This document shows positions 1 through 64,000 of a stretch of 64,000 bases of DNA, piece after piece (positions within the stretch are counted from its first letter, which is position 1; every line of letters starts with the position of its first letter). The position numbers and the translations under genes were made by a program. The stretch covers positions 496,001 through 560,000 of the forward strand of contig MCGO01000018.1 in NCBI GenBank assembly GCA_002104985.1, in the 5' to 3' direction. Origin of the DNA: Rhizoclosmatium globosum (Eukaryota; Chytridiomycota; Chytridiomycetes; Chytridiales; Chytriomycetaceae). Under the pieces are notes generated by a model. The model saw only the letters and a list, made by a program, of their open reading frames with translations, was not told where the DNA came from and searched no databases.

Positions 1-56
1 TTCCTTCTATTATTCTTAAAGTATCGGAGAATTTGAAAGATTGGATTTTATTTCAT

Positions 57-893
57 TTACGCCTCAATCAAACTTCCGCACTCTCCAGACCCTCCTCCCC
101 CAGTTCCAGCGTTCCTGCCATCCTTCGTAATTTGTTCTTTGACTGCTTTTCTCTTTTTGACGTTCCTTTTCTTGGTTCCTCTCTTTCTCTTTCTTCCAGG
201 CTTTCCTGCCTTCGCCACATATCCTGAAGCATCCTCTCCCAATTCCAGAAGTGTAATAGCAGCGTTAGCAGCAAATAGTGCAGGCTCCAGTCTTTGAGGC
301 CCTTTCTGCTCTGTAACGTCTTCTTCAATTTTGCCGACTTCCAATAAGTCGATGGCGCCAAGGATATCGCGAGGCCTTTGGCGCGACGGACCTGCTGGAA
401 GTGGGAGAATCAAAGGAATCATTGATTCTGGGTTTGTTTTGGTTGTGAGGATAGCATGATGGAATAGCTGGACCTGGACCCAAAATCCAGCAATACTCCA
501 ATGTCCACCCACAACAGAAAGAATGTTTTCTGAAGCGACAGCAGCTTCCGGGCCAGTTCTGAGGTCAAGCCGGATTCGGTTGTTGCTGACGCGAAGAAAA
601 TTCAATTTGAATATAATGTCGACTGGAACTCACGTTGGGGAAGTCCTGACGCAACCAACTGCCGCCAAGATTTCCTCGGGTACATGAGCCACGAGCAGCT
701 CAATGAGTGTGCTGACATAAGTGTCTGGGTGGTTTTGGCGTAATCGGCGGTCATGGCGAAGGACAATCGATACTTGCGGTGTCTGATACATCTCGCGCCG
801 ACGTATAGCGATACCAGCATCTGTGATTGGGAGGTCGCTAATCGCCATGGTGCGTACGGTAGAAGTAGAGGTAGAACGCTTTGTCAAGTCCAT
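57..893 (-). CDS. Unknown protein with basic, NLS-like C-terminal tail
   Basis: Two exons join cleanly: 893-634 and 585-57, with a 48-bp intron (586-633, GTGAGT...CAG on the minus strand) that preserves frame. The protein is about 250 residues. The N-terminal two thirds look globular; the last 60 residues are very rich in Lys/Arg (GKPGRKRKRG then KKRNVKKRK), which suggests a nuclear or nucleic-acid-binding protein, followed by a Gly-rich end. A second Met at 848 could be the true start. I do not recognise the family and assign no function. Confidence 0.55.
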
Positions 894-1425
894 ACGTATC
901 TGAGAGAGTTTTTACCATCTGAGATGAATTTCGAAATGACTTTTGATGGTCTTCGGTGCTTTTTTCATGGTTTCACGGATGCCAAGATAACAAATTTGTG
1001 TGGGGAAATGATTCCCACTCGCCAACCGATTTCATATGGACTCTGGAGTGAGTCAAATTGTAGCAGCGTGGTTTCACTTTTGAAGCTATAGGCGGTAAGA
1101 ACTTACACCACTGTTATGAGCTGGAAAGGGGAGTGAAGGGAAAATCAGAAAACTTCATTACTCAGCCTTACTATGAATTTTGATTTCAAGAACAAATAAA
1201 GCTTTCATCTAGCAGCAGAACATACGGTATAAGTTTATCATCAGAACAAGTCTTTGCATTTTGAGAAATCAACAAAACGTCCATGTGCAAGGAAAAGATA
1301 TTTTCTTTCGTATTATCCGTAAGCCCCTTAGAATCGTTACTCGTTTTATTTCTTTATTCTTTTTCCAATTAATGTCTGTTACCTTGATGATACAGTAGAA
1401 CTATTTTCCTTTTCTCAAACACAAA
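894..1425. other. Intergenic, divergent promoter region
   Basis: It lies between the minus-strand gene ending its 5' side at 893 and the plus-strand gene starting at 1426. It is AT-rich in its right half. A plus-strand open frame at 753-1091 overlaps the start of the left gene and looks like chance. Nothing else could be supported. Confidence 0.4.
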
Positions 1426-2088
1426 ATGCTTCGAATCACCCCTATCATCCGCAGAACGCTCTTCACTGCCAACAACAAGGGCAACACTGGAGTCTTTGAC
1501 TATTCAAAGGTGCGTGAACTTTTAAGTTGTGGATCCGTCCATGCAAAGATAGACTCAACCCTCCGATCCGTTGTTTCACAGATGTCGAACGATCAACTGT
1601 ACGCCAACCTCGGAAAGCTCAAGGGAACTCTGCCACAAGAAGAGTATGCTGTGCTTGAAGAGCGAGTCCTGGCCCCATACAGACAAAAGAACAGAGTGTT
1701 GGGCTTTGGACTCATGACTTTCTGTGGCTTGGTCTGTGAGTATATTGCGCTTTAGATTCGGGTTGTTGAAAGCGACTTTGGAAGAGGAGTTGTGGGTCTA
1801 AGAGCTCATGTCGATGGAGAAGGTTGATTGGATCGGAGAAGGAGCGGGTGGATTTGTCACTGTTTCACATCAGAGAACGGCTGCCAATAGGAGTGATTTG
1901 AGAAGCAAGCGAACTGAAGGATGGCTCTGCAAGGTAGCGATAGCAGTAATAGGAAGGGACGAAAGCGGATATATGACTCAATCAACATCACTAAAAACCT
2001 ACTAAATCCCTGCAATTCAGTTGGATATGCTGCATACCGTACCAAAACAGAAGATTTCCGTAATATTGAACCACTCAAGAAGGATTGA
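1426..2088 (+). CDS. Small mitochondrial inner-membrane protein, COA3-like
   Basis: Three exons: 1426-1509, 1582-1735 and 2021-2088. The 72-bp first intron (GTGCGT...CACAG) is in frame; the 285-bp second has a TACTAAAT branch site about 15 nt before its CAG acceptor. The product is about 101 residues. It has an Arg/Ser/Thr N-terminus suited to mitochondrial import, a helical segment with PQEEYAVLEERV, a basic KN-R pair and then one membrane span (GFGLMTFCGLVFGYAAY) with a short charged tail. Length, the R-x-x-N before a Gly-rich span and a Y-x-x-Y end resemble COA3/CCDC56, an assembly factor for cytochrome c oxidase. The gene model is firm; the family call is tentative. Confidence 0.55.
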
Positions 2089-2549
2089 TTTTGTGGCATA
2101 TTGCATTTTTGATTCCAAGCTGGAATAAAACTCCCTCTGGGATCTATTTAGTCACAATTGAGTGTTGCTTTGCGATTCTGATATGTATTTCGTACGAAGG
2201 CCGAGTATTGCTCAATAGTTTGTTCTTGATGCATGGGGGGAAATGAATGCGGTGGTAGATTAATGACCGCGTCGTCAAAGTACTTGTTGAACTGATTGAG
2301 GCGTGGGAGAAGAGTGTTCCAAGTGTTTTCGGTGTTGGATGTGCGGAGGGGTTTTGAATTCTATGTAACCAAAAGGGATTTGGTGGGGAAAGTCTTTTAC
2401 GTACCAAAGCTGAAACAATAAGTTTATTCGGTGCTTCCTAACTAGCCATCTCCGTTTCCACTAGCACGTTTGGTGAATTTAGCACATTTTTGGTGAATCC
2501 ACTCAGCAACAACCTCAACAACAACCAGGAACAGATCCAAAGCCCTAAA

Positions 2550-2960
2550 ACTTATACGACCTCCAAAACATGTGGGGCACAAATACACTCGCCCAAGAAC
2601 GCCTCAAGATTGAAACGTATCTCTGTATGCCTGAATACCAAGGCTCCCGTTCCTAAGTAATTAACCGTATCCAAGCCCTCACACGAAGCGCAGGAACTCG
2701 CTTCCTTCCAATGGGACGAGTCGGCGTCAGGAATTACTGGAAACGCCCTCTTCTCACAGTACCTCGGCAGTTGTCGGGTTCTTTACAGCACAACGGTCCA
2801 TAAACGACAAACAGTCTTCAGCCCCATTGAGACGGCCGCTGATGAGCTTTGAAACTGAATTTGGAATCGTTTCAAGGGAATAACCATGGAGATGGCAGCC
2901 GAAATCGGGGGTATAAATCGGACTCTTTGATTTTTTGGAAAAGTTTATCTGTTTTTTGAA
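2550..2960 (+). pseudogene. Frame-broken coding remnant, possibly TMEM209/cytochrome b561-N-like
   Basis: From an ATG at about 2570 the translation reads as coding (ERLKIETYL.MPEYQGSR, then after a TAA, INRIQALTRSAGTRF), and a second frame continues with FQWDESASG and GNALFSQYLG before stopping near 2850. The order (YL..P, then INRI.AL.R, then WD) recalls the conserved core of TMEM209-type nuclear-envelope proteins. It has no start context, has at least two frame breaks and is much shorter than that family. It could equally be a decayed fragment of an unrelated gene. The rest of 2089-3205 shows no gene. Confidence 0.2.
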
Positions 2961-3184
2961 GACTCACTTCGTGATTAGGTACGACATCACCCACACCACC
3001 CACATCCCTACCACAGCCTCACACCGAGCACACATCGAGCCACCTTCATCAGTACAACCAGCTGGTTACTCTCTAGTTCTAGCTGTTTACGGATGGATGC
3101 GATGGCTGTAGCGAGAGTGATGGACGGATGGATGCCCTTCCTCAACCCCCAACCTTCAAAGTACATCGAAGTACACGTAACTAA

Positions 3185-3667
<483 letters not shown>

Positions 3668-4318
3668 GCGCCTTGTCAAACGGATGTTTAGTTCATTTTC
3701 ACCTCTTCTGCTAAAGGGGGGTTTTCATTCTTGAGTTGATGTTGTTCGAAAGAGTAATAAATGCTCACGAGTTTTCTCCTTGTATTCTTCTATTTCAGAA
3801 CATCCCAAAACCAGGCTTTGACTTACCGCGCAAAAATCCTTGCACGTAAATGCCATCATTCCGACCAAGAGTCCAACATGTTCATCGCCAAGGTCAACGT
3901 CATTGTGAGAGAATTCAATCTGCGCTTTCGTTCGCACTTCAATGTGAGACTTATATATAATAATGAGTCCGCAGACAATATTTTGAATCCGATCGCATCG
4001 TCGCTGGCATCGTCGGAGAAACGTTGAAGAAGACCCTGACTTTTTATTTTCTCAAACAAGAGACCATTCAAATAATTACTGAAGAATCTTTATTCTCAAC
4101 AACCCACAGACTTGAGCATAATCTGCACTTCCATTTTAAGGGAATCCCTTGCCATATTTTATAGAATATCATATTTAACAACAAGGTAATTCTCTCTTAT
4201 TTCTCAACGGTAATCTGAGACAAAGAAAAGAACAGACAAACATGTCTCCCACCAAGCACCTCCAAAAATCAAAAAAAATTCTTATTCCTTTGTCTCTGCA
4301 ATAGAAACACGAAATCAT
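3668..4318. other. Intergenic; weak minus-strand coding signal
   Basis: After the S27a poly(A) region, the minus strand between about 4071 and 3725 could encode a short spliced peptide (an exon with GDEHVGLLVGMMAFTCKDF followed by a GTAAGT donor). No start, length or family supports it, so it is noted only. The remainder is AT-rich and likely holds the promoter of the next gene. Confidence 0.3.
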
Positions 4319-5518
4319 ATGGCCGATAAGAAAGCAGCAGCAGCTCTTGACGACGAAGATGAGCAAGAAATCGACCCAAAAGATGTTCAGGGTCTTTACC
4401 AGGCGCTTCACGCTGAGGCTGATAAACTCGCCGCGTCAGGTACTCGTTTCTCGCTTTCTCTCCCTTATCCAGTTTTGTTAACTGTCACGACATGAACCAC
4501 ACAGGGCAGTTTGCAGAAGCTATTGACAAGTACACCAAAGCCCTCCGTTTCCACCCAGACCAACTCGATTGTCTTGTGAACCGTGCGCGTTGTTACATGA
4601 TGCAAGGTCAGCTTCGATTCTGTGGGGGGAAAAACCCCTGCTCTACCTCCTAAATGTCCACCCCTTAAAGAACTAATCTATTACAAAAAGGCGATACTAC
4701 AAACTCCCTTGAAGACGTAAACAAAGTCCTTACACTCTCTCCATCCTTCATCCGCGCCATCTACCAAAAAGCCGAAACCTGTACGCGCGTGGAGACTTTG
4801 AAGACGCGTTGGTGTTGTTTCATCGTGGTGCACGCGCGAGACCGGAGTTGGTTGGGTTCGAGATGGGGATACATAATCGATTGAAGCGATTCGAAGTGCG
4901 GTTGTGTTGCTTGATACTGAGAAGGTGAAGCGGCAGTTGAGGCGGGCGAGGGAGGCGAAGAGTATGGCTGAAATTCGGGGGGGTGGTGGTGGTGGTGGAG
5001 AGGGGAAGATGCCTGGGTCGAAGGGAGGGGTGATTCGAAAGTCGGCGATGGTGCTTGCGTCGCCGACGGAGTTGAGGGTGAAGGAATTGATAAGGGGGCA
5101 CAAGCTTTGCAGATGGAGAGGAATTTGATTGAGGAATTGCAGGATGACAAATTGTTTTTGTTGTCGTTGTTGAGTGACACGAGGTTGTGTCAGAGTTGCG
5201 GTGGGATATTGAGACGCTTGTGAATGAGGGGTTGGATTATATTGAGACGCGGGTGAGTTTTGGAGGCAGGGTAACCCTAATGCGGCACCGATTGCGACTG
5301 TTAAGGCGGCTGTGGTGGGTAGTCGGTTGAATTTGGCACATGAGGAGCTAGTTGCCTTAAAGGGGAAAATAAGCTGAAGCCTTTAGGAGTGAGAAGAAAA
5401 AGGTGATGAAGACTGGAGGTAGTAGTGGTGTGCCAAGTGGATTAGGAACTGGAGAAGCAGCTGGAGTCAAGCAAGTTCATGGTAATACGCTTCAAGTTCC
5501 TCGGCATTCTGTCAAGTA
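4319..5518 (+). pseudogene. Outer dynein arm docking complex subunit 4 (ODAD4/TTC25) homologue, frame-broken
   Basis: Exon 1 starts at ATG 4319 (acidic N-terminus, then DVQGLYQALHAEADKLAASG). Introns at 4440-4504 and 4607-4690 join the first TPRs (GQFAEAIDKYTKALRFHP; NSLEDVNKVLTLSPSF). The next segment, spread over several frames, contains KAETLYARGDFEDALVLFHRG, very close to the TTC25 signature, then a Gly-rich linker and a segment ending NEGLDYIETRVSFW/RQGNP. TTC25 bridges outer dynein arms to axonemal doublets, so the gene implies a flagellated zoospore. At least five 1-nt breaks (near 4780, 4880, 5090, 5190 and 5260) interrupt it. The C-terminal TPRs of the animal protein are absent. It is either decayed or affected by sequencing indels. 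Confidence 0.7.
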
Positions 5519-5708
5519 ATGGCTGTTCTCTTTTCCTTCAATTATTGTTTCGTTCATTGTAGTGTCACTTTTGTGAAGTAAAGACAGTAATGTAAACACT
5601 TGCCCGCTCTTTCGTTACTGACTGAGTTAACAAGAATAGGAAGGATAGGGTGGATACAACTTGTAATGGAGGTGAGGCATCTCCATTTTAATTCTCTACC
5701 CAAGAAGG

Positions 5709-8700
5709 ATGGCCACAATACCAATAAGGGCCGACACGCCCGCCCCGGCCCCTGCACCGGCACCGGCACCGGGATCCGTTGTTGATCAACTGGCAAGTGA
5801 AGCAGGTGGCGAAGTAGCTGAGGGAGGATCGATGGGTGGGTGCCTTTGGATTTGCTCGTGGGATCCTATTAAACTAGTTGATATTTATCTACTTGAACAG
5901 AGACAGAGCTCGCCCTCCGCCTTCACTCGACCCGCGCTGCTCTGGCCGTGCTTCAAACAAGCGAACTTCACTCGGTTGAGTGGGAACTAGTTGATTCGCT
6001 GCGGGAGGCTCTCGTTGATTGGGGACTATCACAGCGACACATTGAAGAGCACCCGTACGTGTCTGTCTGTTCTCCTTGATGTCTTCTTTTACTACTCTAC
6101 TCTTTTCTACTCTTCTCTTCTTCTCTCCAACTCTCCAAACAACTCTCTCAAACAACACCTAAAAAACTACTCCAAAAACAGGCTCCGAACCGACGCGCTT
6201 CTCCTCTTTGACCTTCTCTCGTCCTTTTTAAAGACGCCGCCAACATCGCCGCAATCGACCGCCGCCGCCGATGTCGTCGCTCTCGTTCGCATTGGCGAGC
6301 AACTGGTCGCCGCCCTTTCTTCGCCCGCACCGCCCTCGTTCAAAATGCGTGTCGATGCCCTGTTCGACCAGAACGACATTCCCGCGCTTCACGTCATCCT
6401 CGGAAATGCCTCAGACGACGAAATGCGCGAACTCGAACTCCAAAAATCAATCGAAAGCGCTTTGAACAACGAATCATTGCTCGTCAAACTATTGCCATTC
6501 GCTTCAAATCAGCAAATCAAAGATGCTACTGCGAAGGCAGCGGCTTCAAACTATCCTCTGGCTCTTCGAATCCTACTCGACATCTCGAACGATAAGGCTC
6601 CCCTTGAATACAAAACTAGAATATCCTTGGTCCAGTCTGCTGTCAGAAACGCCCATGTTCAGACGGCTCGCATCTTGATTGACCTATCGCCATATGGCCT
6701 TCTTCATGATGCAGTTGGCCTTGAACACATTGTCTACGTTTGCTACAACAACTCTTTCGCTGAAGGCGCTCATACCCTCGAATGGCTGCTTTCAAAGTCG
6801 CTGTCGAAAATTGCTGGTGACAAATCGGCTGCCATCACTCCCTCAGAGACGAATACGAAATTTGGAACAGTGCAAATATTTGTTTTGGACTCCCACGACT
6901 CCGTCCGAGCGTCTATCTCGCAAAGATGCTCTAGGTCTTGCCCTTGCTCGAGCTGCCATGAAGGGTAACATGCGTTGCATCAAAGTCTTGCTTGAAACTC
7001 CAGGTGTCGACCCAAAATGGCGTCGAAGTGTCTGCGTTCGTCTTGCCCGATCAGTATCAAAGCGAGATGACGTTGTCGAAATTCTGCAAGGAGCCATCAC
7101 GAACACGAACCGTGGTAAATGGTTCAAAACTTACGGGAGTCCGCTGTCACATCAGTTCAAACCTTTCGCACAAATACACTTAATGCAATCAGTCGAAGGT
7201 CGCCTGGCTTGCATCTTCCACTTCTCCGCCTCCCTGCCCCTCCCGCGAGTGCCATGCGCTCTACTCCTGCCTCACCACGGCTTTCTGCCACTTCTCGATC
7301 ACCTCATACCCAACAACAACCGCCCCGCGCAGAACCTCCTACTTCACCAAAATTATCAATTGTTGTTACACCGACACCGTCAAAATCAACTGTCATTGCG
7401 TCTCCCATGAGAAGCTCTCCTGAATCACAAGACGCAAATTCAGTAATTGGCGCTGTCACATCTCGGGATAGTGCCACCAAAGCACAGAACCCTGTCATTC
7501 TTCCATCTCCTACAAAATCTCCCTCTCCGTCAAAACGGCCGACAGTCGCAGCCCCCTTACCTGATTCACTTCGAACATCCGTCCCAACTCCACCACCAAC
7601 CATTCCTGAAGACCATACCCCACTTCCACCTCAGACCCCAACTCGTCCTTCAGTGTCTCCTCACCCTTACTATGAAAAACCTATCCTGCCACAACACCAA
7701 CGCACATCATTGATGACGACTCAATCATCTGCCCACTCCACTTTCTCCACACACCGACGAATGTCGGACTCTATGATATCCACTGCCCCAACACCCGACT
7801 TATTACGCTTCCAGTCCGGCACTCCAGACAGCATGCGACCCATCCCAGTCCCTCAAAAATCCAAAAAGTATTCTGTAGCTGCAATCAACATTCCACCTCC
7901 ACGACTTCCTGGCGCCCCCGCAACACTCGTAAGTTCCCTTTCTCACCAAAAACATCCCAAAAAACAATCTAAACCCTTTTACAACAAAGCTGTCGCTCCC
8001 AGACACATGTCTCCACCTAATCCTCCACAACCTCCCCTCCCCACAAGACCTCAAAAACCTCACATCAACATGCACACGCCTCGCCCAGATCTGCACAGCC
8101 CCAGCCTTTATGGCCTCGTACCTCGTATACACCCTCGGCGCCCCACACGCAATGGTCACCGTCGTCAAAGGCGGAAACGTGGAGCCAGCAGACCGCGCAG
8201 GACTCATCAACGCTGTCTGGGACGTGACGAAGCAACGCGTCGATTACCTTGTTCGAGGGCTCGTCCTACTCCAGGAATGGGATATTCTTGAGTTGCTTGT
8301 GAAAGCGGGACGGATTGATGCGCCGATTGTGTTGAAGTATGTGGATGGGCGGGTTGGATGTGATGGTGCGAGGAGGGTTGTTTCTATATGTGGGGGTGCT
8401 GTTGGTGGGGGTGCGTTTTTGGAGGCGTGTAAGAGGGTTGGTGGGGGGTGTGATGAGGATGGGGTTTTTGCTGTGTTTGTGGATGCGCTTGTTGGTGGTG
8501 GGGTGCGGCCTAGTGTGAGAGTTTTGGAGACGCTGTATATGGTTGTGGCGAGAGAGGGGAGGGGGAAGTGTATGAAAGTTCTTGTGGAGGATTCGAGGAC
8601 ATGGGGACATGATGAGGAAGGCGTGAAGCGGTGTATTGTTCCTGCGGTGTTGGAGGCTGTGAAACGGGGCTGGGTTTCTGTTTTGAAGGCTGTTGTGGAA

Positions 8701-9369
8701 GAGGGACGGGTTTGGTTGAGTGTTGTGAAGGAAGTTGGTGGTGATGTGTTGTTGGACACAGCTGCGCGGTATTCGTTTGACTTAAGTGATACCAGTGCTG
8801 AGAACTTGAGGAGGGCGAGTGAACAGCCTGTTGTCCAGATCGATGGCGACGGTGTGATACCGCACTCTGCTGCTATGGTTGAACTCATGCTTGCCGGTGT
8901 TGCTGGTGGGAACTCTGCACGATTCACAGCCTTCGAAACAACACACATCAAACAAGGCGTTGATTCCCACTCGTTCCTCCTCTCTGCGAAACCAAACGAC
9001 CGCGACTCACCTTTCCACCACATCAAAGACAAAGTTCTCCTGCAAGCTGTATGGCTCGGCCATGAAGCCGTTATGGACGCTGTTGTGACTGTCACGCAGC
9101 CGGACTTGACAGCCTCTACTCTTGGGCAGCAGTTGTTGCTTGCCGCGTGTGTGCGGGGACATACCAAGATTGTCGCGAGTCTGATTAGTGGTGGTGTGGA
9201 CTTTGAAGGACCCGATGGGGAGGTTTGTTTTGCGGTTGCTGAGGACCGTGGACATGCGGATACTGTAAAGTATTTGAAGATGATGCGGGATATCAGGGTG
9301 AAAGTTGCTAAAGAGGCGGAAAAGAAAGCGCAGGAGCGGGCTAAAGTTAGGAGGCCGACTATTATATAG
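5709..9369 (+). CDS. Large ankyrin-type repeat protein with Pro/Ser-rich middle
   Basis: Exon 1 (5709-5835) encodes a Pro-Ala run. Introns 5836-5900 (65 bp) and 6055-6181 join in frame to an exon from 6182. The N-terminal half (to about 7110) and C-terminal half (from about 8110) are built of helical-hairpin repeats of ankyrin type (for example AARAAMKGNMRCIKVLLETPG and QLLLAACVRGHTKIVASLI). They flank roughly 300 residues of Pro/Ser/Thr-rich, presumably disordered linker. A further intron starts with GTAAGT near 7930 and ends near 7992, with perhaps another just before 8110. A 1-nt frame break lies at about 6850-6910, where three frames are needed to keep the repeats going. The role is unknown; such proteins are usually scaffolds. 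Confidence 0.65.
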
Positions 9370-9584
9370 TGAAGATCTGATGTGTGCTTTTTGGGTTGTT
9401 GTTGTTTCTTGTGAGTAAGTCGTTTTTCGTTTTCGTTGTTGCCTTTTTTCCTTGCTTGCCCTGCATTGTTTTTGTTTAGAACTTAGGGAAATAGATTGTG
9501 GTTACTTGCTATAGTCACGTGATTTGTGTTAGTCTGAATTGGCGATTTTGAATTGTCACAGAATACCACCAGCCCAAACACCAA

Positions 9585-11251
9585 ATGAGAGGAGCCATTC
9601 TAGCTATCTTAGTTACTTATGTGCGCGCGACGGTCACTTGGTTGACGTTAAGCGGAGCCTATTATACTGGGGGATCAGCAAACGTTGCTGTCTATGCTGG
9701 CATATCTTTGACCGACTGCGAAAACTACTGTCAAGCAGCCTTTACAGGCAGCTCAGTCTGCGTAGCTATCAACTACAACTCAGGAACCCAGGCTTGTAAC
9801 TTGAAGACCCAAGGAAGTATTGATCAAGGAACAACCGTCACTTTTAATACTCAATGGAACATGTATGTTCCAGCTGGTGTACAAGTTTATTTATATGGAA
9901 TTGCACCACTGAATAACGTGCTTGGGCTATATACATTTTCGTCTATTCAAAACTGTGGGAAAAGTTGCTTTGAAGCTTCACAATGTCTTGCTGCACTTTA
10001 CTCAACAACTTACAATGTTTGCGTGGGCAAATCTTCACTGAGTACGCTGAATAGTTACGATGGATATTTGGTGATGAAAGGGCCTTACCAGACGACGACT
10101 ACCTCGACGACTTCTGTTACCTCAACTACCTCAACTTCTTCGACGTCCACAACTTCCACTTCAATGACTTCCACCACCTCATCCACCACCTCGTCTACTT
10201 CGAAAACGTCAACAACTTCAACCCTTACCTCCTCTACTTCCACTACTTCCACCACTTCCACTTCTTCCACTTCTTCCACCACTTCCACCACTTCCACTTC
10301 TTCCACCACTTCCACTTCTTCCACCACTTCCACTTCTTCCACTTCTTCCACTTCTTCCACTTCTTCCACTTCTTCCACTTCATCAACCTCCTCGTGGGAA
10401 ACAACTATTCAATACCATCCAGAATGTGATATCCTTGTTAAGAGCTTTTCCGCAGTGTCGTATCCATTCAATTGCTCCAACATTGATCCCAATGGAAGGT
10501 ATATTATAACAGGCTTGAAGAATCAAAGACGCGATGAAAAGCGTGATGAGTATGTTTTAGCTCTTGGTTTTATTTTGCGTTTTTGATGGCTGAGACTTCT
10601 TTTACCAGTGCTAAATACGTGTTGTTTACCAACTTTCGTGTTCAAGAAGTTGTTTTTCCGAGGCTTGGACTTTCTCAAACAATCCCAACACAAATTTCAG
10701 CCTTTGGAGTCCTTCAAGTTCTGTACGGTCGCTTCTAATTTTTACTTATTTCTCATTATTCTGTCCATGCATTAGTGACCTCTCTGGAAATCAACTTACT
10801 GGTAGCATTCCATCTGTTATTGGGCTTCTGACAGCGTTACAGACGATGTGAGTTTTGACTTTAAAATCACAGAAATAACTTGATATCCATTTAACCCAAT
10901 ACCTCATTATGCAGAAACCTGTCCTCGAATCAATTGACAGGAGGTATTCCAGCTCAGTTGGGCCAATTGACAAACATTAAGTCGATGTAAGATTACGTTT
11001 TTCTCTTGCAACAAAATTAAGCGAATCGTTGGAACAGCTCTCTTTCCGATAACCAACTCACAGGCGTCATTCCATCTGCTCTCATAGCAGCCGTCACAGC
11101 AAAAGGTGGTTCGCTTAACCTTGGAACAAACTGTCTCTCTGGGGCACAAAATCAACGAGCTGTTTGCAACAGAAAGCCACTCAACTGTCGTGCTATTTCA
11201 TTGGATACCGGGTACTTGGACTCTCGTTGGACGCCCTTGTGGAATGCGTAG
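9585..11251 (+). CDS. Secreted Cys-rich domain / mucin-like / leucine-rich repeat protein
   Basis: It has a signal peptide (MRGAILAILVTYVRATVTW), two Cys-containing modules of WSC/PAN-apple character (YTGGSANVAVYAG...CENYC; NCGKSCFEASQC), about 100 residues of almost pure Ser/Thr, then an extracellular-type LRR domain. Introns 10550-10608, 10723-10775, 10849-10914 and 10987-11037 join precisely, each LRR starting with a DLSGNQLTG-like motif, so one phase-2 intron separates each repeat. The LRRs end in a Cys-capped segment and TAG at 11249-11251. There is no transmembrane anchor. It is probably a cell-wall or secreted adhesion/recognition protein. A paralogue of the N-terminal part begins at 63585. 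Confidence 0.75.
10085..10392 (+). repeat. Low-complexity Ser/Thr minisatellite in coding sequence
   Basis: Near-perfect 9-nt units (ACTTCTTCC and ACCACTTCC variants) encode a long Thr-Ser-Ser/Thr-Ser-Thr tract, a likely O-glycosylated stalk. On the other strand it yields a spurious Glu/Val ORF. Length polymorphism by slippage is expected. Confidence 0.9.
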
Positions 11252-11554
11252 GCGGCCTCCCAAAATGACTTGAACGCGTTTGATAAAGCGGCTGATGCGT
11301 TGGGAGCGGCTCACTTTGGCGTTCGTGAGTACGAATTCCAGACGTTCAGATACTACGCGTCTCAACGTGCTTGGTGTATGGCGAAACACCCGGAGTATGT
11401 TTACTTGGGTTAAAATGGTTCATTTGAGTTTATTTTTTTTCTTCCTATTATTTATACCGACAACGTAGAATATATCAATAAAATAAAAATTGTAAACAGA
11501 GGGCAGTGTGGCAAACAAAAAAACACAAAGTCTGTGAAGCAATGCTTATCATCA
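11252..11554. other. Convergent intergenic region
   Basis: It lies between the stop codons of the LRR gene and the minus-strand MYND gene. It is AT-rich, with AATAAA-like signals for both directions around 11475-11485. No gene is supported. Confidence 0.5.
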
Positions 11555-12995
11555 TCAAACAGACATATGTAAGTCACCGTAATCTGTAGAATGGCCTTTG
11601 AAAAATGTGAATTTCTTGTCAACAAAAGATTGTGCAGCTAACGCTGCAGCCTCAATATGACTCTTGAGTTTCTGATACCGCGTAAGACGCACGTTCTTCG
11701 GTTCAACAGGAGCCGGAACTTGTTTATATGCTGTTCTCTCGCATTCCCTGTTATTCGGCATATACTTGTTAAACACAAAAATTCCTTCGGACACACATCC
11801 ACAAAATGCCCCTCTTCCGTATCCTCAAATAGCCGTGTATGCATAATCAAGATCATGGTGACTTTTTGTCTGTCCTTGGAATATTTCTTGAATGTTTCGC
11901 CGCGAAGGCCAGGTCCAAGAGGAAGACCGGCAGGGTTTGAGAAGAAATTAACGTCTCCGGCATATTCAAGGTTATAGTTGTTTGCAATTATTTGATAGAA
12001 ATTATGAACATGTTCTGAAGGGACATCCACGTTCCGGAGTTTGCCGTTGCTGTCATGTGCGACGGCAGGAACAAAGCATGGTTCTCCTTCAAATACGCTA
12101 AACACGTTCGTAACCATATTGTGATAGTCCATAGATTCATTGGCTTTTTTCAACGCTGCCGCAGTTGTGCGTCTGAGTCGTTCTGCAGATGCTGCTTCAT
12201 CATATTCAGGCTTAACAGTCTTTCCTCTCGTCCTCAGACATTCTGGTTTGTGAATAATCCAATGTGCTTGTTGACACGCTGGACCACAGAATCCAGTTAA
12301 TTTGCAACCACTGCATACTTTTACTGTCTCATCGGACTTTCCGCATTCTGCACAGACTTTATACTTAGGCTTCACGTTCCATCGGTTTTGTCAAGGAGAG
12401 ATAACCATCCTTGGATTTTTGCATGATAATTGCTGCCAGGTGGAGGAGCGGATTGGATCAACATCCCAACATGCATCATGCCTGCACGGATCCAAGCTTC
12501 GTTTCCAAATAGAAGCGCGAGATTAGCGTCTGAAGCAAGGTTTGCTTTTCCGATAAAGTACAGGACAGCATGCATGTCTGGGAATCGTTCAATCTGCGGC
12601 TTTATTGCCTTTAGCAAGCCAGCTTTTTCAAGCAAGGGTTTAACATCTGGATCATTTCGATGAGCGATCAAGTGAGCGGACGCCTATTGTTCTCAGTTCT
12701 CAGAATTTGAAAGGGAGGGCAAGGCACAAACCTTTGGCCAGTCCTTTTCTTTTTCCGCGACTTCTCTATTCATCAACCATGGAAGAGAAAGCCAGAGACC
12801 TTGACCCTCTGGTGGGATATCATAAAAGGTCACGTTTTTGTCCTCACTGGGATTCCCTCCCAACAGTTTCGTGATTTGAACGTGGATATTATCGCCTTCA
12901 ACCGGTGATTCCTTTAACGCGTCTCCAGTCCAGCGAGGAACATTGAAGGGATCATCCTGTGAAACAATGTACTTGTTCGTATTTACTTTATCCAT
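11555..12995 (-). CDS. MYND zinc-finger protein
   Basis: It starts at 12995. A 48-bp intron (12684-12731) joins ...DWPK to ASAHLIAHRND. The N-terminal half carries a helical region of unknown type. A MYND finger follows the frame break near 12372: C-x2-C (CAEC), CSGC, FCGPAC and HW...H..EC, seven Cys and one His in canonical spacing. MYND fingers bind proline-rich partners. The region after it has no SET-type motif that I can see. A second 1-nt break near 11800 is needed to reach the C-terminus that stops at 11555. Both breaks sit in ordinary coding context, consistent with sequence indels rather than introns. Confidence 0.65.
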
Positions 12996-13061
12996 TTTTG
13001 CAAGAGAAAGAACTCCCTGTTAAAAACCCTCCACCAACCACCCACCCAAAACCAAAACCAA

Positions 13062-14122
13062 ATGAAGCTCTTTGGCCTCGCAGCAAAAGCCAAAACAACG
13101 CCCAAAGATGCGATTGTCAAACTACGCGAATCAATTGAAATGCTGGACAAGAGAGAGAAACACTTGACAACGAAGATCGAGGCCGAACTCAAAACCGCAA
13201 AAGCAAACGCAACAAAGAACAGAAAATGTAAGATTGGATTTGGGTGGTTTGTTGGTGGGTGGTTCGAAGGAGGGACTGCTTGGAGGGATCGTGGATACCC
13301 TTTGCGTGGTGGTTCCAGGTCCTCGTTTAAGCGACTGCTGCTGCTTGTTGAGCATGATCAATCAATTGATTGTTGCTGGATTTGGGTTGGGTGGTCGTTG
13401 CTGAGACCACGCGGGATTTCCTTCCACCTCATCCAAAAGACACTCCACATTATCCTCCCAATCCTCGAAATACCCCCCTTCTTCTCCCTTCACATATTCT
13501 AACTCTCGATTCTAAAGTGGCTCTGATGGCTCTGAAGCGGAAAAAGATCTACCAAGACCAGGCAGACAAAATCATGGGTTCGCGAATGACTCTGGAACAG
13601 CAGATGCTCGCGATTGAGTCCGCAAACGTGAACTTGGAAACTATGAACGCAATGAAAGCGGGTGCTGAAGCAATGAAGTCAATCCACGGAAGCTTGTTAG
13701 TATTTGACTCTCCTCCATCGTTTCGCCCACTCACTACATAGATTGCAGAAACGTGGAAAAGGTGGACGAAACGATGGAAGATATCCGAGAACAGATGGAC
13801 CTTGCAAACGAATTAAGCGATGCAATCAGTGCACCCGTCAACTTTGGAACCGAAATTGATGAGGATGAGTTGGATGCAGAGCTCGAATTACTTGCACAGG
13901 AAGATTTGGACTCCAAGTTACTGGATACTGGATTGGGTGCTGGTCTGAGTGCTGCTCCCTCTGTCCCCACCACCATTCCAGGTAAGCGTAGTTTATTATA
14001 ATCGGACTCGTTTCGCTTATTTTGTGTTTTCAGCTGTCGCTCAACCTCCAAGACCTGTTCGTGTGCAAGCAGAGGAAGAGGATCCAGAATTGGCAGAGTT
14101 GAAGGCTTCAATGGCTATGTAG
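13062..14122 (+). CDS. SNF7: ESCRT-III subunit Snf7/Vps32 (CHMP4 family)
   Basis: Exons 13062-13227, 13518-13695, 13749-13981 and 14034-14122 (introns of 290, 53 and 52 bp) give a protein of about 220 residues, the family length. The N-terminal basic helix pair (PKDAIVKLRESIEMLDKRE, then ALMALKRKK), the AMKAGAEAMKSIHG and KVDETMEDIREQMD helices, the acidic DEDELDAELELL stretch and the C-terminal MIM-like helix (DPELAELKASM) follow the Snf7 fold in order. Snf7 polymerises on endosomal membranes to drive vesicle scission and is remodelled by Vps4 through the C-terminal motif. It is divergent from the MYND gene, with a gap of 66 bp that must hold both promoters. Confidence 0.93.
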
Positions 14123-14450
14123 TTGTCCAGGTTATTAATATTAAAAAATTACAATTAAGAATGAAAGGGCCTCCTTGGGCATCGCTGAACGCTGTGGCGT
14201 TAATGAGTGGTGGTTCCAACGTTATATCCAAAATACATGTTTTTCTATTTAACTGGTGATGTCATATCAATCATCATTCATGTTGATCGGACGAGTAACT
14301 TGCAGTTGGGATCAAAAGTCAAAAGATGTTCTGGCATTGGATTGATTTTCACAGAATGAGGCTGAACGAAAAGAGGCGTTGCGATCACCACTTTGATTCT
14401 TTGATTTTTAAAGCTGGACTCTGATTTGGGTTCGTCTTTCTTCACAAAAC
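14123..14450. other. Intergenic, promoter of the P450 cluster
   Basis: It has an ATTAAA-like signal just after the Snf7 stop and an AT-rich stretch before the first P450. No open frame of note. Confidence 0.4.
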
Positions 14451-16161
14451 ATGAATCTCATCCAAGTCACCTTTCTCATCGCTGCCATCAGTGCACCCGT
14501 CTTTCTCTATGTGATTCCGCGCAAAGCAAAGAAGGAACCCCCAAGAACAAAAGGGTTTGCACTCGTTGGCTCGCTGTTCTCGTACCTTCCATATATGTTG
14601 AATCGCCGCATGTTTGACTACTTTTTGAAGGTTAGAAACTAAGGTACTCTTCTCTGACTCTGGCATTAAATCGCCACCTTTGCGTAGAAACAACATGAAC
14701 TAGGTCCAATATGTGTTATCGATGTCTTTGGGCGGGACCGTGTTGCTGTTTCCGATCCCGCAGCCATGAAGCGCATTCTGACCTCATCTGACTTTTCCAG
14801 AAGCGACATTCTTATCAGAAACAGCAAGGATATTATGGAATACCGTATGTAGCATAATTGGGTGTTTAAGTTTGAGTGGAGGATTACTGATACGAGTTCA
14901 CGTTAAATAGCTCTCTTTGGAATGGAAACTGGAGACATTTGGAGAACTCACCGAAAGGCTATCATGGCTGGAATGGGCCCTTCGTTCTTGAAGAAAGCTT
15001 TCACTGCAACCCTTCACAGTATGGATGAACTTCGTAGAGTGTTTGATGACAAGATCCAGACTTCTCCGAACGGTGAAATAGTAGTTGACATTCGTGACTA
15101 CCTGTCACACGTCACTTTGGATGTGATCATGTCAAGTTCGTTTTCCCTTCCTATGGATAATCTACAGACGTTTGCACACTCCAAAAATGGACAATCTTCT
15201 TTACGTGAGCATATGGATATCCTGGGAAGAGTTGTGGTATACCGTATGATGCTCCCAACATGGTTGTATCGGTATTTTGGTACCTTACCATCCCAAATCG
15301 CGCCTACTGTACAATTTTTCAAGGCCTTGGTGAATTCATTCGTAGTGCCTCGAAAAGATGGATCTATTCAGGAGGAAGGTGATTTGTTGGAAATCCTACT
15401 CGCCAAGACAAGCGAGGGGACTCACGTGAGATCGTTATCGGTATTATATCGTGGTCTTATTTACTTAATTATCTCAACTAGAAATTCACGGACGAGGAGT
15501 TGAAAGATGAAACCCTCAGCATTTTACTCGCTGGTCATGAAACTACCGCGAATTCGCTTGCAAATGTCTTGTTAGCTCTTTGCAACAATCCACATGTTCT
15601 CTCTCGGCTTTTATCTGAAATTGATGCGCTTCTCCCATCCGAGACGGCGCGTTTGACTTTGGATGATCTCGCAAAGTTTAAGTACTTGGACAACGTATTC
15701 CGTGAAACCATGCGCTATTATCCTGTGGTTTTTGGTGTATTTCGTGTAGCGGAAAAGGAGGTGGACGTAATGGGATACACCTTTCCGAAAGGAACGTACT
15801 TCATGCCGCATTTTAGCGGTCTTCACACTGATAAATCCATCTGGGGCGACGATGTGAATGAATTTAATCCTGATAGGTTCGATCAGGGGGATATGGACGC
15901 CTATTTGATGCCGGTACGATTCCCTTCCGAGTATTTTGTTTTTGTGCTGCGTGAAGCTTCTAATGCGGTTTTCAGTTCTCTGCCGGCCCGCACGTGTGTC
16001 CTGGAATGAAGATGGCAATTATGGAATCCAAAGTCGTTTTGATTAAATTGTTGCAGCAGTTTTCGCTCGAGTTGATTCCTGGTCAGGACTTGAATCATCT
16101 CCACGCTATTGCATTGCATTTGCCAAATGGATTGAAACTGAAGATTACTAAACGAATTTGA
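14451..16161 (+). CDS. Cytochrome P450, tandem copy 1
   Basis: Five exons: introns 14631-14687, 14845-14910, 15426-15481 and 15914-15975. The protein has an N-terminal membrane anchor (IQVTFLIAAISAPVFLYVI), a Pro-rich hinge, I-helix AGHETT, K-helix ETMR (E-x-x-R), the FNPDRF perf motif and heme loop FSAGPHVCPG with the axial Cys. It is about 500 residues, full length for an ER-bound fungal P450. The substrate cannot be told from sequence. It is the first of three same-strand copies; it is the most divergent of the three, while copies 2 and 3 are close relatives. Confidence 0.93.
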
Positions 16162-16212
16162 TAGAATTGGAAACATTAAATAAAATCTGTGCTGAACTTT
16201 TATAATACTGTC

Positions 16213-17922
16213 ATGATTGAACCACCTGCCATTATGGTTGATACTCGGACTGCGCTCTACACTGTCATAATTGCGACTGTTCTCTTGCTTGTGCTTAGTC
16301 CCAAGAAGACACCAACTCACAGGCCACCCACGGTGAAGCAGTATCCAATTGTAGGGTCTTTCTTCAGATACATTGGATGGCTCGCGAAGATGCACATGCC
16401 CTATTACTTATTAGAGGTATATAAATAACGGGTTAGCAACAGATAATCCAATAGTTTATTCTCGCAGCTTCACAAAGATATGGGTCCAATTGTTGTTGCT
16501 GATATGTTTGGCAGGGACTTTGTCATTGTAGCTGACCCAACGGCCGCTAAGCGAATCCTGTCTTCTTCAACAGAATTCAAGCGAGACGATTACTTATTGA
16601 AGAACAGTATGGACTTGTTTGAATATCGTACGTCTTATTTTGTGATTTCCCTTCAAACTAAAACACCTTAGCCCTCTTCGGAATGGCTACTGGGGAAACC
16701 TGGAAGGCCCATCGAAAATTGATTCAAACGGGAATGGGTCCTCAGTTTGTTCGAAAGGCTTTTACTGTGACACTTGAGGTCATGGAACACCTCTGTCGAA
16801 TCTTTGACGAGAAGATTCAGAATTCATCCGCTGACGAAATCACTGTTGACATCCGCGAATATCTGTCGTATTCGACTCTTGACATCATCATGGCTACCTC
16901 GTTTTCGATAAAAATGGACTCTTTAGCCAACTTTGTGAAGGCAGAAGAATCCAAGACTGTGGTCAATAAGTTGGGTTCCCTTCGCTCGAACATTGATCAA
17001 CTCTCAGGATTACTTGTTTATCGACTCATGGTTCCCCCAATCTTGCATTGGTTTATCGGAGCTGCACCTTCCCAAGTGGCGAACGTAAAGATGTACTTCA
17101 AAGAGTTGGTCGATTCATTTGTGAATCCACGCAAGGAGGGGATTACTCAGGAAGAAGGGGACTTATTGGACATCCTGCTAACCAAAGATGAGGAGGGTAA
17201 CTATGTAAGTGGAATTACTTTCATTCCTGGTATCTTTTCAACGGACATCATCACAGAAACTTACAGACTCAGAGCTGCGTGACGAAACTCTGTCAATTCT
17301 TCTCGCTGGTCATGAAACCACTGCAAACGCCCTGACGAACGTGTTCTTAGCCTTGTGCTTCAACCCGCAAGTTTTATCGCGTCTTTTGGATGAAATAGAT
17401 GCACACTTACCCACTATAACGTCTGAACTATTGTTCGATGATGTTTCAAAGTTCAAGTATCTGGACAAAGTCTTTCGTGAAACTATGCGACACTATCCTG
17501 TCGTATTTGCGGTGGATCGTATGGCACAGACAGATGTGGAACTGATGGGATACAAGTTTGAGAAGGGAACCATTTTTACTGTTCATTTCAACGGAATCCA
17601 TCAAAGCAAGGAGTTTTGGGGAGATGATGTTGCGGAATTCAATCCTGATCGATTCGACCGAGAGGGGAATCATGATGCGAATTGGTTTCCAGTATGCTGT
17701 TTTTGTGCTGCGTGAAGCTTCTAATGCGGTTTTCAGTTCTCTGCAGGGTTGCACATTTGCCCAGGAATGAAGATGGCAATCATGGAGTCCAAAGTCGTTC
17801 TCATCAAGTTGTTGCAACAGTTTTCATTCGAGTTGATTCCAGGACAAGACTTACAGCACGTTCATGGAGTGGCTATGCATTTAAGAAATGGATTGAAGTT
17901 GAAATTTAGAAAACGAGTCTGA
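16213..17922 (+). CDS. Cytochrome P450, tandem copy 2
   Basis: Start ATG at 16213, only 51 bp after the stop of copy 1. Introns 16417-16467, 16628-16671, 17205-17256 and 17692-17736 (45 bp) sit at the same positions as in copy 1. The N-terminal anchor (TALYTVIIATVLLLVLSP), I-helix AGHETT, ETMR, FNPDRF and heme loop FSAGLHICPG are all present. The frame is continuous. The last intron is almost identical to the 3' part of the copy-1 intron although the flanking exons differ, which suggests gene conversion. The enzyme is a predicted ER mono-oxygenase of unknown substrate. Confidence 0.93.
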
Positions 17923-17961
17923 GATTAATTTCCACAATAAAACTTTGTGCCGAACCTGAAG

Positions 17962-19717
17962 ATGATTGAACCACCAACCATCATGGTTGACACAAGGACT
18001 GCACTCTACACTGTCATCGTTGCGACCATTCTTTTACTGGTGCTTAGTCCCAAGAAGGCTTCGGCTAACAAACCTCCAACAGTCAAGAAGTACCCAATTG
18101 TAGGGTCTTTCTTTAGATACATTGGTTGGCTCGCGAAGATGCACATGCCCTATTACTTCTTGGAGGTATGTGTACTTAAACTTAACAATCAGAGTTATAA
18201 TGACTCATTCTCGTAGCTTCACAAAGAGATGGGTCCAATTGCAGTATACGACATATTTGGACAGGACATTGTCATCGTAGCCGATTCAGCCGCTGCCAAG
18301 CGAATCTTGTCTTCTTCAACGGAATTCAAGCGAGACGATTACTTATTGAAGAACAGTATGGACTTGTTTGAATATCGTACGTCTTATTTTGTGATTTCCT
18401 TACAGTCACACTTAATGTATTATTTGCCGCAGCCCTCTTCGGAATGGCTACTGGGGAAACCTGGAAGGCCCATAGAAAGTTAATTCAAATGGGTATGGGT
18501 CCACAATTCGTTCGAAAGGCCTTTACTGCCACTCTCGAGGTGGTGGAAGAACTCTGCCGAATCTTTGATGAGAAGATCCATAATTCGTCAAACGAAGAAA
18601 TCACAATCGATATTCGTGAATACTTGTCGTATTCTACTCTTGATGTTATTATGGCAAGCTCGTTCTCAAAGAAGATGGACTCTTTGGCCAACTTTGTGAA
18701 GGCAGAGGAATCCAAAGCAGAAGTCAATAAGTTGGGCTCCCTTCGCTCCAATATCGATCAAATATCAGGTTTACTTGTTTATCGTCTCATGGTTCCCCCA
18801 ATCTTGCATTGGTTTATTGGAGCTGCACCTTCCCAAGTGGTGAACGTCAAAACTTACTTCAAAGAGCTCGTTAGTTCATTTGTAAATCCACGAAAAGAGG
18901 GAATTACTAATGAAGAAGGTGACTTGTTGGATATCCTCCTGACCAAAGACGAAAACGGTAACTACGTGAGTTGGAACCTTTTCCGCTAAGATCCGCTTAG
19001 ATATTCACCATTAATTTCGTGCTCTACAGAAACTTACTGACTCGGAGCTCCGTGATGAAACCCTGTCCACTCTTCTTGCCGGACATGAAACGATTGCAAA
19101 TGCGCTGACGAACGTGTTCCTGGCCTTGTGCCTCAACCCTCACGTCTTGTTGCGTGTCCTCAAAGAAATAGATGCACATCTTCCCACCATCAACTCTGAA
19201 CTGTCGTTCGATGATGTTTCAAAGTTCAAGTATCTGGACAAAGTCTTTCGTGAAACTATGCGACACTATCCTGTCGTATTTGCGGTGGATCGTATGGCAC
19301 AGACAGATGTGGAACTGATGGGATACAAGTTTGAGAAGGGAACTATTTTTACTGTTCATTTCAACGGAATCCATCAAAGCAAGGAGTTCTGGGGAGACGA
19401 TGTTGCGGAGTTTAATCCTGATCGATTTGACCGTGAAGGCAATCATGACGCGAATTGGTTCCGGTATGCAGCTTTGATGAAGTGTAAAGTAGCTAATTCG
19501 ATTCTAGTTCTCTGCGGTTGCATATTTGCCCTGGAATGAAGATGGCATCATGGAGTCCAAAGTCATTTTGATCAAATCATTGAAACAATTTTCATTCGAG
19601 TTAATTCCAGGACAAGACTTCAAGCATGTACATGGAGTTGCCATGCGTCTTAGAAATGGATTGAAGTTGAAAGTATCCAAAAGAAAGGATGGGCATTTGT
19701 ATATCAGTTTATTTTAG
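17962..19717 (+). CDS. Cytochrome P450, tandem copy 3, damaged heme loop
   Basis: Start ATG at 17962 (MIEPPTIMVDTRTA), 39 bp after copy 2. Introns 18166-18216, 18377-18432 and 18966-19029 match copy 2. The I-helix is AGHETI instead of AGHETT; ETMR and FNPDRF are intact. Around the last intron (about 19463-19507) one base is lost at the donor exon and two in the following exon, so the reading frame returns but the heme loop becomes SLRLHICPG: the axial Cys is kept, but the conserved Phe and the first Gly are lost. A further 1-nt loss at about 19548 breaks the frame before the C-terminal strands. It could be a recent pseudogene or the result of base-calling errors. Confidence 0.75.
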
Positions 19718-19743
19718 GCGAAATGAAGGAAGTGTCTTCGAAT

Positions 19744-21230
19744 TTAGTATTTCATAATCTTTTCGATTTCATCCATACATCTGATCATACCAGGGATGTA
19801 GAACTTTTCAAAGACCAATGGGAAAGGAGTGTCCCAACCACAGACTCGAGAAATTGGAGCTTCAAGCTTCAAGAAGCACCTCTCTTGGATGGTGGCAGCA
19901 ATTTCACCACCGAAACCACCAGTGTGTGGGGCTTCGTGGGCAATCAAGAGACGGCCTGTCTTGTTTACAGACTGCAACAGTAGATTAGTTGCGTGGTTCG
20001 AAGTGCTATAATACACACCTTTTCAACAGTCTCTCTGTCCCATGGCAAGATACTTCTCAAGTCAATAATCTCAACACTTAAACCAGGCATACGCTTCTCA
20101 GCCTCATTCACAGCATTCTCCAAGACATACAGCTGAGCTCCCCATCCAACAACAGTCAAGTCCTTTCCTTCCTTCACCACTTCCGCCTTACCCAAAGGAA
20201 GCACGAAATCATCGACTGGAACCTGCTCAACAGCACTTCTGTACAAAATCTTGGGCTCCATCACCAAAACAGGGTTGGGGTCACGAATAGCCGCAAGCAA
20301 AATCCCTTGGCCTGAATTGGGCTACGTGGGTACACAATTTTCAATCCAGGAGTGTGAGCAAAGTATGCCTCTGGAGACTGACTGTGGTACAGCGCACCGT
20401 GACCAACAGCGTTACAAGGCATACGGATAGTCAATCCACCAACGTTGAACTCGTTTCCACTACGGTATCTGTATTTAGCGGCCTCGTTGACGATTTGGTC
20501 GAACGCGGGGAACACGTAGTCAGCGAATTGGATTTCAGCAATGGGGGTGTGTCCGACGGCGGCCATTCCAATACCGAAACCAATGATTCCTTGTTCAGTG
20601 AGAGGCATGTTGAAAACACGGTCCTTTCCTGATATTGTAGAACGCGAATTGAGAAGACTGATTGGTGTGTGAATGTTTTGGAATGTTTTGCTCACCAAAC
20701 TTCTCAGCCAATCCAATAGTACATCTGAAGACTCCTCCGAAACCAACATCTTCACCGAAAATGACAGCCTTTTCGTCAGTTGCGAGGGCAGTCGCCAAAG
20801 CATCGTTCACAGCAGTGAAGTAGTTCATCTTGACAGTTTCAGCTACAAGGCAAACGTGAGTATGGCAGTAGGATGCATGGGAATACCAAAACGCACAGTT
20901 TCTGACAGCAGCCAATTCGGGGTGGCTGAGGCATTGCTCCTTTGTCTGTTTAATGAACTTTGAGGTTGCAACGCCCTGCATGAAACCCTCGGCCGGTGGT
21001 GGACTTCCCTCGGCAGACGAGGCAAAGTATCGCTGTGGATTCTAGTTTGTTTAAAGCAAAGGTTAGGCATCAACACCTTCCGCCTTGATTCATCCACTTC
21101 AGCTGTAGAATGCCTGGATCCCTCCCTCCTTCTTCCTCAGCTATCTCACCTGAAGTCCAATGCGCGAACCAAACGAAGGAACTGAAGAACGCGAACGGGA
21201 AAGGAACGTTGATGCACGGAAGACAAACAT
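19744..21230 (-). CDS. BCKDHB: Branched-chain 2-oxoacid dehydrogenase E1 beta subunit, mitochondrial
   Basis: Five exons on the minus strand: 21230-21151, 21032-20897, 20842-20696, 20628-20029 and 19971-19744. The first gives an Arg/Ser-rich presequence ([20 protein letters not shown]). The mature part has the transketolase pyrimidine-binding fold typical of E1 beta: [62 protein letters not shown] and the C-terminal [14 protein letters not shown]. With E1 alpha it forms the TDP-dependent decarboxylase of Val/Leu/Ile catabolism. One frame break near 20290 lies in a G-run (AAGGGATTTT) and is probably a missing G. The gene is convergent with P450 copy 3, 26 bp apart. Confidence 0.93.
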
Positions 21231-21333
21231 TTGGGATGTGGCGGTTGCTTTGGGAGTTCCTTTTTTGTTGCTCGGAAATGCCGGAACAAAATGATCTTTG
21301 CATTTCTGAATCTTCCTTGTTCACACCAACTTT

Positions 21334-22838
21334 TTAGCTACACTGAATGTCCAAATCGCCTTCGTAAACAAGATACTTGACGCCAGAGGAAATAATGTTT
21401 GGAATGATTTCAATTGGTTCTGGCAAAAAACTGTCATCCAAATTATCCATGCGATTGTCGCATGCCTTCCATTTGATGTGTCCACCGTGCTCCGTCTGAA
21501 ATGGATCGACATGAATTGCCTTGCGTACCTCTGCGTCATCCAAGAAGACACTGAGACCTGGCCCTCCAATCAATTCATCAGGGACACATTCCTTGTGGTA
21601 ATTCAATCGATCGAGGCACTTAAAGTTGGAATGCTTGACTTTCCAGTCATTAGCAAACTCGTACATGTTGCATTCATAGGGAAGCCCCGTGCGGTTCTTG
21701 TCGTTTCGTGGATTTGTGTATCGACATTGTTCCGCGAGTTGAGAAGCTTCGTATAAGGCAGCCTTATCGTCACCGAAAAAGTTAACATCCTTGAGGTAGT
21801 CGTAGGCGCTAACGGCATCGAATTGGTATTTCCAGTGAAGGACAGGGTTTCCAACTCCCAAGGCTTTCAAGTTGACCTGCGAGGCGGACATCATGAGTAA
21901 TAAGAAATACTTCAAGTACAGTATTACCTTCTTTCCAGATGGAAGAACTGGGTTCTCAATGATATATTTTCCAATCCATGGAACGTATACTCCAGCATAC
22001 GATTCACCAGTGATGAAAAGCTTCAACTTCTGAGCTTCTGGGAAGATTCCGTACCACTGGCGCAGAAGCGTGTAAAATTGCTCTCCAACTTCATACTCGT
22101 CGTGTGGTCCCGTCTTTGGCTTTGTGAAGGAGAATCCAGCACCAATTGGCTGGTCAACATACAAAACGTTGGCGCGTTTGTGCCAACTGTTTGGGTTCAC
22201 ATACAAAGAGCCATCATCCGCGACGTAGAAGGGTCCGTTTTCAGTGAACTGGCCAATAAGAGAGGAGCTATGCTAGTTGGTTAGAGTTTTACCAACCATG
22301 CACTTTCTCACCATCCAGGCCCTCCATTGATCCAAATAACAAGCTCATCAGAAGTTGTATTCTTTGATGGAAAGTACCAGAAGAACAGGCTTCCATCTTT
22401 GGTCTAATGAGAATCAGTTTTGATAACCTCAAATGCTCTCTATCACTTACCACAGGGATATATCCAGCGTAATGTTTGTTCAAAGCGGCAGTGATTTCCG
22501 GGGTTTCGCGGGGAAGGTTCTTAACGAGGAAGACATCTTCCCTGCTTGTTAGCCACACGCACACGATGAAATGGATGGATACCTTTCGCGGAACCCACCC
22601 TACTGTGAATATACAGCGACACAAGACCTAGCAAACCAGCGACAACAGAGTAAACAGCGATAGATGCGCAAATCAACTGAACCAAAGTCCATCTATCATG
22701 AATTCAATACCGGAGTAAAGCGGATGCGATGCGGAATAATTGAAAAAAGTACCTTTTGGACTGAGGGTGGATGCGTTCGTGCGCCTCTCTCTCCTGCTTG
22801 AGGAGTGGCGTTGTTTCCGTTTCCGGGTGGAGACTCAT
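21334..22838 (-). CDS. S10 serine carboxypeptidase, membrane-anchored, lacking the catalytic His region
   Basis: It starts at 22838 with a short cytosolic tail holding an acidic dileucine signal ([11 protein letters not shown]), then one membrane span ([23 protein letters not shown]), so it is a type II protein likely sorted to the vacuole. The luminal part has INGGPGCSS (oxyanion hole), [13 protein letters not shown] with the nucleophile Ser, and near its end [10 protein letters not shown] with the catalytic Asp. Several short introns interrupt the N-terminal half. It stops at 21334, directly after the Asp region; the family's final part with GH(M/N)-P and the catalytic His is absent, and only about 100 bp separate it from BCKDHB exon 1. 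Loss of activity is inferred. Confidence 0.8.
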
Positions 22839-23185
22839 TGGCTTGTTTTGATTTCAGAAAGAGTCTTCTTGTTGGTCAATTCGTTCATGCAATATTTCTG
22901 CACATTTATTTGATTTATCGTTTGCATTCTCGGTACTTAAGTTTTACATTCGTTGACAATGACGTAAACAGGTGTATTCTTTCGCAATTAAGCCAATTAA
23001 AACTTTGTTGTTGATAGTATTTTAACCAACTATCTGGAGTCCTACAATGCGGCGTTTCTATATATCTCTCTTTATGTTGGAACACACTGCCTGTCTGTCT
23101 GGATCAGCCAATCAGCGCACCGCTTGTAATCATAAGAAGCGCTGAGCATGTTTTGAGAATGATATGAACGCATTCAAAAAAGCTG
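22839..23185. other. Intergenic
   Basis: AT-rich spacer upstream of the carboxypeptidase and downstream of a VHS exon fragment. No supported gene. Confidence 0.4.
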
Positions 23186-23404
23186 TTAAGACACTGGATT
23201 TTGCACATTTCTCCGTTCGCGAGTATGAATTTCTAGCATTTCGGTATCAATGCTCCCATATTTAATGCCCACTTGAGGCAGCTCGTTGACATTCTGATTG
23301 GCCCATGTTTCAACCTTTTCCTTCAAGGTTGACATATTGTCAGTTGAGTCTTTTGGATGCTTTTCTTGGGCACGAAATTGATTGAAATGACAAACCCTCG
23401 TCAA
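23186..23404 (-). pseudogene. Orphan first exon of the VHS-like gene family
   Basis: Starting at about 23335, MSTLKEKVETWANQNVNELP matches the first exon of the gene at 23576-24415, and about 130 bp of the upstream (promoter-side) sequence also matches. After GIKYGSI the match ends and an unrelated tail leads to a stop; no VHS core follows. This is a truncated duplicate. Confidence 0.6.
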
Positions 23405-23575
23405 GCTTTGTTTGATTTGAGATTGATTGAACCAAACGGCAAGGCGGCACTCTGCAGGAAAGGCAGGAAAGCCTACGCGTTTGTCAGGGAATTAATAGCT
23501 CAATAATTTAAACAACTTGACTTTATTTGAATATTGACAATATGAACAGGATGTAATTTCCATGCAAGGCACTTT

Positions 23576-24415
23576 TTAAGCAGTATGGAATCCGTCCTTA
23601 TACGTCGAGAACGAAACAGTTGGATCGGAAATCCCAAAAGAGAAACCTCGTTTCTTCAACTTGTTCAAGCGATCCTGCGGAATCCCCAACAAGTGCTTTT
23701 CCGTGAATGGGTAATTCGCCTTGACCATGTTGTCAAACAACAGGTGGATCTTGATGAGAGGATCACTTGAGCCCTTCAATAATGGGTCTAAAGAAAAGGC
23801 ATTGATATAGCTTCCCAATACCACAAGTAAGAACTTACAAGTCTTATCAACTTCAACAGTCTGCCATTCAGCAACAAGGCGCATCGCAAGCTCCACATTC
23901 GCCTGCGTTGTCTCCTTCCTTTCGATAAAGTTACGGAACAAGTGCACGTGGATCGCAAACGCATTCACAAAGATGATTCCAGCATTCTTATACAGAATAT
24001 CGAGAACAATCAAAGTGCGTTCGATGCGCACTGAGTCAGGGGAGTATAACTTGTGGAAGATTGCCTTTGCAGCTTCAAGGGCCGCTGCTCCTGGGCTCGT
24101 GGAAGTGTATCCCTTTTTGATTTCCTCGACAATGTCGAATACGAATTGGACGGGGACCGAGGAAAGGGCTGGGTCGCTTGCATTGATCACAGCGTCGGCG
24201 ATCTCGCCTTGAGGACGCATGCGACAGTCACCACTGACGCCGAAACTGCCTCCAGTTGGTGCCAAAAGTGCTAGATTTGATTGAGTTTCATTGGTTAGTG
24301 AAGATATCTTGGTTTGGTAGGACTCACGTACGGTTCCATATAGAATGCCAGTTGGAGGCAACTCATTGACATTCTGACTGGCCCACGCTTCGAACTTTTC
24401 CTTCAGGGTTGACAT
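23576..24415 (-). CDS. VHS-like domain protein, copy A
   Basis: Three exons: 24415-24328, 24270-23839 and 23787-23576, with introns of 57 and 51 bp. Residues about 55-170 form an ENTH/VHS-type right-handed helical solenoid (IADAVINASDP, ALEAAKAIFHKLYSPDS, TLIVLDILYKNAGIIFVNAF). A helical segment (PLIKIHLLFDNMVKANYPFTEKHLLGI) follows, and then a short tail. VHS proteins bind sorting signals or ubiquitin on endosomal cargo. No clathrin box or GAE domain is visible. The exon-1 block MSTLKEKFEAWASQNVNELPP is shared by an orphan fragment at 23.2 kb and another at 29.0 kb. The family call rests on fold-like pattern, not on a search. Confidence 0.65.
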   Translation of the reverse strand: MSTLKEKFEAWASQNVNELPPTGILYGTVRESYQTKISSLTNETQSNLALLAPTGGSFGVSGDCRMRPQGEIADAVINASDPALSSVPVQFVFDIVEEIKKGYTSTSPGAAALEAAKAIFHKLYSPDSVRIERTLIVLDILYKNAGIIFVNAFAIHVHLFRNFIERKETTQANVELAMRLVAEWQTVEVDKTCKFLLVVLGSYINAFSLDPLLKGSSDPLIKIHLLFDNMVKANYPFTEKHLLGIPQDRLNKLKKRGFSFGISDPTVSFSTYKDGFHTA

Positions 24416-24580
24416 TGTTTGCTAGATTCTTTGGATACTTTTCTTTCAGAAATGGATTGAGACATCAAGTTTTTGGCAAGCATTGCTTGATTTGAGATTG
24501 ATTGAGTCGAGTCGAACTGAACGGCAAGGTGGCACTTTTCATTTATTGCCACGCACAGTGCGAAAAGCAGGAAAGCGTGC

Positions 24581-25449
24581 TCAAACAGCATGATACCCTT
24601 CCCGATATGTCTTGAATGTAAAGTCTCTGCCGTCATTCATTTTCGAAGCACCCTCTTTGAAAAAGTCCGCAGCAGTCATAACATTCTTGCTAGCTCTGTT
24701 CCGCTCGATTCTAGCAGGATCGATATTCTTCAATGACTCTTCTGTGAAGGGATACCTGGCACGCATCATCGAATCAAAGAAACGAGTGACTTTGTCAAGA
24801 GAGTCGATTTGCGTGTTGATCAAGTCGTCTTAACATGATGGAAAAAGATATTAACACAGTTGTTGGACATTTGTGGGATGTTTGATAGATTAGTTGAAAC
24901 TCACAAGTTCTGTCAACCTCAACGGTCTGCCAACCAGCAACTAAACACATGGCAAGTTCGACATTCGCCTGAGACGTCTCCTTACGCTCAAGGAAGTTAC
25001 GAAACAGGTGCAGATAGATGGCCCAATTGTTCACAAAAACGATCCCACAGTTCTTGTACAGAATATCCAGTAAAACCAAGGTATGCATCACACGACGCTG
25101 GTCTGGACTGTAGAGCTTATAATGGATTGCCCAGACGGCTTCGAGAGCACCCTTTCCCAATGATGCTTGGAGGTACGAGTTCTTGATCATGTTTACGATT
25201 TCAAACGCAGCTTGAATGGAAACGCTTTCACGAGATGGGTCTGTGGCGATGATGACAGCGTCGGCAATGTCGCCTGTAGGGCGTCCTCGCATGTCACCTG
25301 CCAAGACGAATCCATCTAGATTATGTTTGTCGATTCAGTTTGAGTTATCAACTTGCAGCCACATTACCGTTAAGTCTGAATCCTGTTTTGGGAAGGTTGT
25401 GCACATCCTGGTGAATCCAAGCATTGAACTTGTCTTTAAGCGAAGTCAT
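24581..25449 (-). CDS. VHS-like domain protein, copy B
   Basis: Exon 1 from 25449 (MTSLKDKFNAWIHQDVHNLP), intron 25315-25367, exon 2 with the VHS-like solenoid (DIADAVIIATDPSRESVS, LVLLDILYKNCGIVFVNNW), intron 24829-24904, then exon 3 with a four-helix-like segment (IDSLDKVTRFFDSMMRARYP) to TAA at 24581. It is paralogous to copy A at roughly half identity and nearly identical to the copy at 29174-30044, which belongs to the second duplication unit. The frame is intact. Confidence 0.68.
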
Positions 25450-25523
25450 TTGAGTTTGAGTTTGAGTTTGATTGAGAATTCAAGTGAAATGATTGAAAAC
25501 CAAAAGTTGCCTCTTATACCTAA

Positions 25524-25573
25524 ACGATTTGATTGCGTTGACTCATTGCGTTGAGTCAACGCAATCAAATCGT
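25524..25573. repeat. Perfect 22-bp inverted repeat with 6-nt spacer
   Basis: Arm ACGATTTGATTGCGTTGACT(CA) and its exact reverse complement flank TTGCGT. It lies between VHS-B and H2A. In unit 2 (30119-30152) only 12 bp per arm are kept. Confidence 0.9.
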
Positions 25574-25769
25574 GGGTCTCTCAAATTAAAGTGTCGGAAT
25601 TCCGTTTTGAATTGTGATGAGATAGAAGAAACGAACTCTTCACGGCTAACGACAATCACAAGCTGTATTTTGATATTAAACGCTTTATTCCAACAATTCA
25701 AATCCACAACAGTGACAACACCAAAAGTACAATCCAGCCAAACAATTAACAAGATAACACCCCTGCAGC

Positions 25770-26479
<710 letters not shown>

Positions 26480-26645
26480 TCAACTGGCCACATGTTCGGA
26501 CATGCCTTCAAAGCACACTTAACTGTCCTGTTGCTTCATCTTCTTACATGCAAAGCTCTGATTTCAATAAAACCAACGAATTGAACGAGTTTTATTGATT
26601 ATCCATGTGCACACGAAAACAAAGAACAGACGATATAATACATAG

Positions 26646-28035
26646 TTACTCCAGATCCACAAGATTCTCTCCGTTGCCTCTTTCTTCATTCTTGACTCTA
26701 GCCTCCTCACACTCCACACATCTCACACCATCCTTCGTCTTACACACCCGTTTCACTTGCATATGATTGTTCTGCACTTTATGCGCCACATACTTATCCA
26801 ACAACATATTCCCATTCTTTGCTACATCCATACCCGTCCCATTCAACAAAAGCTCCTTCAAAGCACGAGTGTCGACTTCATCCTTCTTTTTCGGGTCACG
26901 TCCAAATTTCGTTGAAAGGCTGCCAATGATTCCAGGGTTATGGCTTATATCCAGTAAACGGAGTCTCATCATTCCTCCGAATTCAGGTGGAAGTGGGCCG
27001 GTCAATTTGTTTCCTTGAAGGCGAAGTGTTGTCAGAGAAGTCAAGTGAATGAAGATGCAGGAATCGGACCACAGAGAAGGTTGTTGTTCAGCACAATGTG
27101 TTTGATGAAAGTAATGCTTGAGAGAGTGGCTGGGATTGGACCCGTAAATTTGTTGTGAGCGAGTGAAAGGGAAAAGAGGGACGTGAGATTTCTGATGGAC
27201 TCGGGAATACTTCCAGTGAACAAGTTGTGGTCAAGCAAAAGCGTCGTGAGGTTCATCCTCGTAAAGAGTGACGGCGTTTCATCGAGAGTACCACTCAGGT
27301 TATTGTTTGAAAGATCCAGCCACTTGATATTCGCGAACTTCCCAAAAATATCCGGAACACACCCCGAAAACTGATTATTCCCAAGTTTCAAGTCCATAAT
27401 ATTCACGCATTTGCCAAGCTCCCCAGGAATAGGACCCTCCAAACCACACGAATCCAACGACAGGTACTGAAGGTTTTTAAAGTTCCCAATGTCCGGCGAG
27501 AGAGGCCCGTTCAAGCGACTTCCATCGAGATCCAAGAACTTCAACTTTAGCAGTGTGTAGAATGAGGCTGGGAGCGGGGACTGCAGGTTCTTGATTATGA
27601 TTGAGGAGAGGAACTTTGTGAGTCCGAACGAGGCCGGCATCAAAAGCGGGTTTCCTGAAGAACATGTTTCTGCGTGGAAGTGGCAGACACGGCTGGGTGT
27701 CGGTGGTATTGACTATAGATTAGTATTCCTGTTTGGTTTGTTTGAAGAAAGAACCCAAAAACGTACGCTCGTTTCGCAATGTCAGCCGCGGCATCTTTCA
27801 TGTTTTGTGGCCAGCAGCAGAGCCAGTGTCCGATCGGTGCGTTGCGGAGTACTTTGCGGCGGACAAAGGCGCGGCGGAGGGTTGCTGCGTGAAGCGCCGA
27901 GAAGTACGGCCCGCATGCGAAGGCAATATTCCATACGCGACTGAGGCAACGGAGTACGAGCGTGTGCTTCTCTGGTACCAGCTTCAAGATCATGGTTACT
28001 AGCTCAGCAGGAAGGTTTCGGGAGTAGGTTGCCAT
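26646..28035 (-). CDS. F-box / leucine-rich repeat protein, unit 1 copy
   Basis: It starts at 28035 with an F-box-like segment (NLPAELVTMILKLVPEKH, then CLSRVWN). An intron with donor GTACGT near 27768 and acceptor CACCCAG near 27695 joins in frame to plant-type extracellular-like LRRs (LDLSNNNLSGTLDE, SIPESIRNLTSLFSLSLAHN, GPIPATLSSI). The end is Cys-containing and polar. A 1-nt loss near 27052 breaks the last LRR; the unit-2 copy is intact there but broken elsewhere. F-box LRR proteins are substrate receptors of SCF ubiquitin ligases. That role is inferred from architecture. Confidence 0.7.
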
Positions 28036-28103
28036 CTGACTTGGCTTTTTGACAGGTTGTTGCTGTTGTTTATTGTACTTTTATTTCCCATTTTATATTA
28101 AAA

Positions 28104-28854
28104 TTAAACTAAATGTTCAGGATGATGCGTTACGTTGTAATCAATATGAACAAAGGCTCTTTCAATTTCCTCCAATGATTCCAACACTACTTGCAACGAC
28201 TCGGCAATATCGTGTGCGGCATGGACCGTCGTTAATGGATCCACTACAATGTCAACTTCACAAAAGTATCCAACTCCAGACGAATACGCTCGTACTGTGT
28301 CAACTTGAAGGATATCAGGATGATGTGACACCGCAATATACGTTATTTTGTTCAACAAAGCAGGAGGCGCTGTCTCTCCAATGAATTTTTGAATGTTGAC
28401 GATGGCAGTCTGACTCCAGTTGATGAGAATCCAAAGGGCAATAATGATTCCTCCCATTGGATCAATCCACCATGCGATATGCTGTCCCATCAATGAAAGA
28501 ATAATACCCGTTGAGTTGAGAATGATGTCATTACGATGATCTTGTGCCAAAACGCCCGCCGATGGATACTTTCGCAGCAAATAGCAGTAGGCAAATAAAA
28601 AAGCCTTCACCGCTATTATATAAAAATGATTAATACCCACATCAACCCCTCAATAAAACAAAGAACATACTTATCGCAACACCAATACACCCCAAATTCA
28701 ACACAGTCAACGCCGTAGTATGATCCCCCGCCGCAATCGTCTTTGCAGCCTCAATAATCAACTCAAACGACAAAGCCCCCATAATACACGAAAACAGCGA
28801 TCTCGCTTTTTGGACGTATGCGACAGTCACCGCTGACGCCGAAACTGCCTCCAT
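28104..28854 (-). pseudogene. Mn-type CDF transporter, 5'-truncated by the duplication junction
   Basis: The C-terminal two thirds of a cation diffusion facilitator: DHRNDIILN (the DxxxD of TM5), the membrane span around WWIDPMGGIIIALWIL and the cytosolic dimer domain (HHPDILQVDTVRAY, GYFCEVDIVV, IERAFVHIDY). Upstream of about 28795 the sequence switches to VHS-A exon 2, so TM1-3 are missing. The unit-2 copy at 48960-50102 carries the proper N-terminus. Confidence 0.8.
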
Positions 28855-29010
28855 ATTGGGTTAGGAGTGCTACATTGCTGGTTAAAGTCTTGAATAACAA
28901 TGAAAAAAGTGGTGTAACTTACGAATGCTTCCATATTGAATGCCAGTTGGAGGCAGCTCATGGACATTCTGACTGGCCCACGCTTCGAACTTTTCCTTAA
29001 GGGTTGACAT
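28796..29010 (-). pseudogene. VHS-A 5' fragment at the duplication junction
   Basis: Exon 1 (from about 29010, MSTLKEKFEAWASQNVHELP), the intron and the beginning of exon 2 (YGGSFGVSGDCRI-like) of a VHS-A copy, cut at 28796 where the CDF gene of unit 1 begins. It marks the left end of unit 2. Confidence 0.75.
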
Positions 29011-29173
29011 ATTGTTTGTTAGATTCTTTGGATACTTTTCTTTCAGAAATGGATTGAGACAACAAGTTTTTGGCAAGCATTGCTTGATTTGAGATTGATT
29101 GATGTGAGTCGAACCAAACGGCAAGGTGGCACTTTTTATTTATTGCCACGAAAAGTGGGAAAAGCAAGCGTGT

Positions 29174-30044
29174 TCAAACAGCATGATACCCCTCCCGGTA
29201 TGTTTTGAATGTAAAGTCTCTGCCGTCCTCCATTTTCGATGCTCCCTCTTTAAAGAAGTCGGCAGCAGTCATAACATTCTTGCTTGCTCTGTTCCGCTCG
29301 ATTCTAGCAGGATCGATATTCTTCAATGACTCTTCTGTGAAGGGATACTTGGCACGCATCATTGAATCAAAGAAACGAGTGACTTTGTCAAGAGAGTCAA
29401 TTTGCGTGTTGATCAAGTCGTCTTAACATGATGGAAAAAGATATTAGCACAGTTGTTGGATATTTGTGGGATGTTTGATAGATTAGTTGTGAAACTCACA
29501 AGTTCTGTCAACCTCAACGGTCTGCCAACCAGCAACTAAACGCATGGCAAATTCGACATTCGCCTGAGACGTCTCCTTACGCTCAAGGAAGTTACGAAAC
29601 AGGTGCAGATAGATGGCCCAATTGTTCACAAAAACGATCCCACAGTTCTTGTACAGAATATCCAGTAAAACCAAGGTATGCATCACACGACGCTGGTCTG
29701 GACTGTAGAGCTTGTAATGGATTGCCCAGACGGCTTCGAGAGCACCCTTTCCCAATGATGCTTGGAGGTACGAGTTCTTGATCATGTTCACGATTTCAAA
29801 CGCAGCTTGAATGGAAACGCTTTCACGAGATGGGTCTGTGGCGATGATGACAGCGTCGGCAATGTCGCCTGTAGGGCGTCCTCGCATGTCACCTGCCAAG
29901 ACGAATCCATCTAGATTATGTTTGTCGATTCAGTTTGAGTTATCAACTTGCAGCCACATTACCGTTAAGTCTGAATCCTGTTTTGGGAAGGTTGTGCACA
30001 TCCTGGTGAATCCAAGCATTGAACTTGTCTTTAAGCGAAGTCAT
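29174..30044 (-). CDS. VHS-like domain protein, copy B' (unit 2)
   Basis: A nearly exact copy of the gene at 24581-25449, with the same two introns and an open frame. Visible changes include Arg to Lys in MMRAKYP, Asn to Asp/Glu in SKMEDG and Cys to Arg in AMRLVAG. The upstream region is also duplicated, so both copies may be expressed. Confidence 0.68.
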
Positions 30045-30348
30045 TTGAGTTTGAGTTTGAGTTTGATTGAGAATTCAAGTGAAATGATTGAAAACCAAAA
30101 GTTGCCTCTTATACCTAAACGATTTGATTGAGACTCAACGCAATCAAATCGTGGGTCTCTCAAATTAAAGTGTCGGAATTCCGTTTTGAATTGTGATGAG
30201 ATGGAAGAAACGAACTCTTTACGGCTAACGAAAATCACAAGCAGTATTTTGATATTAAACGCTTTATTCCAACAATTCAAATCCACAACAGTGACAACAC
30301 CAAAAGTACAATCCAGCCAAACAATTAACAAGATAACACCCCTGCAGC

Positions 30349-31805
<1,457 letters not shown>

Positions 31806-32322
31806 ATTGCCGAAACGTAAATTATCCAAACTCCTTGTCAGGAACTCCTGACATTGGCCCCTTCTTTGAAATCTTGGTCGTACCATCGACCAAGGCATCC
31901 TTCATTCTATGTGTAGTCTTGTCTTGTACTTGATCCTTGTTGGTTCTTGTTGCCCTCCTGGGTCAAGAACTCTTCCTAACTTGTGAACAGTGTGGGACTC
32001 ACACCCACTAAAACACAGAAACCCAGAACTGTGAAATGCATTATGCACGAACCCAAGATACTTGTTGTGGAAATCCTTGCTTGTGGAGACTTGGTCTTGT
32101 TGGCTTTAGATGAGCATGGTCTTCCTCCATCCTCCGCCTCCTTTCCACTTACTCCAACACCTCCTCCTCCGCTCAAACAAGTACTCAGTCCATGACCTGA
32201 GCCCTTGCCTGTGCACCCTAAATAAATAGCCTTGGGTAAGCAATCAACTCTCTGTTAATAACTCTTTGGGCAAGTACAAAGTCATGGCTCTTTTGTCACT
32301 GTCTGGTGTTCTGTCAATATTC
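31806..32322 (-). other. 3' untranslated region of the retrotransposon
   Basis: Between the integrase ORF stop and the 3' LTR. No long frame; a clear polypurine tract next to the LTR was not identified. Confidence 0.5.
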
Positions 32323-34997
32323 TTACTTCTTAAGCTGACTGAATTTGAGGGCACGCTGCTCTCTTGGTGTCAGGATTGGTTCTGGCACAACCACATCTTC
32401 TTGTTGTGTTTCAGTCAGGGCTTCTTCTGGAGCTGCTTCAGGCTCTGGATCAGCATTTTTGTTTTCCAAAACTCGGGGGTCATCCAAGGTCCTTGTTTCT
32501 GCAAAAACAGTATTGGCGCGTTCAGTCTCACGTTTCAGCCAATTCTGGTACTGTTTATAGGCTCTTGCCTTGGTTGTTTTCACAGACTCCCAATAGTCAG
32601 CAATCATCTGAGCAGGCATGTCAATCTCGTCCTGCCAAGAATCATGTTTTCTAGCAGCTGGCTTATTATCGCGTCCCATCCAACGTGTCTTATACCGGAA
32701 TCCTCTGGTTGCACTGCCATCTGCATCTTCAATTGAGTGGATTAAGAGAAGTGGACGTGTAATGTCTTCCTCAGTGAACTCTAGATCCCACTTCTTCAAC
32801 AAAAGAGGGTGCATTCCAAGTGCCTTCTTGGGCTCTCGGTTAGGTCGTTTTGAGTAAAGCACAGCATCACTCCATGCCTTATACTCTGTGGCATAGTCAT
32901 CTCCTGCTAACACTGCTGCATTCTCTGCACTGTCCACTGGCAATCTATTAACATATGGTCTGAGTCTACTTTCATGGCACTCTCTGACCATCAAGTCCAT
33001 GTTGTCAAAGTTTTCAACAACTTTATACCTTGAGGCTGCGGTTCCTGTAGATCTCTCTACTACTCGCACGGGTCCAATCCAACGGAAGAGGAACTTGGTT
33101 CCAACATTCATCTGTTGTGCAACATTCTTGAGTGGGACAGCTAACCAAGCCCGATCTCCTTTCTTGAACTCATGTGGGGCATTGTCAGTAGTCAGCGTTT
33201 TGGTAATTGCTTTCTTTTGCTCCTGGGCAACATGATCTCTGATGAACTGTTGGGCAATTGATTGTCCTTCTCTAATCTGGTCTTTGATGGCTTCGTTCAT
33301 GGCTTCAACTTCTTTTCTAGTGAGTTCTTTATTGAGCTGAATATTGAATGTCTTTAGGTTCAAAGAGCGGAGTAGGTTATTCCTCAACAGGTTTGTTCGC
33401 AGGTGATCTGTTGTCCTTGGTTTGAGTATCTTTCTTGGTATGATCACTCCACCTGGGGGTTTGGTAGGGTCCACAACTATTTGAGTTACAGTAACTCCTT
33501 TGTCACGTGTGACTCTTCTCAGTGTTCCATCACGCCCCAGGAAGATAGCTGGTAACTCAAAGGAGTCATCTATATCTTCAAGGCTATCACTACCAAATTG
33601 GTACATTCCTCTCCTTGCAAAGACCGTAACTATCCGTTGGGGTTTCCTGAAGTTGTTGAGTTTGAGTTCTCCAGAACTCCAGTCCAGTAAGTATGTTTTT
33701 CCAACCCTATCTATACGCTCTCCATTTTTCAGGTAAAAGCAAGAGGGAAATGGCTCTTTTGGTATATTCTTTGATATGAGTAAGGGGTCAAACTGTAAGT
33801 AAAGGATGTCCAAATCATCCTTCTCAAACAGGCGCTTGAGAGTCTCATGTTTGGGCACATCTGTTTCAACACCATACAGCAGCTTTCCCAAAGTCTTGCA
33901 CATGAATGGTGCTAGTCTTCTGAATTTTGCAATTCCAATTCTGGCCTCATGCTTGGTGTTTGGTTCAACTGTTTCATAGCTGACATTGCTCTCTAACAGG
34001 TCCAATTTGTGTTGGCTCTCAATTGCAGATTGTGCTTGGAGGGGACTGACTCCAACTAACAAATCAGCTGGTACTCTGGCTTCACGTCCAAACATTACAA
34101 AAAAAGGTGTGTCTTTTATTGAGGCATGGACCTGTGTGCGGTAGGCAAAAAGAACGTAAGGGAGGTATGCACTCCAATCATCATAGTCTGTTTTATCTAC
34201 ATAAGCGCGCAGCTTCTGGGACAGAGTTTTGATAAGTCTTTCGACTGGTCCATTGGCCTCTGGGCGGTAGGGGGCTGTGAATGTCTTCTCAAAGCCAAAT
34301 GCTCTACTCAGGTATTCCATGAGTTTACCATTGAACGGGGGACCATTGTCCGTGTGGATAAAGATAGGGATCCCATAGCGGCAAAATACTTGTTCTATCA
34401 GGATGCGAGCAACTGTCTCAGCCTTAGTGTCTGGGATTGGTAGTGCCTCTGCCCATTTTGAGAAGCTATCAACTAGGACAAGGATATACACATTTCCATC
34501 TGCGTCTGGTTTCAGGGGACCTACAAAATCTAACAAAATTGTTTCCCAAGGGTAATGTCCAATGGGTATTGGGTGGGTGTAACCTTGTTTTCGTATATTG
34601 TCTTTTGATTTCTGACATGTCTCACAAGAATCAATATGATTCTTTAAATCTGCAGCCATTTGTGGCCACCAAAATCTTTCTAACAGTCTGGGCATTACTT
34701 TTCCAAATCCAGCATGGCCAGAGTATAGGTCGTCATGTGCACAGTGGAGGACTTCGCGGCGCATTCCATCGGAACACAGAGGACAACTCTGGCTGGTAAG
34801 CGTCGGGCGGAAGATGATGAAGCATTAAATACCTTGTACAATAAATCATTACTTATGATCATTGACTTACTTTCTGCTGTCAGGGTTTTTGCTGTGGCTC
34901 CTTCAGGAATAACTCCTGCCTGCCTGAATTTCTTCAAAGGTCCAAGGTAGGCATCCTTTTCTTGTAATTCACAGATCCTTTTGGAGGAGAATCCCAT
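32323..34997 (-). CDS. Retrotransposon integrase with GPY/F and chromo-like tail
   Basis: The main frame is 34764-32323; a 1-nt break near 34770 links it to an upstream frame (34997) holding the linker from the EEP domain. The HHCC finger (H..H in LHCAHDDLYSGH, then C..C in SCETCQ) precedes the catalytic core with D79 (LLDFVGP), D139 (HTDNGPPF) and E175 (NGPVERL), a DD35E spacing. Around residue 560 a GPY/F-type motif occurs (FLFRWIGPVRVVER). Residues about 670-740 look like a chromodomain (FRYKTRWMG ... DSWQDE...MIADYW). Some 350 residues of unknown sequence lie between core and GPY/F. It inserts the cDNA into chromosomes; a chromo-like tail would steer it to modified histones. Confidence 0.9.
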
Positions 34998-35129
34998 TAA
35001 CTGGATGTATTCCGCTGAACTTTGATAGGTGTATTTCTCACTGTCATCATCGTCCCAGTTTGGTTTATCAAATTCAAGTCCGTGGGGGTAATAGGGTTCA
35101 TCTGCTACTTCAAGGAGGTAGTTGAAATT

Positions 35130-35995
35130 GATATTTATTTGGATTTTAAGGTGATCACTGAGGGGCTCCTGTTCTGGGGCTTCAACCCTCGTGTCATATG
35201 CTTTGACTGGTATTCTTTTATCAACCCATATGAATCAATACGCCAAAAAGGGTAGTGCTGTTGGTTTGGTGCCTTGATGAGCCATGTTGCTCCAGTTTGG
35301 CTGTATTTTTCACGGAAACTATCTGTGAACAATGTTTCAAGGGAGTTGAGCCACGTCTCTCGTCTGGAGTTGTGGTTGATGGGAACTGGTCAACAATGTC
35401 TGTCTCAAGACCTTGGAGGACATCAGTGTAGTTTCGGATAGTATTGAAGTCACCAACCAGGATGACATCACGTGTAATGCGAAGTTGTTCGCAATGGGTT
35501 TTAAGGTCATCTTGGAACTCAAGTTTGTAGTTGTGTCTATCAGCAGTCCTGTTACCACTTGGTAAGTATGTGTTAACAACTGTAAGGTTTGGTAAGTGGA
35601 GGTTGGTGATCCTTCCTTCACTTGAATGTTTTGGGTTTCCAGGCATGTGGTTGTCAGAGTCTGATTCAAGTCCTTCAAACTTGCGCCAGAGTGTTAGGAC
35701 TCCGTAATGTCCTGTTCTGGGATCATTTAATTGGTGATTCCATTCTTTGAGCTTGTTCAGGTTTTCAATGAGTTGTACTGATTTCCTGTCTGTTCCCAGT
35801 CTTGTTTCTTGGAGGCAGATTACACTGCTTTTGAAGGACTGCAGGAAATGCTCAAGTAATTGTGGTTGGTCTTCTTGTTTTCTGGACAGGTTATTCTGTC
35901 CCGCGTACTTGTTGAGAAGGCCCCGGAGGCCATTGATATTCCAACTTGTAATGTTTAAAGTGGGGTAGGAATCTTTTATTGTTTCTGCTCTTCAT
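35130..35995 (-). CDS. EEP-family (ExoIII/APE-like) nuclease domain inside pol
   Basis: Reading the minus strand gives the ordered EEP motifs: LNITSWNINGLRG (metal/phosphate Asn), VICLQETRLG (catalytic Glu), GHYGVLTLW, EGRITNLHLP, VVNTYLPSGN (Tyr), VILVGDFNTI (Asp and Asn), FWRID (Asp) and PLSDHLKI (Asp-His pair). The length of about 270 residues is a complete domain. Three or four 1-nt breaks occur (about 35350, 35230 and near the start). It sits between RNase H and the integrase finger, and its 3' end reads straight into the integrase linker. In non-LTR retrotransposons this domain precedes RT; here no LINE RT accompanies it. I know of no standard Ty3 element with this layout. Confidence 0.85.
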
Positions 35996-36103
35996 TTGTT
36001 TGGAAATGCTTTGGCTTATTTCTTGATAAGTCTTTCACAGATTGGATTCTGTCCACCTTTTTCTTTGAGTTCCATTTAAGGATGTGTTTTCCTACTTTCT
36101 TTA

Positions 36104-36616
36104 TCAATCCTTCAATGATAGCTCCATCGCGTTTCTGTCTATCTTCAATGCAAGAGTGAACGTTTGTAGGTTCAAGTAGATTGATTCAACTTCTTGGTCA
36201 TTTTGACCATTCTCCCCGTTATTTTGATGGAAATGTGTTCCAATGTGGACTTTTTCTGTCTCGCGTTTGTCGATGTTGTCCTGGCGGAAGTTGATTCTTG
36301 AAAGTGAATCAGCTACAACCTGAGCTGTTCCAGCTACGTGGACAAGTGTGATATCATAGTCTTGAAGTGCGTAACACCATCGTGCAAATCTTCCAGTCAG
36401 TTCACCATTTTTGAAAAGTGGTAGAAGGGCAATATGGTCTGTCTCTATTCGGACAGGTTTATTTATAAGGTAACCAGCAAAAGTGTCAACACTCCATACA
36501 ACGGCAAGGCCTTCTCTGTCCGTATTGCTATATCTTTGCTCTACACTGGTCAGTGTTCGAGAAATAAATGCAACAGGTTTTCTGTCGCGGACGTTCTTTG
36601 GGTCATACGTGTACAT
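36104..36616 (-). CDS. Retrotransposon RNase H
   Basis: Continues the RT ORF after a 1-nt break at about 36610 (ECDASGTSIGAA in one frame, YTYDPKNVRDRKPVAF in the next). Contains the catalytic Asp of ECDASG, the Glu region NTDREGLAVVW, TDHIALLPLF and VADSLSR, the usual Ty3 RNase H order. It degrades the RNA strand during reverse transcription. Past residue 130 the frame runs into a linker toward the EEP domain and stops at 36104. Confidence 0.88.
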   Translation of the reverse strand: MYTYDPKNVRDRKPVAFISRTLTSVEQRYSNTDREGLAVVWSVDTFAGYLINKPVRIETDHIALLPLFKNGELTGRFARWCYALQDYDITLVHVAGTAQVVADSLSRINFRQDNIDKRETEKVHIGTHFHQNNGENGQNDQEVESIYLNLQTFTLALKIDRNAMELSLKD

Positions 36617-39600
36617 GCAGCTCCAATTGAGGTTCCTGATGCGTCACATTCAATAAGGAGATGTGAGTCTTTATCTGGTTCAACTAGGAGTTGGTCATTG
36701 CGTAATTGGTTTCTTAGGATTTGAAACGCTTTCTCGCGTTCCTCTGACCAAATGAAAGGGTGGTCTGTTCTAAGTAATTCATAAAGTGGTTTAGCAGTTT
36801 CAGAGAAATTACGGAGGAAACGTCTGAAGTATGAGGTGAAACCAATGAATCTCTGTAGGTCTTTGACGTTTTTGGGGCGTGGCCAGTTCTCAAGAGCTGC
36901 CATTTTCTTGGGATCTTTTCTGAGTCCTTCTTTTGAGATGACATGGCCTAGGAAAGGTAAAGACGTGAATAGTAAGTTGCATTTCTTGGGTTTGACTTTT
37001 AGATTGAATTCGTGGAAACGTCCAAAGACCATATCTAAGTATTCAAAGTGGGAGTCTAAATCCTCGCTGTAGATTACAACGTCGTCTATATAAACAAGGC
37101 AATGTACCCACTTGAGTCCAGCAAGGACAAGATCTATCATTCGTTGGAACGTACTTGGTGAATTTACCAATCCAAATGGCATACAATTCCATTCGTAAAG
37201 TCCGGCAGAGCTTACAAAAGCTGTCTTGTGTCTGTCTTCTTCTGCGATGGGTACTTGCCAGAATCCACTCAGTAAGTCTACTGAACTGAAATATGCGTGT
37301 CCAGCCAGTTTCTCAAAAATAAGGGCAATATTTGGTATAGGATACTTGTCAATGATTGAAATTGCGTTTAGTTTTCTATAATCAACACAGAAGCGCCAAC
37401 TACCGTCTGACTTTTTGGCCAGAACGACAGGTGCTGCATACTGTGATCGAGAGCGTCGAATAACATTGTTTTCAAGCATATCCTTAATGTGTGATCTAAT
37501 AATTTCTGCTCTTGCCATTCCTTCTGGGTACGGGTTTGTGTGGGGTGGTTTTGCACCGTCTTTCAAGGGGATAGTGTGTGGGGGAACAAATTGTGTACCT
37601 GTTACAACTCCTGGTCTGAAGATATCTGCCCATTTTTCTATGATCGAGCGTAGTTTCCTGAGTGCCTCAGCGCCGTGTAATTGTACAATATGTTCCTTGG
37701 GTATTTGGTTCCAAATATCTTCAATAGTAACATTCTTTTCTGGAGGGAAATAGTCCATTTTATCTTCTTTTGATGTGTCCCTCTCCCAACCATAGTTGGG
37801 TATGTCGTCCGGTTCAGTATTCATGGTGTATTTCTTGTAGAACTCGTTTGAGAAGGTTGCATTCTTAAAAGCGGTGCCTCGCTCGCGTTTTGCGCGTGGT
37901 TTCCTATATTTCTTTCCTTTGTGACGTGGCGTCCAAGGGTGCATTTTGGGTAGGTCCTCAAGAGGGTCATAATATAGGTCAAAGATATCATCTTCTTCGG
38001 ATTGCTTAAATATGTCGTTTATTGTTGCATCTCTTGTTGAAATGCTTTCGTTGTCGTTGAAGTACAATTCATAGGACTCGTCTACGTCTCCGTCGACAAA
38101 TTCGAAGAATTCTTCATCACTTTCTAAATTACTTTCTCCATAATTTTGGTTGATAGCTGCACCCATCATGATATCATTCTGCAATGGTGATTGTTGCGGG
38201 TTCGGGAGAGGTTGTTGTGTCAGGTTTGGTGAACCTAGCTTCTCATAGAATGATTCAAGATCCGACGGGTTGTGTGCATTCACTAACAATGCAAAGTCTT
38301 GTGCAAGCTTGTCATCTTCGGAAATCTCCGTTGGTACTTCTAATATTGGTAAGTCTCCGGCTTCTGTGTCCGTTAGGAACGCTACTGTTGTTCCTACCCT
38401 TAGCGTAAGAGGTTTTGATCCTAAATACGTTATTTGTAATGGCACAGGTCCTTTTGCGATATCTTTGAAGTCGAATACTGTTGATGCTACATGTACTGAC
38501 TTGTCGCCGAGGCCGGAGGACCCGTTGATTGTACACGTTGTGATTTCTGTGTCCGGAATTTTCGATGCTTGGACTTTTACAGTGTGTGTGTGGTTTGGTT
38601 GGAGGATAGTTGTATTGCAAAGGGTTAGTGGTATATTCTCCGTTCTTTTATTGAGGTTTGAAAGCTTCTCCGTTTGGGATTCAGGGTAATCAACGTAAGA
38701 ATATAGCGGTGTTTTTAGTGTTATGTGTGGTTTACTTGGTGACTTCCAGTAAAACATATCGTCTTCGAAGGAAATCGTCGCTTTCAAAGTTTTCATTTCT
38801 GGTGTTCCGATGATTATGTCTTCTGGCATATCTTGTACTACAGTGAAACGCGTCATAAAGCCCAGAGTATGTGGCGTGTATTGTCCCGGCAGTAGTCTCA
38901 TGTAACAGAATCCGATAATTCTTTGTTTTCCCGTTACTCCTCTGTTGAATGCTGGTCGATCGAGCTTGATTATCTTAGGTGGGTTAACTAATTGGTCTAA
39001 AAATGTCATAGTTACAACCGAGTGATTGCTTCCAGTGTCCTGCATAAGTCGGTTGATGAAAACTCCGTGAACCCATCCAGATATCCTTGCAACAGTGTAC
39101 ATGCGTTCGCTTGGCTTCGGCATACGTGTGTCTGACGTGAGTCTGTTGCTGATGCTCCTTTCGACATCTGAGGTTGGTAGTTGTACGGCACGATTCTTGT
39201 GGATTTTTTGCACGTCTGCGTTGTATTCCAATTTTGTTACACGATTCAGTACGGTGAGTCGCCGTCTTGGTTTCGGTTTCGTGCCTGTTTTTATGGCGGA
39301 TTTCGGAACAGAGTTGCTCAGGTCTGGTTTGTCCGTCGGTTGTTGGTGTGCAGTGGTCGTTTTATTGTTCAATTCGTTTTGGTTGATATTGATATTAAAA
39401 GTGAATGGAGTTGAATCCTTTTTATTCTCAAGTGCACTAGAAGTAAAAGTAGAGTCATTTTTTATGGGATTTATAGTTTCGGCAGCTTGATTCGGTTTTG
39501 TTATATCAAATGCGTGTTTGACGAGTCTATTATCAATGAGTTGTATTAGTTGATTCAGATCAATGTTTTGGGGTGGTGATACCGTTTCTCCAGATACGTC

Positions 39601-39990
39601 CTTTATCTGCGAGTTGAAATAGGTGGTCATGTCAGTGACTTCATCTAGGGATAACGATGATATACTGCTTAACTGTTTTTCTTGGGTCATTTCGAGCCAT
39701 TCCTTGAACTTCTTTTGGTTCTTGAAGTAATGGTCGATATCACTAGCGGAGGGGCATTCCTTGGCAAAGTGACCATTTCTTCCACATTTGTAGCAGCTAA
39801 GTTGTTTGCGATCAATGCCGTGTTGTTGAAGCATTGTGTAAAGTCTTTCTAAGTCTTCTTCATCTGTGGAGTAGTTTGTAGTAGGGCGTCGGTCTCTACT
39901 GTCAGAGCGGCGGTTGTCACGGTTGAAGTCTCGTTCGCGTTGGTCACGTTGTTCGCGGATTTGGTCACGTTTCTGCTTCGCAATAACTGG
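36550..39990 (-). CDS. Pol: zinc knuckle, aspartic protease and reverse transcriptase
   Basis: An intact frame of 1094 codons from 39834 to 36550. In the same frame upstream (to about 39990) is an Arg/Asp-rich stretch. CCHC knuckle at residues 14-27 (CYKCGRNGHFAKEC). Aspartic protease motif DTGSN at 266. The RT has PYPEGMARAE, FCVDYRKLNAISIIDKYPIP, LLSGFWQVP, FGLVNSPSTFQRMID and the active-site YIDD near residue 914, then the thumb (KNVKDLQRFIGFTSYFRRF) typical of Ty3/Gypsy. About 400 residues between protease and RT are acidic and of unknown role. The long open frame argues for a recently active element. Confidence 0.95.
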   Translation of the reverse strand, partial: PVIAKQKRDQIREQRDQRERDFNRDNRRSDSRDRRPTTNYSTDEEDLERLYTMLQQHGIDRKQLSCYKCGRNGHFAKECPSASDIDHYFKNQKKFKEWLEMTQEKQLSSISSLSLDEVTDMTTYFNSQIKDVSGETVSPPQNIDLNQLIQLIDNRLVKHAFDITKPNQAAETINPIKNDSTFTSSALENKKDSTPFTFNININQNELNNKTTTAHQQPTDKPDLSNSVPKSAIKTGTKPKPRRRLTVLNRVTKLEYNADVQKIHKNRAVQLPTSDVERSISNRLTSDTRMPKPSERMYTVARISGWVHGVFINRLMQDTGSNHSVVTMTFLDQLVNPPKIIKLDRPAFNRGVTGKQRIIGFCYMRLLPGQYTPHTLGFMTRFTVVQDMPEDIIIGTPEMKTLKATISFEDDMFYWKSPSKPHITLKTPLYSYVDYPESQTEKLSNLNKRTENIPLTLCNTTILQPNHTHTVKVQASKIPDTEITTCTINGSSGLGDKSVHVASTVFDFKDIAKGPVPLQITYLGSKPLTLRVGTTVAFLTDTEAGDLPILEVPTEISEDDKLAQDFALLVNAHNPSDLESFYEKLGSPNLTQQPLPNPQQSPLQNDIMMGAAINQNYGESNLESDEEFFEFVDGDVDESYELYFNDNESISTRDATINDIFKQSEEDDIFDLYYDPLEDLPKMHPWTPRHKGKKYRKPRAKRERGTAFKNATFSNEFYKKYTMNTEPDDIPNYGWERDTSKEDKMDYFPPEKNVTIEDIWNQIPKEHIVQLHGAEALRKLRSIIEKWADIFRPGVVTGTQFVPPHTIPLKDGAKPPHTNPYPEGMARAEIIRSHIKDMLENNVIRRSRSQYAAPVVLAKKSDGSWRFCVDYRKLNAISIIDKYPIPNIALIFEKLAGHAYFSSVDLLSGFWQVPIAEEDRHKTAFVSSAGLYEWNCMPFGLVNSPSTFQRMIDLVLAGLKWVHCLVYIDDVVIYSEDLDSHFEYLDMVFGRFHEFNLKVKPKKCNLLFTSLPFLGHVISKEGLRKDPKKMAALENWPRPKNVKDLQRFIGFTSYFRRFLRNFSETAKPLYELLRTDHPFIWSEEREKAFQILRNQLRNDQLLVEPDKDSHLLIECDASGTSIGAACTRMTQRTSATENLLHLFLEH

Positions 39991-41730
39991 TCCAAGATCG
40001 CTTCAATATCAGTTTCCTTGGTGGTTGTATGACGTTTTGATGTTTTAAGCGCCTTAGCAATGTCTTCCAATGATACGACTGGGTCTTCGAAGTTGGTTAT
40101 GGTTTGGCGATTCGGAACTTTGACTTCAGTTCCATCATACAAGTCGTCTTTGGCTTGGCAACTTGGAGCATTCTTCAAAAAGCCACGTTTGAGTTCCAGG
40201 AGGGTACGCTGGTGTTCAGACGGGAGAGCCTTGTTCATACTTTTGATATTGACGGCTTCGAGGTCTGGGTCAGAAGAATCCCATTTGAAGTCATCAATTT
40301 CTGCGCCCATTTCGCGGAGCTTCTTATTGTCAAGAAACCAATAAGTCAATCGGGCGTGTGCGTCCTTCCAGGAAACAGCACGTTGAAGGTCCTTCTTGAA
40401 CTGTTTTGCGGACTGATCGCCTTCGATATTTCCTCGTCCGAGGGCATTAAGGAATGCCACGTCCGAGATGAAAGGGAGTCCAGTTCCAACGTTAGTATCT
40501 CTTGCTTCAGCAACATCATTCCACCATCTCGCAGCAGTCTTACTCTCCAAGTAGGGAAGGTCCGTAGTGATTGATGCAATCACGTCCTTCTCGTTCAGTG
40601 GTCTAGCAGTTCCAATAGCTTGATAAGCAACTACTGGGGGTTGCGGAGCTGGGTTGGCGACTTGAGGTGTTGGTGCAGTTACAGTTTGTTGAAGTGCTGC
40701 TACGTGAGTAGCTAGTTGGGCAGGAACTGGAATATGAGTAGCCTGGGTTTGTTGAACTGTACTCGTAACAGGATTAGCTGGTTGATTTGTGGCAATGTTG
40801 GTTGCCGGTGGGACAATGGTAGTCGTAGTTGGTACTCTCGGGGGTGCACTTGTAACTGTTGGCAATGTCGAAAAGCGGACTCCTTTGCCTACGGGTGTGT
40901 GATATGCAGAGTGCGGTACGGTGATAGAATCTGTTTCGTCTTCTGGTACACTTGCGTTTGAAGAAGCACTTGTTGCAGACAGTGGCGGGGTGTGTCGGCG
41001 CTGCTGTTTGGAAAAGCTCCAATAACTTGGGCACCTAGCAAACGTTCCTTCGCGTTTCTAATGCCAATTTGGTGCTCCAACAAAGTATCCGTTGGTCTAT
41101 TTCTTGCAAAAGCATACGCTTCATCGAACGTATTGAATCCTTTCACAGTCAGTACTTGGCCATCTTCGAACTTGAGGGACAAGCGCAGGGCTTCATTAAC
41201 AACTTCGCGGACAGTGGGTTCTTGGTTCTGGTCCTCAATGAAATCCTTGAACTGGTCCGGGAAATTGAGACGGAGGGCGTCGGCAAGGACGGCAATTGTC
41301 TGAGGTTGAAGTTCTTCTTCGTTAGGGGTGGCGAACTTGTTGTTGAGTACGAGGATGGTACGATCGTATAGTTTGATAGTCGTACGCGCGAGGCTAAGTT
41401 TGTAATGGATTAATATGAGAGTAGTAATAGCTAGGACTAGGGTAATGGTGATGAGTAATGGGACATTGTGTACCTGGAGCTGCCACTGTTGGCGCGAGTA
41501 GTTCTCTTGGACATTTTTAGTGGCTTCTGCTGTCGGTGTTGTCAATAGAAGTAGAGCCAATGTTTTTTGGAAGGAAAAAACGTTAAGATAATTTTGGATT
41601 TCTCTCTTAGTGCTGGTCCAAATGAGAATTTGGGAAAGTAAATTTATTTGGAGCAGTAGGGGATAATAAATGATGTAATCGCTCTCTAATTTTGGATAAA
41701 TCGATGTCTGAATACTAAGTGAGTTGTTAT
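39849..41730 (-). CDS. Gag polyprotein with N-terminal transmembrane segment
   Basis: Two frames: 41896-40889 and 40865-39849, linked by a 1-nt break near 41000. The upstream part holds a strong membrane span (VPLLITITLVLAITTLILIHY) followed by a helical domain (TIAVLADALRLNFPDQFKDFI; GFNTFDEAYAFARN). A Pro/Thr/Val-rich linker leads to a capsid-like region (ESKTAARWWNDVAEARD, SAKQFKKDLQRAVSWKDAHARLTYW). The nucleocapsid knuckle is in the overlapping pol frame, reached by a +1/-1 shift near 39990, which could be a programmed Gag-Pol shift or an indel. A membrane span ahead of the capsid region is unusual for Gag. The start codon is uncertain. Confidence 0.65.
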
Positions 41731-42869
41731 AGGTTGTTGGTGATGTCATAGATATCACTTCCATCATCCATACTGAGGGAATCAGAAAGCATGACATCCA
41801 AGTTTCCTGGGATTGTCGCGGGGACTCCAGGAGCCTGTGTGGTGATTGACGCGCAGTGCTAGTTTGGTCTGGGTAATCTGAGCCGGCAGTGGACAAGATA
41901 TCGTCAAGTTGGTCGCTGATTGTGTTGTAGAGCTCCTGATCAGCCTTGTACTTTCATAAGCGTTGAGAATAGGCTTGTATACATTTTCGCGTTCGACTGG
42001 GGTGAGGCGTTCAATTTCAACTGTTCTGTACAGACCGAAACTGTTCTTGATTTGCTCGTTGGACGTGTAGAAGGCAAGAGCGGTTGGAACGCTGACGATT
42101 CTTCCCAACCATGGTGCACGTTCTGTACAATTGATTTTGTTAGACTATTCATACGATTGATAAAGCAGCAGATCATTTCACCTTCGTCTCTGCGCTGTTC
42201 ATAAGCAATGGCGCTTGTGATATACTCCTCTTGTCTCATGGCACGTCTGAGGTTAGTGGCCTCTTTTCTTGCCATTTCGTCAATATGACTACTCTTGAGG
42301 GTGTTGAACAACGCCATGAATTTCTTTTTCTTCGAGAGGTGTGCTTCGGCGTTGATACCGGCAGCATTCAATCTTGTGTTGAGTTGAGCGGCGCGATCCA
42401 AGTGATCTAGGTGAGTTTGATAACATTTAATATTGTTGTATTCCCATTGGGTAGGGGTAGGGCCATGGTGTGGGCCGGTTTGATCTCCGTGTCCAAGGAC
42501 AGGAGTCAAAGCAAAAGAAACAAAGACAAGAATAAAAAGGTACAAACATGGGAGCCTGTTGATAGCCCCAGAACCAGACTGGGCAGTCGTGTGTAGGATT
42601 TTGGCGTTCTTGGCCTTCTGGCGAGCTCTATTCTTGGTGATCTTCGCATGATAAGCTTTCAATGCTCTTGCTCGGGCTTCTGGGTCTTGCTTATCCGAGA
42701 TTTCGGCCGGTGGTTCGGGGGAAGACTCGTTGTTCAGGGGAATGAACTCGTCAGGGCCCGGTGGAGTGACTGGTTCAACGGGGCGCTTCTTGAACGAAGG
42801 CAGTTGGCGGTGTCCATTTCCGATCATGTCGGTTGGGGAAATAGTTGGAGTACTCGGGAGATTGTTCAT
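41730..42869 (-). CDS. Retrotransposon membrane protein (type II-like), function unknown
   Basis: It starts at 42869 with a Pro-rich, then basic cytosolic region of about 105 residues, one membrane span (CLYLFILVFVSFALTPVLG) and an ectodomain of about 200 residues with conserved-looking helices and Cys (NIKCYQTHLDH; EGEMICCFINRM). A break near 42110 moves the frame to TALAFYTSNEQIKNSFG and NLTIS (a potential N-glycosylation site); a further break leads to an acidic end and stop near 41730. It precedes gag, not follows pol as env does, so env homology is not claimed. Confidence 0.55.
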
Positions 42870-43371
42870 TGTTTTCGGAGTAATTTAAATGAGCCCTTTT
42901 TCTTTTCGGGTAGCCTCCTTTATCTCCATTTTTGCGTTTCCTCCCTTGGTGGCCTGATCTTTTTTCCGGTTTTGGGGTTTTGAGTGTTAATGGACTTTTC
43001 GGGCCGTCTTTGTCCTTCTTCTACTATAGTCCACTTGCAATAATTACGGAGTTCATTCGTAGTTTATTTTGAATAAGGGAGATATATCAAATGAAGGGGT
43101 TTTAATTGTAGCTGTGGTGAATACAGTTTGAGGATGTTTCGAAGCACTCAATCTCTTTCTTCATTGTCCCAATGCTCAAATTCAGAGAAGTCCGATTCTT
43201 CAAACTGATCCATGCAGGTACAGTTATATTCTGATACGAATTCTTGTTTGGCAGTTAATTGCAGCGATCATCGTCGACAGGAGGGTAAACACCGTTCGGG
43301 AAAGTTCGTCGAGAGGGTCCGAAACCCTTGCACGAGTGGGCCGGGCCTGGGGGGATGGATCTCGTCTGGTC
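42870..43371 (-). other. Spacer between accessory ORFs of the element
   Basis: No long frame on the coding strand; includes a GC-rich segment with tracts around 43260-43400. Confidence 0.4.
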
Positions 43372-44019
43372 TTAGTAATAGTGCTTTTGGTACGCACGGC
43401 CGGGACGGTCGGAGGGGGAGAGTTCGTCTGAGTTTCGGCTCAGATCTGGAGGATTCGATCCATGCTGACTGTATGGTACCATTGCGGCTGGTTCTTTGCC
43501 CTTAGTTGCGGCCTTGTTGGTTGTATTCGGGAACGCTTTGAAGAAATCCGGATTGGCCCATTCCAACATCTCGTCCGTCTTGATCAAGTGGGGTTCGTTC
43601 GAGTTCTTAAATGACAAGTCCAGCTGTTGGAGGAATTTACCATTGGATTTCCGCACTTTTGAATGTGCTCCTTATAGGCACGGGCCTTGCAATTAGCACG
43701 GGTTGCGTCGCAGAAAGTAACTGCCACAATAGTCGTGGCATTTCTGGACAGCATGACCGAACATGCCAGAACAGAACCCACAACGAGGTTTGTAGGTAAG
43801 CTCAGAGTAGCCAATCCCGACTTGGTTGGATCCGCTGCCAGAATTGGTGGGGCGGATGTTGCTCTCCTTCCGGGGCGTAGTCTGGAGGATTGCGTCCTTC
43901 ATGTACTCAAATGGGGTAGTATTCTTCTCCATTGCGAAAGAGTTTTGGGGGATATTTTTGAATGTTCCTGGTGGGGAATTTTCGGATCTTGTTTTTTCCG
44001 GCGGCACCGCAGTGTTCAC
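43372..44019 (-). CDS. Retrotransposon accessory Cys/His zinc-finger ORF
   Basis: It starts at 44019. After about 75 polar residues two Cys/His clusters follow across frame breaks: CGFCSGMFGHAVQKC (C-x2-C-x5-H-x4-C, one residue longer than a retroviral knuckle) and CDATRANCKARAYKEHIQKC. A helical region (QQLDLSFKNSNEPHLIKTDE) completes it, to a stop at 43372. This is probably a nucleic-acid-binding accessory protein. The frame needs two 1-nt corrections. Confidence 0.5.
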
Positions 44020-44102
44020 CTCTTCCTCAACTGCTCACTGTGTTGATTGAATCAACATTTTTAAATGGTGAAAAGTTGTATTTTGGTTTATTCCGCTGTT
44101 CA

Positions 44103-44551
44103 CTATAAGTAATGAATGAAGCGGACTTTGAACTCGTCCACCGCTCCTTCCACAAAGGCTCTAATTAGAGCTCGTCTAAAGTTTTCATTGTTTTTGACGT
44201 ATTCCAGTGGGCGGCAGATGTCCCGGTGCTTGTTAGGTTGCCACTCAATCTCTGGCATCGGACCGAACAATATCGCGCATGCTTGCAACGCGCACAGTTA
44301 CGGAGTATCTTGTCTTCGCATTGTGCTTGGTCGCAATTGGGGTTCCAGCATCGTTCCATGTCTTGCGAGGCGATAATACCGATGATAAGTTCGTCGACAA
44401 TTGAAGGACCTCTGACTTGGAATGGGGTGGATCCGTATATCATGAAGTATGGCATATTGTTTTTTTTTGAGTAAAAAATTAAAGTGATAAAAGGAATCAT
44501 GTTTATTACCATCGAGGGAGTGGGAGGGAGTGATAGAAGTCTCTCCATCAT
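44103..44551 (-). CDS. Retrotransposon MYND-type zinc-finger ORF
   Basis: The frame from about 44460 (MIYGSTPFQVRGPSIVDELI) leads to CWNPNCDQAQCED, then the MYND core NCARCKHARYCSVRCQ and, after a 1-nt break near 44258, EWQPNKHRDICRPLEY, completing the C-C-C-C-C-C-H-C pattern with its Trp. A helical tail ends FKVRFIHYL and stops at 44103. MYND fingers normally recruit transcriptional or chromatin partners; its presence in a retrotransposon is unexpected. It is not a close copy of the MYND gene at 11555-12995. Confidence 0.7.
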
Positions 44552-44738
44552 AATACATACAGTTACCTAGTTACGTTCGTATTCAATAAAAGCGACTCCT
44601 AAAGCGACTCGATTGGGGTTGGATTGTTCCGGTATTGTTTTCGTCGTCGAATGAGTTTACGTGAACGCTTGTCGATATCTGAATACAGGACTGAGTGAGT
44701 GAACTATACAAAGGAGTTGGGTAGAGGCGTGGTACGCT

Positions 44739-44970
44739 GCTATTGCTCGTCCACCGACGAGTCAATAGCACGAAAAGAGCTCTCCACCGAGAGATCTTCC
44801 GCACCCGAGTAAGTATATGCACCTTCTCCCCCACCGGAGAGTAAGATACGTGAAGAGAGCTCTCCACCGAGAGATCTTCTATACTCAGAGAGGAGAGGGA
44901 ATGGTACGTTGCCACAGCTCATCCCACCGATGAGTCAATAGCGCGAAGAGAGCTCTCCACCGAGAGATCT
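44739..44970 (-). repeat. Array of six hairpins with a shared CACC/GGTG loop
   Basis: Hairpins at 44739-44769, 44776-44797, 44823-44842, 44856-44877, 44918-44934 and 44949-44970. All present CCACC (GGTGG in element RNA) as the apical loop. Three share AGAGCTCTC/GAGAGATCT stems, while the first and fifth have CTCGTC/GACGAG versus CTCATC/GATGAG, a compensatory change. The array lies in the leader, upstream of all ORFs, suggesting a structured RNA signal such as packaging, dimerisation or translation control. Confidence 0.7.
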
Positions 44971-45004
44971 TCCGCACCCGAGAGAGAGGGGGTGGGTGAT
45001 AGTC

Positions 45005-46108
45005 CCTTCATTATAATGTCCAGTTCGTCGACAGTGAGAGGTAGTCCAGTAGGGGGTAGCCGTGGGGATAGTTTGAGTGTGAATAGACAGTTAGATCAGT
45101 GTCGTAGGCGAGGGTGAACTGACCTGACGAATCATTCGACGTTGGCTTCGTTGGTGGTTCCACGCTGTTCCGTCGGGCATCGTTATTCGGAGTTGGTCGT
45201 CGTTCTGGTTTCGTCGTTGAACTGGTGGTTCAGTAGGTCAGATATGATGAAAGGTGAGGGGCTCTCCGTTCATACGTGGCTCCGGTTTGAAGTCTTCGTT
45301 TCTGCAGCCCGCAACGGCGAGGCGTTGCGGCAACGTAACAGGGACGTTGGTGGTGGGGTGAGGCACGTAGTTCGTAAGGTGAGTTCCTGTATGGTTCGAG
45401 AGCGAGTTAAGAACTAGAGACAGCTTCAAGAACTTACAAGCGGCTTTGAGCTTCGTAGTATCGCCGTAGTTCCGAGTTGTCGTGGTTTCGACGTCGTCGC
45501 TCGAACAGTCGTCGGTTTCGTTGGTTTTGAGTGAAGAAAAACGAATAGAGTTTTGGATGGGAGGAAGGTACCTTCTTTCGAATCTGATTTCGTCGTTCGT
45601 TGGGCCCTTGTTCTCGTCGCTCCAATGTCTACTGGAGTTTAAGCCGGTGTTTGGGATATAAGTGCCGCAGGCCATACAGCAGAAACCAGACAACGGCACC
45701 AGTTTGCGACGGAGAGCGAGAGGATTTCGAGCAACTTTCGACAGTTGGGTACTTTTGACAAGAGGTTTTCAAAGGTGTTCGGGATCCGTCCCGCCCAACA
45801 AACAAACAACGGAGGTTTCGAAAGACGAAGGAGCAGCGTTTCCTTCCCTCGGGTGGGTTCGAGTGAATCCTAATATAGTTATATTGAGTTTGGTGCTCTC
45901 CCGAGCTTTATTATACAGTGATCATACGATTAACAATAATGAAATGAAGGCTATGGGTGGCCAAAGCTCTGGGTTGAGCTATCACTGGATAAACCAGCGA
46001 TCTTCGCAACGAGTTGCGAGAAAGTGAATGAGTGTTCACATATACTTTACCATGTCTAGTAGAGGTCACAGCGGCCATCATCCCCATAATGAGGTGAGGC
46101 CCCCAAAA
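45005..46108 (-). other. 5' leader of the retrotransposon, weak ORF 45699-45238
   Basis: Begins at the 5' LTR edge (TTTTGGGGGCCTCACC on the element strand, a possible offset primer-binding site beginning TGG). A minus-strand frame 45699-45238 starts MPLSGFCCMACGTYIP and has CC..C, but no recognisable domain. Otherwise no coding signal. Confidence 0.4.
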
Positions 46109-47149
46109 TGTCACGACTTGCGGGGTCTTTTCGCCGGTATCTTCCCGGCAGCGCTCCTCATCCCTCGCTTGTAGCCGCCAATTTCACCAGAACTGTAAAC
46201 AACAGTTCCGATGGCCCCGGACGTCGCCACTACAAGCCCATGAGGACTCGAGCACTATACCTGCATCAACATCTAAAAGAGAAAACTAACAGTAATGATG
46301 GGATAGAAACATAAAACAACAATAAAGAAAGATAACAACGGCACCGCCTCGCACTCACCTTTACACTCACCTTGCAATCTGTTGTTGGTTCTCCTAACCA
46401 CAAAACTTGCCATCTCGATGACCACTAGAGCACCATCGAGACTTGCACTTGCACCACCTTGCTCTCGTTCCGGTCCGTTGTGATCCACCCGAATATCCTT
46501 TCCTGGGACCGCGGTACTTGCTACTCAGTTGGTTGATCTTTACACATTCCCAACTGGACAGCTTGAATCGCTTGCTCATCGGCACCAAGGAGCTTGACCA
46601 GTCGCCTCTGTATATCCGTTTTAGGGACCCGCGCCTTGGTTTCTCCTAGCCCAGAGTCTGGAGAGAGTGGTGTAGTACTGGCTTGCATACCACTGGTTGG
46701 GGGTGCTTGTTAGGATTTCACACACCGGTGTTCTATCCCCTTGACCATGGAGCCGTGGTTGGGCCGGTTCCCAAGGGTACTATCCCTCCGTTCGGGAAAG
46801 AGCCCCATGGTGAAAAGAGGTTCCTGGCCTGGATTGACTTGCTTTCCCAGCGAACTTGCAACTGTTGTCTGGCAGCAACCTGGTTGGGTTCTAGGGACGG
46901 GTTGTCCTCAGCCGGCATCCAGACTTGAATCGATCATGTCCTAATGATCCACAGACAAGTGGCCTCTGGAATGCCTCAAAGAGACCTGTTGGCTCTACAG
47001 TCTACTGTTGTCTTTTTGAGGGAACTTTCTGTTTTATTTTTGCAAAACCAATTTGCTATCAAGTAACATGTCCTGACACTCAAAGAAATTGAGTAGCCAC
47101 TCAAATAAGAAAGGTTTGGCTTCCTGTACCCCTTCCGACAAACTTCGAA
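46109..47149 (-). repeat. 5' LTR (element orientation)
   Basis: Partner of 30763-31805. Visible differences: one T/C substitution near 46568 and a 2-nt deletion near 46722. It should contain the promoter for the minus-strand transcript. Confidence 0.93.
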
Positions 47150-47312
47150 GAGTCCGGCGCGGGACGATCGGGACTTGGCTCCGGCCTTGGCCTTTCCGCT
47201 GCTCTTTCCTTTTCCTCCTAAAGAGAGAGAGTGTGTGAAGAGCGGTGAGTTTGGGGTTGCTGAAGAGGCAAAGAGAGAGAGGATGGCGTGACGAACCTGC
47301 CATTTTTTGGAT
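47150..47312 (-). pseudogene. Histone H2A, unit 2, 5' part
   Basis: H2A exon 1 and the start of exon 2 ([20 protein letters not shown]), resuming at GAGTCCGGCG beyond the LTR. The portion coding for [15 protein letters not shown] (about 100 bp of unit 1, 26176-26277) is missing from both sides of the insertion, so this H2A copy cannot be functional. Confidence 0.9.
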
Positions 47313-47509
47313 AGTTTTTGTTTGTTTGGGAGCCCGCCATTCCTTCTTCAACTGGCCACATGTTCGGACATGCCTTCAAAGCACACTAAACTGTCCTGTG
47401 CTTCATCTTCTTACATGCAAAGCTCTGATTTCAATAATACGAAGGTTGAACGAGTTTTATTGATTATCCATGTGCACACGAAACAAAGAACAGACGATAT
47501 AATACATAG

Positions 47510-48892
47510 TTACTCCAGATCCACAAGATTCTCTCCGTTGCCTCTTTCTTCATTCTTGACTCTAGCCTCCTCACACTCCACACATCTCCCACCCTCCTTC
47601 GTCTTACACACCCTCTTCACCTGCATGTGATTGTGCTGCACTTTATGCGCCACATACTTATCCAACAACATATTCCCATTCTTTGCTACATCCATACCCG
47701 TCCCATTCAACAAAAGCTCCTTCAAAGCACGAGTGTCGACTTCATCCTTCTTTTTCGGGTCACGTCCAAATTTCGTTGAAAGGCTGCCAATGATTCCAGG
47801 GTTATGGCTTATATCCAGTAAACGGAGTCTCATCATTCCTCCGAATTCAGGTGGAAGTGGGCCGGTCAATTTGTTTCCTTGAAGGCGAAGTGTTGTCAGA
47901 GAAGTCAAGTGAATGAGAGATGCAGGAATCGGACCACAGAGAAGGTTGTTGTTCAGCACAATGTGTTTGATGAAAGTAATGCTTGAGAGAGTGGCTGGGA
48001 TTGGACCCGTAAATTGGTTGTGAGCGAGAGAAAGGGAAAAGAGGGACGTGAGATTTCTGATGGACTCGGGAATACTTCCAGTGAACAAGTTGTGGTCAAG
48101 CAAAAGCGTCGTGAGGTTCATCCTCGTAAAGAGTGACGGCGTTTCATCGAGAGTACCACTCAGGTTATTGTTTGAAAGATCCAGCCACTTGATATTCGCG
48201 AACTTCCCAAAAATATCCGGAACACACCCCGAAAACTGATTATTCCCAAGTTTCAAGTCCATAATATTCACGCATTTGCCAAGCTCCCAGGAATAGGACC
48301 CTCCAAACCACACGAATCCAACGACAGGTACTGAAGGTTTTTAAAGTTCCCAATGTCCGGCGAGAGAGGCCCGTTCAAGCGACTTCCATCGAGATCCAAG
48401 AACTTCAACTTTAGCAGTGTGTAGAATGAGGCTGGGAGCGGGGACTGCAGGTTCTTGATTATGATTGAGGAGAGGAACTTTGTGAGTCCGAACGAGGCCG
48501 GCATCAAAAGCGGGTTTCCTGAAGAACATGTTTCTGCGTGGAAGTGGCAGACACGGCTGGGTGTCGGTGGTATTGACTACAGATTAGTATTCCTGTTTGG
48601 TTTGTTTGAAGAAAGAACCCAAAAACGTACGCTCGTTTCGCAATGTCAGCCGCGGCATCTTTCATGTTTTGTGGCCAGCAGCAGAGCCAGTGTCCGATCG
48701 GTGCGTTGCGGAGTACTTTGCGCGACAAAAGCGCGGCGGAGGGTTGCTGCGTGAAGCGGAGAAGTACGGCCGCATGCGAAGGCAATGTTCCATACGCGAC
48801 TGAGGCAACGGAGTACGAGCGTGTGCTTCTCTGGCACGAGCTTCAAGATCATGGCTACTAGCTCAACAGGAAGGTTTCGGCGTAGTTGCCAT
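47510..48892 (-). CDS. F-box / leucine-rich repeat protein, unit 2 copy
   Basis: Same architecture as 26646-28035. The last LRRs are intact here (PASLIHLTSLTTLRLQGN), but a C is missing at about 48287 (CTCCCAGG versus CTCCCCAGG in unit 1) and several bases near 48720-48770 and 48885 alter the F-box exon. Because each copy is broken at different homopolymers, neither can be called dead with certainty. Confidence 0.6.
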
Positions 48893-48959
48893 CTGACTTG
48901 GCTTTTTGACAGGTTGTTGCTGTTGTTTATTGACTTTTATTTCCCATTTTTTAATATAA

Positions 48960-50102
48960 TTAAACTAAATGTTCAGGATGATGCGTTACGTTGTAATCAA
49001 TATGCACAAAGGCTCTTTCAATTTCCTCCAATGATTCCAACACTACTTGCAACGACTCGGCAATATCGTGTGCGGCATGGACCGTCGTTAATGGATCCAC
49101 TACAATGTCAACTTCACAAAAGTATCCAACTCCAGAGAATACGCTCGTACTGTGTCAACTTGAAGGATATCAGGATGATGCGACACTGCAATATACGTTA
49201 TTTTGTTCAAAAGCAGGAGGCGCTGTCTCTCCAATGAATTTTTGGATGTTGACGATGGCAGTCTGACTCCAGTTGATGAGGATCCAGAGGGCGATGATGA
49301 TTCCTCCCATTGGATCGATCCACCACGCGACATGCTGTCCCATCAATGAAAGAAGAATACCCGTAGAGTTGAGAATGATGTCATTACGATGATCTTGTGC
49401 CAAAACGCCCGCTGATGGATACTTCGAAGCATAAAACAGTAGGCAAACAAACAGGCCTTCACCGCTATTATATAAAATAATTAATACACACAGCAACCCT
49501 CAATAAAACTAATAACATACTTATCGCAACACCAATACACCCCAAATTCAACACAGTCAACGCCGTAGTATGATCCCCGCCGCAATCGTCTTTGCAGCCT
49601 CAATAATCAATTCAAACGACAAAGCCCCCATAATACACGAAAAAACCACAATAGCCCCGTCTCGAACCGCTTTTTCCCCGCGGGAACCTCTGCAGATTCT
49701 TCCTCGCCATACTCACATGCGCCACAACAAGTACAAGGTTCGACGTCAAGTCCATGAACGAATCGGACATTGTCGCAAACAGTGACAGTGAGCCTGACGA
49801 GACGGCGGCGTAGAGCTGGAGACAGAAGAGGAGGATGTTGGCTCCAAGTGATCCGTACATTGCAATCTTGACTTTAACAAGCGTGTCGCTATCGTCCACG
49901 ACGTGTTCTGCGCCGACGGGTTTCAGGAGTTCTTCTATGAGTGTGTTTTGGGATTTGTAGTATTTGGTGACGGCCGTCGGGTGTGTCGGTTTGGGATGGA
50001 GGTTTTTAGGGCGGCGAGGTCGTGCTCGCTTTTGATGGAAGATAAAAGAGTTTCTCGGATTGGGAGGGTGGAGGACGATGTTTGAGTCAGTGTCTGGCTC
50101 AT
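48960..50102 (-). CDS. Mn-type cation diffusion facilitator (CDF/MTP family)
   Basis: Start at 50102. The N-terminus includes the family's KYYKSQNTLIEELL signature, then TM1 (MYGSLGANILLFCLQLYAAV), TM2 with DSFMD (DxxxD) and TM5 with DHRND (DxxxD). Two DxxxD motifs, rather than HxxxD, mark the Mn/Fe-type CDF clade, so it probably exports or sequesters Mn2+ by proton exchange. The C-terminal cytosolic domain follows to TAA at 48960. Breaks occur near 50010 and 49670, and a 2-nt plus a 1-nt loss near 49208 and 49135 that together restore frame. Unit 1 holds a 5'-truncated copy. Confidence 0.75.
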
Positions 50103-50355
50103 ACTAGGTGATGCTTCTGTGACAATTTTCAGCGACTTAAATCAATAAGGTATGGAATACCTCGGTGGAGGAGTATTGGATAGTAACCACGGTTTACTGC
50201 TCATGATTTTGAACTGAAAGTGGGTGAATTCTTTCAAGCGACTTTTGAAGTCAGCTGTCAATGTGTGTCATTGATGCGTAAGCAGAATATCAGAAATTAT
50301 GAGTAATATCAACTATATTTGTACAATAAACTGCCAATCAAATCCATCAATTCAG

Positions 50356-51187
50356 TTATTCAACAAAGGTAAGGTTGACACCTCCCATGTTAGCTGACAT
50401 TGTCAAATTACTTGCCCCCTTCTCAGGTTTCCTCTCCCACAAATCCAGTGCAAGGGTTGCTTCTGTTTCCCTTTATTCCTGGAGCGTCCACCTTCACTCC
50501 GCCAAAGCTGGAAGAGGCCGAAAAGCGACCGTGGTATCCAAAGACAGTCGCAGTTACTTCTCCCATGTTAGATTCCAAAGTAGTAGTAGATCCAGCCCCA
50601 GGTCTCAGCTCAAACTTTGCAGCACCCATATTGGCCTTCGCATTCAGGGATCGGTAACCCCAAATGGCACCCTTGATTTCACCCATTGAGGCATTGAAGA
50701 GGGCAGTGTTGCGACTGTAGCATTCGTGATCGAGACAGCGCCCTTATCAGCAGAGATATCAATATCGTTGACAGTCAGTGGAGCAATAATCTTGACTTCG
50801 CCCATGTTCAGGACAGCCGAGACCTTTGAACGCACGTTTGGGCCGTCGTATTTGAACGAGCCAAGGTTGCTCACCACGTTCAAATCGTTGATTTCCTGAT
50901 CTGGAATCTGGATTCCAAGAGTGATTTTGGGAGTGGTTGAACCGCCAAAGGAAAGAAGGTTGAGGATGCCACGCTTCTTTCCGGTTGTCGACACGCTGAG
51001 TCGCCCCTTTTCGCTGACTTCGGCGACAACACTTTCTTCGTTGGATTCGTGGGTTCAGACTGAAGGTGATGGTGGTTTCCGAGGAGGCGGACTTGGTTAC
51101 GGTTACTTCGGCGGGGAAGCCATCGGTGCATGTGATGTCGACACTTGTGATTGGCTGCTGGAACACGATCTGCTTTGATTGCGTCAT
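50356..51187 (-). CDS. Beta-repeat (adhesin/DUF4097-like) protein
   Basis: Starts at 51187 (MTQSKQIVFQQPITSV). The body is a series of short beta-strand repeats in which each turn has a Gly-Glu/Gly-Ala pair after NMG (VLNMGEVKIIAP, ANMGAAKFELRP, SNMGEVTATVFG, ANMGGVNLTF), typical of right-handed beta-helix/DUF4097-type folds. About 270 residues, no signal peptide and no membrane span. Two frame breaks (about 51040 and 50690) are bridged by the continuing repeat. The function is unknown; paralogous repeats may bind membranes or surfaces. Confidence 0.6.
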
Positions 51188-51577
51188 TTGGTATTGTTTA
51201 ACTTGGTGTGTGATTTGTGAGTTGGAGAGGAGTTTGTTGTTGGCCTCTTTTTATTGGATGAGCGCCACTTGAAACCCACGAAAATTGCTGCCCACGATTC
51301 CTTGCCCTTGCCCACGATCTGTGACGTAAGCAGCTATACTGCTCGTTTATTATTGTGGTAATAAAGAGAAAAGGAAAAGAAAATGCAAAGAAGTGATTCC
51401 GCAAAGCAGATTCCTATCTATATACAAACACAACGGCTACAGTTTAAATCAGGACGATTGGTAACACACGAAATTCTTTATTGTATAGGAATGTTATAAT
51501 GATGAAGGAGCCTAACCCCTTCCGCGTTCGTGTCCATTAAATTGCTTGGACTTCGTTTTTCAATCCAAAACATCATT
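51188..51577. other. Divergent intergenic region
   Basis: Promoter space between the beta-repeat gene (minus) and the coiled-coil gene (plus). No coding signal. Confidence 0.45.
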
Positions 51578-52995
51578 ATGGCTCCTGGCACCTCTTCATC
51601 CCGACTCAATCAAGATGCAGGTAAGCAAAACAAGAATTACACTTTGCCGTAATATGCTAATATCATCTACCGCAGCCTCCATCACAACGATTCTGGCTCG
51701 AATCGAAACGCAGCTGCAAACCGAATCAAACCAGCTTCAATTCATGCGCCGCGATGTTGAAGAACTAGGACGATCCGTGCGAACAAGACTCGAGGCGATC
51801 GAATCGAAGCTTGATCACAACAAGGTAAAATTGGGAGTATCCCTTAATTCCATCACCGTGGAATAACCACACACACAATCAAAAGATCCAGCTGGATTCA
51901 CTACAAACGACGCAATCAGCGTTCGGAAAGGCTGTCACTGACCTCACGATTGCTGTGGTTGGTCTTAAACAACATGTCGACGATTCATTACACCCTGAAG
52001 GCATGATCGTTGTCAAGCAAGAGCCGAATCCAAAGACTTCTCCGATCACGGTTGATTTGGGACAAATCACTTCCGTTCAAGCTGTTATGCAAACGAAGCT
52101 TGAGCAGATGCAAGTCGATGCTCGGGTTTTGTTTGAATTCGCGCAGGCTGAATTTGGTGCGGTGAGAAAGGAAGTCGCGGATGTCAAGGAGGATGTTGCA
52201 AAAGTGTTGGAGAAGGTTGTTCTCGAAAGGGTGACTTGTGTTGAACATGTTCCGAATGTTGATAAGGAGGTATCTGCTACAGCTGACGTAATTTCAAAGT
52301 CTCCAAAGCCGTCAAAGAGTAAGAAGCGGACTGCTGAAAATGCTGACGTGGTGGACGAGGATCCCGAGGACGAAGTCCTCGAAGTCCTCAAAACAAAGCC
52401 CAAAGGCAAGAAGGATTCGGCAACTCCAAAAGTGAGCAAAAAGTCACTAGCGACAAGCGCGGAGAAGGAAGTTGAGGACGACGTGGAAAACACTCCTGAG
52501 CTACCAAAAAAGCCACTCGTCAAAAAGTTCAAGAATTTGACAGCCGAAATCCAAAGCGCATTTGAACGTCCTCCATGGGACAAAAAGTCAACTTCGTACA
52601 CTGCCAACAATTCAAGTGACTATTCCAGCTCTCGATCCACCAGTTTTCCTAAAATCCAAACCAAGAGTGTAAACTCAAGAACACCGCAGTTTCCAAAACA
52701 GAAAAACGCGTACCACTCTTTAATTCCTTTCTCTGGGTGGGCGTATGAACTTAAGTATGGGGACTATATTGAAGCGTATTACGACAAGGAAGGCCGTTGG
52801 TTCCTTGCACGCGCTGTCTACTATACAGTCACTGGAACATCTAGTGTGAAGCTACTAGTATTTTCGTTGGATATTTTAACTCAACAGCAGTATTTGAAGT
52901 ATCTCGTGAGGACGGCCGTCGAAAGATTCGACCATACACTCCAGAAGGGGCTGAGGAGCGACTGGGTCCAATTGGACCTTCACAGCTGGATTTAA
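51578..52995 (+). CDS. Coiled-coil protein with C-terminal Tudor/agenet-like domain
   Basis: Start ATG at 51578 (MAPGTSSSRLNQDA), intron to the acceptor near 51675, a heptad-rich exon (TILARIETQLQTESNQL; RSVRTRLEAIESKLD), intron with donor GTAAAA near 51824, then a long exon. A basic, Lys/Glu-rich disordered middle follows. The C-terminus has WAYELKYGDYIEAYYDKEG and RWFLARAV, the pattern of an SH3-like Tudor/agenet barrel. The last 50 residues are uncertain: another frame from about 52897 gives DGRRKIRPYTPEG and continues to 53071, which looks more natural and would need one indel. It is probably a chromatin-associated protein. Confidence 0.6.
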
Positions 52996-53163
52996 GGGGT
53001 GATGTTGATTTTCCTGTTTTGGTGGATCGTGAATGTATTCGAGAAGGGAACGTGTTTGTGTTACAGAAATGAAAACGTTCAGACTTGATTCGCCTGTTTC
53101 GTACAATGGGACATGTTGTTTGGTACAATGAGACTTTTTGTAAAACAATGAGCAATTAAAAAG

Positions 53164-54146
53164 ATGTCACAAACAATAGACACTGACTATAGCATCCTAT
53201 CATTTCAACTTGTCCTCAGTGGTATCTACGCCTTTCAACTTGTTGGCCACATCTCTTTCATATTCTTTTGCGAAACTCCGATTCCAAGGGCTTTTATCAG
53301 ACCATTTAACTTGCTATTATATGCGATGAACATTAGCCTATTGATAGTATGCGTAAGTTTTTACTTTAAGTACGGCTATATGTTCGCATTTATGACCGAT
53401 ATGGCTGAGGGGAACTACGAAAACTGGTCTGAGGAACGATACAACAACATGCAGCGTTGTATACAAAACACGAACATCGTGAGCGCGTTTGCAAACACAA
53501 TGTTTGAAGTATGTTACATTTGCGCAGGTTGGGAACGTTCAACATCTGTCATCAAACGACAATATCCTCGCCAATTTCACTGTATTCGTGTTGGGCTCTA
53601 CATTGGATGCGCGTTGTACTTTGTACCATCCTTTATACAAACCGTAGCGCCTATTGTCCAAACAAATATGCAAGACGGTCTTTACTATCTGCTGCTTGGA
53701 GATAAACTGAGACTGGCTGTGTTTGCGGTGGCCGGTGTTTTCGACGTTTTTCTTTTGGTTTCCTTCATCCGTTTTCTTCAAAAGACAAAGGCGATATTTA
53801 CGATTCGATTGATCCGCAGTTTGGTATTATTGCGAAAGTAGGAGCTGGGAGCTGTGCTGGCTATTTTATATTGATCGTATTTAATGTGTTGCTGGTTACG
53901 CAAGCAGTGACTTTAAGCCTTGGGCCATATATGAAAAGCTGTCAGATTGGGAACTTTTTGCTTCTCAATTCGTTGTATGGAATGAAACTAGCGCTGTGGT
54001 GGAACAGGAACGCGGAAATGAGAAAACAATCCCTGAAGAAAAGTGCAGAGGCCAACTGCCAAAACGGCACGAAAAAACCTACCGTCTCTTCAGGAACCAC
54101 TATGCAACCGCTCTTTCATGTTAGTGCTCAGTCAGGGAATGTTTAA
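53164..54146 (+). CDS. Seven-transmembrane protein, tandem copy 1
   Basis: Seven hydrophobic spans: LVLSGIYAFQLVGHISFIFF, FNLLLYAMNISLLIVCVSFY, IVSAFANTMFEVCYICAGW, RVGLYIGCALYFVPSFIQTV, LAVFAVAGVFDVFLLVSF, AGYFILIVFNVLLVT and FLLLNSLYGMKLALWW, with a polar C-terminal tail. One 1-nt break near 53790 separates spans 5 and 6. No E/DRY, NPxxY or retinal-Lys motif is seen. It could be a lineage-specific receptor. It is followed by a paralogue 140 bp downstream. Confidence 0.65.
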
Positions 54147-54285
54147 TTTGGTAATTTGGCTAATAAGTGGAATCAACTCTATCTTTCTTCATTCATCAAT
54201 TAAATAATACCGAGTTTTATCGTTCGAATATTATTGGATCTTCCTTTGAAGGCACAATGTCGATTTTTAAAACAATCGAAACAAT

Positions 54286-55263
54286 ATGTCTCAGCCATAT
54301 CAGCCTGACAACAGTATCGTTTCGTTTCAAGTAATATTCAGCGCCATCTATGCGTTCCAGCTTGTTGGGCACGTGTCGTTCATTCTTTTCTGCGAGACAC
54401 CACTTCCCAAAGCGTTTTACCAGGTCGTTCAACCTCCTTCTATTTTCCATGAACTTAAGCCTATTCATCGTCTGCATCGGTTTTTACTTCAAATTCAAAA
54501 ACATCTTTGAATTCATGACGGATATGAACAATGGGACACAGCAAACTGGTCGTTAGAGAATACAACGATATGATACGAATTATTCAAGTCGCAAACATTG
54601 TCACCGCGTTTTCAAATACTCTGTTTGAAGTGGCTTACATATGGCAGGATGGGAGCGATCAAGTGCAGTTGTGAAGAGACATTTCCACGAAGCTTCAATG
54701 CATTCGAGGGTGTCTTTAGTCGGATGTTTTTTGTATTTTATTCCATCGGTTTTCCAGACAATCGTGCCTATTCTTATGTCGTCTCCGGATGATGCCACAA
54801 AGTATATGATCATTGGTGACAAAATGAGAGTATCTGTGACAGTTGCTATTGGGCTGTTTGATTTATTTCTCGTCCTTGCCTTCGTTCGATTTCTACAAAC
54901 TACTAAAACAGATATGTACGACTCGATCGACCCACAATTTGATATTATCGCAAAAGTAGGAGCAGCGAGCTGTCTATTATTCTTCCTCATAATCGTTTTC
55001 AACGTTTTATCATCACGGAAGCTATAACGTTGAGTTTGGGGGAATACATGAAGACTTGCCAAATCGCAAATCTTTTGCTGTTGAACACAATGTATGGAAT
55101 GAAGCTGGCTTTGTGGTGGAATCGAAGCGCGGAAATTAAAAAACAATCACTGCGGAAGAGCACAGAGCCTGATAGCCCCCAAACAACCAAAAAACCACTC
55201 GCATCCCCAGTTTCCACGACTCGCCACACTTTTCGAAATAGTGCCAAGCCAGGAGATGTTTGA
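54286..55263 (+). CDS. Seven-transmembrane protein, tandem copy 2
   Basis: Paralogue of 53164-54146 with the same seven spans and near-identical anchors (IYAFQLVGHVSFILFCETPLP; YGMKLALWWNRSAEIKKQS). Breaks near 54425, 54550, 54645 and 55015 must be bridged. Shared segments such as YDSIDPQF.IIAKVG show the correct join in copy 1 as well. No intron is evident. The role is unknown. Confidence 0.6.
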
Positions 55264-55350
55264 CTTTATGTTTCTTTGAAAATGGCAACATCAACAGTGA
55301 AGAAAAGAGCAGCTAAAACAAATAAAACCACAAGTAATTGCACCTGTAAT

Positions 55351-56189
55351 TCAAAAAGTAAGTACGAATTCCAAACCCAAACCAACAATCTTCTCCTCAA
55401 CCAGATGATCCAACTTGAATCCCACGACAACAAGAGACCCCGCCGACAATTCCTCTTGACCACTCAAACAAGAGCCCAGAGAAACGATACCACTTTCTTT
55501 GCCTTCGTCACCATCCCACTCGAACAGTGAAACGTGTCCATCCTTCCAACTTTTCTTCGCTACCAACAAGTTCCTCAGTTGCGGAATATCCGCAAATGGA
55601 TCCTTCACCATAACTCTGAACGCATCAATCAATGCTCGATGTGGGGGTTGTACATCTCCGAGTCTGTCTTCAACTGTAATTTCATCGCGTCTGTCAACAG
55701 GTGCAATGGAGACACTGTATTTCGGGAATCGCGCTCCAGATGGTTTTTGGAGATGTGTTGGGGTACCAACCACACCAAGCATCCAGTACCCTGTGCTGGG
55801 CAAGTCTGTAGTTTGTGGAGTTCCAAGATGGTGGTTGTGGTTGGGTTCCCAGTTAAATGGTCTGTAGTACACGTTGTTGAAGTTCACAGTTATTGGTGTG
55901 GTTCCAAGGGAGTTGAAGAACGATGACGACGGTAGGGAATGAAGTCCATACTTGGGTACAATGGTCACGTCGCTCTTGTACACGCCCCACTTTCTGTTCT
56001 TGGTAGCAAATAACGTTGTTGTATTTTGGGAGTGACTGCTTGGACCAGTGCTTGGACTTTTTGGTTGTTGGTGAAGAAGGGGAGGAGGGGTTTCTGGAAT
56101 CCAGCCAAACTGTCCGCTTTATAGCTTGTCGCCATGGAAAAACTTACAAATGAGCGCATTGAGCTGAAAGAAACGGAGAGACGCTTCAT
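55351..56189 (-). CDS. Unknown protein, possibly mitochondrial
   Basis: Exon 1 from 56189 (MKRLSVSFSSMRSF), GTAAGT intron of about 54 bp, then a Ser/Thr-rich stretch and, after a break near 56030, a continuous frame to 55351 (KWGVYKSDVTIVPKYGLHS; PFADIPQLRNLLVAKKSWKDG). The basic/Ser N-terminus would suit mitochondrial import. I do not recognise the family. Confidence 0.5.
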
Positions 56190-56643
56190 AGCTTTTGTCC
56201 GAGGGTGGTGTGCCTATTTTTCAAAAGTTGTGTTCGTTCCTTTTTCCCATGCAGTGACTCTGAAATTTTTAAATAAAGAGCTGAAATTCTAGAAGAAGGC
56301 ATATACTTTTACTAGTAGCATAAGCGTTAGCGGCAGGTGGGAGGTGTGTTTAAGTGGTTTCAGGATTATGCGGGTTTATTCCATTGCATTTGAGCGGCAA
56401 GGGCCTAGTACTTGATCCAGATTGATTCCTGGGATGAACGCCGGAGATAAGACGGCTTCATTATGCTGTTCGATTGAAATTGAAAGTTGTGTTGCACAAT
56501 TAATTCACCCCAATCCCTACCAGTCGTACCCACCAAAATGAATGAAGGATCAAATAACAAGACGATTGAAAGTGACAAAGCGTTTTATGAAAGAGTGCCA
56601 CATTCAACGGGCCTGTTGTCCTCGATAAAAAGATCCTGAAAAC
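56190..56643. other. Divergent intergenic region
   Basis: No open frame or repeat of note; promoter space for the unknown minus-strand gene and for mtSSB. Confidence 0.45.
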
Positions 56644-57285
56644 ATGTTCACCGCCGTCGCATCAAACAATCACTCCGTGCTCCGTAGGGTAAGGCACATA
56701 AGCACATTATCTTCTTCCTTATACTAAAGATGTGTACGTTACTGAAATTAAACCACGTTTCCATCAACTAGGGTACTTTAGCTTTTCCCCTTCATCAAAG
56801 TCGAATCAAATTGAACCCTTTTCCCACAGGTTACTCTACCATGAATAAACTCACTCTTATCGGCTACGTTGGAAACAGCCCCGAATTTAGGCCCTTCATC
56901 GTCAAGACTGGAGAACCCATTCCACCGCATCAGACTTGAAGGGGTTATGGACTTTCCCCATGGCTACCAACCGTGCCTTCAAGAAAGGAAATGAAACGCA
57001 GTGGAGAACTGAAGTTGAGTGGCATCGTATCACGGAGTTCAAGGTTGGGGGCAACAGAAAGTATATGGATGGGATTGTGAAGAAGGGAGCTCTTGTGAGT
57101 GTGGAGGGACGTATCCAGAACTATAAAGCCGAGGATGGAAGAGTGTTTCCACAAGTTATTGCCAGTTGAGTGTTGTTTACAATGTTGCGGTTCGAATTGG
57201 TTCTGATTTGACATGAACAGACAAAGTAACACTTCTCAAGCCACCAAAGGCCGAACAACCTGTGGAGCAAGCGCCTAAAGTTTAA
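56644..57285 (+). CDS. Mitochondrial single-stranded DNA-binding protein
   Basis: Exon 1 56644-56688, intron 56689-56771, exon 2 with a presequence remainder and the OB fold (MNKLTLIGYVGNSPEFRP; WRTEVEWHRITEFK; KGALVSVEGRIQNYK; VFPQVIA), then an intron of about 50 bp near 57167-57222 and a short last exon ending TAA at 57283-57285. Order and spacing match mtSSB/Rim1, which coats displaced single strands at mitochondrial replication forks. One 1-nt break near 56930 interrupts loop L12; since the gene should be essential, a sequencing indel is likely. Confidence 0.85.
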
Positions 57286-57426
57286 AAAAGTCCTTTTTAA
57301 ACAGCCAATCGAACAAATTTCTGTATTTTTTATTTCTCATTTCACTCTTCAGTTTCTCATCATGATAAAATCTTTGTGTCTTTGTTTGTTTACTTTACGC
57401 ATTCTGTATAGTCAAAACATTCTTGA

Positions 57427-58517
57427 ATGAAAATGGTACGCGTTCTCACTGCCTTCGCTTCCAACGATTCACACCAATTCACTCTCTAACGTACACAACA
57501 GCAACTTCTCATTTCCCGCACTTTTCACTCTGCCGCCCTTGCCCTCCGCCAGGTTCCACTGTTCAAGATAGGCGGTCCCCTCGCAGCAATCGCCCAAGGT
57601 TCCCAGCCAGTTTCCCACGTCGTCAATCCAATCCTTCTCCTCCAAAAACACCGCTTTTCTTCCTTTCCACGCATCGCTTCCTCGACCAATGATACGATCG
57701 TTGCGCTCCTCGAAGAAGAACGTGAGCGTTCCTTCATTCCTCCCAAACACACTCCACGAACCACTCACAAACCAATCTAACCAATACAAAACCAGAACGC
57801 ACAAAAACATTCAAAAAAGCCCTAAGAGACCTTCCAAAGCCATCCGTCGTCCCTCCACCAAAACCAATGTCCGCATACCTCCACTTTTGCAAAGTCCACC
57901 AACCAATTCTCGCAACTTCCCCCGAATTCCTCGCTCTCGATAAACAAGACCGTTCCCGCCACGTTGCAAAGCGTCTCGGCGAGATGTGGAACGCGCTTCC
58001 CCTCGAAGACCGCGTTCCCTTCAACAAGCAAGCTGACGAGTCCAAGGCCGCTTACAATATCGCACATGATGAGTATTTGGCCACACGCACGCCACAGGAC
58101 GTCTTGTTGGAGCAACAGAAGCTGACCCTCCAAAAACTGATTGACCCATTCAAAGTCCGTGCGAAAGTGGCCGAGGACCCGACTAAGCCGAAGAAGCCGT
58201 TGAATGGGTATAATTTGTTTGTGAAGGAGAATAAAGCGTTTGGGGGAAAGACGGAAGGGATGCAGGAGGCGGCGCTTGTATGGGCTGAAATGAGTGAGAA
58301 GGAGAAGGATGTGTATCGAGCGGAGGCGGATGTGTTGAAGGAGCAATACGAGAGAGACATGGATCGCTGGGAGGAGGAGAATGGTATGTCGATGGGGTTG
58401 AACTCGTTGGTCAAGAAGCGGGTTCAGAAGGCGGCAAGAAGCGATAAGAACTTGGGGTCATTGGAGGTTTTGAAGCGCAAGATGGGAATCAACAAGAATT
58501 CTCGTAAGCGGGCTTAG
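57427..58517 (+). CDS. Mitochondrial HMG-box protein (TFAM/Abf2-like)
   Basis: Start at 57427; introns 57436-57501 and 57722-57819. Exons 1 and 2 give a presequence-like region (QLLISRTFHSAALALRQ). Two HMG boxes follow: PPKPMSAYLHFCKVHQPIL...GEMWNALPLEDRVPFN and PKKPLNGYNLFVKENKAF...WAEMSEKEKDVYRAEAD. It ends with a basic tail (INKNSRKRA). Two boxes plus a presequence is the layout of proteins that bend and package mtDNA into nucleoids. It lies directly downstream of mtSSB on the same strand. Confidence 0.85.
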
Positions 58518-58769
58518 GCAGCTGCTTTGTTTGGCATTGTGCAGGGATTTGCAGTTACTTTTTTTTGCTATTTGCTATTTGCTGTTATGTTCTGATCTCC
58601 AATGAAGAATAGTATCATAAGTTAAATTATATCTTTCCAATTTTCCATTCGCTAATAGAGTGTGAGTTTGAAGGAGAACGTGAATGGCCCATTCACCCAT
58701 TCAACAATTCCACAGTGAAACGGTAGCATCAATCAAATAACGACGTAAATATCCTCTCAAAGAATAAGA

Positions 58770-59224
58770 ATGTCGCATCAAGTTACTACATCATCTTCGA
58801 AGGGAACGGTCACAAGCGTCAATCGAATCTTGCTTCGCGGTTATGTTGGTGCCAACCCAACTTACCGTCGCTTCTTTAACGCAACACTTCATCCAATCGA
58901 TATGTGGTCGTTTTCACTCGCAACACACAGATACGCCAAAAAGGTTGGAAGTTTGCCTTTGGCGAGAGAAACAGATTGGCACACTGTCAAAGACTTTTCA
59001 ACAATCAATTCTGGCCTGTATGTAGACGGGTCGATTCGTAAAGGTGCTTTGGTTGAGGTGGACGGTCGCATCAAATATTCCAAGGCGGCCGATGGTAGTA
59101 TTTATACGCAGATTCTCCCGGGTGAGTTTGAGTTGACCTTGGGAATGTATTTCACGAATTTAATGATGTGCAGAACGGGTTTCAGTCATTAGACAGGCAG
59201 CATGGGTCTCCGACAGCAGTTTGA
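58770..59224 (+). CDS. SSB-like OB-fold paralogue
   Basis: Exon 1 58770-59120 and, after a 53-bp intron (GTGAGT...CAG), a short exon to TGA at 59222. The OB-fold order mirrors the mtSSB gene: NRILLRGYVGANPTYR, MWSFSLATHRYAKK, KGALVEVDGRIKYSK, IYTQILP. There is no obvious presequence. Identity to the mtSSB at 56644 is modest. It may be a second mitochondrial or a specialised SSB. Confidence 0.7.
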
Positions 59225-59758
59225 TATTTTCATCCAATCAAACACGAGCAATTTAAAATTTTCTTTTTACTCCCAAGGTGACATTCAAAGCTCAGTAGAG
59301 AGGGACAAATAAAGCTTGCACTTTTAAGTAAGCTATACGAAACAATTTACAGCAATTTTCAGATAGCCAGATCAGAGATAGCATTTTATGTGAGATCGTC
59401 TTACAATTTCAAACCGAGATTATCGAACTTCACTCACACCATACCACAGTTTAATAAGCCGAATTAAAACGGGCAAGTCGACCATGAGAGAAAGATATCA
59501 GAATATTAACTTCTGTGGGGCTGCGTGCGTTGGAGATGGCATTGTCAAATCTCCAGAAATGAAGAGCACTCCATTACAAACTATTACCATTACAATAACG
59601 GGACCTCATAAGGATATCAGAGAAGTCGGTCTCCGTTTAGAATCTGGTCTGTTTGGAGAGCCACAAAACAAGAGACAAACAGAAAAATGAAAACCCTCAT
59701 CAACAGGCCCTCTTCTCATCAACAGGTTCTCCAACCTCACAAAAAAAAAGATTGTACA
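59225..59758. other. Intergenic
   Basis: AT-rich; contains an open frame 59484-59690 without recognisable features, probably chance or 5' UTR of the next gene. Confidence 0.4.
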
Positions 59759-60439
59759 ATGTCACTCACACCTGCCATGTCCTCGCCTACTGTAGAACCA
59801 TTGCACTTTGACAATCAAGTGGATGTGTTTGAGTCACGCAACCAAAGTGACCAATTAGCCGAATCCACGCGCGTTGAATCAATTCAAGATGATGAATCGA
59901 CAGACTTTCTTGGATCAACGACAGGACCAGCCTTCACCGGTCATAACGCACAATCCTCATCAAGTTCAAGTTGGGATATCCACGACTCGATGGAAGACCC
60001 TGAAAACACGCCTGAGGAAGTGCTCCAGACACGGCGCAACATTGCGAGAAACGAGCGACGAAAGTCTGCGCGATCGGAGAAGCAGCGACAGGGATCCGCG
60101 AAGCCACAGAATGCTTTCCTGTTGTACGTACCCCATCTAGTTCAATGCTTACACATAATGATAACAACTAATTCCTAACAATGCCATTCAATGAAAAACA
60201 GATACAAGACGGACCGATACCCCGAGATTTGCGCGAAATACAATGGACGACTGTCACTCGCGGAAACAACAAAATTGGTGGCAAGTCTCTGGCGACAAGA
60301 GTCTCTCGAAGTGAAAGCCATTTACGCAAACAGATCGCGAGAGTTGCGGATGCATTTCGCCATTAAAGTTCGGAAGGCTGTTGCTGAAGCGAATGCGCGA
60401 GTTACTGAAAGCCTTAGTCCATCCACGTCTGCGGCATGA
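59759..60439 (+). CDS. MATA-type HMG-box transcription factor
   Basis: ATG at 59759 (an upstream in-frame ATG at 59687 is possible). About 100 acidic/Ser-rich residues precede the box; intron 60124-60201 splits it: KPQNAFLLY joins KTDRYPEICAKYN, then LSLAETTKLVASLWRQES and EVKAIYANRSRELRMHF. The PQNAF-LLY start and W..ES..VK spacing are those of the sequence-specific SOX/MATA group, not of the architectural two-box kind. In fungi this group includes mating-type and Ste11-like regulators. The link to mating is inference. Confidence 0.8.
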
Positions 60440-60597
60440 AGATATCATGTCACTGATTTCTTTTTAAATCGTTTAACCTTACCTGTGCCCCGTGATTCGT
60501 ATCCTTACACCTAATTTGATGATTCTCTCCAAATAATAAACGATCTACACACAAATTATACTTAAAATTACACGTGCATTTTACTTATAACTAACAC

Positions 60598-61230
60598 TAA
60601 TGAGAATGCCCCGACCCACAACCCCCGTCTCCATGAGAATGAGAATGAGAATGATCATGTCCATGCTCATGACCTTCTGCATCCCCACCCGAGCCTGACC
60701 CCTGAAACCGATCTGGAATCGGAGGAACAGGTGGTCTCTTGTTCTTCTTCTTCTTACGACCCGTGTAATCCGGCTGTTTCTCGTATGCGTTGGGACCGTC
60801 TCCATCGTCAGATGAGTCAGATTCGTCTGAAGATTCGTCGAATGACTTTTTTGGTTTGTGGTAGATGCAGCAGACTGTTTTTTGAGAAAGAGTTAGATTG
60901 AGTTTAGATTGAGTTAGAGAGAGTGTTGTGGAAGAGAAGAGAGTGGACTCAACTCTTTGAGGATTTGCGGCCCAGTCCTTCGTTGTCGATTACGTCATCA
61001 TTCCAGGCGACGCGGCGGTCTGCGGTCGTTGCTGTTGCTGTTGCCGTTGAAGTTGCTGTTGCGGTGAGGACGATTGATCCGACAGTTTGTGTTTCGGTCT
61101 GGGTCAGTGTTTGTGTTTGTGTTTGTGATTGTGATTGAAGAACGGCTGACTGGGTCTGGCTTTGGTTCGAAGTAGAAAGTGGTGGTGGTGGTGATTGTGA
61201 CTGATTCGAGTTGTGGTTTGATGTGTTCAT
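60598..61230 (-). CDS. YPI1: Protein phosphatase 1 inhibitor-3 (PPP1R11/YPI1)
   Basis: Exons 61230-60954 and 60874-60598, intron 79 bp. The N-terminus is Gln/Ser/Thr-rich. The signature is complete: RVAW (the R/K-V-x-W PP1-docking motif), DVIDNEGLGRKSSK, then CCIYHKPKKSFDESSDESD. The C-terminus is acidic, then basic (RKKKKNKRPP), then His-rich (HEHGHDHSHSHSHG ... GHSH). It regulates nuclear PP1; the His-rich end may bind metal. The frame is intact. Confidence 0.92.
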
Positions 61231-61256
61231 TTGTTGGGTTTAAAAGAGTGATTTTA

Positions 61257-63416
61257 ATGTTTGTGAAAGCACTTGCAGCCCTTCTTGTGGTCCGGGTCCT
61301 GGCTGCAGTCTACTACTCAGTCATATCAGGTGTGTATCCAGTGTACCAACCAACCATACAAATTAAATCAAATCAAAACAGACTGTGATGAAGTGTTCAA
61401 TTACTGGGAACCAACCCACTTTCTCGTCTCAAATTCAAATCGCGGATTTCAAACGTGGGAGTATTCGCCCGAATTCAACATTCGAAGCTGGGCCTTTGCG
61501 GCGCTGTACTCGATTGTCCCGTTCCTGTTTGGCGCAAGTGTACAAAGTGTTACTGCAACAAAGACTGTCCTTGCCCTTGTTTCAGCTGCCTCAGATGCTG
61601 CTTTGGTCAGTGCTACCTACAAATACTCAAGTATCGTGGGTTCATACTGGCTTCTCTTGTTTCTGATTGCCGCTCCAGGCATGACTGCCGCATCAACTGG
61701 TTCGTGCGTTAATTAACTGTGATGCCACATTCTGCCATAGCCTAATCATTTCGTCACATAGCGTACCTTCCCTCGACATTTTCAATGTACCTGACAACTC
61801 TCGCTTTCGCTCAATACCTCAACCCAACTCCTTCCACTGCTCGAACTTCAAAAATCGTGTTTTACACAGCCGCGTCTGTTCTCGTTGGCTGGCCGTTCAG
61901 TGGTGCCGTTGCTATTCCGTTCCTGATTGAAGATTTATTGGTGGATTCTACTCCCTCTCCTTCGCGTCTCTCGCGTTTCATTGCTGCTGTCAAGGCGGGT
62001 GTAACAGCTATCGTGGCTTTTTTGGTTCCCACTGTAGTCATTGATCGTATCATGTATGGGTTCTGGAGCATAGTGCCTCTGAATATTGTTTTGTATAATG
62101 TCCTGAATAGTGGGGATGGGAAAGGACCTGATATTTTTGGTACGTTGTTAGTGTGTGAGAGAAGAGTGTGCCAGCGTAGCGAACGAGTTATTGCGAAACG
62201 AGTGACATGCCTCTGAATATTGTTTTGTATAATGTCCTGAATAGTGGGGATGGGAAAGGACCTGATATTTTTGGTACGTTGTTAGTGTGTGAGAGAAGAG
62301 TGTGCCAGCGTAGCGAACGAGTTATTGCGAAACGAGTGACACGAGCGGAGCCAAAGAATGCTGGAAAAACTCATTCAACTCATCTTAGGTACCGAACCAT
62401 GGTATTTTTATTTGCTAAATGGTTTCTTGAATTTCAATGTTGTCTTTTTGGCGGCACTGGCGGCGATTCCTTGTGTAGTAAGTCTCTTTTCATCAGTTTC
62501 AAATGTATTTTGACATCTATGCCAGCTGCTTAATTACGTAACAACGCCGTCAACCATCTACGTATCTTCGACAACTTCTTTGACAAAAACTCTCTCGCGG
62601 CAGATCCCCTTCCTTCTATGGCTCGCCATTTTTTCCGCACAGCCCCACAAAGAAGAACGTTTCCTTTTTGTCGTTTACCCAATGCTTTGCTACTCTGCCG
62701 CAACTGCCATCACAACCGCGCAATCTGCACTCACAAATCTGCTCACCCCAACTGCCTCAAAATCTTCAAAATTGAAACCAAAGCCACTCACGACTCTACC
62801 CAACACTCTCTTAACTCTTCTCATTACATCCACATTCCTCCTTCTCTCACTCACACGAACACTCGCAATGATCACAAACTACTCAGCCCCCTTACACATC
62901 TACTCAACCCACGTATCAACACTCAAACCTCCCCAAACACAACCTGAACGCACAACAGAGCGGCTCTGCATCGGGAAAGAATGGCACAGATTCCCGTCCC
63001 ACTTTTACATCCCCGCACACATTGAAGTACGTCTCCTGAAATCCGAGTTCCAAGGCCTCCTTCCCGCGAAATTCGGGGACTCCAGTCTTGTTGACCCTGC
63101 GACGTTAAAGCGGTGGGAAATCACGCGGTTGGTTCCTGACGGGTTGAATGAGTACAACAAGGAGGACACGTCGCGATACGTTGCTCCCGATACGTGTACG
63201 TACCTCGTCGACAGTGATTTTGGGGTTGGATCGGAGTTGGAGCCGCGGTATGTAGAGATGAAGGATGCGTGGGATATTGTTGCTTGTGAACGGGTTTTGG
63301 ATCAGGGAAAGAGTCGTGGGGTGTTGGGGAAAGTGTTTTGGGTTCCTGAAGGGTTGTTTGGGAAGTTGGATGGGAGGGTTTGGGGAAGGTATTGTTTGTT
63401 GAAACGAATCAAGTAG
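61257..63416 (+). CDS. ALG9: ALG9-type alpha-1,2-mannosyltransferase
   Basis: Start 61257, only 26 bp from the divergent inhibitor-3 gene. Introns 61330-61381, 61700-61761, 62140-62388 and 62478-62525. Signature order of GT22 ALG9: DCDEVFNYWEPTHFL (luminal acidic loop with the catalytic Asp-Glu), FQTWEYSPEFNIRSW, PLNIVLYNVLN...PDIFG|TEPWYFYLLNGFLNFN and QPHKEERFLFVVYP, with many membrane spans. It adds two mannoses to the dolichol-linked N-glycan precursor in the ER. The end of exon 3 and its donor are duplicated in tandem (134 bp), so intron 3 contains a second exon end. Confidence 0.93.
62074..62341 (+). repeat. 134-bp direct tandem duplication inside ALG9
   Basis: Units 62074-62207 and 62208-62341 are essentially identical and both contain the coding stretch ending GKGPDIF plus the GTACGT donor and following intron. 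Confidence 0.95.
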
Positions 63417-63584
63417 AATAGAATCATCCATTCCCTTAAAAAGCGCTGTAGAGTTTTTTAATTTGAAAATCCCAAAAAAAAGATGTGACTCATTTCGAGT
63501 GGGGCCTTTTTCTGAGTCGCCGAGAGATTTTCCTTCATATATTGGAGTGTCAGATTTAACGGCAATCCCTGAATAATCCTCAGA

Positions 63585-64000
63585 ATGTTTTCACTTCAAT
63601 GGGTTTTATTTGCATCTCTGATGACGTCAGTCATCGCATCGTTCACTCAACTAATAGGAGTCAGATACACAGGAGGCGCTCCTGACATCGCGACTTACAC
63701 CGGAATCATGGCATCAGTTTGTCAAACTCGCTGCGAAGACGCTTTTTCTAATAACCCGCCTTGTGTTGCCGCGCTTTACGTATCTGCAAGTTACACTTGT
63801 ATACTCAAAAGCCAACAAGGAGTTGATTCTACCGCAACGGTATCACTAGGGTTAGGATACGTACTCTACGTTCCTTATGAACTTCCGGGCTTTTTCTATG
63901 GATTCACCTCTGGAACGAATGTAGCAGTGCTTAGCGCCGACACGAAAGAGGATTGTGCAACGAAATGCGCCGCTACTAAGGGCTGTGTTTTCGCCTCTTG
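63585..64000 (+). CDS. Secreted Cys-rich (WSC/PAN-like) protein, partial at window end
   Basis: ATG at 63585, signal peptide (LQWVLFASLMTSVIAS), then IGVRYTGGAPDIATYTGIMA with CQTRC, CVAALYVSASYTC and a second module (DCATKCAATKGC). It closely parallels the N-terminal modules of the gene at 9585 (YYTGGSANVAVYAG), so it probably also continues into Ser/Thr and LRR parts. Truncated by the window. Confidence 0.75.
   Translation, partial: MFSLQWVLFASLMTSVIASFTQLIGVRYTGGAPDIATYTGIMASVCQTRCEDAFSNNPPCVAALYVSASYTCILKSQQGVDSTATVSLGLGYVLYVPYELPGFFYGFTSGTNVAVLSADTKEDCATKCAATKGCVFAS

Follow-up and report, generated by a model that had tools for sequence, protein, structure and literature searches.

EEP nucleases are well known from LINEs and from base-excision repair, and the defining enzyme of Ty3/Gypsy elements is their integrase. 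The non-LTR element Dualen reportedly carries two endonucleases. KnitGypsy-Dnmt3 is a Ty3/Gypsy element with a captured Dnmt3 in its pol ORF, which is under purifying selection (PMC5890265), an orchid Gypsy possesses a captured AlkB in a separate ORF (PMC9289625), and a second RNase H is known from some Gypsy elements (PMC5348765). In Helentrons, an AP-EN domain was added to the main protein of the mobile element (PMC6431247), and a fungal study mentions, for its Figure S1, complex elements with many additional domains (PMC3248453). The Kuafuorterviruses are LTR elements for which Exo_endo_phos is mentioned as sporadic and perhaps host-derived (PMC11673190), and a fungal survey assigns PF03372 to the LINE order (PMC10799480). 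The combination described here, a conserved EEP within Ty3/Gypsy pol, appears undescribed; we could not find it in the literature searched, which leaves out most subscription journals and Repbase Reports.

The window analysed is a stretch of 64,000 nucleotides of the chytrid Rhizoclosmatium globosum (assembly GCA_002104985.1, contig MCGO01000018.1, positions 496,001 to 560,000). It harbours an LTR element on the minus strand, from about 30763 to 47149 (Table 1), with 99.7% identity between the 5' and 3' LTR across 1043 aligned bp. The element possesses Gypsy-type reverse transcriptase (RT) and RNase H (RH) upstream of the integrase (IN), LTRs, a primer binding site and a polypurine tract, and is a Ty3/Gypsy-like LTR retrotransposon. 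No Pfam match at E 0.001 was obtained for the region past the DDE core of the integrase. Over a few hundred residues past this core (window 32323-34764), the families of clade 1, to which the window copy belongs as a member of family A, are about 30-45% identical in pieces.

Table 1. Features of the element and of its insertion site, in window coordinates.
Feature	Position	Strand	Remarks
102 bp of the first (uninterrupted) repeat copy	26176..26277		no counterpart beside the element; repeat comparison
3' LTR	30763..31853	-	1091 bp; start TGTCAGG, end GTGACA
Polypurine tract AAAGAAGGGG	31858..31867	-	4 nt ahead of the 3' LTR
Integrase: H2C2 zinc finger, DDE core, long C-terminal part	32323..34764	-	PF17921 (H2C2) E 6e-18; PF00665 (rve) E 2e-13; downstream of EEP
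Open piece with SDH and EEP-to-integrase linker	34698..35234	-	motif reading by frame
EEP (ExoIII/APE1-type) nuclease domain	~35955 to 35125	-	between RNase H and integrase; three frames in the window copy
Open piece with SWNINGLR, QETR, NTYLPSG, GDFN	35224..35991	-	PF03372 match
RNase H, Ty3/Gypsy type	36107..36643	-	PF17917 E 3e-22; upstream of EEP
Zinc knuckle, reverse transcriptase, start of RNase H	36550..39834	-	PF00098, PF00078, PF17919
gag-like ORF	39849..40865	-	inferred from position; no Pfam match
Primer binding site	46094..46105	-	12 nt complementary to tRNA-Pro(UGG) plus CCA; matched by eye
5' LTR	46109..47149	-	outer end short by ~48 bp; full ends known from other copies

The first-pass annotation had placed a full-length ExoIII/APE-type nuclease domain at 35130..35995, between RNase H and integrase of this element, with the motifs SWNINGLR, QETR, NTYLPSG, GDFN, WRID and SDH readable in order. 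All six motifs are present in that order on the minus strand, and the position within a Ty3/Gypsy-like pol is confirmed by the PF17917 match upstream and the H2C2 and rve matches downstream; the extent of the domain is refined to about 35125-35955. The Pfam profile search with PF03372, which had been proposed as a check, was positive on the first EEP piece (35224-35991; E 1.2e-10, 41.9 bits, cut-off 24.5), and FWRID lies within the open piece 35138-35389. A full-length readable domain is found in other copies, such as the open one on contig C257; the window copy itself is frameshifted over three frames, and 35130-35995 read in a single frame contains 21 stops. The match in the window is far beyond chance, because full-length open versions are present in other copies. 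The linker between EEP and integrase can be aligned along most of its extent in the clade-1 families outside A and B, at about 25-31% identity.

The search of the window's own genome (56.9 Mb) revealed at least 47 matches to the EEP piece of the window and at least 86 to the integrase. Locus L039 on contig C43 encodes gag, RT, RH, EEP and IN in an uninterrupted frame of 2862 aa; the domains matched along it are, in this order, CCHC, RT, both RNase H models, EEP, H2C2 and rve. L039 also possesses a DTG motif at residue 528, which we take to be aspartic-protease-like, and has no Pfam protease match. In family A, the six EEP motifs are distributed over one frame in C257, two in C62 and three in the window copy.

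For a census of what precedes each integrase on its strand, all 60 H2C2 places, all 65 RNase H places and 88 EEP places (83 plus 5 from further searches) were used, leaving out second pieces of the same EEP place and one weak TIGR00633 match (C379). The RT was judged in the loci read, not by genome-wide search. An EEP was found at most 1.5 kb upstream of the integrase at 41 of the 60 H2C2-integrase places and 1.9-3.4 kb upstream at seven; it was absent at 12, at one of them (C384:150520, family A) by deletion. RNase H lies upstream of the EEP at 39 of the 41 near places, and its match is missing at the other two (C124, C54). Among the seven far-upstream places, RNase H lies between EEP and integrase at four, and its match is missing at C146, C347 and C411. 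The EEP is N-terminal to the RT in the three far-upstream loci read (L040, L041, L058); in L058 RVT_1 was below the E 0.001 threshold, and the RT was judged from aligned catalytic acids. According to equal open-frame lengths, EEP, RH and IN share a frame at 19/41 near places, and EEP and IN at 5/7 far ones. Carriers of the EEP are most of the Ty3/Gypsy-like elements detected in this genome. The 40 EEP places out of 88 without a linked integrase include LINEs (L061-L064, L066), pieces of split matches, and L065 (C113:178800-179700). The latter is a probable intron-bearing fragment of a cellular AP endonuclease of the host, with 45.9 bits to TIGR00633.

Decayed copies with stops within the EEP occur at C87, C135 and C55. 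A clean empty site in other copies, or a misassembled cellular gene, had been named beforehand as findings that would speak against the domain as part of the element. The sole EEP-less copy of family A, C384:150520, carries a deletion of 1172 bp (counterpart in C257, 84482-85655) that retains the first EEP bases, and is not a clean empty site. Misassembly is ruled out by the many loci and the single open frames. A nested LINE fragment, already considered unlikely in the first-pass annotation, is ruled out by the census and by the ExoIII/APE1 sequence affinity. The EEP is supported as a real, long-standing part of Ty3/Gypsy-like pol in this genome.

A nested insertion was observed at C384:126159-154529, where the two LTRs of a family-A element stand 27 kb apart. 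Between them, at C384:142-147 kb, lies a further EEP element of clade 1, probably of family F.

The alignment of EEP representatives showed invariant catalytic positions in six of six sequences of set A1 and six of six of set A2 (12/12 in total). The invariant residues are the Asn of WN, the Glu of QET, a Tyr, the Asp and Asn of DxN, the Asp of RxD, and the Asp and His of SDH; these are the known catalytic places of EEP nucleases, with roles as in APE1. EEPs of clade 1 also possess an insert near the domain N-terminus. In 16 of 16 elements (12 with an EEP, four without), RT, RNase H and integrase retain their catalytic acids, among them all four of RNase H and the DDE residues. In five pairs of elements, the EEP showed pS values of 0.79-0.86 (saturated) against pN values of 0.10-0.34, and pN of RT and IN in the same pairs was 0.05-0.32; raw pN/pS was used, NG86 dS being undefined in most pairs. 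The EEP is under purifying selection with strong constraint. In the A-B pair it evolves clearly faster (pN 0.18) than RT and IN (0.05 and 0.08), and in the other four pairs its pN is close to theirs.

Similarity searches separate this EEP from the LINE endonucleases of the same genome. With the NCBIfam model TIGR00633 (curated equivalog cut-off 99.05 bits), the EEP of L039 scored 136.5 bits, and the first EEP piece of the window copy, a fragment, scored 83.5 bits, below the cut-off. TIGR00633 matched at 67 genome places. Of these, 35 exceeded the cut-off, C411 doing so only together with its neighbours in frame, and each of the 35 lies in an integrase-bearing element. The best place without a linked integrase reached 85.3 bits. 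Five of six clade-2 EEPs were over the cut-off (L041 below, at 70.1 bits), and none of three LINE EEPs. In a comparison with solved structures (PDB), all 51 rows obtained with L039 at E up to 0.001 were ExoIII/APE-type chains. For the clade-2 EEP profile, ExoIII/APE1 ranked at the top (E 3.5e-40), and L1 endonucleases followed only with E 0.002-0.003, closing the best 60 of 65 rows. The ranking was reversed for the EEP of L063, the one LINE of the same genome that was tried: its best match was an L1 endonuclease (E 3e-10), with ExoIII at 0.01. The EEP shares a frame with Gypsy RT/RH and integrase and is not closest to LINE endonucleases. Judged by sequence, it is of the cellular-repair (ExoIII/APE1) kind, not of the LINE kind.

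Target duplications of 4 bp were found in seven of the eight insertions with both ends readable, which belong to families A and B and clade 2. In family A they were present in 4/4 (C384 gtgg, C257 gaac, C62 gtgg, and the solo LTR C109 ttct), and in the clade-2 family in 3/3 (C90:231-242 kb ctac, C387 gtag, C383 ttac). C130, of family B, has no target duplication, and the window copy stands outside this count, its outer 5' end being lost. In families A and B, the primer site TGGGGGCCTCAC follows the 5' LTR and is complementary to the end of the tRNA-Pro(UGG) gene plus CCA (matched by eye). Family B has LTRs with the primer site beside them, and a purine tract precedes the 3' LTR in family A. 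Together with the 4-bp duplications of 7/8 insertions, these features amount to the usual replication mode of LTR elements, with insertion by integrase.

The tRNA-Pro(UGG) acceptor pattern was detected at 42 genome places with a looser pattern, the first and stricter one having matched none. At the three loci read (L076-L078) it lies near a tRNA-Thr gene, and 39 further places carry it.

The clade-2 element at C90:231100-243200 (L072, L073) possesses LTRs of 482 bp that are 100% identical. Beside the LTRs of this family, neither a primer site of the tRNA 3'-end (TGG-type) nor a clear purine tract was seen, and the element may prime in an unusual way. A search for self-priming from the LTR, with starts among the 8 (family A) or 10 (clade 2) bases that follow it, yielded no complementarity of 8 bases or longer. 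For the C43 copy, a search of 84300-98600 revealed no LTRs.

Trees of RT, IN and EEP, built from elements of this genome and, for the EEP, four cellular references, all showed two groups. Clade 1 comprises families A-F, with the EEP between RH and IN. Clade 2 comprises the H elements, with the EEP in the same place, and the X elements, with the EEP before the RT. H and X group together in the RT+IN tree (100%), and joining either alone with clade 1 on RT+IN was rejected (p < 1e-40). Their EEPs also form one clade (91% and 94%) despite the different slots. Most simply, one EEP lineage would have changed place within clade 2, because H and X group together in both the RT+IN and the EEP trees. 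Two uptakes from related sources could also account for this pattern, the EEP tree holding four cellular references. The position of X_C146 differs between the trees: the EEP tree places it outside H, X_C368 and X_C301 (92-94%; monophyly of X, AU p 0.051), and on RT+IN this placement has AU p 0.022. Between clades 1 and 2, the EEP may have been taken up once or twice; the AU test rejected neither monophyly of the two EEP groups (p 0.335) nor, on RT+IN, a division into elements with and without an EEP (p 0.521). Scans of IMG/VR with both EEP alignments for relatives elsewhere confirmed 0/44 and 0/63 pattern matches, in a collection that may omit records near the window's genome.

The reading that we favour, with about even confidence, is that a cellular-type AP endonuclease/ExoIII domain was captured, became a standing part of pol in two Ty3/Gypsy-like lineages, is carried in the particle and acts on the cDNA. 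Replication itself is of the ordinary kind in this reading: cDNA is synthesised by RT and RNase H, in families A and B starting from a tRNA-Pro primer, and is inserted by the DDE integrase, which leaves a 4-bp duplication. The EEP would be packaged alongside RT and integrase, incise the cDNA at abasic sites and clean up 3' ends that are blocked or frayed, which would let cDNA made in the cytoplasm be completed and joined. The observed basis is the architecture, the intact catalytic residues, purifying selection, the cellular-repair affinity, integrase-type insertion, and related EEPs at two places of pol; catalysis and substrate are predicted from these sequences, and the cDNA, rather than RNA or target DNA, is our best guess for the latter. 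Retention of the EEP at two pol positions argues for an activity in trans in the particle and not for a step tied to one neighbouring domain. Copies of family A in which the EEP is broken (window, C62) or missing (C384:150520) have LTRs 99-100% identical to those of others, so the EEP need not act in cis for a copy to spread. This fits supply in trans and weakens a need of each copy for its own EEP. The missing duplication at C130 and the faster EEP of the A-B pair count against the favoured reading.

An activity on cDNA could also be of another kind. The EEP might trim linear cDNA at its 3' ends, removing in ExoIII-like 3' to 5' fashion the few bases that lie outside the LTRs, ahead of joining by integrase. 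Exonuclease activity at 3' ends is typical of ExoIII-type enzymes, and there are such extra bases: three between LTR and primer site in family A and one in family B, and four between polypurine tract and LTR in both. They are few, however, and differ between A and B (3 vs 1), the clade-2 termini show no matching pattern, and integrases normally do this step themselves. We consider trimming unlikely.

Cutting of RNA in hybrids, by the RNase H activity of ExoIII-type enzymes, would assist the RNase H of the element or remove the tRNA primer. Such cutting is a known side activity of ExoIII, and an RNase H match lies upstream of the EEP in 39/41. All four catalytic acids of RNase H are complete in 16/16 elements, though, and the EEP stands far upstream of the integrase in 7/48 elements, before the RT in the three read. 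This makes RNA cutting quite improbable.

Nicking of target DNA by the EEP, as a second, integrase-independent route of insertion as in LINEs, is best considered together with the insertion of the window copy. A tandem repeat of several kb (window 25000-30762 and 47150-49643) is 97% identical between its copies, and the element interrupts the second one, within a gene that, read by eye, presumably encodes histone H2A. In the uninterrupted copy, 26175 matches the left flank and 26278 the right flank. Contig C87 shows the same flanks as the window element and so is, on its sequence, regarded as a duplicate of the window locus. We read the missing 102 bp, together with the loss of about 48 bp of LTR, as a deletion during or after insertion; the insertion may also have been integrase-independent. 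EEP nucleases do nick the target in LINEs, and the truncated 5' LTR with about 102 bp of target missing, as well as C130 without duplication, would suit such a route. It is opposed by the 4-bp duplications in 7/8 insertions, the intact DDE, the tRNA primer site of families A and B, and an affinity to cellular repair enzymes rather than LINE endonucleases, and we hold target nicking to be very unlikely. A link to LINE-type target-primed insertion, as raised in the first-pass annotation, is likewise not supported, the EEP being ExoIII/APE1-like, the DDE intact in 16/16, and 4-bp duplications (7/8) and the tRNA-Pro primer site (families A and B) present.

That a LINE fragment or cellular gene was inserted by chance or misassembly and has no function has a negligible chance of being true: the window copy is frameshifted and some copies are decayed (C87, C135, C55), but the EEP stands at 48/60 integrase places, with residues kept in 12/12, strong constraint and one uninterrupted frame.

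The favoured reading of a particle-borne enzyme could be extended. The APE-type nuclease would be a core replication enzyme at two places of pol and would, in addition, allow integrase-free entry of cDNA into chromosomal ends that are broken or damaged; the truncated, target-deleting insertion in the window might record such an event. We regard this extension as a long shot.

In these lineages selection maintains both nuclease and integrase, the nuclease in either of two slots. This suggests that cDNA damage (abasic sites, blocked 3' ends) limits LTR elements, which can be tested. For annotation, PF03372 taken as a sign of LINEs in a mobile element misleads here, with 48 EEP places in integrase-bearing elements.

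Compared with Ty3/Gypsy elements (Metaviridae), the elements of this genome are alike in the TG..CA ends of the LTRs, the 4-bp duplications, CCHC, the RT-RH-IN order, the integrase with H2C2 and DDE, and, in families A and B only, the tRNA-Pro primer site. They differ by the extra EEP, in the RH-IN gap or N-terminal to the RT, and by the long C-terminal part past the integrase core. ExoIII/APE1 AP endonucleases (TIGR00633) resemble the EEP in score, with 35 places over the cut-off, and in the catalytic residues kept, whereas here the domain is fused into pol instead of being a free-standing host gene, with an N-terminal insert in clade 1. The APE-type endonuclease of LINEs (L1-EN and kin) likewise represents the EEP superfamily in a retroelement; in contrast, the sequence here sides with repair enzymes, an integrase is present, and duplications are of 4 bp. 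KnitGypsy-Dnmt3 and the orchid Gypsy with AlkB captured other enzymes, a methyltransferase and an RNA demethylase, and Helentrons are rolling-circle DNA transposons and not retroelements with integrase. Exo_endo_phos in Kuafuorterviruses is described as sporadic, while the EEP of R. globosum was found at 48 of 60 integrase places.
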